Of a DNA stretch of 38,416 nucleotides, positions 1 to 38,416 are shown in pieces. This DNA comes from Leptolyngbyaceae cyanobacterium M33_DOE_097 (GTDB taxonomy: Bacteria; Cyanobacteriota; Cyanobacteriia; Leptolyngbyales; Leptolyngbyaceae), in NCBI GenBank assembly GCA_015296075.1, contig DVDV01000420.1, forward strand, positions 1 to 38,416. The letters run 5' to 3'. The notes beneath the pieces are model-generated. The model was not told the DNA's origin and ran no database searches. It saw only the letters and a list, made by a program, of their open reading frames with translations. Made by a program: the position numbers and the translations under genes. Each line of letters begins with the position of its first letter. Within the stretch, counting starts at the first letter, position 1.

Positions 1-75
1 CGTTTGACTGATTTTGATGACCGACTGATGCTGGTTGCAGCAGGACTTTGGAACTTCTATCTGGATGCTGGCTAA
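1..75 (+). CDS. 3' end of an unidentified gene (partial)
   Basis: One open frame runs from the window edge to a TAA at 73-75 and gives 24 residues ending LVAAGLWNFYLDAG. It could be the C-terminus of a transposase, because it lies just beyond the point where the neighbouring minus-strand gene is cut short inside a glycosyltransferase domain. I do not recognise the family, and 24 residues are too few to be sure that it is coding. Confidence 0.35.
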   Translation, partial: RLTDFDDRLMLVAAGLWNFYLDAG

Positions 76-120
76 GTCAGTTTACTGGAAGAGCCAGATC
101 ATTCTTGTTCAATTTACTTC

Positions 121-2169
121 TTATTTCCCAACAACTCTATTCTGTTGAGTTGTGAACAGAATTTGTTGATGGATAGGCTGAAGGTTGAGTATCTGAGGTG
201 TTTCGGCGGTTGAGAAGACGTGATGGACGGCTCCAAAGGTTGATCCTCCTTGGAATTCAGCATCGGTTTGACAGAGGAGAAGAACGACCGTCCAATCGTC
301 GGCAATTAATTTTTGGCTGAGAGCCGTGTAGTAAGTGCCGATGCCGCCATTTCTAGAGAAGCCTTCAAACTCGTTACTGACTAAAACCGCAATTTTTTGA
401 TTAGCTTGGTTAAACTTCTCTAGAAATGCCGGCTTAAAACTAACCTGAGCATTTGCCCAAGCTGAGATGGCTAAAGCAGGTTGCCTTTGTCCTAGTTTCT
501 CGATGAGTATTTCTGGTGTCAGGGGTTCAACTTCATAATCAAAAGTGCCTAAACTTTTGACACCTTCGGGATGTTGACCGACGATGTAGCGATCGTAAAA
601 CTCCTCTTCTACCTCAAATAACTCCACTTTGCTGGAAGTTAAAGTCTCTCGGTAGCAGAAATGGGACAAAATCTCTTTAGGGACAAGGCTACAGATAGCA
701 GCTACTCTTTCAACAGGGGTTAAGTTTGGTGGTGAACCGTGAAACAGTCGTTTGTCATAAATCAAGGCTTGCCCTGCTCTCATGGGAATGCTAGTAAGAT
801 GCTGCTGCATCAGCGCCAGGATCTCCTGGCTGTAAGGAAACCCCTCAAAGACGAAGAAAGGTCTAGTTTGAGAATTGAGTGAATGGCTTTTTTGAACAAC
901 CTGAAGACAGCCATTCTGTTCATCAACATCAATGAGCGGACACCAAACTCCATAAGACTTAAAGACCGCCTCATCAGTCAAAGAAGGATCTTGATGGAGC
1001 GGCATCTCACTATACTGGTTGCTGGGCTTTTTACGCACTAAATTACAGAGTAAAACCCGATATTCAGGCAGCAGTTTAATTATTTTTTGCAAAAAGATGT
1101 CTTTGAGTTGTTCAGTAATTGCTTGGCGATAGGATAGTTTTGATGTGCCTGTACTAAAAGAGATTCCAGCAGCATTCAAGTCATTTGGTAAAGGGTTCTC
1201 TCGATCAAATTCAAGCAGAGCTTGTAATTCGCCCTCGTTCAAAAAATCAATTACTACATAACCTTTCTGTTTAAGTTCAGCCTGAAGCCACATCAGATTA
1301 TCGTTGAACCACTTTCCAAATTGAAAAGACCAGCCCTTCTGCTCCATCTTCTCCAGAAACTCTTCTTCCGTTAATAACTTGTTCCTATTCTCTCTAAATC
1401 CTAAGCTTTTCAAATTAACAGGCTTTTGACTGCGATCCTGATAGATAAAGAAATCAGGCTCCATTTGAAAGATCTCGAATCCTTTTTCAGGTGCAGTGCG
1501 ATCGAAATAGTAAAAAACGGGATCGATTTCAGCAGGAATCACGATCGCCTGCATCACAATTCTTGGCTGACTTGTCCTATTGATGTCGGAGTGATGTAGA
1601 AGACCTTGATCAAAAATTACACATTCACCCGCTTTGACATGAAGTGGTTTTGAATATTTCTCGGCAACTATAGATTCAATATTTTTACAATAAAAATCTA
1701 CTGTACTAGTCGCAATGTCAGAAACAAGATTATGGCTGCCTTCTACAACTTGAAGCGTCCCGTTATTTTCATCTGTATCTACTAAGGCGCACCAGATTGT
1801 TAGTGAGGTATAATTCGCTGGATCGGCAACAAAGGTCCAATCATGATGAACTGGAAACCCTCCCTTTCCCGGAGGCTTGATAATAAAATTAGCACCAATT
1901 ATTTTGTAACTATTGAATATTTTTTCAATATAAGGAGATAGAACTCTTGCAATGAAATTTTTGGCTACTCGTTTGTATTCAATATTGGTATCTGAATCGG
2001 TCAAGTGGTGACCGGGTGGTCGATCAGGATTAAAGTTGTCATCTGGTTTCATCAACTTCAATTCTGATAGGACAAGGTTGACCTGATCAGAAGACAGTAG
2101 CGGCAAAATAACATACCCTTTCCGCTCAAATTCCTGTTGTAACTTTGTCTCTCGAAATACATTTCGCAT
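121..2169 (-). CDS. Double phytanoyl-CoA dioxygenase (PhyH)-like protein with a truncated GT4 domain
   Basis: This protein carries two Fe(II)/2-oxoglutarate dioxygenase (PhyH-like) domains in tandem, numbered here from the ATG at 2169. Domain 1 covers about residues 15-215, with H108-H-D110 as the HxD facial-triad motif, a distal His at 192/193 and R203 for 2-oxoglutarate. Domain 2 covers about 298-500, with H392-Q-D394, H477 and R488. Both look catalytically complete. From about residue 591 a GT4/glycogen-synthase-type N-terminus begins (IAVLVSNEFEGFSRNGGIGT) but stops after roughly 90 residues, so most of the glycosyltransferase is missing. PhyH enzymes hydroxylate small or lipid-like substrates; here a sugar- or lipid-modifying role is inferred only from the glycan context. 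Upstream TTG and GTG codons (2217, 2214) would extend the frame by 15-16 residues, and no start has a clear ribosome site. It is divergent from the GT2 gene at 2402. Confidence 0.8.
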   Translation of the reverse strand: MRNVFRETKLQQEFERKGYVILPLLSSDQVNLVLSELKLMKPDDNFNPDRPPGHHLTDSDTNIEYKRVAKNFIARVLSPYIEKIFNSYKIIGANFIIKPPGKGGFPVHHDWTFVADPANYTSLTIWCALVDTDENNGTLQVVEGSHNLVSDIATSTVDFYCKNIESIVAEKYSKPLHVKAGECVIFDQGLLHHSDINRTSQPRIVMQAIVIPAEIDPVFYYFDRTAPEKGFEIFQMEPDFFIYQDRSQKPVNLKSLGFRENRNKLLTEEEFLEKMEQKGWSFQFGKWFNDNLMWLQAELKQKGYVVIDFLNEGELQALLEFDRENPLPNDLNAAGISFSTGTSKLSYRQAITEQLKDIFLQKIIKLLPEYRVLLCNLVRKKPSNQYSEMPLHQDPSLTDEAVFKSYGVWCPLIDVDEQNGCLQVVQKSHSLNSQTRPFFVFEGFPYSQEILALMQQHLTSIPMRAGQALIYDKRLFHGSPPNLTPVERVAAICSLVPKEILSHFCYRETLTSSKVELFEVEEEFYDRYIVGQHPEGVKSLGTFDYEVEPLTPEILIEKLGQRQPALAISAWANAQVSFKPAFLEKFNQANQKIAVLVSNEFEGFSRNGGIGTYYTALSQKLIADDWTVVLLLCQTDAEFQGGSTFGAVHHVFSTAETPQILNLQPIHQQILFTTQQNRVVGK

Positions 2170-2401
2170 GGCAAAATCTTGCTTTGAATTGGAAAGACTC
2201 TTTAGAAATTGCACCAATCAGCAGAATAATTGTTTATCCAAATCTATCTTTTTTAACGTTTATTAACAGTGGCTAGAGCGTGGAAAATGGACTGAGTGAT
2301 GCTAATTGAATTTCAGTGTTCTTCCCCCTTCATAAACAATCAACCTACAATACAATACCTTCTTAGGAAGCCTGCAATCCTTAAGGGTAAGTTAATTCAA
2401 G

Positions 2402-3382
2402 ATGCTGAATTCTTCTGTATCCGTCATCATTTGCACTTTAGATAGAGGTAATTTTCTACGACGTGTGATGACTAACATTGCTAGTTGGCGATCGGCGTTT
2501 CAAGAATTGATTGTCGTTGTCGGACCTACGCAAGATGATACAGAATGTATCCTGTCAGAAAACAAACATCTTATTAATCAAATAATCTTTACAGACTTAC
2601 GAAATGTGAGTATTGCGAGGAATTTAGGGTTGAGAGCTGCTTCCCAGGAGATTATTTTGTATCTAGATGATGATGTGATTGCCTCGACGGAGTGGGTAGC
2701 TTCCCATGTTAGGGCGCATCAAGAGCAGGGATTGAGTTGTGGTTGTGTTGCTGGAGCCGTAGCAGATAAAACCCGATCAGATACGCCCTTGCAGTTTTCA
2801 CGGGGAGTTCACAATCGGTTGAGTGTATCTCATCCCGTGTTGTCGATCGCAGCCGAACAACGCTATCTCTCTAGCTCCCGTTGGTTTTCTGGGGTGATGG
2901 GAGCCAATGCTTCCTACAAACGAGAGGCACTAATGAAAATTGGGTGCTTTGATGAATTTTTTGAATATTTTTTGGAGGAGACTGATGTTTGTTTACGACT
3001 GTCTAATGCGGGTTACACCATCCATCGTATTGATGTCACAGTAAATCATTACGTTCAGCCCAGCCATAACCGCCGCGATCGCCGCCACCTCACCTGCTGG
3101 TACTCGCTTGCTAAAAACACGACCTATTTTGCGCTCAAGCATGGTGAGGAGTGCATCTATTCTCCAATTTTTCTGATGCGCCTCGCCGGACTGCTAATGT
3201 ATCGCTGTCTTCTGAGAATCCTGCGTCTCAGGTTCACCCATCACCTCCCGAATGCGCTGTTGCTGCAATATATTCGAGAAGCGATCGCAGGAGTTGGGGA
3301 GGGCTTGAAAGCCGGACTGCAATTTCACAATGCGAAGTCCTATCAGTTGGCTGAGCCTAAAAAACAACTAAGCGGAGAGTAG
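2402..3382 (+). CDS. Glycosyltransferase family 2
   Basis: A GT-A fold glycosyltransferase of 326 residues. The N-terminus SVSVIICTLDRGNFLRRV is the nucleotide-sugar-binding start of family 2. The metal-binding acidic motif is LYLDDDV near residue 88, and the FDEFFEYFLEETDVCLRL stretch near residue 190 is the usual acceptor/catalytic-base region. No long membrane anchor is visible, although a weak hydrophobic stretch (IFLMRLAGLLMYRCLLRIL) near residue 255 could attach it to the membrane. It probably transfers a sugar onto a lipid-linked glycan on the cytoplasmic side. It opens the co-directional run up to 10.4 kb. Its 3' end at 3278-3330 is homologous to 4211-4263, next to the broken FAAL. 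Donor and acceptor cannot be read from sequence. Confidence 0.85.
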   Translation: MLNSSVSVIICTLDRGNFLRRVMTNIASWRSAFQELIVVVGPTQDDTECILSENKHLINQIIFTDLRNVSIARNLGLRAASQEIILYLDDDVIASTEWVASHVRAHQEQGLSCGCVAGAVADKTRSDTPLQFSRGVHNRLSVSHPVLSIAAEQRYLSSSRWFSGVMGANASYKREALMKIGCFDEFFEYFLEETDVCLRLSNAGYTIHRIDVTVNHYVQPSHNRRDRRHLTCWYSLAKNTTYFALKHGEECIYSPIFLMRLAGLLMYRCLLRILRLRFTHHLPNALLLQYIREAIAGVGEGLKAGLQFHNAKSYQLAEPKKQLSGE

Positions 3383-3419
3383 CAATGTACTAATATGGAT
3401 GAGAGTGGCTGGCGATTTT

Positions 3420-3605
3420 ATGGGTAAGAAAAACCACAAAAAAGCAATTCGTTCACTAAATAGGCGCATTGATGAACATCGAGAAAAGATTAGACTAGAG
3501 TACGAAAAGGATGCTCCCGATGAAGGACTAATTCGGCATTGGGAAACTGAGATTCGAGCCTTTGAAAAGGGGATTCAACAAGCACTCAAACGATTGGGGA
3601 AATAA
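3420..3605 (+). CDS. Small basic hypothetical protein
   Basis: About 61 residues starting MGKKNHKKAIRSLNRRIDEH, rich in Lys, Arg and Glu and predicted to be almost entirely helical. An upstream GTG/ATG extension to 3399 is possible, but the residues it adds do not look like the rest of the protein. I do not recognise a family. It lies 2 bp upstream of the next small gene, which suggests co-translation, and both sit between the GT2 gene and the FAAL fragment. Its composition resembles small helical adaptor or nucleic-acid-binding proteins, but that is only an impression. Confidence 0.55.
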   Translation: MGKKNHKKAIRSLNRRIDEHREKIRLEYEKDAPDEGLIRHWETEIRAFEKGIQQALKRLGK

Positions 3606-3607
3606 TT

Positions 3608-3868
3608 ATGCAAATTCGCGATCGCGCCCTTCCGGTTGCTAGCCCGACTCTGAGTACATTAATTACCGAGTTAGGCTCAGAGTGTCAAAATGTGACTGCC
3701 TTAATCTATCAGCTTCAGTCCCCTCATCTCAGTGCAAGACAACAAGCTGAAATTTTGGCAGAGTTGCTAGCGGCGGCAATTCACTTAAACGTTCATTGTG
3801 GAGAGGATTTTCAGACACTCATTGCCCAGGAAATGGAAACATTGCCGGATGATGATGAACAAGAGTAA
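3608..3868 (+). CDS. Small acidic hypothetical protein
   Basis: An 86-residue protein starting MQIRDRALPVASPTLSTLIT and ending in a strongly acidic tail (PDDDEQE). It appears helical, with one Cys near residue 27 and an HCGEDF segment near residue 63. I do not recognise the family. The start lies 2 bp after the stop of the basic 61-residue gene, and the stop is 6 bp before the FAAL fragment ATG, so the three are probably co-transcribed. A basic protein followed by an acidic one could form a complex; that is inference only. Confidence 0.55.
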   Translation: MQIRDRALPVASPTLSTLITELGSECQNVTALIYQLQSPHLSARQQAEILAELLAAAIHLNVHCGEDFQTLIAQEMETLPDDDEQE

Positions 3869-3874
3869 ATCACT

Positions 3875-4240
3875 ATGAGCGATCGCAGCGTATCCCAAAC
3901 TACGCATCGAACCCTGATTGATCTCTTACAGGAACGCACCTCTCAACATCCAGACAAAGTAGCCTACACGTTTCTGGAAGATGGAGAGCGTGAGTCCAGC
4001 AGTTTCACCTATCAACAGTTGGATCAAAAAGCAAGGGCGATCGCCGCCTACTTACAAACCCAACTCTCACCGGGGGATCGTGTTCTACTGGTCTATCCTC
4101 AAGGATTAGAAGCGATCGCGGCTTTGTTTGGCTGCCTTTACGCTGGAGTCATTGCCATTCCTGCCCCTGCACCGGAGACCTCACGACTAAAGCGAACCTT
4201 GCCGAGGCTGGAAGCGATCGCAGGAATTGGTGAAGGATAG
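3875..4240 (+). pseudogene. Fatty acyl-AMP ligase N-terminal fragment
   Basis: The 121 residues match only the first fifth of a fatty acyl-AMP ligase (FAAL), a family normally near 580 residues. It shows TLIDLLQERTSQHPDKVAYT, then DRVLLVYPQGLEAIAALFGC and LKRTLPRLEAIA, all family-typical. It lacks the ATP-binding P-loop, the adenylate-forming core and the C-terminal lid, so it cannot be an active ligase. After LEAIA the coding sequence changes: the last residues (GIGEG) and about 23 bp beyond the stop align with the 3' end of the GT2 gene at 3278-3330. The truncation is therefore a recombination junction and not a sequencing frameshift. It is about 80% identical at protein level to the FAAL segment inside the gene at 5911. 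Confidence 0.8.
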
Positions 4241-4263
4241 AAAACTGGACTACTATTTCACAA
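4211..4263 (+). pseudogene. Remnant of a GT2 gene 3' end fused to the FAAL fragment
   Basis: These 53 bp align without gaps to 3278-3330, near the 3' end of the GT2 gene, with 44 of 53 positions identical by my count. The shared block begins with GAAGCGATCGCAGGA, which contains the HIP1 octamer. Translated, it reads EAIAGIGEG, a stop, then KTGLLFHK, against EAIAGVGEGLKAGLQFHN in the GT2 protein. Homology stops after 4263. Confidence 0.7.
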
Positions 4264-4287
4264 GGATCTCTTCTAAGGGAACTGATC

Positions 4288-5892
4288 ATGCCCTATCTAC
4301 TGCAACAGCTTTTGGAGAACAGCGCCAAGCAACATCCAAACAAAGAAGCTGTCGTCTATAAAAACACTGTCATTACCTACCAGGAGCTAGACATTGCCTC
4401 CAACCAGTTAGCCTGGACTCTAAAAAATGCTGGAATTGAGAAAGGCAATCGCGTTGGGATTTGCCTGAATAAATCTATTGAGGAAATCGTTGCGATTTAC
4501 GGCATTCTAAAAGCGGGTGCGGTCTATGTCCCGATCGATCCAGCTTCTCCAATTCAGCGAATTGTCTATTTTATTGAAAATTGTCACAGCAAGGTTTTAG
4601 TCACAACTCAAAAGACCGCCACAAAGCTCTATCAAGAATTTTTAGATCAGATTGCCACTTCGATTCAGCAGATTATTTTGATCGATGAAGATGCAAAAGA
4701 CAGAAGAGAATTCTGTCAAACAAAAGTTGTAACGTGGCAGCAAGTATTGCAATCACCCAAAGAGCCTTTGCCATGCAACAACCTGATCGATTGCGATTTA
4801 GCTCACATAATGTATACATCGGGTTCTACAGGCAATCCTAAAGGTGTAATGTTAACGCACCGATCTATTTTGAACTTTGCCAGTTGTTTCTACCACTGTC
4901 TTGAAGTGCAACCGAGCGATCGTCTTTCGCATCAACTCCAAATCTATTTTGCGGCCTCTGTAGTTGATATTTTTACTTCAATTCAGGCTGGCGCAACGAT
5001 CGTCGTAGTACCACCAGAGCTTGCGGTGTTTCCGGTTGACTTGGCTAACTTTATTGAGGCACAGCGAATCACGATTTGGTTTTCAGTTCCCTCTCTGCTC
5101 ACTCAACTGGTGCTTCGGGGTAATTTACAGCAGCATCAATTTCAGCATTTGAGACAAGTTTTGTTCGCGGGTGAACCCTTTCCGATTCAATACCTGCGTC
5201 AACTCATGCAATTGATGCCACAGGTTGAATACTGCAACATTTATGGTTCTGCGGAAACGGGTGCCCGGACGTACTACCGATTTAGAACTCTTCCTTCTGA
5301 GTTAGATGCAGTTCCGATTGGTCAAGCCTGTGCCAATACTGAACTGTTTATTGTGAATGATGAAGGTCAAATTGCTAAAACAGGAGAGGTAGGAGAGCTA
5401 TATGCACGCGGCTCTTCAGTGATGAAGGGCTACTGGGGAATGCCAGAGAAAACGAAGGAGGTGCTTGTGCCCTACACGGTGTATCCCCAGTTGGGTGAGG
5501 AAACTGTGTTTCGAACTGGCGACCTAGTAAAGCAGGAGGCTGATGGCAACTATAGGTATGTGGGTCGCCGAGATCATCTGATTAAAAGTCGAGGCTATCG
5601 GATTGAACTGGAGGAGATTGAGAAGGCGATTCAAAGGCATCCTGACGTTGAAGAAGTCGTGGTAATTGCAATTCCTGATGAGGAAATTGGTAATCGACTG
5701 AAGGCTGTTGCAGTCCTCAAACCTGGAAGTGATTTGCAGCAAAATACTCTACAATCCTTCTGTGCCCAGACTATTCCGAATTATATGGTTCCTGAAAGTA
5801 TTGAGTTTCGTTCTCAGTTACCTAAAACCTCTACTGGAAAGATTGATCGAGTAATGTTGGGTCGAGAACTGAGAGATGCAGACAGATCATAG
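4288..5892 (+). CDS. Free-standing AMP-dependent acyl/aryl-acid ligase (adenylation domain)
   Basis: A complete 534-residue adenylate-forming enzyme with no fused carrier. Visible motifs are A3 (MYTSGSTGNPKGVMLTH, residues 175-191), A5 (NIYGSAETG), A7 (FRTGDL), A8 (GRRDHLIKSRGYRIELEEIE) and A10 (PKTSTGKIDR, with the adenylation lysine at 518). It should activate a carboxylic acid as acyl-AMP and load it on a carrier, most simply the carrier domain encoded 18 bp downstream. The A4 region reads YFAASVVDIF (220-229), where amino-acid-activating NRPS domains normally have FDxS; the Asp that binds the alpha-amine is Ala here, so the substrate is probably not an ordinary alpha-amino acid. The ATG follows a reasonable AAGGGA ribosome site. 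It lies between two FAAL fragments. Confidence 0.85.
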   Translation: MPYLLQQLLENSAKQHPNKEAVVYKNTVITYQELDIASNQLAWTLKNAGIEKGNRVGICLNKSIEEIVAIYGILKAGAVYVPIDPASPIQRIVYFIENCHSKVLVTTQKTATKLYQEFLDQIATSIQQIILIDEDAKDRREFCQTKVVTWQQVLQSPKEPLPCNNLIDCDLAHIMYTSGSTGNPKGVMLTHRSILNFASCFYHCLEVQPSDRLSHQLQIYFAASVVDIFTSIQAGATIVVVPPELAVFPVDLANFIEAQRITIWFSVPSLLTQLVLRGNLQQHQFQHLRQVLFAGEPFPIQYLRQLMQLMPQVEYCNIYGSAETGARTYYRFRTLPSELDAVPIGQACANTELFIVNDEGQIAKTGEVGELYARGSSVMKGYWGMPEKTKEVLVPYTVYPQLGEETVFRTGDLVKQEADGNYRYVGRRDHLIKSRGYRIELEEIEKAIQRHPDVEEVVVIAIPDEEIGNRLKAVAVLKPGSDLQQNTLQSFCAQTIPNYMVPESIEFRSQLPKTSTGKIDRVMLGRELRDADRS

Positions 5893-5910
5893 TCAATAGA
5901 GGTCAGCACA

Positions 5911-7809
5911 ATGGCACGAAAAGCCTATACCGAAGTAGAAATTGAACAACTGCTCACAGACTATATTGTGCAAACATTTCTTTATGAAGAATCGAAGACA
6001 GACCTGACAAATACTTCGCCTTTGATTGAGTCAGAGATTATCAACTCTTTAAAGATTCTGACGCTCATTAGTTTTATTGAAGAAAAATTCAGCATCTCGA
6101 TAGCATCAGAAGAGATGATTCTAGAGAACTTTAAAGATGTTAACTCAATTAGATCTATGGTTCTAAGTAAAGTTGAAGTATCAACTCAACCAGTAATTAC
6201 TCAAGAAGTTAGAGAAAGAAAGCTATTATCAACTATTCCATCTAAATCAGCTTGTAGCAAGCAACCTTTCTTTGATAAGACAGCTTGTGAATTAGATAAT
6301 AGAAATCATGAGGTAACTCAATACCTATTATCTTCAGAAAGATCATCTGAAAATGTTAAAAGCAAAATTGTAGCACCATTAACTCTTGTCAATCTCTTAC
6401 ATGACTGCGCCTGTCAATATCCAAACAAAATAGCCTACACCTTTCTAGAAGATGGAAAGTCTGAAAGTAGCCAACTCACTTATCTACAGCTCGATAAAAA
6501 AGCAAGGGCAATAGCGGCCTACCTACGGTCCCAACTATCTCATGGGGAACGAGTTTTACTGGTATATCCTCAAGGATTAGAGGCAATCGCCGCGTTATAT
6601 GGTTGTCTCTATGCTGGAGTTGTTGGTGTTCCTGCCTTAGTTGGAACATCAGAATTAAAGCGAGAACTGCCGAGATTGGAGGCAATTGCAGCGGATCCAG
6701 GAGCCTCTCTCATCTTGACTATGAGCAACCTGCTTACAAAAGCGAATGACACCTTGATCTTTCAAGCGAAGAGTTTCATTGGGCAGATTAAGGAGCGATC
6801 GTTTCTGTTGCTACACTATTACTTGGCAGCGGAAGCAAGTTCCCAAGGCTCGTCTCACTTGGCATCCTTACCTTGGGTCGCCACCGAGAGCATTCCCGAT
6901 TACTTTGCTGCTCGTTGGCGATGTCCGAATATTAACCATGATACTCTTGAATACTTTCAATATGCCTCTAGTGCTCTGTCAATGCCTAAAGCAGTGTTAC
7001 TTGACAACACCAATTTCATGGAACACTTGCATGTTTTAGTAGAAGCACTGACTATCAATCAATTCTCCAATCTTTTTGGTCAACAAATCCAGGAAGTAAG
7101 TTCCAGATCTTTAATTCCAATTAAACCAAATGGTAACAAACGTCCCTTCTTTTATGTTCATGGTGCAGATGGTCTCGCCATTGACCCTATTTTAAGGAGA
7201 TACATTGATTCAAATCGCCCGTTTTATGGATTACAAGCACTAGGCATAGATGGATACAAAATTCCTCATGTTTGTTTAGCGGAGATGGTAAATTACTACA
7301 TTCAAGAAATCCAAACTATTCAACCTGAACCTCCCTATTCGCTGGGAGGCCGTTGTACGGGAGGAATTATTGCTCTTGAAATGGCTCAAGAATTAAGAAA
7401 GCGTGGTCAACAGGTTTCGATAGTGGTGATGGTAGATAGCCCAAAACCATTGTTCACAGATGGAGAAAAGAAAAATTTATGCAATTGGATAATTCAAAAT
7501 AAATTCAACCGAAAAGAAGAGTTAATAAGGAGTGGTTTTAGCGTTAAACAAGCTGAAAATCTTATTCAAATTTTAGACAACAATATACTAATTCAATGTA
7601 ATTACTTACCAAGAACATATTTAGGAGCAGTTACTTACTTTACCGCGCAAGAGAAGACGAATTTAGCGCAGACTCTTGATTGGGATGATTGGATTGTCAA
7701 CAAACTCAAAGTATATGAAGTTCCCGGAAATCACTTGAGTATGGTTCAAGAGCCTCATGTTCAGGTACTAGCAGAGAAATTGAATGCTTGTTTAGAGGAA
7801 GCAGATTGA
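5911..7809 (+). CDS. Acyl carrier protein - degenerate FAAL - thioesterase fusion
   Basis: A 632-residue fusion. Residues 5-85 form an acyl carrier domain; the phosphopantetheine serine is probably S46 in INSLKIL, where the usual Asp before Ser is Asn. Residues 155-385 resemble a FAAL N-terminal half, but its P-loop (normally YTSGSTGxPKG) reads YASSALSMPKA at 351-361 and the C-terminal domain is absent, so it should be catalytically dead. Residues 402-630 form an alpha/beta-hydrolase thioesterase (FFYVHGADG, D509, H608 in PGNHLSM). Its nucleophile elbow is GRCTG (480-484), giving Cys482 where most type I thioesterases have Ser. It probably accepts the acyl group activated by the upstream ligase and releases or transfers it. 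The gap between FAAL remnant and thioesterase looks like a deletion joint. The start is the ATG 18 bp after the ligase stop, with AGAGG upstream. Confidence 0.8.
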   Translation: MARKAYTEVEIEQLLTDYIVQTFLYEESKTDLTNTSPLIESEIINSLKILTLISFIEEKFSISIASEEMILENFKDVNSIRSMVLSKVEVSTQPVITQEVRERKLLSTIPSKSACSKQPFFDKTACELDNRNHEVTQYLLSSERSSENVKSKIVAPLTLVNLLHDCACQYPNKIAYTFLEDGKSESSQLTYLQLDKKARAIAAYLRSQLSHGERVLLVYPQGLEAIAALYGCLYAGVVGVPALVGTSELKRELPRLEAIAADPGASLILTMSNLLTKANDTLIFQAKSFIGQIKERSFLLLHYYLAAEASSQGSSHLASLPWVATESIPDYFAARWRCPNINHDTLEYFQYASSALSMPKAVLLDNTNFMEHLHVLVEALTINQFSNLFGQQIQEVSSRSLIPIKPNGNKRPFFYVHGADGLAIDPILRRYIDSNRPFYGLQALGIDGYKIPHVCLAEMVNYYIQEIQTIQPEPPYSLGGRCTGGIIALEMAQELRKRGQQVSIVVMVDSPKPLFTDGEKKNLCNWIIQNKFNRKEELIRSGFSVKQAENLIQILDNNILIQCNYLPRTYLGAVTYFTAQEKTNLAQTLDWDDWIVNKLKVYEVPGNHLSMVQEPHVQVLAEKLNACLEEAD

Positions 7810-7864
7810 TATTATTGATTGCAGTAGTAGCCTAAACCTGTAGACTGGGAACTAGAAAAGAAGT

Positions 7865-10414
7865 ATGGGTAAAGATAATGTACTTGAAATTTACGATGAA
7901 GCCTATGCCCAGGAGTATAATCAAAAGTTTCTTCTAAATATGAGATCCAAAATAGATACTGATTTTGAAGAGGAAACAATCAACAAGCTCTTAAGTGAAA
8001 TTGGCAACGGAGCAACATGGTTAGATGTCGCATGTGGTACGGGCTACTTTCTAAGCTGCTTCCCCAATGTAGAAAGAGCAGGACTTGATATTTCACCTGC
8101 AATGCTTAAAGTAGCAAAACAGGCAAACCCAGATGCTTTGTTTGTTCAAGGCGACTATCGAGATCAACGTCCACAGTGGGAAGGAAAGTGGGATTTAGTC
8201 ACCTGCATGTGGTGGGCCTATGGATATGTAGAGTCGTTATCACAGCTAGAAATCGTCGTTGAAAATCTCACAGATTGGACATCTGAACGAGGAGTTTGTT
8301 TTCTTCCCATATGCGTTCCCGAAGACATCGGGGCTGGGAACATCAAACTGCCGTATAGCCAAGATGTAGCTGTATACGGCGGAACAATTCGTTTTGAAGG
8401 AATCATTTGGAGTTGGACCGAAAATGTTGAAAAACTACATCTCAATTTGTTGGCTCCACAACTAGAGTACATGGTTGCTCTATTTAAGAAATACTTCGAA
8501 CAAGTAGAGATTATTGACTATCCGTTAGTTGAAGGAGCATGTAGAAAAGCAATCGTCGCTCGTTCCAAGAAGCAAAAAGAAGTTTCTCAGACAAAAGCAA
8601 AAATTGAGATTTTAACAACGAATGCTTTCTTTTCGCCATTCTTTAAAGCAATTCGATCGCACGATTGGTGGCTCTACAAAATTCCACCTTTGCTGACGAT
8701 CGCCTACGCCGAAATTCTCCTACTGAATCTCCCTGTTCTCCAATCGCTCCTCACTGTAGCTGCATTGCTGTTTGCGATCGCCTGTGTCGCAGCCTACGGA
8801 CATATTATCAACGACAGTTTCGATGTTGAAGTCGATCGACAGGTTGGCAAACGCAATGCAATGGCGCAATTCTCGCTTTGGCAACGCGCCCTGTTTTGCC
8901 TTGCTTTGGCAGGGCTAGGATTCAGCCTGCCTGTCTTGATGAAATTTAGCACTTTGGCGATCTCCCTGTTAGGTATCAACTATCTGCTGCCCACCCTCTA
9001 CTCCGCCCCACCCTTCCGCTTCAAAGAAAAAGGCATCTTAGGCATTCTCAGCGATGCTGCTGGCGCACATGCCATTCCCACCCTCTTCATTGCCACCACA
9101 TTTGCTCATCTCGTTGCTGCACCACCACTGCAAGGGATAGGGTTAGCGATCGCTGCAACCGCATGGTCATCCTTCGCCGGAATTCGAGGCATACTTCTAC
9201 ACCAACTTTGGGATCGTGACGATGACCTGCGATCGCAGGTAAAAACGTTAGTGACAGAATCTAATGTCGAAAACGTTCGGTTTTGGATGAGTCGTATTAT
9301 CTTTCCGATCGAAATGCTGCTGCTCGGTTCACTCATCCTCGTTATTTCCTACTCCACACCCCTCATTCTCGTTTTCACTGTTTTCTATTTCCTCTCCAAA
9401 CTCGCCCTCACTAAATCAGACCCGACATCGACTTTCGATCCCGCACCCGTTGAAAAATCCTATGTCGTTCCCCACGATTTCTACGAAGTTGGATTACCAC
9501 TTATCCTGGTAACTGCCCTCTCGTTGCAAAATCCCTGGTTTGCTATCTTACTCTTGCTCCAGGTCACTCTCTTCTACCCCGGTATCGAACGACGAGTCAC
9601 CAACCTGGCGCAATCCCTACGGGGTAAACCACAAGATCTAAATCCACTACAAACTCAACTTACAGCTTCACAAGCAGAAGTCGCGCAATTGCAGACTACC
9701 CTTCAACAAACCCAGAACCAGTTAGAGCAGGTTCAATCTGAGCTACAGACACAACTGAATACTTCGCACGCAGAAGTGGCACAGTTATACGTACATATTC
9801 AGCAAGCTCAAAACCAATTGGGACAAGTCCGGGAGCAACTGCAACATTTGCAAACAGAGGCTCAACGCGATCGCACCCAAACCCAAGCCGAACTCGCAAA
9901 CCTTCAGGCAGAAATTGCTCAGGCTGAAGCTGCACGACAGACTTCACAAGTCGAAGCAATGCGACTCAAGGCATTCCTGCAAACTCAGGGATCAGACGGT
10001 TTGCTGAACTACTATCGCCATGCGATCGCGACCAACCCTGATGACATCCAACTTTACTATCAAGCCCTCGAAATTCAACCCGATGATGTTCAGTTTCATC
10101 TACAGTTAGGCAACGCTTTAGTCAGACAAGGGCAGATTACGGAGGCGATCGCCCGTTACCAGATCGCGCTTCAACTCCATCCAGACCAGTTTGAACTGCA
10201 CTTTGAGTTAGCAAAAGCTTTAGAGAAGAATCAGCAGTGGGATGACGCGCTCGCCTCCTACCGACGAGCGATTGGCCTCAATCCTAACCACTCTCTAGCT
10301 CATCAGCACTTAGGCGATGCTTTAGCTGAATGTGGGCGGATTCACGAAGCGAGTCTCTCTTATCGCCACGCCTTACAACTGCAATATAAATTTTCTGAAT
10401 CATTAAGAAGATGA
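7865..10414 (+). CDS. Methyltransferase - UbiA prenyltransferase - coiled coil - TPR fusion
   Basis: An 849-residue four-part protein. Residues 1-235 are a class I SAM methyltransferase with motif I WLDVACGTGYF (52-62) and GLDISPAML (73-81). Residues about 255-590 are a polytopic UbiA-family prenyltransferase with the first Asp-rich motif N316-D-S-F-D320-V-E-V-D324, a YSAPPFRFKEKG segment, and a second motif D450-R-D-D-D454. Residues about 595-715 are a Gln/Glu/Ala-rich coiled coil, and 720-849 hold about three TPR repeats. UbiA enzymes move a polyprenyl group onto an aromatic or sugar-phosphate acceptor; in glycan loci the known example is decaprenyl-phosphoribose synthesis. Here a role in making or modifying a lipid carrier is inferred. 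The coiled coil and TPRs may dock partners. The whole length is one open frame, so the fusion is not an annotation artefact of joined ORFs. Confidence 0.8.
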   Translation: MGKDNVLEIYDEAYAQEYNQKFLLNMRSKIDTDFEEETINKLLSEIGNGATWLDVACGTGYFLSCFPNVERAGLDISPAMLKVAKQANPDALFVQGDYRDQRPQWEGKWDLVTCMWWAYGYVESLSQLEIVVENLTDWTSERGVCFLPICVPEDIGAGNIKLPYSQDVAVYGGTIRFEGIIWSWTENVEKLHLNLLAPQLEYMVALFKKYFEQVEIIDYPLVEGACRKAIVARSKKQKEVSQTKAKIEILTTNAFFSPFFKAIRSHDWWLYKIPPLLTIAYAEILLLNLPVLQSLLTVAALLFAIACVAAYGHIINDSFDVEVDRQVGKRNAMAQFSLWQRALFCLALAGLGFSLPVLMKFSTLAISLLGINYLLPTLYSAPPFRFKEKGILGILSDAAGAHAIPTLFIATTFAHLVAAPPLQGIGLAIAATAWSSFAGIRGILLHQLWDRDDDLRSQVKTLVTESNVENVRFWMSRIIFPIEMLLLGSLILVISYSTPLILVFTVFYFLSKLALTKSDPTSTFDPAPVEKSYVVPHDFYEVGLPLILVTALSLQNPWFAILLLLQVTLFYPGIERRVTNLAQSLRGKPQDLNPLQTQLTASQAEVAQLQTTLQQTQNQLEQVQSELQTQLNTSHAEVAQLYVHIQQAQNQLGQVREQLQHLQTEAQRDRTQTQAELANLQAEIAQAEAARQTSQVEAMRLKAFLQTQGSDGLLNYYRHAIATNPDDIQLYYQALEIQPDDVQFHLQLGNALVRQGQITEAIARYQIALQLHPDQFELHFELAKALEKNQQWDDALASYRRAIGLNPNHSLAHQHLGDALAECGRIHEASLSYRHALQLQYKFSESLRR

Positions 10415-10468
10415 ATGAATTGCTGCTAATCAAACAACACCGATTCATTCTACAAACGCGATCGCCGC

Positions 10469-10858
10469 TCAGGGTTTCTTCACCTCACACGATGCTAGCC
10501 CATTCGCTTTTTTGATTAGTTTCTCGTCAAATGTATAAAAGCAGGTATGCTGCTGGCTCTGAGCTAAATGAAAAGCATCGGCAAAATCTAAACCGTTTTC
10601 ATGCCATTGCAAGGCTTGGGCAATGAGGTTTGCGTGGCTGAGATGAACATTCGGTAAGCCAAACAGTTTGCGTAATGCTAAACATATCTCAGTCGGTTTA
10701 AACCCGTATGCAAATCTCAACACCCACTCAGTTTCAAGTATCACTGTATCAGGGATAAAAACATCCTGATTTTCAAAGATCTCTCGGCTTTTTTGATACT
10801 GCAATTCGTCATCTTGAGTCAACAATCGCACAACAACATTAGTATCAACTGCGACCAT
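10469..10858 (-). CDS. vapC: VapC-type PIN-domain ribonuclease toxin
   Basis: A 129-residue PIN domain, the usual size for VapC. The N-terminus VAVDTNVVVRLL places the first catalytic Asp at residue 5. A conserved Glu lies in VILETEWVL, the DFADAFHLAQ motif supplies the C-terminal acidic pair, and FYTFDEKLIKKA closes the fold. VapC toxins cleave RNA, often tRNA or rRNA, in a Mg-dependent way. It overlaps the upstream antitoxin by 14 bp on the same strand, the classical toxin-antitoxin layout. The pair is convergent with the TPR-fusion gene and has the TPR remnant on its other side. Confidence 0.87.
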   Translation of the reverse strand: MVAVDTNVVVRLLTQDDELQYQKSREIFENQDVFIPDTVILETEWVLRFAYGFKPTEICLALRKLFGLPNVHLSHANLIAQALQWHENGLDFADAFHLAQSQQHTCFYTFDEKLIKKANGLASCEVKKP

Positions 10859-11108
10859 GCCATTCCTCTTCTATGCCTCGACGAATAGCATCATCCATCG
10901 CTTCAATCGATTTTGATCCTCTTGAAGACTTCAAACAACCTGCAACATCACTTAAGGTTGTTTCAGCAAATGGTTTTTTGGGTTTGAGAAGAATGCCCTC
11001 ACCCGTATCAATTAACAGCAATTCCTGACCCGCTTCCCAACCATAAGCGTTTCGCATCGTTTGCGGAACCAGCACATGTCCTTGCTCGGATACTCTTGTT
11101 GTTTCCAT
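10845..11108 (-). CDS. vapB: VapB-type (AbrB/SpoVT fold) antitoxin
   Basis: About 87 residues from METTRVSEQGHVLVPQTMRN. The first 50 residues form an AbrB/MazE-like swapped-hairpin DNA-binding domain (GHVLVP, AGQELLLIDT, GILLKPKK). The rest is a helical tail (TLSDVAGCLK ... AMDDAIRRGIEEEWHG) typical of the segment that wraps the PIN toxin. It should neutralise VapC and repress the operon. The frame can be extended to 11138, but the ATG at 11108 matches where the family fold begins. Confidence 0.83.
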   Translation of the reverse strand: METTRVSEQGHVLVPQTMRNAYGWEAGQELLLIDTGEGILLKPKKPFAETTLSDVAGCLKSSRGSKSIEAMDDAIRRGIEEEWHGRS

Positions 11109-11162
11109 GCGGCAATCAAATGAAGAAGCTATACCCAATTATCGCATGAGCGCGAGGCACTG

Positions 11163-11388
11163 TTGGACAACGAGCAAGCTTGGTTAGACAAAAATATCGC
11201 TGGGATGCGATCGCCCGTTACCAGATCGCGCTTCAACTCCGTCCAGAATGGCAGCTTATCGACGGGCGATCGATTTGAATCCTCGTCACTCTTTGGCACA
11301 TCAGCACTTAGGCAATGCCTTAACAGAGCGAGGCCAAATTCGTGAAGCCAGTGCGTCTTATCGTCGGTCTTTGCAAGAAAGAACTTGA
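11163..11388 (+). pseudogene. Frameshifted TPR-gene remnant
   Basis: This stretch is a broken copy of the TPR-coding 3' end of the fusion gene at 7865-10414. Positions 11207-11240 are identical over 34 bp to 10145-10178. Reading across frames gives DAIARYQIALQLRPEW, then after a frame change AYRRAIDLNPRHSLAHQHLG and EASASYRRSLQERT followed by a stop. The second block aligns with about 10250-10385 of the intact gene. No single open frame covers it. It overlaps the 3' end of the ABC ATPase gene antisense. Confidence 0.75.
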
Positions 11389-12719
11389 AGTTGACACTCG
11401 CCAGGTAAATCACAGATACCAAAATGAGAATCTTGGTTATGACTGTAATGAGGCTTTACATAGAAGGTTCCTACTTTCTCATAGACATCACAGATTCTGA
11501 AGTGATTATTTACTTCTGCTTGTGGAAGTTCATCTAACTGTTCATAAATCGTTTGTGACGTTGTAACTAGCGCAAAACCAAGGACATACTGACCTGGTGC
11601 AATACTGAAATTAATACTGCGACAGAAGCGAACTAAGTCTCCTTCATTCGCTGTACAAGAAACGCTCACTCGGTGTTGGTGAGAGCCTTTAGCATGAACG
11701 AGAGTGTTGAACTTGTTTGTAATCATGACACAGGCGATCGGCACCCCAATCGCTTTCTTGATCAGAAACTCACAACAAAGATAAGCCTGTTCTCCTTGTT
11801 GAAATACAGTCGAAAACTGTCCTTCTTGATTACAAATTGCGTAGCGAATGAGTTGTGCTTCCTCAGCATCAGGCGAATCAACTGCAACAAAATTCTCATC
11901 AGTTGCCCAAAAAAATTCTTGTGTCTCTTCTAATACGTTGAGCAATGATTTCATTCGGGTAACGGATTGAGCAACCGGATTAAACTGCCCTGTTCTTAAT
12001 TGATGGAACTGAATAATTCCCTTGCGAGGTTCTCCTTGAAAAATGACTCTTCCTTGATGTAGCAAAATGACTTCTTTACAGTACTGTTGCACTGCGTCAA
12101 GTCCATGAGTCACCAAAATGATCGTGACTTTTCGGGCAATCAGTTCTTCCAGTCGGGCATAACATTTCTGTTGAAAGAAAATATCTCCGACTGCCAGCAC
12201 TTCATCCAAAATCAGCACATCACATTCCAGGAAGGCGAAAAGGGAAAAGGCTAACCTGGCTCGCATGCCGGAGGAGTAGAGCTTCATAGGGCGATCGAAA
12301 AACTCACCTAGTTCTGAGAATTCCTCAATCTCCTTCAAGCGGCTTTGCACATATCCTGGCGGAAATCCTAATAGTTCAGCACTGTAGATCGCATTGGCTC
12401 GTCCACTCAATTCAAAGTTAAAATCTGTACCCAACTCCAGCAGGGAAAGCACTTTGCCATTCAACCGATAGCTGCCCTCCGTTGGTTTTAGAACTCCGGT
12501 AATAATCTTCAGCAGAGTGCTTTTTCCAGCACCATTTTCGCCAATAATGCCTAAAAATTCACCCTTTCGCACTTCAAACGAGACATTTCTCAATGACCAA
12601 AAGGGTTGATGATAAGTACGGTTTTTAAGACTGACCCACTCCCGCGCTCGATCCCAGGGATTACTGTAAATTTTAAAGCACTTCCCCAAATTCTCGACTT
12701 GTAATACGACATCGCTCAT
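11358..12719 (-). CDS. wzt: Polysaccharide ABC exporter ATPase (Wzt-like)
   Basis: The ATP-binding subunit of an O-antigen/teichoic-acid-type ABC exporter, 453 residues. The nucleotide-binding domain has Walker A GENGAGKST (60-68), signature YSSGMRARLAF (148-158), Walker B CDVLILDE with AVGD after it, and the H-loop VTHG near 204. Residues about 265-445 form an additional C-terminal domain of the Wzt type, which in characterised systems recognises the chain end of the glycan before export. Its ATG overlaps the permease stop by 4 bp (ATGA), so the two are translationally coupled. The last eight codons or so lie antisense within the TPR remnant, which suggests that the original C-terminus was replaced. 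Confidence 0.9.
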   Translation of the reverse strand: MSDVVLQVENLGKCFKIYSNPWDRAREWVSLKNRTYHQPFWSLRNVSFEVRKGEFLGIIGENGAGKSTLLKIITGVLKPTEGSYRLNGKVLSLLELGTDFNFELSGRANAIYSAELLGFPPGYVQSRLKEIEEFSELGEFFDRPMKLYSSGMRARLAFSLFAFLECDVLILDEVLAVGDIFFQQKCYARLEELIARKVTIILVTHGLDAVQQYCKEVILLHQGRVIFQGEPRKGIIQFHQLRTGQFNPVAQSVTRMKSLLNVLEETQEFFWATDENFVAVDSPDAEEAQLIRYAICNQEGQFSTVFQQGEQAYLCCEFLIKKAIGVPIACVMITNKFNTLVHAKGSHQHRVSVSCTANEGDLVRFCRSINFSIAPGQYVLGFALVTTSQTIYEQLDELPQAEVNNHFRICDVYEKVGTFYVKPHYSHNQDSHFGICDLPGECQLQVLSCKDRR

Positions 12720-13507
12720 ACTACGTCTCGCACATCATCTTGAAGATTTTCATTGATGCTGATGCCCAACCACAGAAAGAACAAAATCCAGGCGGTCATG
12801 GCGAACCAACTTTGAAGGTCAGGAATCCGGTTTTCTAGGATGATGTAGCGAATTGATTTAATAAAAGCATAGGGTGGATTGAGATAGAGAAAGGGTTGAA
12901 CTGATATTGGAATAATCGTATCGGGATAAAAAATAGGCATTGTCCAGCTCCACAGCGGAATAAGGAACTGAAGTATTTGCCGGATATCTGGAAATAGGGT
13001 TTGCAGGTTTGCCAGAGCAAGTTCCATGCCAAATCCTAACCCTTGCAAAAGGAATGCTAACAGTGGCAGCAGCAGCATTCCAAGACCTAGTTTTCCACCA
13101 AACAGTGCGCTCAAAGGCAACAAAAACACCAGATAAATGAACAGCAGGAGTAAAGAAGTAATAGTAATCTTTGCTACAAAAATTTCAGGCGGAATGGCTA
13201 ATCGCTTTAGGTAAGTCGCATTTTGGCTAAAGGCATCACCACCTTGGGCGATCGCATCCACAAAGGTACGCCACGGCAACAGTCCGCTGGTCAAGTACAG
13301 TGCATAGGAATATTGCTGTGTTTCTCCCCGCGAAATCAACAGCGAGAAAACAATTGTGTAAATCACAATTTCGCATAAGGGATGAATCAAATTCCAGAAA
13401 ATACCCATGCCTGTCCCTGCATAGCGGAGATGCAGCTCATTCCAGGCATTGTAGAAGATATAGCGGCGATAGCGGTAAAGGTTACGAAATAACAAAGATT
13501 GTTTCAT
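12716..13507 (-). CDS. wzm: Polysaccharide ABC exporter permease (Wzm-like)
   Basis: A 263-residue ABC-2 type membrane protein with about six hydrophobic segments, starting MKQSLLFRNLYRYRRYIFYN and containing the family-typical YAGTGMGIFWNLIHPL near residues 29-44 and PLWSWTMPIFYPD near 190. It forms the channel that moves undecaprenyl-linked polysaccharide across the inner membrane with the ATPase encoded next. ATG at 13507 overlaps no other gene, and the 93-bp gap to the divergent GT gene must hold both promoters. The length is normal for the family. Confidence 0.9.
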   Translation of the reverse strand: MKQSLLFRNLYRYRRYIFYNAWNELHLRYAGTGMGIFWNLIHPLCEIVIYTIVFSLLISRGETQQYSYALYLTSGLLPWRTFVDAIAQGGDAFSQNATYLKRLAIPPEIFVAKITITSLLLLFIYLVFLLPLSALFGGKLGLGMLLLPLLAFLLQGLGFGMELALANLQTLFPDIRQILQFLIPLWSWTMPIFYPDTIIPISVQPFLYLNPPYAFIKSIRYIILENRIPDLQSWFAMTAWILFFLWLGISINENLQDDVRDVV

Positions 13508-13618
13508 CTCCTATCATTTCTACATAAAAGTTTGAGGCGTTAAAGTCGTTTCCCTCTTTTATGAATGCTTGCTCTTGTATAGTATCGAAGAGATTTAGAA
13601 GTGAAGCACGTGAGTGCA

Positions 13619-15907
13619 ATGTCTACTGTAACTCCATTCACCCATGTCAATGAGTTTATTGACCTTTTGCGAACTACAAAATCGACGTTCTGTGCCGCTG
13701 ATGAGTCAACATTTCCTGTCGTTTCTGTTATATCCTCCTTTTTCAATGCCCATCAGTATTTTGAAGCGACCTATCAGTCTGTAATCAATCAGACTTTTCA
13801 GAACTTTGAATGGCTTATTGTTGATGATGGTTCCACTGATCCAGTGGCAATTTCTTTGGTGCAATCTTTATCTACTCGTTCAAGAAAAATCAAAACTCTA
13901 AAGCATGACTTTAATCAAGGGCCATCAGCAGGTAGAAACACCGCGATCGCGCAGGCAAAAGGAGCTTATCTCTTCTTTATTGACCTGGATGATCTAATTG
14001 ATCCAACCTACATTGAAAAATGTGTCTTGTTTTTAGAATCCCATCCTGAATTTTCTTTTGTAAATTCTTACTCCGTTGGATTCCAGGCTCAAGCATACTG
14101 GTGGGCGCATGGTTTCAACCAATTGCCTCAATTTATCCATCAGAACTGGGTGACAGGACGGTTGTTGTATCGCAAGTCAGATTTTGATCTTTTAGGCGGA
14201 TTTGATGAAGACCTCCGAGTATACGAAGACTGGGAGCGATGGCTAAGGGCGATCGTCAACGGGCAAAAAGGTTGGACACTTCCTGAATATCTCGATTGCT
14301 ACCGTCGTTGTGATTCAGGTTTACTGGCTACTTCTCGTGAAAATTTACTTGAAGAGAAACGAATTACTCGTTTGATCAAAACTCGCTATCAAGACTCTTT
14401 TGAGAAGAAATCTTTTAATCATAGTGAAGTTAGAAGAAACAGTTTCGATGTGCATCAACTGCAATTTAAGTTTGCAATCACGAACTTGCTAAAGCGCGAA
14501 ACGGCTAAGCAGCATATTCTGTGCTTTTTTCCACACTTAGAAGTGGGTGGAGCCGATCGCTTCAATTTAGACCTCATCACCCTACTAACGAAGCGTGGTT
14601 ATAAATTTACGATCGCAACCACTCTAAAATCAGACCATCCCTGGAATCAGCACTTTTACGCAATCACACCGGATATTTTTCATTTACCTAATTTTTTGAA
14701 TGAGTATCATTGGCTAGCGTTCGCTCGATACATGCTTGAGTCGCGCCAAATTGATCTTGTCTTTATCTCTAATTGCTATATTTCCTACTACTTTTTGCCA
14801 ATTCTGCGGAAGGAGTTTCCTCGCATCGCCTTTGTTGACTTGACTCATACAATTGATCCCGGTTGGCGTGGCACAGGTTATCCTCGCTTATCGTGTCAGT
14901 TCAGTCAGTTTCTTGACTGTCAGGTTGTCACCTCTCAATCCTTAGCAAAGACGTATCAAAATACCAAGTTCATCGATTCTACAAAACTGAGAGTCTGCTA
15001 CACCAATATTGGTGCAGACCTGTGGGTTCATAGTCCGCCAAAGCGGCAAAGTCTGCGCTCAACCCTCAATATTAGCGATGACACGATTGTTCTACTCTTT
15101 CCTAGCCGAATTGTTGAGCAGAAGCGTCCGCTATTCCTGGTTGACATTGTTCAATCACTGGTTAAACATCATTCGTCTATTTTAGTCATCGCGATCGGTA
15201 GTGGGGAGTTGCTACCCGCAATGCAAACGAAGATCCACCAACTGAGTCTAGAGCCTTACTTCCATCTCTTGCCTGCAGTTGAACCCTTCGAAATGCTTAG
15301 CTACTACTCCGCTGCTGATATTCTGCTGTTGCCTTCAGCTTATGAAGGAGTTTCACTGGCAATTTATGAAGCAATGGCCATGCAACTTCCTGTGGTTGCC
15401 TCAGACGTGGGAGGACAGGCAGAACTTGTCATTCCCGAAACAGGCTTTTTAGTAGCGAAAGGAAATGGTGATGGACAAGAAGTACAAGCCTATGTCCAGG
15501 TGTTGCTACCTCTGATTCAGAATCAACCGTTACGTCAAGCAGTGGGAGAGAGCGCGCGCCAACGGATTGTTGAGTCGTTTAGTCTGACCCATATGGCTGA
15601 TCAAATAGAAACCATATTCCAAGCAGCGATTACCTCACGTCAAATTAGTTCCAGTTTTGAGGTGAACCAGGCGATCGCGGAAGAAACGCTATTAATGGCA
15701 CTGGAATACCTACACCAGGAGCAAGCCATAACTCAACTATGGCAAGAAAAATGCGGTTTAGAAAAAGTAAAGCTTCAGTTAGAAGAAGAAAAACATGAAT
15801 TGACCTGGAAAAAGCGAGCAATGGAGTCATCCAAGTTTTGGCAGTTGCGACAACAATGGTTCAAGCTCAAGCGGCTGCTGCGATTAACTCAGGAGGAGGA
15901 AATCTAA
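13619..15907 (+). CDS. GT2-GT4 bifunctional glycosyltransferase
   Basis: A two-domain glycosyltransferase. Residues about 35-265 are family GT2 (VVSVISSFFNAHQYFEATYQ, FEWLIVDDGSTD, FFIDLDDLIDP). Residues about 300-680 are family GT4 with the GT-B fold: HILCFFPHLEVGGADRFNLD at the start and the donor-binding E-x7-E segment PSAYEGVSLAIYEAM later. The C-terminal 80 residues are a charged coiled coil ending near SKFWQLRQQWFKLKRLL, a tail often seen on cyanobacterial and rhizobial glycosyltransferases. Two successive sugar transfers by one chain are likely. A GTG at 13601 with GAAGAG upstream could be the true start, adding six residues. It is divergent from the ABC permease and probably co-transcribed with the sulfotransferase and the GT4-GT2 gene downstream. 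Confidence 0.87.
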   Translation: MSTVTPFTHVNEFIDLLRTTKSTFCAADESTFPVVSVISSFFNAHQYFEATYQSVINQTFQNFEWLIVDDGSTDPVAISLVQSLSTRSRKIKTLKHDFNQGPSAGRNTAIAQAKGAYLFFIDLDDLIDPTYIEKCVLFLESHPEFSFVNSYSVGFQAQAYWWAHGFNQLPQFIHQNWVTGRLLYRKSDFDLLGGFDEDLRVYEDWERWLRAIVNGQKGWTLPEYLDCYRRCDSGLLATSRENLLEEKRITRLIKTRYQDSFEKKSFNHSEVRRNSFDVHQLQFKFAITNLLKRETAKQHILCFFPHLEVGGADRFNLDLITLLTKRGYKFTIATTLKSDHPWNQHFYAITPDIFHLPNFLNEYHWLAFARYMLESRQIDLVFISNCYISYYFLPILRKEFPRIAFVDLTHTIDPGWRGTGYPRLSCQFSQFLDCQVVTSQSLAKTYQNTKFIDSTKLRVCYTNIGADLWVHSPPKRQSLRSTLNISDDTIVLLFPSRIVEQKRPLFLVDIVQSLVKHHSSILVIAIGSGELLPAMQTKIHQLSLEPYFHLLPAVEPFEMLSYYSAADILLLPSAYEGVSLAIYEAMAMQLPVVASDVGGQAELVIPETGFLVAKGNGDGQEVQAYVQVLLPLIQNQPLRQAVGESARQRIVESFSLTHMADQIETIFQAAITSRQISSSFEVNQAIAEETLLMALEYLHQEQAITQLWQEKCGLEKVKLQLEEEKHELTWKKRAMESSKFWQLRQQWFKLKRLLRLTQEEEI

Positions 15908-15978
15908 CGACTCAAATAAAACATAACTTGTCTCATCGCCAGCAGAAACTTGATCCCAAAAAACGTTAAGAGAAAATA

Positions 15979-17220
15979 GTGAGTCATTTAGAAAAACTTA
16001 TCTCTCATTATCAAAATGCACTAATTATCAAACCTGATAGTGCTTCTATTCATAGCAGTATTGGAAATTTATATGCAACTCAGAAAGAATTTGAGAAAGC
16101 AGTTTATCATTATATCAAATCGATCCAATTTAACCCAAGTTGTGGCTCCGTCTATTATTGCTTGAGGTATGCTTTGTTAAGCCTGAATTGGTTTAGCACA
16201 AGTAATAATACAACCATTATAGAAGAAGGAGTCCTGATATTACGACAAGTTGTAAATAGCCAACCCGATTTCTATTTTGCCAGTGTTGTTTTAGGCGTTT
16301 TACTAGAACATCAAGGGAAGACAAATGAGGCGATCGCCTGTTATCAATCTGCTAGCTACCGTCAAACTCTTTTATCCCATCCTCAGCTAACAAGGGAATT
16401 CTGGAATTGCGGTCAAAGCCGACAGCCAGACTTTCTTATTCTTGGATTCCCCAAATGTGGAACAACTTCTCTCTACGCTTATTTGGCATCTCATCCGAAC
16501 GTCTTACCTGCTATAACAAAAGAGATCCTTTATTTCACACACTCCACTACAAAAAATATTGAATATTACTTAGCCCATTTTCCATGCATTACGGATGCTA
16601 AATATATCACGGGCGAGGCATCTCCTTCTTACATTATGTTTCCTAACATAGCCCAAAGAGTGTTTAATTGGTTTCCCAACATCAAATTAATAATTCTCTT
16701 GAGAAACCCAGCAGATCGTACAATTTCTTCTTATTATCACCGATTCAAATATTTGAGGTGTGATAACAGAGAAATAGAATACATAATTGCTCGGTCTATT
16801 GAACAAGTAACTGATACCTTAGATAAATTCGTCACTCTTCTAAAGCTCAAAACTGAGCCAGTGGAGTTTATGAGAAATATTTTGAAAAATAACCTATGGA
16901 TGTCTGACGAAAATGAGATTTTGTCTGACTTGATAGGAAACCTCTATATTTATTACATTAAAGAATGGCTCAATGTTTTTCCTGAAAACCAAATTTTAAT
17001 TGTAAAAAGCGAAAATTTATTCAACAATCCATCAGAAAGTATGAGAGAAATATATGATTTTCTCGACTTGCCAGACCACCCATTGTTGGAATATCCCAAT
17101 TTTAATCCAAATTCTTATTCATCTATTTCTAGTCATTCAAGGCAGCAATTGATAGATTTCTTTCGCCCTTATAACCAGCAGCTAGAAGAATACTTAGGCA
17201 TGAAGTTTGATTGGAAGTAA
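15979..17220 (+). CDS. TPR-sulfotransferase fusion
   Basis: A 413-residue protein. Residues 1-130 hold about three TPR-like repeats (YQNALIIKPDSASIHSSIGN, EFEKAVYHYIKSIQFNPS, NEAIACYQSA). Residues 149-413 are a PAPS-dependent sulfotransferase: the 5'-phosphosulfate loop GFPKCGTTSLYAYL (156-169), and the 3'-phosphate site with R242 and S250 in LRNPADRTISSYYH (241-254). It should transfer sulfate from PAPS to a carbohydrate hydroxyl, probably on the glycan made by the neighbouring transferases. The start is a GTG at 15979, as no ATG fits better, and the ribosome site is weak. The codon usage is more AT-rich than in its neighbours, which suggests a separate origin. A vestigial APS-kinase fragment follows 22 bp downstream. 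Confidence 0.87.
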   Translation: MSHLEKLISHYQNALIIKPDSASIHSSIGNLYATQKEFEKAVYHYIKSIQFNPSCGSVYYCLRYALLSLNWFSTSNNTTIIEEGVLILRQVVNSQPDFYFASVVLGVLLEHQGKTNEAIACYQSASYRQTLLSHPQLTREFWNCGQSRQPDFLILGFPKCGTTSLYAYLASHPNVLPAITKEILYFTHSTTKNIEYYLAHFPCITDAKYITGEASPSYIMFPNIAQRVFNWFPNIKLIILLRNPADRTISSYYHRFKYLRCDNREIEYIIARSIEQVTDTLDKFVTLLKLKTEPVEFMRNILKNNLWMSDENEILSDLIGNLYIYYIKEWLNVFPENQILIVKSENLFNNPSESMREIYDFLDLPDHPLLEYPNFNPNSYSSISSHSRQQLIDFFRPYNQQLEEYLGMKFDWK

Positions 17221-17242
17221 TTGTTATGTGGAACAAAATGGC

Positions 17243-17329
17243 ATGATTCTGTGGTTCACCAGATTTAGTGGCATACGTAAAACGACGATCGCCCAGTACC
17301 TAAAGCATCAACTTTCTGCATCGATATGA
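17243..17329 (+). pseudogene. Vestige of an APS kinase (CysC) N-terminus
   Basis: A 28-codon frame starts MILWFTRFSGIRKTTIAQYL and continues KHQLSAS. It matches the N-terminal P-loop region of adenylylsulfate kinase, whose consensus is about LWFTGLSGAGKTTIAQAL. The loop glycines are altered (GLSGAGK to RFSGIRK) and the rest of the roughly 180-residue enzyme is missing, so it cannot bind ATP normally. Its TGA overlaps the ATG of the next gene as ATGA, which could still allow translational coupling. APS kinase makes PAPS, the donor for the sulfotransferase directly upstream. Confidence 0.65.
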
Positions 17330-19578
17330 AACTCTTTTTGATCGCCAGCGAATGTCCACCCGTTCCAGGGGGGATTGCTACCTATGTTGGCAATACAGCG
17401 GCGATGTTTGCCGATGCCGGACATGACATCACTGTTTTCGCGCGTAGCCATCAACCCAGTATCGAACGACAGGGACATTGCACCTGGATCAAAATTGCTC
17501 CCAGGGATGTGCATCTCCTGTCTAGAACCCGATCGCACCCCCGCTCTGAAACCCATCCCGCCTTTCCCTACAACGTCATGGGCTATTGGGGCGCTTTAAG
17601 TTATCAACTGGCGGAAACAGTCATTGCTCATATTCGAGAACACGGCAAGCCCGATGCGATCGAAAGTGAGGATTTTAGTGGACTGGCTTACTTCCTAATT
17701 CAACAAAAGTTGATTGGCTGCCCAGAATTAGAAGGAGTTCCAATCATTCTCACGCTGCACAGTTCTCAATACATGCTCTATCCAGCTAGTCAAATGCCTA
17801 GTTACCGCCTGTCTGATTACTGGGTTGGACGTATGGAGAAGTTCTGTACTCTGGCAGCCGATGGCCTTGCTGCTCCAACTCAGTGCATTGCGGATCAAGC
17901 GATCGCAGCATTAGGTACTGATTTAGACATTGAAATCATTCCTCTACCTGCAACAAAACAACTGCTTGACTCCCAACCACTTCCACAAGCTGAGCCACAA
18001 CCAAGCGACATCGTCTACTTTGGGCGACTGGAAGTGCGAAAAGGAATTGTGCCGTTAGTCGAAGCCTGTAGCCGATTATGGGATGCTGGAGTAGAGTTTT
18101 GCCTAACGGCGATCGGAGGGGATACCTGGTATCACCTTCAGGGTTGTTCCATGAAAGCTTACTTGCAGCAAAAATATCATCGGTATATTGAAACAGGTCA
18201 ACTCATTCTCTCTCCACCCCTTTCTCAACCCCAACTCTACGAACGGATTGCCAAAGCCTGGTGTGTCGTCATTCCCTCCTTATGGGAGAACTTTCCAAAT
18301 ACCTGCATGGAGTCGATGTTGCTGGGAAAGTTGATCTTGGCGAGTTCTGGGGTAGGCCATGTAGAAATGCTTCAGGCTGAAAAAGACGCAGGTATTTTGT
18401 TCGATTGGCAGATACCTGGTGATTTTGAGCGGCAACTCAAGCACGTTCTGTCACTTCCTTCTAAAGAAATCCTGAAAATAGGGCAGCAAGCACAGAAGGC
18501 AGTTCTGACCACTTCTAATCATACTCAGGTTCTCTCGCAACGACTGGAACACTTAGAAAAGGTCATTCAATGCCATCGCAAAAGAACCTTCTTCCCATCC
18601 TTAAACTATCCACCACACGGTCAAGTTCCCCATCCTCAAATCTTATCGAACGACTCCAGTGTTTCAGGTAAAGTATCCGTCTGCATCCCCTTTTACAATC
18701 ACGGGCAATTCATCGAAGAAACACTAGAATCAGTTTTTGCTTCTGATTATCCAGTTATGGAAGTAATTCTGCTAAACGATGGCAGCACTGACTCACAAAG
18801 TCTGACAAAATTGGCAGACATTCAGCATCAATACCCAAGTTTAAAGGTGATTCATTCCCATAATCAGGGTGTTGCTGCGGCTCGTAATCATATGGCCGCG
18901 ATCGCGAGTGGTGAATACCTTGCCTTCCTTGATGCTGATGATAGGATTTCTCCCCACTTCTACACCTATGCGGTGCATGTGTTGAACCAGTACTCTAACG
19001 TTGGCTTTGTTGCTTCTTGGCTCAAAGAATTTGGCAGTTCTCAAAAAGTTTGGATTGCCTGGAATCCTGAATTTCCCTATCTGCTTTGCCACAATATGCT
19101 GGGCGTCTGTACGGTTGTGCGGAAGTCTGCTTACCAAGCAACAGGTGGAATGAAATCTGCCTTAGCTGAAAATCTAGAAGACCATGAGTGTTGGATTAGC
19201 TTGTGTGAGCAGGGGTGGGCAGGCGTGGTGATTCCAGCATTCCATTACTTCTACCGAATTCGCCCTACCTCTCGACTCGGAAACAGCAATCGGGAGCAGT
19301 TGTTGTATTTGTATGAGGCGATCGCCCGTTTACATCCCGATTTATATCGCAAATATAGCTCTGAAATTTATCACCTACTCAATCAAAACGGTGCTTCTTG
19401 GCTATGGGATAACCCTTCTTACAATTCAACTGTGTCAACAACAGATTTAACAGGTATGGAAATCTTGACACTTGCTGCAAATAAGTTGAGGCGAATGCGG
19501 AGTGATGGGGGCATCGCTTTAATCATTAGAAAATTTCTACTTCTAGCTGCATCTGGTTTCCACAGATGGCGGCGGTAA
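17326..19578 (+). CDS. GT4-GT2 bifunctional glycosyltransferase
   Basis: A 750-residue protein with the domain order reversed from the gene at 13619. Residues 1-410 are GT4 (KLFLIASECPPVPGGIATYV at the N-terminus, DIVYFGRLEVRKGIVPLVEA near 230, and the SLWENFPNTCMESML donor site near 325). Residues about 445-690 are GT2 (KVSVCIPFYNHGQFIEETLE, EVILLNDGSTD, YLAFLDADDRI). A short basic tail follows. It should add two sugars in sequence. The ATG sits in the ATGA overlap with the APS-kinase vestige. It is the last gene of the island before the tRNA; no clear terminator follows, but an inverted repeat lies at 19646-19699. Confidence 0.88.
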   Translation: MKLFLIASECPPVPGGIATYVGNTAAMFADAGHDITVFARSHQPSIERQGHCTWIKIAPRDVHLLSRTRSHPRSETHPAFPYNVMGYWGALSYQLAETVIAHIREHGKPDAIESEDFSGLAYFLIQQKLIGCPELEGVPIILTLHSSQYMLYPASQMPSYRLSDYWVGRMEKFCTLAADGLAAPTQCIADQAIAALGTDLDIEIIPLPATKQLLDSQPLPQAEPQPSDIVYFGRLEVRKGIVPLVEACSRLWDAGVEFCLTAIGGDTWYHLQGCSMKAYLQQKYHRYIETGQLILSPPLSQPQLYERIAKAWCVVIPSLWENFPNTCMESMLLGKLILASSGVGHVEMLQAEKDAGILFDWQIPGDFERQLKHVLSLPSKEILKIGQQAQKAVLTTSNHTQVLSQRLEHLEKVIQCHRKRTFFPSLNYPPHGQVPHPQILSNDSSVSGKVSVCIPFYNHGQFIEETLESVFASDYPVMEVILLNDGSTDSQSLTKLADIQHQYPSLKVIHSHNQGVAAARNHMAAIASGEYLAFLDADDRISPHFYTYAVHVLNQYSNVGFVASWLKEFGSSQKVWIAWNPEFPYLLCHNMLGVCTVVRKSAYQATGGMKSALAENLEDHECWISLCEQGWAGVVIPAFHYFYRIRPTSRLGNSNREQLLYLYEAIARLHPDLYRKYSSEIYHLLNQNGASWLWDNPSYNSTVSTTDLTGMEILTLAANKLRRMRSDGGIALIIRKFLLLAASGFHRWRR

Positions 19579-19645
19579 GTAACGAAAATAGTGCTGACCT
19601 GAAAGAATAGAGCTAAAGAGAGACTTTACAAAATTTTACAGAAGC

Positions 19646-19699
19646 AAATTTTGGCCAACTCATTTCGGAACCAAATCCTGGCCAATTTGGCCAAAATTT
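19646..19699. repeat. 13-bp perfect inverted repeat with 28-bp spacer
   Basis: AAATTTTGGCCAA at 19646-19658 is the exact reverse complement of TTGGCCAAAATTT at 19687-19699. A second small palindrome, GGCCAATTTGGCC, overlaps the right arm at 19680-19692. There is no clear T-run on either side, so it is not a standard terminator. It may be a remnant of a small transposable element or a folded mRNA end for the GT4-GT2 gene. Confidence 0.6.
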
Positions 19700-19730
19700 A
19701 GGTGCAGTCACACCAACCTTAGTCTCAATA

Positions 19731-19803
19731 TGGAGATAAGCGGATTCGAACCGCTGACCCCTTCAATGCCATTGAAGTGCTCTACCAACTGAGCTATATC
19801 CCC
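19731..19803 (-). tRNA. tRNA-Ala (anticodon GGC)
   Basis: The minus strand folds into a complete 73-nt cloverleaf. The acceptor stem GGGGATA pairs with TATCTCC and includes the G3-U70 wobble that marks alanine tRNAs. The anticodon arm is CTTCA-ATGGCAT-TGAAG with anticodon GGC, the T arm contains GGTTCGAATCC, and the discriminator base is A. CCA is not encoded. Its 3' end faces the glycan island. A possible -10 element (TATACG) lies about 10 nt upstream on the minus strand. Confidence 0.96.
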
Positions 19804-19987
19804 GAACGCGTATACCATCATGCCGTGTACAGGCTGATTCGTCAAGGGGAAGCTTACAAAACTTCTGAGAAGGTGATTTTGGAGGGTTCTTGAGGTTTCT
19901 CTAGAGAGAGAACGTTTTCAATCATCTGAAACAGGTAAACTAGGAGGGTTGATTCCTCAGGTTTGAGTGGCAAGCAATTAGAGAGCT
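19804..19987. other. Spacer between tRNA-Ala and glyS
   Basis: This 184-bp spacer must carry the promoters of the divergent tRNA gene and glyS. I looked for a T-box leader, including the GGGTGGNACCGCG core, and found none. A short TAGGAGGG sequence at about 19940 is too far from the glyS ATG to be its ribosome site. Confidence 0.5.
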
Positions 19988-22135
19988 ATGGCAACGTTTT
20001 TGTTAGAAGTTGGGACCGAAGAGCTACCCGCCGATTTTGTTGATACAGGGCTAGCTCAATGGCGATCGCGCATTCCGGCTGAGTTAGAAGCCGCCAATTT
20101 GCCCCCCACTTCGATTGAGTACTATGGCACTCCGCGTCGTCTCGCTGTGCTGATCAAAGGTTTGCCAGAGCGCCAGCCCGATCAGGTTGAGGAAGTCAAG
20201 GGGCCACCCGCGCAAGCCGCTTTTAAGGATGGCAAGCCGACCAAAGCCGCCGAAGGTTTTGCTCAAAAGCAAGGGGTTGACCTATCTAGTTTAGAAATTC
20301 GTAGCACCGAGAAAGGGGATTTTGTGTTTGCCCGCAAACAGGTAATCGGGCGATCGCTAGCGGAGGTTCTGCAATCGCTTGTGCCTGAGTGGGTGACGGG
20401 TTTAGAAGGTCGCCGTTTTATGCGCTGGGCCGATGGTGAGTTGCGCTTTCCTCGCCCGATTCGTTGGTTGGTGGCTTTGTTGGATGATCAAGTGCTGCCA
20501 CTGGAGCTAGTCAACGCGTCGCAATCGGTGGTGAGCGATCGCTACTCAATTGGGCATCGGGTCTTGCATCCGGGTTCATTTGCGATCGCCCATGCCGACG
20601 ATTACGTGTCAACTTTGCGAGCGGCATTTGTTGAGGTTGACCCTGACCAGCGTCAAGCCAGAATCGAAGTTGCAGCAAAAGCCGCTGCTAAAGAAATCGG
20701 TGGGGTAGCCGTGATCTCGCCTGGGTTGTTGCGAGAGGTAACAAACCTGGTGGAGTGGTCTACCGCTGTGGTGGGTAAGTTTGATCCTGAGTTTTTAGAG
20801 CTGCCCCCCGAAGTCATTACGACTGAGATGGAAAGCCACCAGCGCTATTTCCCGATTCAAAAGCAGGCCGATTCGCCAGAGTTGTTGCCCTACTTCATCA
20901 CGATTTCGAACGGGGATCCGGCCAAGTCTGCCTTAATTGCCGAGGGCAATGGCCGTGTAATTCGAGCGCGCTTGTCAGATGGTAAGTTTTTCTACGATGC
21001 CGATCGCGCTCAACCGTTAGAGAGCTATTTAGACAAGTTAGAGACGGTAACTTTTCAAGCAGATTTGGGTTCAGTCCGCGCTAAGGTTGACCGCATTCAA
21101 CAGGTTGCCGCCCAAATTACAGCGCAGATTCCTGCCGCTGATACCGCGACAATTCAGCGGGCTGCACTTTTGTGTAAGGCCGATTTAGTCACCCAGATGG
21201 TGGGTGAGTTTCCTGAGTTGCAGGGCATCATGGGCGAAAAGTATGCCATCACCAGTGGCGAGCCGAAGGCAGTTGCGATCGCCATTGCCGAGCATTACTT
21301 GCCACGCGGCGCGGGCGATCGCCTACCTGTGACGTTAGTCGGTCAAGTTGTAGGCATTGCCGACCGCCTGGATACCCTAATTTCGATCTTTGGGCTGGGC
21401 ATGTTACCTACAGGCTCCTCCGACCCCTTTGCTTTGCGGCGGGCTGCCAATGCGATCGTCTCAATTATTTGGGCCAATCAGTTACCGCTCAACCTTTACG
21501 CTCTGATTGAGCAAACCACGACTGATTTTGCTCAGCAGTTTGCCTCTGTGATGAAGCTTTCGCTAGCCGAGTTACAGCAACACCTACGAGACTTCTTCTT
21601 AACGCGGATTCGAACCTTGTTGTTGGAAGACGAAAACGTTGACTATGACCTGGTGAATGCGGTGTTGGACGAAGGCGACTCTGAATATACTCAGCGTGCC
21701 CTAGAGGATGTTTGTGATGTGCGCGATCGCGCCCTTTATCTACAATCCCTGCGTCAGGATGGCACATTAGAGAAAATCTACGAAACGATCAATCGGGCTT
21801 CTCGTCTGGCTAAACAAGGCCAGCTAGGAACTGATCAACTAGAACCAGCGGCCGTTATTCAACCCAGTCTGTTTCAAAAGCCTTCAGAACAAGCCTTTTT
21901 TGACGCCTTGCAACAATTGCATAGTGAGATGAAAGGTGAAAAAGAGTATCAAAAGTTAGTGAAAGCATTAGAGGAGATCACACCAACGGTTAGCCGTTTT
22001 TTTGATGGCGCTGATAGCGTTATGGTGATGGATGAAGACCTCAAAGTGAGAGAGAATCGACTCAATCTCTTAGGTGTTTTGCGGAATCATACGCGATTAT
22101 TAGCAGACTTTAGCGCTGTTGTAAAAGGAGAATAA
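19988..22135 (+). CDS. glyS: Glycyl-tRNA synthetase beta subunit
   Basis: A full-length beta chain (715 residues; the E. coli protein is 689) of the heterotetrameric glycyl-tRNA synthetase. It starts [19 protein letters not shown], the family signature, and contains [11 protein letters not shown] near 68 and [12 protein letters not shown] near 480. The beta subunit binds tRNA-Gly, while the separate alpha subunit (not in this window) activates glycine. This is a housekeeping gene and marks the return to core chromosome right of the accessory island. Its coding sequence has more GCC, GCG and CTG codons than the AT-richer island genes. The ribosome site is weak (AGAG). A weak hairpin follows at 22210-22230. 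Confidence 0.97.
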
Positions 22136-22209
22136 ATTTACTCACGGCTTAGTGATTGAGCGATCGCTTTTGATGTCCAAAAACTTTTTTCTTGGACTGT
22201 TTGTATAGC

Positions 22210-22230
22210 ATTCCCTTAAGTCCAGGGAAT
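22210..22230 (+). terminator. Weak hairpin after glyS
   Basis: ATTCCCT (22210-22216) and AGGGAAT (22224-22230) form a 7-bp stem with a 7-nt loop, followed by TCATTTTG. It may end glyS transcription, but the T-run is poor. Confidence 0.35.
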
Positions 22231-22241
22231 TCATTTTGAAT

Positions 22242-22268
22242 AAAAAAGCGGGAGAGTCTTCTCCCGCT
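22242..22268 (-). terminator. Rho-independent terminator of the lamin-tail nuclease gene
   Basis: AGCGGGAGA (22247-22255) pairs with TCTCCCGCT (22260-22268) around a 4-nt loop. On the minus strand the stem is followed by TTTTTTA, as expected for a terminator 48 bp past the nuclease stop codon. Confidence 0.8.
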
Positions 22269-22315
22269 GATGTGATGAAACAAGCACTAGAACTGTTTCA
22301 CTCTTGAAGTGATGC

Positions 22316-25300
22316 CTACAAAGAACGAGTGATGTTATTTGTAGGTAAACTTGCACTCAAAGGCTGAGTTGCAGTGTTGGGGCCAAATCCAGGTGTATTC
22401 ACTTGGAAAGAACTGGTGCTGCCACTATTGACTGCAAACGCTTCAGGCAACTCAACGGTGCGGAAGGTAAACTTCGTATCACTGTCAGCTGCCTTGATAT
22501 GAAGCGTGTCAAAATAATCGCTGCTGCTAAAGCTGACCGCCCGAATGCCACGCTCAGGTACTTTACCCAGATTAAACTCCTGATAGTCTACCAGGCTTGC
22601 ACCGTTAAATGCTTCAATTCGTACTTTCGCGCCATCCGTGTAGGTAATGCGGTCAAGATTAACGATCGCATTCTTGGCTTTAAAGCCTGTTACAGCGATG
22701 CCGAGAACTTCATCACCGTCGATCCGTTTGCGGCTGTCGCTGTTACCATCATCCCCATCAGCGATACCAATGCCTTCGCCCTGGTCAAGCCAGGTGCGAT
22801 CGACAAAGGCTGCATTTCTACCAGAGTCAGCACTATCTATCGCAAACAGGGCAAATGGAGCAACACTCGGAGCTTCCCGGTTTTGTTTACCCCGTTCTTC
22901 GCCAATCAACTTACCATCTTGGAATACTTGAATATTTAACCGTGCTAATTGCTGACCAAAGCGAAGATTGGTTTCGGCAACATCTGTAATAGTCAAGTTA
23001 AAGGTATTGCTGGCATCTGGACTAGCACCTACCGCTGCATCATCCACGTTGACTGTCACCGCATAGTTAGACTTCGTTTCAAAGTCGATCGCCGTATCTG
23101 CCTTGAGGAAAAGGGCATTGCCATCTAGCTCAAAGAAACTGGCGTCAGCACCAGTCAGGCTGATCACATTCGTGCCTCGCCCATCATCGGCGATCGTCAC
23201 ATCGGCTAGCTTAATTCTTGATGCGGTGTTTACACTTTCTGCTAAAGCGGCGATCGCATTTGCAAAACCAACTGCTGTCGGTGCCTGGTTCGTTGGCGTC
23301 AGGTTAAATCCAGCGATTACGGGGTCATGGTCAGAGTTGCGGTAAGGCACTGTGCCATCGAAGATCGCAGGATTGCGACCAAAATCGAGGTTGTAGTCGA
23401 GCGCATCAGCCTCATCTGAGTTGACGTGCCACTCGGTTACACCCGTTACCTGCTTCGCAAGGCTGGTGTTAGCGAGGGCATAGTCTAGAGTACCTGTTTG
23501 CCCATCGAATACGTAGGAGTAGGCAGCGGGGCCAATAAATTGTTGTGCCAGATCCACGTAGCCCTGCTCGGCAAGAAACTGGATCGGTGCTTCCTTCGCG
23601 TAGGAATTCAGGTCACCAATAATCATCACATCTGCATCACCACTGCCCGTCGGGTCTGTGTCTAGCCAGGTATCAAGGGCTTGAGCCGTACGCAGACGAG
23701 TACCATTGTAGGCACCCGCTCCATCCCCAATGTCGGCATCATCTCCTGTACCTGCGCCACCTTTAGACTTGAAGTGATTCACAGCCACAGTAAACACGCC
23801 ACCCGTGCTAACTTCCTGGAAGCTGACCGCCAAAGGGGCGCGACTAGTATTCTCGCCATTAAATACGGGTTGCCCAAAGTTCAGCCCTAAACCTGCCAGC
23901 TTTTCATCTCTGAGGATTTCAACTGTAGTTCCTGGTGCAATGCGGACAGAACTGGTCTGGTAGATTACGCCCACAGAAATGGCATCGCTGGCATCAACAA
24001 ATTGCGTACCGGGGTTCACCCACGCGTAGGTTCCGGGACCTGCGACTTCGTTTAATTTATTGACCAGAAACTCGATCGCATTGCCGCTAGAACCTGGCAG
24101 AAAATCATTTTCCAGTTCAACCAGACCCAGGATATCCGCATCCATTGCCAGGATAGTGTTCACCAGTTTTTCGGTCTGGCGATCAAATTCCGCTTGACTA
24201 TCCGCGCCGCGTGGATCGGAGCCATTGGCAGTCGTGACGCCTGTTAGATCAAGGGTGGTGAAGTAGTTTAAGACGTTGAAGCTGGCAACCTTAAGAGATC
24301 CGCCGACCGGAGCAGGTGTGGCAAGGCGATCGCTGCCATCAGCAAAAGTATTCGTGCCATCAGCGGTCGAACGCACCCGCCAGGTTGCTCCACTTGCAGA
24401 ATTGCCAGCCCACTGATAACTCAATACCCCTGTCAGTCCGGAGATGGTGTCGCCCATTCGAGGAGCGGTAGCGGTGTTAAACACCGGGCCAAAACCATCC
24501 AGGTTTTCAATGGCTGCATTTTGCGCACTTAAGCCATCGTCGTAAGTAATGGTGCGAGCACCCAGTTCTTGCAGAAAAGTGGCATAGCCTGCAACATCGG
24601 GCGTGTTGGTTTGAGTGAACTGGGCCGGACGATCGCCCTGAACTAGCTTGATTTCGTTGAAGCGATCGAGCTGGAACATTTCCGTAATGGTCAACTGATC
24701 CGAGAAGACCACCCGCATTCCCTCAAAGGCTTCCAGGTCAGGCTGGAAATCACCATCCTGGCTTAGAGTGGTGCCCGTTGCAGGCAGAGAAATAGTTGCT
24801 GCTGTAGGAAGGGCATTTCCGGAATTGACAACGGTAATGGAACTGACGTTATTGATTTGAGTCTCACCAAAAAATTCCGAAACAGTTCCGGTGATGCGCA
24901 CCTTATCGCCAACGTTGACATTCGTGAGGAAGTTGCCTGTGCCCTCAAAGACAAAAATGCCTTCTGACGTGGCTGCATTGCCGTCGCTATCACTGTTTTC
25001 TTCCTGCACATAGAAACCACGCAGATCGCGGCTGTTATCGCTATCGCCATCCTGGAAGTCGCCCACCACGATCGCTTCGATCGTCACGGTCTGTCCCACC
25101 CGTCCACTCACAGCACCACTACCCTGAATGCTACTGATTAGAGTCACCGCATCGGGAGGTGGATTGCCACCCCCATTCCCACTGCTACCAGCCGTCGGGG
25201 TATTGGCAGAACCCAGGTTAAAATCGCTGATCACCCAATCGGCAGCAGCATCCGTATCGACTCCATCCGTAACGCGCCGTGCACCCGCCGGGAAGAAGCT

Positions 25301-26242
25301 GCCATCTGGGCCAATCACAGGAGCGTTAAAGAAAAACGTATCACCCGCACCACCATCAGTCAGCGCTACTGCATCCACTACTACTTCGGTGCCAGCCACG
25401 GATGTACCCGTCAAACTGCTAGTTTGCACCAGAGCAACGGTCAAACTATTGTTTTCGAGAAAATCATTGGCGATCGTCAAGTTCGGAGAAACACCGTAAC
25501 TGGCAGCGAGTCCAGCGGGGTTACCAACCAAAAAGAAACCATTGTTGCCAATCACATTCGTAGCTGTGAAATCAATCCGGCGATCGATCGCTCCCAATCC
25601 AACCACATCGCTTTCGACCACAATCAGGCTCAACCCTTCTAGCGATGCGCCCGGAGTGCCAAAGATTTCGACAAACTCAGTGTTATCTGTACCCGTATGG
25701 CTTGCTAAGACTTCATTAATCACAGGCAGCTTAGCTGTACCAACAAAGGTTTGTCCGGCATTAATGGCGCCACTCGTGTTAGTTGGGGTGGATGTCCAGG
25801 TGAAATCTTCGTAAACCGTTCCTGTCCCGGTTAGTTGCAGCGAAGCACCAGCAGGTTCGGTGCCATTTTGACTGATGCCAATATCAACACTGGTTAATCC
25901 GGCAGCGGGGCCAGAAAGAGCTGTAAAAGTACCTTCGTAACTGAGGAATTGCACAACGCCACCTGTGTTATCAACCAGGGCAATTCCATCCGGGGAACCG
26001 TTTTGAATTCCATTTGAGGGATAACTTATGGCGATCGCGCCAAAGCCACTGCCCAAGTCAGGAATGACGCCACTGAGAGATGTCGTGGTGTAGGGGGCGA
26101 GGGATGAACTGGCTCCGTTGTAAAGTACGAGACTCCAACCTGTTAAGTCTGTACCCGCCGGACCTACGATTTCAATGAATTCGCCAGTATCTGTACCCGT
26201 ATTATCGTAGTGAAACTCATTAATAAAGACAGGTGTTACCAC
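22316..26242 (-). CDS. Large extracellular lamin-tail / endonuclease-exonuclease-phosphatase protein
   Basis: An ExeM-like multidomain nuclease of about 1308 residues. It has two lamin-tail (LTD) domains (start VFINEFHYDNTGTDTGEFIE; second PVINEVLASHTGTDNTEFVE), a Gly/Pro linker, an OB-fold YhcR-type domain (VGQTVTIEAIVVGDFQ), then an endonuclease/exonuclease/phosphatase domain with ASFNVLNYF, LVELEND, VNHFKSKGG, IGDLNS and the catalytic SDHDP. A cadherin-like repeat and an unrecognised roughly 200-residue C-terminal domain follow. It probably degrades extracellular DNA or phosphoesters. I place the start at the GTG (26242) because GAGGAG lies 6 nt upstream; the longer frame begins with a TTG at 26305 and lacks a ribosome site. 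No signal peptide is visible, so export may use a type I-like C-terminal signal. Confidence 0.88.
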   Translation of the reverse strand: MVTPVFINEFHYDNTGTDTGEFIEIVGPAGTDLTGWSLVLYNGASSSLAPYTTTSLSGVIPDLGSGFGAIAISYPSNGIQNGSPDGIALVDNTGGVVQFLSYEGTFTALSGPAAGLTSVDIGISQNGTEPAGASLQLTGTGTVYEDFTWTSTPTNTSGAINAGQTFVGTAKLPVINEVLASHTGTDNTEFVEIFGTPGASLEGLSLIVVESDVVGLGAIDRRIDFTATNVIGNNGFFLVGNPAGLAASYGVSPNLTIANDFLENNSLTVALVQTSSLTGTSVAGTEVVVDAVALTDGGAGDTFFFNAPVIGPDGSFFPAGARRVTDGVDTDAAADWVISDFNLGSANTPTAGSSGNGGGNPPPDAVTLISSIQGSGAVSGRVGQTVTIEAIVVGDFQDGDSDNSRDLRGFYVQEENSDSDGNAATSEGIFVFEGTGNFLTNVNVGDKVRITGTVSEFFGETQINNVSSITVVNSGNALPTAATISLPATGTTLSQDGDFQPDLEAFEGMRVVFSDQLTITEMFQLDRFNEIKLVQGDRPAQFTQTNTPDVAGYATFLQELGARTITYDDGLSAQNAAIENLDGFGPVFNTATAPRMGDTISGLTGVLSYQWAGNSASGATWRVRSTADGTNTFADGSDRLATPAPVGGSLKVASFNVLNYFTTLDLTGVTTANGSDPRGADSQAEFDRQTEKLVNTILAMDADILGLVELENDFLPGSSGNAIEFLVNKLNEVAGPGTYAWVNPGTQFVDASDAISVGVIYQTSSVRIAPGTTVEILRDEKLAGLGLNFGQPVFNGENTSRAPLAVSFQEVSTGGVFTVAVNHFKSKGGAGTGDDADIGDGAGAYNGTRLRTAQALDTWLDTDPTGSGDADVMIIGDLNSYAKEAPIQFLAEQGYVDLAQQFIGPAAYSYVFDGQTGTLDYALANTSLAKQVTGVTEWHVNSDEADALDYNLDFGRNPAIFDGTVPYRNSDHDPVIAGFNLTPTNQAPTAVGFANAIAALAESVNTASRIKLADVTIADDGRGTNVISLTGADASFFELDGNALFLKADTAIDFETKSNYAVTVNVDDAAVGASPDASNTFNLTITDVAETNLRFGQQLARLNIQVFQDGKLIGEERGKQNREAPSVAPFALFAIDSADSGRNAAFVDRTWLDQGEGIGIADGDDGNSDSRKRIDGDEVLGIAVTGFKAKNAIVNLDRITYTDGAKVRIEAFNGASLVDYQEFNLGKVPERGIRAVSFSSSDYFDTLHIKAADSDTKFTFRTVELPEAFAVNSGSTSSFQVNTPGFGPNTATQPLSASLPTNNITRSL

Positions 26243-26884
26243 AGTAGTCTCCTCTGGAATGGTTGTGTGAGCTGAGGAATCAGCAAACGCAATTGAGCAT
26301 GCCAATTTGTCGGTTAAGCATTAGAAACTCACCCACACCCAGAGGCGAGGGCGGATTCATGGCTCAACCGAGATAATTCAGTTAAAACGGACCAAATTTA
26401 GAGAATTTGCCGAGCTTTAATCGGCAGTTAATCTATCTCTACAGCCCGAATTGAAGACTATCACTTGCGTCTAAAGGGCAAGTTAACAAGTCAATAAATT
26501 TACTGAGATAAATCTGTTTTTTTAACTACATTTTTTACCGCGATCGCTCAGGCAAGCTTTTGTCAACGAGAAACTTTCGGAGCTAACGGCTCTAATCAAC
26601 TAAATTCACTCAAACTTCATCCGGTAGAATAATCCGTTTAACTCTCACCAAATCCTTTCCCAATCAGCTTTTTGCTGTTCAGTTAGGGGCTACCATTCCC
26701 ACTTTTTTCTTAAAGGAATTGTAAAGCCGAATCATTCTCTGCAACAGATGGCTAGGCGTCTTAGTCTCGATGAGAGAAAGGATAGTTCACTCTGACGACC
26801 TCTCGCAAAGCAGCAGAGGGCACAGGGTAGTTTTTAGTGCGAACTTTTTGCTTTTCAGTATTTCTTACTTCCAGGTATTCACCT
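26243..26884. other. Divergent intergenic region
   Basis: A 640-bp gene-free stretch between the nuclease gene (minus) and the poly-Asp protein gene (plus), with room for both promoters and long leaders. It is AT-rich in the middle. A small hairpin, TTGCCGAG-loop-CGGCA, lies near 26408-26428. I see no credible open frame, tRNA or riboswitch; the frames overlapping it have no family resemblance. Confidence 0.5.
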
Positions 26885-28303
26885 ATGAATCGTTTCATGC
26901 ATGCCTACACACAACACCTAGCTCGTTGGCGACGCGCTTCCCTCGGCGTAACCGCTGCCACCCTAATTTTAGGAGGTCATGTCTTACCCGCAGGGCTGGC
27001 GATCGCGAGTCCCCCAGTTCAACGCCAACAAGGTTGGAATGCCGTTCTCAACGTGGCTCGCTTGACCAAAGCTCGGCAGCTTGTGGTTCAACTCGATATT
27101 TTAGATAAGCCAGTCACGCGTTACGCCAATGCGGTTTATCAAATCTATGCGCGTCAAGGTAGCCGCTGGGTTTCTGTCTATACAAACCAGGGCGCACGGT
27201 TGATTCAGCGTTCTGCCGGACGTGTGATTTTAGCCCCCGAAGTCATCTCGATTAAAACGCTTGAAGACCAACTCGGTCGCAAACTAGACGCGAATCAAGA
27301 ACTCAAAACCGTTGTTACATTGCGGTATGACATGCAAGGGCAACGCGAACAACGAGTTCTGTTTGAATCAGTGCAGCAATATCAAGCGATCGCACAGTCA
27401 TCCACGACTCAATTGGTTGCGGTTCGCCCCTCTTCTCCGGGCTATTCCAACAATGACGATGACAGAGAACGGGTACGTCGAGGTGAAAGCCGCTTTAGCT
27501 TGAACATCTTGCAACGCCGCACCACACTTCAAAATGTAATCGCGCGTGTTTCTCTCAAACCCCTGTACCGCAATGGTTACGGTCAAGAACAGTTGATTGG
27601 CGATTTTCGCTATAAGCTGAAAGAGAAAAAGCACAAAGCGAAATTTATCAAAGGACTGTATGCGGGCGATCGCGTCGTCGTTCGTCTCTTTACACCTCAA
27701 AACCAATTTATTGGTTACAGCGAGTTTGAGCTACTGGCGAAGAAAACGGCTGTCTCCCTGGTTTTGCCTGACCGTCCTGAATACTATGGCACTGTTCGTA
27801 CAATCTACGGTGTAGATGCTAACGAAGATCTGAGAATTGATCGTAGCGTACAAGTTTACGACTACTTTACTCAAGTCAAACGGGTACAAGATTATCGCAA
27901 TACAAGCGTTACGTTTTTGCGATCGATTCAGTCAAATACATTGGGCGCTTTCACCTTGGCTGATCTCCCGGCTCCCCGCTCAAACTGTGTCTATCCCACG
28001 TCTTTTCAGTCGGGTTCCTACAGTTTACTGAGTCGCTCGATTCAAGTTTTTGGCTCGAATCTATCGCCGTATCTGGTCGCCCTTCCTGGACAACAGGTTA
28101 AAGTCATTGACATTAATACCACCCAGGTTACGGTTTACCAGGTCAACCAATTACTGACCAGTTACCAAACCGTTGATGACCGGGGTGGCTGGTATGATCG
28201 CGACGACGATGATGATGATGATGATGACGACGACCGCTATGGTCGTGGCTATGACCGCGACGATGACGATGACGACGATGACGATGATGATGATGATGAC
28301 TAA
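26885..28303 (+). CDS. Exported protein with two poly-aspartate runs at the C-terminus
   Basis: About 472 residues from MNRFMHAYTQHLARWRRASL. Residues 1-40 are a signal peptide with a basic N-region (WRRAS), a hydrophobic core (LGVTAATLILGG) and a likely cleavage site near LAIAS. The middle (about 45-420) is soluble, with no family I recognise; a mixed charged block NDDDDRERVRRGE occurs near residue 190. The end consists of an 11-residue Asp run, RYGRGYDR, then a 14-residue Asp run up to the stop. The Asp codons mix GAT and GAC, arguing for selection and not simple trinucleotide slippage. Such a tail would bind Ca2+ or other cations in the periplasm or outside the cell; that is inference. AGG upstream at a loose spacing supports the ATG at 26885 over the longer frame start at 26837. 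Confidence 0.8.
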   Translation: MNRFMHAYTQHLARWRRASLGVTAATLILGGHVLPAGLAIASPPVQRQQGWNAVLNVARLTKARQLVVQLDILDKPVTRYANAVYQIYARQGSRWVSVYTNQGARLIQRSAGRVILAPEVISIKTLEDQLGRKLDANQELKTVVTLRYDMQGQREQRVLFESVQQYQAIAQSSTTQLVAVRPSSPGYSNNDDDRERVRRGESRFSLNILQRRTTLQNVIARVSLKPLYRNGYGQEQLIGDFRYKLKEKKHKAKFIKGLYAGDRVVVRLFTPQNQFIGYSEFELLAKKTAVSLVLPDRPEYYGTVRTIYGVDANEDLRIDRSVQVYDYFTQVKRVQDYRNTSVTFLRSIQSNTLGAFTLADLPAPRSNCVYPTSFQSGSYSLLSRSIQVFGSNLSPYLVALPGQQVKVIDINTTQVTVYQVNQLLTSYQTVDDRGGWYDRDDDDDDDDDDDRYGRGYDRDDDDDDDDDDDDDD

Positions 28304-28564
28304 ATATCATTTAGCCACTTGAGTCGAGCGATCGCTCCAGGGTTTATATGTCAGACCCAGAACTCAAGGAGATGCAGCAAAGCTTAAGTCCTGGCGACAA
28401 TTAAATCTTTGTCCCTCCTAATTGAAGGGAGAGAAGATCGCCTTCCAAACCAGCAAAAGACAAAGGTTCGCAGTCCGCGAATTGATACCTACAGTAACCT
28501 GTTTTTCCGAGTCGTTCATTCACCTGTACGTTTAAGTCGGTTCATTCGTTTGGTCACAATTAAC

Positions 28565-28658
28565 TGGAGTTTGGACTAATTCAAAAAATACACCGTATTT
28601 AGGAGGGGCGAAGGGCTGTTCGTCCTTACAGATAGCGGAAGATTGCATTTAGTCTAAA
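28565..28658 (+). repeat. MITE-like dispersed repeat, copy 1
   Basis: This 94-bp sequence is closely repeated at 35655-35791. Its left end TGGAGTTTGGACTAA and its right end TTTAGTCTAAA (28648-28658) are near-complementary, giving short terminal inverted repeats. A central TTTAGGAGGGGCG block and GGCTGTTCG are common to both copies. It lacks the 38-bp internal insert of copy 2, and its right end has decayed beyond TCTAAA. Confidence 0.7.
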
Positions 28659-28666
28659 AAAGTAAA

Positions 28667-28722
28667 CAGAGCAGATTGATTACCGGAATTATTTCCGTTT
28701 TCATCTGCTCTGCTTTTCTATT
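28667..28722. terminator. Bidirectional terminator
   Basis: CAGAGCAGAT (28667-28676) pairs with ATCTGCTCTG (28703-28712), with GTAAA/TTTAC able to extend the pairing. T-rich runs follow on both strands (CTTTTCTATTT on plus; TTTACTTTTTT on minus). It lies between convergent genes and could serve both. Confidence 0.65.
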
Positions 28723-28755
28723 TACCACTCCACATCAAACCCTGATTTTGGGCAG

Positions 28756-29460
28756 TTAGGCAGCCATATCAAACAGCAGCACCTCAGCTGTATCCGCTGC
28801 ACCTTTCAGAGCGATCGCGTCTTCTTGGGCGATCGCGGCACCATCACCTGCCAGTAATAACTGACCATTGAGTTGCACAGCACCCCGCGCCACTTGCAAC
28901 CAACCAACCCGCCCTTCAGCAAAGCGGTGGTTTACAGTCTCGCTATCCTGTAATAGACCAGCATAGAGATTAATGTCTTGGTGAATCGTGATCGAACCGT
29001 CGCGGCCATCACGAGAGCCAACCAGGCGCAGAGTGTTGCGTTTTTCTGCTTCAGTGAACGTTTTTTGCTCATAGCCAGGCGCAATTCCTTTTTTCTCTGG
29101 CAAGATCCAGATTTGCAAAAAGTGGACTGGATCAGTCTTAGAAGCATTGTACTCACTGTGCATGATGCCAGTGCCAGCCGACATCCGTTGCACATCCCCC
29201 GGGCGAATCACAGAACCCGTGCCAATACTATCTTTATGTTCTAGCGCACCTTCTAAAACGTAAGAGATGATTTCCATATCCCGGTGGCCATGCGTTCCGA
29301 ACCCGGCACCAGGAGTCACTTTGTCTTCATTAATCACACGCAGCGTCGCAAAGCCCATGTGGCTTGGGTCAAAGTACTCACCAAAGGAGAAGGTGTGACG
29401 ACTATCAAGCCAACCAAAGTTTGCAATGCCTCGTTCTTGAGCGGGTCGAAGGGTAATCAT
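28756..29460 (-). CDS. Pirin family protein (YhhW-like bicupin)
   Basis: A 234-residue pirin with full metal-binding site: H57, H59, H101 and E103 in THGHRDME and GIMHSEY, at the same positions as in E. coli YhhW, which has quercetin 2,3-dioxygenase activity in vitro. The protein starts MITLRPAQERGIANFGWLDS and has the usual two cupin halves. It is cytoplasmic. A very good ribosome site, AAGGAGGT, lies 8 nt before the ATG. The gene is divergent from the LysR regulator at 29588 with a 127-bp shared promoter region, so regulation by that LysR protein is likely. Confidence 0.93.
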   Translation of the reverse strand: MITLRPAQERGIANFGWLDSRHTFSFGEYFDPSHMGFATLRVINEDKVTPGAGFGTHGHRDMEIISYVLEGALEHKDSIGTGSVIRPGDVQRMSAGTGIMHSEYNASKTDPVHFLQIWILPEKKGIAPGYEQKTFTEAEKRNTLRLVGSRDGRDGSITIHQDINLYAGLLQDSETVNHRFAEGRVGWLQVARGAVQLNGQLLLAGDGAAIAQEDAIALKGAADTAEVLLFDMAA

Positions 29461-29557
29461 CGTTCGTACCTCCTTAATTCAGTGGAGAATCTTTTTTGGG
29501 CGTACTATGATTATGGATTGAATCTTCAGAAAAGACAATTACCTATTCAGGAAACAC

Positions 29558-29580
29558 ATTGTATCCAAATCGTCTACAAT
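29558..29580. promoter_or_regulatory. Candidate LysR-type operator
   Basis: ATTGTA (29558-29563) and TACAAT (29575-29580) form a perfect dyad with an 11-bp spacer, 7 bp before the lysR ATG, in the shared pirin/lysR promoter region. The spacing fits the T-N11-A class of LysR binding sites, so autoregulation is plausible. Confidence 0.5.
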
Positions 29581-29587
29581 TATCGGT

Positions 29588-30502
29588 ATGGATAAATTTG
29601 AAAGTTTGCGGGCCTTTACCCAGGTTGTCACCGCTGGCGGGTTCGCTGCTGCCGCTAGAGAAATGGGACTGTCACGCTCAGCCGTTAATAAATTGGTGAT
29701 TGGGTTAGAGAATGAACTGGGTGTGCAACTCCTCCATCGCAGTACCCGCGTGGTTACTCCAACCGAAACAGGCCGAGCCTTTTATGAACGGTGTGTCGAT
29801 ATTTTGGCAAGTTTAGAAGAAGCTGAGCGGGCGATCGCCGATCTCAACGAAGCCCCCAAGGGTACTTTGCGAGTCAATGCGCCAATGTCGTTTGGTACGT
29901 TACACCTGGCACCTGCTTTAGCCGATTTTTTAGTTCTCTACCCCGAGCTACGGGTGCAACTCACCCTCAGCGATCGCTTTATTGACCCGATTGAAGAAGG
30001 CTTTGACATCACTGTGAGAATCGCCACTCCGCAAACAAGTGCCAGTCTAATTGTGCATCCCCTGGCTCCGGCGCAACGAGTGCTATGTGCAGCACCAAGT
30101 TATATTGCCACGCATGGGGCACCGACTCACCCTAACGAATTGCGCCACCACTCATGTCTGCATTATGGACAGCTAGCAGTTGAAGACCACTGGACTTTGA
30201 TTGGCCCTGATGGAGAGTACACGGTTGCTGTGCAGGGGGCATTGTGCTCAAACAATGGAGAAGCCTTGCGAGATGCCGCCGTGCGTGGTCTGGGAATTAC
30301 TCTTTTACCACGTTTTATTATTGAGCCAGAGCTTCAACAAAAAAAACTGCTCATTGTTCTACCTGACTATCCCCCCACTGAACTCCAGATCTCAATCATC
30401 TATCCTGTCAATCGCCATCTCTCTACAAAAATTCGACTTCTCGTTGAGTTTCTCCAAGAGCGCTTTAGTCAGAACTTTCAGCTGCTTCAAAATTTGCTCT
30501 AG
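29588..30502 (+). CDS. LysR family transcriptional regulator
   Basis: A 304-residue LysR-type regulator of the usual length. Residues 1-60 form the winged helix-turn-helix ([20 protein letters not shown], with the recognition helix [12 protein letters not shown]), followed by the linker helix and, from about residue 90, the periplasmic-binding-protein-like effector domain ([12 protein letters not shown]). It resembles the group that often controls divergent pirin, quinone or oxidoreductase genes. Effector unknown. It probably controls the pirin gene and itself through the dyad at 29558-29580. Confidence 0.93.
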
Positions 30503-30659
30503 CGGGTACACAACACATTTCTCTAAATTCGTCTAAAGGGGCGATCGCGCCTAGCTCATACACACCTAGCAAACCACTCAAAATACACTTTTCAGCAAAA
30601 TTATATTTTGTTGGGGTGTTACATTAGCCACGGAAGTTTGCTGTTTCGCGAGAGCCTGT

Positions 30660-33548
30660 ATGAAGTCACCCAACCTGAAACTCGTCAGTCTAATGTTCCT
30701 CACAGGAATTACTGTTTGGGGGGGGATACCCTTACTGCATTCTTTTTCGCGTCCTGCACTTGCTCAAACTACGGCTCAAAAAGAAAGCGATCGCCTGTTT
30801 AAGTTAGGGATTCAGCAGTATCAGACTCGACAAATCACCGGGGCAATCCGCTCGTTGCAGCAGGCACTCAAGATTTACCAACAAACGAGCGATCGCCGGG
30901 GTGAAACAGAAACTCTCCTATTTTTGGGGCTTTCTTATACCTCGCTCAAACAATATGACTCCGCGATCGCCTATTCAGAACAGGCATTGGCCCGATTTCG
31001 CGAATTGCGGGATATTCAAGGTGAAGCGTTGGCACTGATGAATTTAGGCAATGCCTACAACGCCTTATCACAATACGCAAAAGCAATTTCTTACTATCAG
31101 CAGACATTGCCAATTTATCAGCGGTTGGGCGATCGCGAAGGTCGAGCAATTGCCCTGATGAACTTGGGCAATGCCCATAACGAGCAATCTCAGTACACTG
31201 CAGCCATTCCTTATCTTGAGCAAGCGATCCCCCTCTTTCGCGCAGTGCAAAATACAGGCGGTGAGGCGATTTCCTTTTATGATTTGGGCAATGCTTACTT
31301 TTCACTCGCAAAGTATTCCAAAGCTATTTCCTATTATCAGCAAGCGTTACCGCTCTTTCAGACAACAAAAAATCAGGCGAGCGAGGCTGATGTATTGAAT
31401 CGATTGGGCGTTGCTTACGATTCCTTATCTCAATATCCTGAAGCGATTCGCTACTTTGAGCAGGCGTTGTCGATTTATCAAGCCCTGCAAAACCGCGAAG
31501 GTGAGGCAAAAATGCTGGGAAATTTGGGCAATGCTTATCGCGCTTTGTCTCAATACGCTCAGGCGATCGCCTACACCAAACAAGCCATCCCTGTCTTTCG
31601 CGCATTAAAAGACCCAAATAGTGAAGCGACGGCTCTCACAAATCTGGGCAATATTCATATCTCTTTATCCCAAACTTCTCAAGCAATCACCTACTACGAG
31701 CAGTCATTGCCCATCTTTCGAGAATTGGGCGATCGCGCTGGCGAAGCCAACACACTCAACAATTTGGCAGTCGTTTATGTTTCTCAAGCGCAATTTCCTA
31801 AAGCGATCGCTTACCTTGAGCAAGCCTTGCTAATTTACCAAGCAACGCAAAACCGCGAGGGTGAAGCGTCGGTATATGCAATTTGGGGTAATGCTTATCT
31901 AATTCAGGCTCAATACTCCAAAGCAATCACTTATTACGAGCAGGCGTTACCAATTTTTCGGCAAGTTGGCGATCGTAATCGTGAGGGATACGTACTGGAT
32001 AACTTGGGCACGACCTTTTCTTTCCTGCGGCAATACGAAAAAGCGATGAGCTATTACAAGCAGTCCTTACCAATTTTGCGGGCTGTGAGCGATCGCAATG
32101 GTGAAGCGATCTCACTCAGTAATCTAGGTCGTATGCTATTGGCGATGGAACAACCGACTCAGGCCGAACCATTCTTGCGTCAGGCGATTCAACTACGCGA
32201 GTGCCTTCGGGTTGGACTAACGGATGATCAAAAAGTGTCTATTTTTGAGGATCAAAAAGATGCTTACCAAAGTTTGCAACAAGTCCTGATTGCCCAAAAT
32301 AAGCCAGCCGAAGCATTAGAAATTGCCGAACGGGGTCGCGCCCGCGCTTTTGTCGAGTTGCTGGCCCAACGCCTTAACCCGCTGCCTAATGCGTCTGATG
32401 TCTGCACCCCGGTACAACCGCCTAATCTGGTTCAGATTCAACAAATTGCCAAACAACAAAATGCCACTCTGGTTGAGTATTCAGTCATTGGGCGCGATCG
32501 CTTATTCATTTGGGTTGTGCAACCTAATGGAAAGCTTCACTTTCGCGAGGTCGAGCTGAAAGCCAGCCTCAAGGGTATCGCTCTGGCAGAATGGGTGAAA
32601 ATGACGCGTTATGAAGATTTAAATGTGCGCGGTCGTGGAATTGGGCTTGTTGAAAGCCCAGCCGAAACGCAGAATGCTGAACTGCTCGACAAAGCCAACT
32701 TAAACACGTTGCACCAGTGGTTAATTGAGCCGATCGCCGAGCTACTGCCTCAACAAGCCGATCAGCGCATTATTTTCATTCCCCACGACGCGCTGTTTTT
32801 GGTGCCTTTTGCTGCGTTGAGAGATGCAGAAGGCCGCTACCTAATTGAGAAACATACGATCGCGACAGCCCCCTCGATTCAAACTTTGGCACTGACACGC
32901 AAGCAAAAGCAGGCGATCGCAAGCAGATCGAAAGGAGGAGCAGCATTAATTGTAGGAAATCCCGTGATGCCGGAGGTAACGGTTATTGCAGGAGAAAAAC
33001 CAGTCCAACTGGCGGCCCTCCCCGGAGCCAAAGCCGAAGCGCAAGCGTTGGCAACCCTATTCAAAACGTCGGCATTGCTTGGGGCACAAGCAACCGAAGC
33101 AACCGTCAAGGCTCAAATGCCAAAGGCGTCTCTGATCCATTTAGCAACGCACGGATTGTTTGATGACGATCGCGGCTTAGAAAGTGCCCTGGCTTTAACC
33201 CCAACCGACACAGAAGACGGATTCTTAACCGCAGCTGAGATGAGTGACTTGAGCCTGCAAGCCAAATTGGTTGTGCTGAGCGCCTGCGATACGGGTCGCG
33301 GCAAAATTACCGGAGATGGCGTGATTGGTTTATCGCGATCGCTCATCTCAGCCGGAGTGCCCAGTGTAATTGTCTCTCTCTGGGCCGTACCCGATGCCCC
33401 AACCGCTTTTTTGATGACTGAGTTCTACAAAAATCGAGAATCCACTGGAGATCATGCAAAAGCCTTGCGGCAAGCAATGCTGACAACCTTACAGCGATAT
33501 CCCAAACCTCGCGACTGGGCGGCTTTTGCCTTGATTGGTGAGTCTTAG
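30660..33548 (+). CDS. Exported TPR-CHAT domain protein
   Basis: A 962-residue protein. Residues 1-35 are a signal peptide ending at RPALAQ. Residues about 40-510 contain roughly eleven 40-residue TPR units of the type LGNAYxxLSQYxxAIxYYEQALPIF, with matching 120-bp periodicity in the DNA. A helical linker with AERGRARAFVELLAQRL leads to a CHAT caspase-like domain (about 600-960) with the catalytic His831 in HLATHGLF and Cys876 in LSACDTGRG. CHAT proteases of this architecture are common in cyanobacteria, with mostly unknown substrates; some relatives act in defence (TPR-CHAT of gRAMP/Craspase), but those are cytoplasmic and CRISPR-linked. Here the signal peptide suggests a periplasmic or surface role. 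No partner gene is adjacent, and it ends 20 bp from the convergent mscS gene. Confidence 0.9.
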   Translation: MKSPNLKLVSLMFLTGITVWGGIPLLHSFSRPALAQTTAQKESDRLFKLGIQQYQTRQITGAIRSLQQALKIYQQTSDRRGETETLLFLGLSYTSLKQYDSAIAYSEQALARFRELRDIQGEALALMNLGNAYNALSQYAKAISYYQQTLPIYQRLGDREGRAIALMNLGNAHNEQSQYTAAIPYLEQAIPLFRAVQNTGGEAISFYDLGNAYFSLAKYSKAISYYQQALPLFQTTKNQASEADVLNRLGVAYDSLSQYPEAIRYFEQALSIYQALQNREGEAKMLGNLGNAYRALSQYAQAIAYTKQAIPVFRALKDPNSEATALTNLGNIHISLSQTSQAITYYEQSLPIFRELGDRAGEANTLNNLAVVYVSQAQFPKAIAYLEQALLIYQATQNREGEASVYAIWGNAYLIQAQYSKAITYYEQALPIFRQVGDRNREGYVLDNLGTTFSFLRQYEKAMSYYKQSLPILRAVSDRNGEAISLSNLGRMLLAMEQPTQAEPFLRQAIQLRECLRVGLTDDQKVSIFEDQKDAYQSLQQVLIAQNKPAEALEIAERGRARAFVELLAQRLNPLPNASDVCTPVQPPNLVQIQQIAKQQNATLVEYSVIGRDRLFIWVVQPNGKLHFREVELKASLKGIALAEWVKMTRYEDLNVRGRGIGLVESPAETQNAELLDKANLNTLHQWLIEPIAELLPQQADQRIIFIPHDALFLVPFAALRDAEGRYLIEKHTIATAPSIQTLALTRKQKQAIASRSKGGAALIVGNPVMPEVTVIAGEKPVQLAALPGAKAEAQALATLFKTSALLGAQATEATVKAQMPKASLIHLATHGLFDDDRGLESALALTPTDTEDGFLTAAEMSDLSLQAKLVVLSACDTGRGKITGDGVIGLSRSLISAGVPSVIVSLWAVPDAPTAFLMTEFYKNRESTGDHAKALRQAMLTTLQRYPKPRDWAAFALIGES

Positions 33549-33568
33549 CGCAGACCCCATTCCAATGA

Positions 33569-35038
33569 TTAGGGATAGTGATGTTCTTTCATATCATCAA
33601 AACTTCTTTCTGACATGTTCGCCTGCCGCTCTGTTGTTCGATTCTCATCCTCGTCTGGTTCAGGCGTCGGAGTCGTCATCAAAATATTCAGTTGTTGGCA
33701 TCGCGCATGAACTCTACGCCGCATTTCTGAGCGAATCCGTTCAGTCCGCTGAGGATTAGCAGTGTGAGCGTTGACTTCGTAAACAATATAATCATCTTGA
33801 AAGGCTTTGTGTTCCACCCAAGGCTCTGGGTATGGCAGGATATCGTAGGTTTCCAACGCAGCTTCAGTCAAGATGGAATAGACCTTTTCCCAAGGAACGT
33901 CGTAGGTGAAGTAGACTTCGACAAAAACAACGGGTGGGGTTTCTTCTTCAAGTTTGTAGTTCACCCGAAAGTTGGTAATTTTGCCACTTAAAACATTGGC
34001 ATTTGGAATGCTGACAAAACGATTTTTGTCCGTGCGGAGGCGTGTCACCATCAGCCCTTTCTCAAGCACCACACCGATTACACCCTCGATTTCAACCTTA
34101 TCCCCAATTCTAAAAGCGCGGGTGTAGGTCAACAAAATACCTGCAATGATGTTTGAAATTGCCGAGCTAGAACCCAGCGAAATTAACAGACCTAAAAAGA
34201 TAGAAACACCCTGAAACGCATCACTTCCAGAACCCGGCAAGTAAGGAAAAGCAACAACTGCAAAAAATGCGACTAGCAAAATCTGAGCAATACGAGCAGT
34301 TGGAGTTGCCCATTCACGATCAAAACCCGGAATTGAAACTGCATCCTTGTCAACTTCTTCAAACAGAAACTGAACGAATTTAAGAGCGTAGAAAGCAATG
34401 ACAATGATGAGAAACAAAAAGATCAGATTGGGGATATACGAAAGAAATCCCCCAAAAATCTGACCTAAAGCTGCGCCAATGGTCGAAAAGATCCCTTCTG
34501 AAATTGAGCTGGTTTGTGGAAAGAAACTCAGTACCGAATTTAAGTAAACAGATACCAATGTCAGAATGATGAGAATCCGCGTGATGTTAGTAATGCGGGT
34601 GAGGGTTTGTCCAATTCTTTCAGCACTGACTAGCTCACGACTGCCTAGGCGAATCGATCGCATCCGGGTCGTATTTAATACCCACAGCTTTTGCTTAACA
34701 ATGTAAAATACCCGTCTAATCAGAGCTAGACTCAGCATTAAAAGAATAGTCGCGATCGCAGTTTTGCCAGCACCGATGATTAACTCTTGCACTGACGTAG
34801 GCTGCCCCCCAATAAACGGCAACGGCGAAACATCAGGACTGGGTTGCTCAACTGGCTCCGCTTGGCTAAAGAGAGACGCTCCCACAACGCTATGTGCAAC
34901 ATACGGCAAAGTGGCAAATTGAGGAGTTGCGTTTGAAATTGTTGGTAGGAGGAGGGAGATACCAACCGCTAAAAGTAGAACCCAAAAGTGTCTACTCGGC
35001 TTTAAAGGAACTGCTCTACGATTCTTTGAAAGACGCAT
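33569..35038 (-). CDS. MscS-family mechanosensitive ion channel
   Basis: A small-conductance mechanosensitive channel of 489 residues. The first 40 residues look like a signal peptide or signal anchor (FWVLLLAVGISLLLPTISNA). Four further membrane segments follow at about 88-110, 150-175, 200-225 and 255-300, the last leading into the pore helix and the MscS beta domain (SSSAISNIIAGILLTYTRAF, RIGDKVEIEGVIGVVLEKGL, SIPNANVLSG). The soluble vestibule ends near residue 455 and is followed by a charged tail (PEPDEDENRTTERQ). It releases osmolytes on hypo-osmotic shock. GGAGGAG 7 nt before the ATG at 35038 fixes this start over the GTG at 35056. Confidence 0.9.
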   Translation of the reverse strand: MRLSKNRRAVPLKPSRHFWVLLLAVGISLLLPTISNATPQFATLPYVAHSVVGASLFSQAEPVEQPSPDVSPLPFIGGQPTSVQELIIGAGKTAIATILLMLSLALIRRVFYIVKQKLWVLNTTRMRSIRLGSRELVSAERIGQTLTRITNITRILIILTLVSVYLNSVLSFFPQTSSISEGIFSTIGAALGQIFGGFLSYIPNLIFLFLIIVIAFYALKFVQFLFEEVDKDAVSIPGFDREWATPTARIAQILLVAFFAVVAFPYLPGSGSDAFQGVSIFLGLLISLGSSSAISNIIAGILLTYTRAFRIGDKVEIEGVIGVVLEKGLMVTRLRTDKNRFVSIPNANVLSGKITNFRVNYKLEEETPPVVFVEVYFTYDVPWEKVYSILTEAALETYDILPYPEPWVEHKAFQDDYIVYEVNAHTANPQRTERIRSEMRRRVHARCQQLNILMTTPTPEPDEDENRTTERQANMSERSFDDMKEHHYP

Positions 35039-35654
35039 TTGAGAACTCCTCCACACAACAAATACCGCAATTTAGATGCAGGTTTGTTACTTCACCCGCT
35101 CATTTTATGCCTGCTGACTTTAGCCAGGAGCTCGCCAGTGTAAATACTCTTAACACTATAATCTAAAGCACTTCTAAAAACAGTCAACTTAGTTCTCTTG
35201 AACTGAACTGCAAATCTTGAGAGTAAACCACTTTAAAGACACCTCGGCCCAACAAATATTGAACGTTAGGTTTAGGTTGTAGAGTTAATACCAATTATGT
35301 TTGAGGTCGCATATTATTGCCGCTCTCCCTAGCCCCTTAAAAAGGGGAGCTAAGGGGGGATCTCATTCTACGGATCTTCATAACAAACTGGCATAAGTTT
35401 GAATGAGTCCTATTGAACCATAAATGTTCTAGATACGACCTATCGCTCTTCTAAACCGTTAAAAGATTAGGGGAGTTATGGGAGAACATTTTGGGAGAAA
35501 CGTTTTCTCACAAATACACAGCACTGTTTTCCATAGAGAAAAGATTGTTCTATCTATCAAAAACCCCTCACTCCAGAGACTAAACTATCCAGTTTCTACA
35601 ACGTCCTGATGTCATCTCTCCAAAGTAGTATTTTTTGCCGCCAAGTTGATTGAC

Positions 35655-35791
35655 TGGAGTTTGGACTAATTCAAAAAATACACCCTATTTAGGAGGGGCG
35701 CTAGCGAAGCCATGCCAAAGGCTATTGCCGCAAGGCTATACGGCTGTTCGCCCTTACGTATAGTGGAAAATCGCGTTTAGTCTAAAGTCCA
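35655..35791 (+). repeat. MITE-like dispersed repeat, copy 2
   Basis: Homologous to 28565-28658 but 38 bp longer because of an internal block at about 35701-35740 (GCTAGCGAAGCCATGCC ... GCCGCAAGGC). Ends: TGGAGTTTGGACTAA on the left, and TTAGTCTAAAGTCCA on the right (35777-35791), whose reverse complement matches the left end at 13 of 15 positions. TGATTGA occurs on both sides (35647-35653 and 35793-35799), a candidate 7-bp target duplication. Confidence 0.72.
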
Positions 35792-35820
35792 ATGATTGAA
35801 TAGTCGGCACCGATGCCGAT

Positions 35821-35855
35821 AGCAATTAAAAGCTCAGCCTGCTAACAGACTGAGC
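35821..35855 (-). terminator. Rho-independent terminator of the alpha/beta hydrolase gene
   Basis: GCTCAG (35832-35837) pairs with CTGAGC (35850-35855). On the minus strand the stem is followed by TTTTAATT. It lies about 90 bp past the hydrolase stop codon. Confidence 0.6.
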
Positions 35856-35947
35856 CAATTACAAAAATAAGGATTCTCTGGCAAGTTACTTCATGAATTG
35901 TTGAGCTGTTGAACTTCCTCTACTCAAAATCCCGTTAAACTCTCGCT

Positions 35948-38158
35948 TTACCGCTTTGTTCTGAGTAAAAAAGACTCCCGAACTTCTTCGCGATCGCGTC
36001 CAATTACATCTACTTGATAGCGTTCTGGAGCCACTAAAGACTGAATCTGTTTCTTCTCACAAATCCATGACAGGTAATCCAGCGCAGTCTGACGCTTTGT
36101 CTGCAACATCATGATCTGCTGTTGACTCAAAGGAAGATCATCTTTGGGGATCGTTCCCATTGGGATGCCGATCGCCGTGTTAACTTCTTGAGCTTGGGCA
36201 ATGCGTTGCTTCAAATCTTCTGGCAATGGCTCCGCAATATTAAGCGCTTCAGGAGTGGTCAGCAGCAGCGAGTCTAAAAAGCTACGGAAGCCAAGAAAAG
36301 CCAACCGATACATTAGCACCTGGCTAAACTGCCCCCAGAAGTAGCCACCATGAACGTCTCTACCTTTTTTGGGAAAGTGCTTAGGCGAAAAGGTGGCATA
36401 GGCAATAAATAAGCGGAAGTAGTCAAACAGGGTGAGGGGCGATCGCTGCCCACCCAAAATCATGATGTAGGAGTCCTGCTTTAACGACTCTGCGTTGTAG
36501 TAAGCCCGGTCTTTGTATTCGGTGCAGTCAAAGTAGGTAAACAAATCTGCGATCGCCTCTTCGTCAACCTCATTGGGGGCAACCGTTTCTTCCGCAACTT
36601 TGTACTCACCTCGTTGCTGTTTCTGCACGGTGGGGTCAAGACTTTGATTGGCTCCCTGATTGATCACACTCAACGTCAGGTACTTGAGTAGACTGTCACT
36701 CAAAATATAGGGGGGACGATCAGGCTTCTTCTCAAGATTCACAATGCCATACTTCTCAGTGCGGCGGCGGCGACGTTTTGACTCATCAAACCAGGGCTTG
36801 ATTGTGACGTTACCCAGACGATAACCATGAAAGCGAGTGCGCGCCGGAAACGAGAAATAGTTGGCAGCGGTTGAGGCCAGACGCAACGCCAAATCGCCTT
36901 CATTGCTAAAAAGATAGGCTTCTTCAAATCGGCGCAGGGCTGACCGCAAAAAGTTCGCACGACCTGACTGAATTGCCAGAGTGGGAATATCGGGCGATAC
37001 TAGGAGCAAACGACCTAAGCAGAAGACACGCCCAACGCGGGAAGAGGGCAATTTTTCGACCGAACTTTCGATCGCACCAACAGAGCTGGGGTCAAACACA
37101 TCTGAGAGAATTCGAATCACCTGGGTTGTGACGTGCGCACCCATGCTATGCCCAATCAGCGATAACTTAATGGTGTTCTGCCGCCAAAATTGCTCAGCCC
37201 GGTCATACTCTAGCCCCTGTAACACAACCAACCGTTGCATAATGCTGGTGAGCGTGTCGTTACTAATATCTTTCGGCACATCAATCTCAAGCCGCAAACG
37301 GGTCAGAAATCGCTTAAACCGAGGGTCATTGGCATCAATCAGCAAGTCCTGCCGTCGCCCCAACTCCCGCCGAATACACGTCAATAGACGAGAAAAAGTT
37401 GGTGAATCGTAATCCCGACAGGCATCAATTTGTTGAGCGATGCGATCGTAGAAAAACTCATCCGTCAACGTTTCCTGCATTCGCCGCTCAACTAAGCCTT
37501 GGTCAAGCTTGCGAATCACCTCAACCAGGTCAGTCACCCCAAAGTAGGTTGCCCGGTAGGAATCGCGAAAGTAGACTGTGATCCGCAGCAGGTAGAGACT
37601 CAGAACGATCGCAGCACCAATCACACCAATCAGCGCCAGCACGCCAATTCCTGCCTGATCAAACAGAAACAGCAGAATGATTGCGAGAATCGTAATGCCC
37701 AAACCTGCGAAGAACAAAGCCCTTAATAGAATTGGTAACGCGTTAAACGCATCCCGACGGATATTTTTTTGGCTCAAGCTTTCGGAGGGCCAGCGATAGC
37801 CAATAAACACCGAGTTATTTTTTTCTCTGCGAATAAAAGAGTCGCTATTCGCAAAATTACACAGGGGTTGATACCAGCCTTCTTTAACCCCGTCATGCGC
37901 TTGGCCAACCGGGCCTGTGTTGTAGCCGTGAATTGCAATAACCAGACTGGGATCTCCCTTACCCGACAGCACATTTTCGTAGAGACAATCCACGACATCT
38001 TTAATCGTAGGCAGGTCTTTATCCGTTAAGTCAGTCAGGTCTTCAACGTTGGCCGGAGCCGTACTGCGAACAAAATACCCTGGAATGACAAGCTGCTCTG
38101 GGTTATCAAATAGATTCTCAATTAAAATCTCCATTGGCGATCCGTTCTCCTGACTCAT
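35948..38158 (-). CDS. Membrane-associated alpha/beta hydrolase, large
   Basis: A hydrolase of about 736 residues. The N-terminal part contains VIAIHGYNTGPVG, the oxyanion-hole region of lipase-like alpha/beta hydrolases. Two to three hydrophobic segments then interrupt the fold (about residues 150-205; LFFAGLGITILAIILLFLF and LIGVIGAAIVLSLYLL). The nucleophile elbow is LIGHSMGAH with Ser338. Downstream are FDPSSVGAIE and an extended, poorly recognisable C-terminal region of 350 residues with Arg/Lys-rich blocks (KRRRRRTEKYG). This resembles proteins annotated as DUF726/DUF900-like hydrolases; lipase or esterase activity is plausible but the substrate is unknown. I chose MSQENGSP (38158); MEILIENL at 38134 has AGGAG upstream at a long spacing and is an alternative. 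Confidence 0.8.
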   Translation of the reverse strand: MSQENGSPMEILIENLFDNPEQLVIPGYFVRSTAPANVEDLTDLTDKDLPTIKDVVDCLYENVLSGKGDPSLVIAIHGYNTGPVGQAHDGVKEGWYQPLCNFANSDSFIRREKNNSVFIGYRWPSESLSQKNIRRDAFNALPILLRALFFAGLGITILAIILLFLFDQAGIGVLALIGVIGAAIVLSLYLLRITVYFRDSYRATYFGVTDLVEVIRKLDQGLVERRMQETLTDEFFYDRIAQQIDACRDYDSPTFSRLLTCIRRELGRRQDLLIDANDPRFKRFLTRLRLEIDVPKDISNDTLTSIMQRLVVLQGLEYDRAEQFWRQNTIKLSLIGHSMGAHVTTQVIRILSDVFDPSSVGAIESSVEKLPSSRVGRVFCLGRLLLVSPDIPTLAIQSGRANFLRSALRRFEEAYLFSNEGDLALRLASTAANYFSFPARTRFHGYRLGNVTIKPWFDESKRRRRRTEKYGIVNLEKKPDRPPYILSDSLLKYLTLSVINQGANQSLDPTVQKQQRGEYKVAEETVAPNEVDEEAIADLFTYFDCTEYKDRAYYNAESLKQDSYIMILGGQRSPLTLFDYFRLFIAYATFSPKHFPKKGRDVHGGYFWGQFSQVLMYRLAFLGFRSFLDSLLLTTPEALNIAEPLPEDLKQRIAQAQEVNTAIGIPMGTIPKDDLPLSQQQIMMLQTKRQTALDYLSWICEKKQIQSLVAPERYQVDVIGRDREEVRESFLLRTKR

Positions 38159-38278
38159 ACACCCTGCTCTGCGATTTTGAAATCTGCATTGCGGTACCAT
38201 CATGGCTGAACTTTCAGTAATTGCAGCAGTTCAAAAACAATTCACCACAAAAAACTCGCCAGATTTTATTGCCGCCAG

Positions 38279-38416
38279 TTGACATCCTCCCACCCCTAAA
38301 GGAGTGGGATTCCTAAGACTCACGACTTAGGTTTCTGTTTCTTTCCATTACTGGACTTTCGCAACTGCCCTTTAGACTCATGCCTATCAGGTCTTATGTT
38401 CGCTCCACAGACTTTA
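38279..38416 (-). ncRNA. Predicted omega RNA / IS605-type right end
   Basis: On the minus strand two hairpins follow the tnpB stop: CCTAAG/CTTAGG (38312-38331), then CCCACTCC-TTTA-GGGGTGGG (38289-38308), ending GGATGTCAA at 38279. In characterised IS200/IS605 elements the omega RNA spans the tnpB 3' end and the right end, and its guide is the flanking DNA just beyond the element. The 5' limit is outside what can be seen, so the extent is approximate. Confidence 0.5.
38320..38416 (-). mobile_element. tnpB: tnpB 3' end (IS200/IS605, IS1341-type), partial
   Basis: The minus-strand frame entering from the window edge reads KVCGANIRPDRHESKGQLRK then SSNGKKQKPKS and TGA at 38322-38320. A CGANxxPD-like stretch followed by a basic, low-complexity tail is typical of the TnpB C-terminus, after the RuvC/zinc-ribbon region. 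TnpB is an RNA-guided endonuclease that keeps its element in the genome. The body of the gene lies beyond the window, so activity and the presence of tnpA cannot be judged. Confidence 0.8.

Follow-up and report, generated by a model that had tools for sequence, protein, structure and literature searches.

The window that we analysed, a 38,416-nucleotide stretch of the genome of Leptolyngbyaceae cyanobacterium M33_DOE_097, encodes a single frame of 849 amino acids (7865..10414, forward strand) that joins a SAM methyltransferase (MT), a UbiA prenyltransferase, a coiled coil and TPRs within a glycan locus. We propose, with a rough probability of 0.45, that the product is a bifunctional membrane enzyme that would methylate and prenylate a sugar-type acceptor for an ABC-exported glycan.

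Architecture of the fusion and of its locus

The four-part frame described in the original prediction was borne out by the ORF, by Pfam and by low dN/dS in all parts. Pairwise comparison of the window copy with the Stenomitos copy gave a dN/dS of 0.23 for the MT, 0.13 for the UbiA part, 0.25 for the coil (79 aligned codons) and 0.15 for the tail. The MT domain comprises residues 1–235 (7865..8569, forward strand, as are all parts of the fusion; Pfam match at residues 53–142). The UbiA domain follows at residues 253–577 (8621..9595), with a Pfam match at residues 278–509 that scores 48.6 bits against a cut-off of 34.2. This part contains ten hydrophobic helices, the nine canonical ones plus an extra one at residues 557–575 (9533..9589), recognised in the AF2 model and in the positive-inside count. 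When lysines and arginines in the loops were summed under the ten-helix topology, 18 lay on the N-terminal side and 1 on the other; the tenth helix would thus return the C-terminus to the cytoplasm.

The coiled coil was assigned to residues 578–695 (9596..9949) from a 3.5-residue hydrophobic periodicity at residues 594–712 that none of 10,000 shuffles reached. Its length differs among homologues: the distance from the end of UbiA to the tail is 118 residues in the window, 80 in Stenomitos and 138 in both G376 copies. Residues 696–849 (9950..10411) form a YYR-type cap and TPR tail, defined by Pfam and homologue comparison, with the TPRs at about residues 730–840. The tail had been predicted to act as a docking arm and, judging from topology and periodicity, it probably lies in the cytoplasm, where it could dock partners.

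Upstream of the fusion lie a glycosyltransferase of family 2 (2402..3382, +; Pfam) and two genes recognised with Pfam and NCBIfam: an AMP-forming adenylating enzyme (4288..5892, +) and an apparently rearranged gene with an ACP-like segment, a partial fatty-acyl-AMP ligase (FAAL) and a thioesterase (TE) (5911..7809, +), in contrast to L026, where the FAAL-ACP-TE is full-length. Downstream of the fusion, on the reverse strand, lie a Wzt-like ABC ATPase with a Wzt_C domain (11358..12719; PF14524, 2.3e-11) and a Wzm-like ABC permease (12716..13507; Pfam ABC2_membrane). They are followed on the forward strand by a GT2-GT4 glycosyltransferase (13601..15907; Pfam), whose counterpart adjoins the Stenomitos copy, and, from domain searches, by a TPR-sulfotransferase (15979..17220) and a GT4-GT2 glycosyltransferase (17326..19578).

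Relatives in other genomes

The UbiA part belongs to a subfamily found in cyanobacteria, Bacteroidota and one gammaproteobacterium. Glycosyltransferase matches were present in 19 of the 21 stretches holding a member, which supports the predicted role in a glycan locus, and export transporter matches in 12 of the 21; two stretches had no glycosyltransferase match. A prenyl synthase match occurred in only one of the 21. In the cluster of the gammaproteobacterium Methylomagnum a polyprenyl-diphosphate synthase accompanies UbiA, Wzm/Wzt, a PhyH and an MT that is not an orthologue of the window MT.

Six more cyanobacterial genes carry MT and UbiA as one fusion, one of them in broken form: the pair is intact in Stenomitos (G035, G634 and L013, treated as one genome and counted once), G376, G596 and Oscillatoria, and broken in G252. 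Homologues are thus not always split at the domain borders, and we rejected an assembly or gene-calling artefact because the fused pair recurs in five other genomes or plasmids and dN/dS is low. The Bacteroidota genome G714 has the pair split, with a stand-alone MT (45% identity, 2e-75) lying two genes away from a UbiA that also stands alone. The idea that MT and UbiA form one functional unit is supported in some lineages by these fused and split pairs; matches to this particular MT were found in only 8 of the 21 subfamily stretches, and the other 13 loci had none nearby. All three genomes with this MT in two samples (1 of 287 and 2 of 242, at a threshold of 1e-40 that was our own choice) also had the UbiA, a co-occurrence that does not come from independent draws since two sample pairs overlap (G714 is in both of one pair). 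In each genome the searches scored a subset of the first-look candidates, 5 with A2 and 9–13 with the others, so the tallies are lower bounds. Two weak matches, in G022 and G004, were at about 1e-6. None of 64 pattern matches in viral contigs was confirmed as a relative.

Domain order varies among the relatives. Oscillatoria acuminata PCC 6304 WP_015163293.1 (47% identity to the window protein over MT-UbiA) has the order MT-UbiA-PhyH-coil without a TPR match, and the plasmid-borne Nostoc sp. C052 WP_179070293.1 (50% over UbiA, 54% over coil-TPR) has PhyH-UbiA-cyclase-like-coil-TPR without an MT match; both are annotated merely as PhyH or TPR proteins. The YYR cap is present on MT-UbiA, PhyH and PhyH-UbiA proteins. 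We also considered the tail as a general marker of glycan modules and dropped it: at 1e-25 the tail search gave matches in 18 of 291 genomes, most of them partial TPR matches, and the cap pattern was absent from ORFs of at least 220 aa in five loci drawn from that search. Among the papers listed in our literature search, which covered mostly openly accessible work, no title or abstract opening described an MT-UbiA fusion or this UbiA subfamily.

The methyltransferase and its possible partners

The window MT resembles the sugar N-methyltransferases TylM1 and DesVI beyond the general MT fold. Its profile matched 22 solved sequences at E 0.001, and the best eight were DesVI (1e-13), six TylM1 variants (4e-13 to 4e-12) and CalS10 (4e-11), the next being at 4.4e-07; these matches span about residues 10–154. 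TylM1, DesVI and CalS10 belong to antibiotic pathways and are soluble proteins without a fusion partner, whereas the window MT is fused. AF2 modelled the MT poorly in both models, and Foldseek with the isolated domain ranked glycine sarcosine MT and TylM1 high and NodS 18th, a ranking that gives weak support because that model is poor (mean pLDDT 50.7). Judging by its nearest relatives, the nucleotide-aminosugar N-methyltransferases, the MT would most likely act on an amino sugar, either nucleotide-bound or within a glycan. We saw no amino-sugar gene within the window; the MT homologue of G714 has as neighbours GT4, UbiA, GT2, an MsbA-type ABC transporter, a DegT aminotransferase and FdtA, and DegT and FdtA, as amino-deoxysugar genes, support such a substrate indirectly.

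The protein might instead be a chain terminator like WbdD, in which the MT, and UbiA alongside it, would cap the glycan at its non-reducing end, the coil would set the chain length and the C-terminal domain of Wzt would read the cap. We consider this unlikely, though it accounts for several traits of the locus. The coiled coil lies C-terminal to the catalytic part and varies in length, Wzm/Wzt adjoin the fusion, and Wzt_C was found in the window Wzt and in 4 of the 6 further Wzt proteins examined. A methyltransferase, a second enzyme and a coiled coil beside Wzm/Wzt-Wzt_C fit the pattern given in PMC11231755 and PMC11127046; WbdD and the Klebsiella O4 and O7 terminators likewise combine an MT (WbdD and O7), a second enzyme and a coiled coil in Wzm/Wzt loci, and the literature reports a TPR-like bundle in the O4 terminator and mentions cyanobacterial orthologues of the O7 terminator. 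In contrast to these proteins, the fusion has a membrane-embedded UbiA in the place of the kinase (no kinase was among the window Pfam matches at E 0.001), an MT like those acting on sugar nitrogens, and a TPR end. WbdD was not named in the best 60 of the 66 PDB matches of the MT profile (E up to 10), tying MT and UbiA to the membrane would reverse the geometry of the ruler, and the stand-alone UbiA members (326–378 aa) are too short for such a coil.

The adenylation, ACP-like and thioesterase genes directly upstream raise another explanation, which we regard as rather improbable: that the fusion tailors a meroterpenoid or other small molecule, adding prenyl and methyl groups to an acyl or aryl product of these genes that would then be joined to the glycan or secreted. 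One G376 copy carries an apparent partial thioesterase at its N-terminus (a match to the FAAL-ACP-TE query), the two G376 copies flank acyl-CoA dehydrogenase, adenylation and halogenase-like genes, and AMP-ligase or FAAL-ACP-TE queries matched near the members of G596, G252, G156, Oscillatoria and Nostoc. However, no such match was found in the stretches of Stenomitos (L013), where the adenylating enzyme was also not seen beside the fusion, of Bacteroidota, of Methylomagnum and of three stand-alone cyanobacterial members, while glycosyltransferase matches persist there, and several of these genes are truncated in the window.

The UbiA part and its proposed role

Both Asp-rich motifs of the UbiA superfamily are intact as predicted, NDxxDxxxD at N316-D317-x-x-D320-x-x-x-D324 (8810..8836) and DxxxD at D450-x-x-x-D454 (9212..9226), each confirmed by alignment and sequence check. 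In one alignment of the subfamily, D320, D324, D450 and D454 were invariant in all 13 rows, and N316 and D317 nearly so (G092 has L for N316 and G376a has N for D317). The AF2 model had a pLDDT of 83–96 per ten-residue block over residues 271–510, and lower values at 511–540 and at the end. It matches the multi-helix intramembrane fold of the superfamily: VIA-align gave Z 20.2 to AfUbiA (4tq4; rmsd 3.4 A over 262 residues; 4tq4/4tq3, with DMAPP or GPP), 19.4 to ApUbiA (4od5), 18.2 to archaeal DGGGP synthase (7bpu/6m31) and 16.2 to DPPR synthase (DPPRS), differences that are modest because soluble polyprenyl synthases already reach up to Z 15.5 against the same model. The window protein shares the fold and both motifs with AfUbiA, ApUbiA and DGGGP synthase, at 12–17% identity in the structural alignments, and differs by the fused MT, coiled coil and TPRs, the extra C-terminal helix and the linkage to a glycan locus.

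An analogy with polyprenyl-phosphoribose synthesis had been suggested, in which phosphoribose from PRPP would be loaded onto polyprenyl phosphate, the lipid-linked sugar being methylated by the MT. It fared poorly, and we consider it improbable. DPPRS-type enzymes (Rv3806c, Citrobacter youngae ORF15) do have the UbiA fold and the first Asp motif. PMC11127046 places such UbiA-fold enzymes in glycan loci; the same source describes ORF15 as a fusion with a HAD phosphatase, where the window has an MT, so that UbiA enzymes usually but not strictly stand alone. The host has its own DPPRS elsewhere in the genome (254.9 bits, cut-off 207), with GIEKRKAEL in the motif-2 region and no equivalent of D450xxxD454, whereas the UbiA part had no match at E 0.001 to the NCBIfam models that bear the name decaprenyl-phosphate phosphoribosyltransferase. 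Both proteins match NF006088, the second-best UbiA-type NCBIfam match of the window (28 bits, cut-off 351; 164.7 bits for the host DPPRS). According to PMC10994848, DPPRS works with a single Mg2+ together with Lys residues, and UbiA enzymes that take prenyl diphosphates require a second Mg2+; the window protein retains the DxxxD motif. The predicted structure shares its fold with DPPRS and lies nearer to AfUbiA. In the tree, a single branch (94/96, not starred) separated 12 subfamily rows from the six other UbiA enzymes of the host, which serve known pathways, while the deeper forks stay open with long branches and a grouping of those rows with the host DPPRS was not rejected (p-AU 0.293). The UbiA part was thus not placed firmly within any clade of quinone or chlorophyll enzymes, and we rejected a role of that kind as the likely one: CtaB, 4HB-UbiA, HPT, ChlG and MenA are separate proteins of the host, and the subfamily lies apart in the tree, within the limits of its deep forks.

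Our preferred reading is a bifunctional enzyme with methylation and prenylation of a sugar-type acceptor as its two proposed steps. The N-terminal MT would methylate that acceptor, and UbiA would then move a prenyl group, probably from a polyprenyl diphosphate bound through the two Asp motifs and Mg2+, to it or to one linked with it, at the cytoplasmic face of the membrane. With the tail returned to the cytoplasm by the tenth helix, the coiled coil and TPRs may keep glycosyltransferases near the product, and the prenylated glycan would leave via Wzm/Wzt.

More broadly, and tentatively, the subfamily may represent a lipidation pathway for exported glycans in cyanobacteria, Bacteroidota and a methanotroph, putting a prenyl chain on a sugar, and perhaps cyclising or oxidising it, to make a terpenoid anchor or cap, with the sugar MT, PhyH oxygenases and a squalene-hopene-cyclase-like protein as partners in different lineages. 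UbiA enzymes serve the synthesis of quinones, chlorophyll, haem, archaeal lipids and polyprenyl-phosphoribose. If the proposal is true, a glycan-tied UbiA subfamily in three phyla, in some members with a linked MT, would be a new route for joining isoprenoids and sugars and, should the prenyl group prove to be an anchor, it would be relevant to the way these bacteria hold their surface glycans.

Architecture of the fusion protein

The open reading frame at 7865-10414 (+) encodes 849 residues in a single frame. Pfam detected a methyltransferase (MT) domain (residues 53-142), a UbiA domain (residues 278-509; 48.6 bits, cut-off 34.2) and TPRs, and residues 594-712 showed a hydrophobic periodicity of 3.5 residues (0/10000 shuffles equalled it); the predicted joining of MT, UbiA, coiled coil and TPRs is real. 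The two Asp-rich motifs, N316DxxD320xxxD324 and D450xxxD454, are intact as predicted, with N316, D317, D320, D324, D450 and D454 all present. Within a 6.96 Mb genome, the window corresponds to contig C41, and the nearest named locus is that of Stenomitos rutilans. Between the fusion and the Wzt gene, a 47-codon match without inner stop (11239-11379, +; 66% identity to residues 793-839) looks, from its sequence, like a decayed copy of the TPR tail; just upstream, a second tail-like stretch in a different frame is terminated by a stop.

The structure model, built from an alignment of 13 sequences, reached a pLDDT of 83-96 per block over the UbiA part (residues 271-510), while nearly all MT blocks were below 60. 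It contained nine canonical helices and a tenth at residues 557-575. The last hydrophobic stretch was kept in most aligned rows, and the protein of one locus (L026) ends ahead of it. With the MT set inside, the loops held 18 Lys and Arg residues on the MT side and 1 on the opposite side. With ten helices, the whole tail (coil plus TPRs) would lie on the cytoplasmic side together with the MT, where glycosyltransferases (GTs) act, as we infer from the model.

Types of UbiA and methyltransferase

The UbiA part had been likened to decaprenyl-phosphate phosphoribosyltransferase (DPPRS), which makes polyprenyl-phosphoribose. According to PMC10994848, DPPRS binds PRPP via one Mg2+ and Lys residues, and prenyl-diphosphate UbiA enzymes require a second Mg2+. 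The second-site DxxxD was present in 13/13 aligned rows of the UbiA subfamily, whereas the host DPPRS lacks it there; this enzyme is one of six further host UbiA proteins exceeding the Pfam cut-off, together with CtaB, 4HB polyprenyltransferase, HPT, ChlG and MenA. The best structural match of the UbiA model was AfUbiA (Z 20.2, 3.4 A, 262 residues), followed by ApUbiA (19.4), DGGGP synthase (18.2), UBIAD1 (16.4), DPPRS (16.2) and soluble polyprenyl synthases (15.5). In the UbiA tree, 12 subfamily rows fell on one side of a branch (support 94/96, not starred) and their grouping with DPPRS was not rejected (p-AU 0.293), the deep placement being unsure because of long branches. NCBIfam matches of the fusion were all far under cut-off, NF009516 first (40.9 bits of 205) and NF006088 second (28 of 351); the host DPPRS likewise matches NF006088 (164.7 bits), and no model named DPPRS was matched by the fusion at E 0.001. 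The DPPRS analogy is thus not upheld, although the tree and the common NF006088 match leave it some room; the motifs are clearer evidence than the tree and the NCBIfam matches.

A METHYLTRANSFERASE domain profile, built from seven MT domains and run against solved (PDB) sequences, matched DesVI (1e-13), TylM1 variants (4e-13 to 4e-12) and CalS10 (4e-11) best, the next solved match being at 4.4e-07. In G714, a Bacteroidota genome, the neighbourhood of the MT homologue includes genes for FdtA and a DegT aminotransferase, which serve amino-deoxysugar synthesis; no genes of this type were seen in the window.

Relatives and the linkage of the two activities

At E 1e-20 the UbiA subfamily was found in 5/386 cyanobacterial genomes of a phylum-level sample and 7/388 of a class-level sample (9 distinct genomes including the host), and at 1e-5 in 4/42 genomes of the family, two of them weak (about 1e-6). 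Besides the window protein, fused MT-UbiA occurs as an 808-aa protein in Stenomitos, as two copies of 860 and 1025 aa in G376 and as a protein of about 1079 aa in G596; in G252 the UbiA frame of the fusion is broken and a PhyH-coil-TPR frame follows. G156 has the order PhyH-UbiA-cyclase-like-PhyH-coil-TPR, and G092, G582 and G529 carry stand-alone members. Three plasmid records held relatives: MT-UbiA-PhyH-coil in Oscillatoria acuminata PCC 6304 (47% over 577 columns), PhyH-UbiA-cyclase-like-coil-TPR in Nostoc sp. C052 and a stand-alone UbiA in Methylomagnum ishizawai. The Bacteroidota members (6/296 genomes, including that of L015, plus L014 and L016 from another search) were all stand-alone judging by ORF length (8/8).

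In G714, a stand-alone MT (45% identity to the window MT domain over 238 columns, 2e-75) is followed by a GT4, a stand-alone UbiA (34%) and a GT2. Searched alone at 1e-40, the MT was found in 1/287 Bacteroidota genomes (G714) and 2/242 cyanobacterial genomes (the host and G035, taken as the Stenomitos genome), and all three also carry the subfamily UbiA, in samples overlapping those of the UbiA searches. This co-occurrence and the split pair are the strongest sign that both activities belong to one pathway. UbiA does not imply MT: a UbiA of the subfamily is present in 21 stretches, made up of the window and 20 loci; eight of them gave an MT match (window, L013, L023, L024, L026, L043, L085 and L093) and the remaining 13 did not.

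Genomic context and proposed function

Homologues often, though not always, sit in GT/ABC loci. With six GT queries, drawn from the window, L085 and L014, 19/21 stretches gave one or more matches at 1e-5, that in L023 being a short ORF at the locus edge, and L024 and L026 gave none; L023 and L024 belong to one genome. Export transporters were found in 12/21, Wzm- or Wzt-type in the window, L013, L024, L043, L094, L027, L044, L045, L015 and L095, and MsbA-type in L085 and L088; L087 matched other ABC ATPases only. Upstream of UbiA in the Methylomagnum plasmid cluster (UbiA/Wzm/Wzt/GT) lies a polyprenyl-diphosphate synthase (L095 7689-8525; PF00348, 1.2e-36), with no match in the other 20 stretches (1/21 overall).

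PhyH-related proteins recur in cyanobacterial loci and in L015 and L095. The window PhyH protein (121-2217, -) has two matched stretches, and its end resembles, by eye, an early-stopping GT start; related PhyH and GT stretches recur elsewhere among the loci. Squalene-hopene-cyclase-like proteins of about 350 aa lie near UbiA (L086 10511-11605, L087 3099-4139, L088 8604-9635), and the domain is fused to UbiA in G156 (L025) and Nostoc (L094). Related radical-SAM proteins neighbour UbiA in two Bacteroidota and Methylomagnum (L014 2309-3604, L015 5200-6480, L095 8633-10135, the last with Radical_SAM and SPASM matches), and mutually related NodU-like carbamoyltransferases, named by eye, in two Bacteroidota and one cyanobacterium (L015 6477-8339, L016 2-1447, L024 11168-13003). 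Between fusion and transporter, the window has a PIN-domain gene with a small, by eye AbrB-like, partner (10469-11138, -); two small genes, which we take to resemble XisI/XisH, occupy this slot in Stenomitos (L013 6321-7066).

The upstream adenylation/ACP/thioesterase genes of the window have no counterparts beside the Stenomitos copy, so their link to the fusion is looser than that of the transporter and GTs. They include a truncated fatty-acyl-AMP ligase (FAAL) N-terminus (3875-4240) and a single gene with an ACP-like segment, partial FAAL and thioesterase (5911-7809), which look rearranged because L026 has the complete FAAL-ACP-TE order. Between the two MT-UbiA copies of G376, an acyl-CoA dehydrogenase, an adenylation enzyme and a tryptophan-halogenase-like flavoprotein stand in a row (L023 9437-13810), which by presumed analogy points to an acyl unit of the (halo)pyrrole type.

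The main rival to the reading that we favour is a terminator like WbdD, whose structure is reportedly described in PMC3482155: MT, second enzyme and coil would cap the chain and fix its length. This pattern is described in PMC11127046 and PMC11231755, and the Wzt_C domain of the window's Wzt, also present in 4/6 others tested, is consistent with it; however, the 60 matches listed of 66 between the MT profile and PDB sequences include no WbdD entry, and a membrane-embedded enzyme at the coil start misfits the distal-enzyme geometry that PMC11231755 describes. In the reading that we tentatively favour, the MT would methylate a sugar-type acceptor, UbiA would transfer prenyl from polyprenyl diphosphate at the cytoplasmic membrane face, the tail would recruit GTs and the product would be exported via Wzm/Wzt. 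Among the papers listed in literature searches, no title or abstract opening gave an account of the MT-UbiA architecture or of this glycan-linked UbiA subfamily; the component domains are already known.
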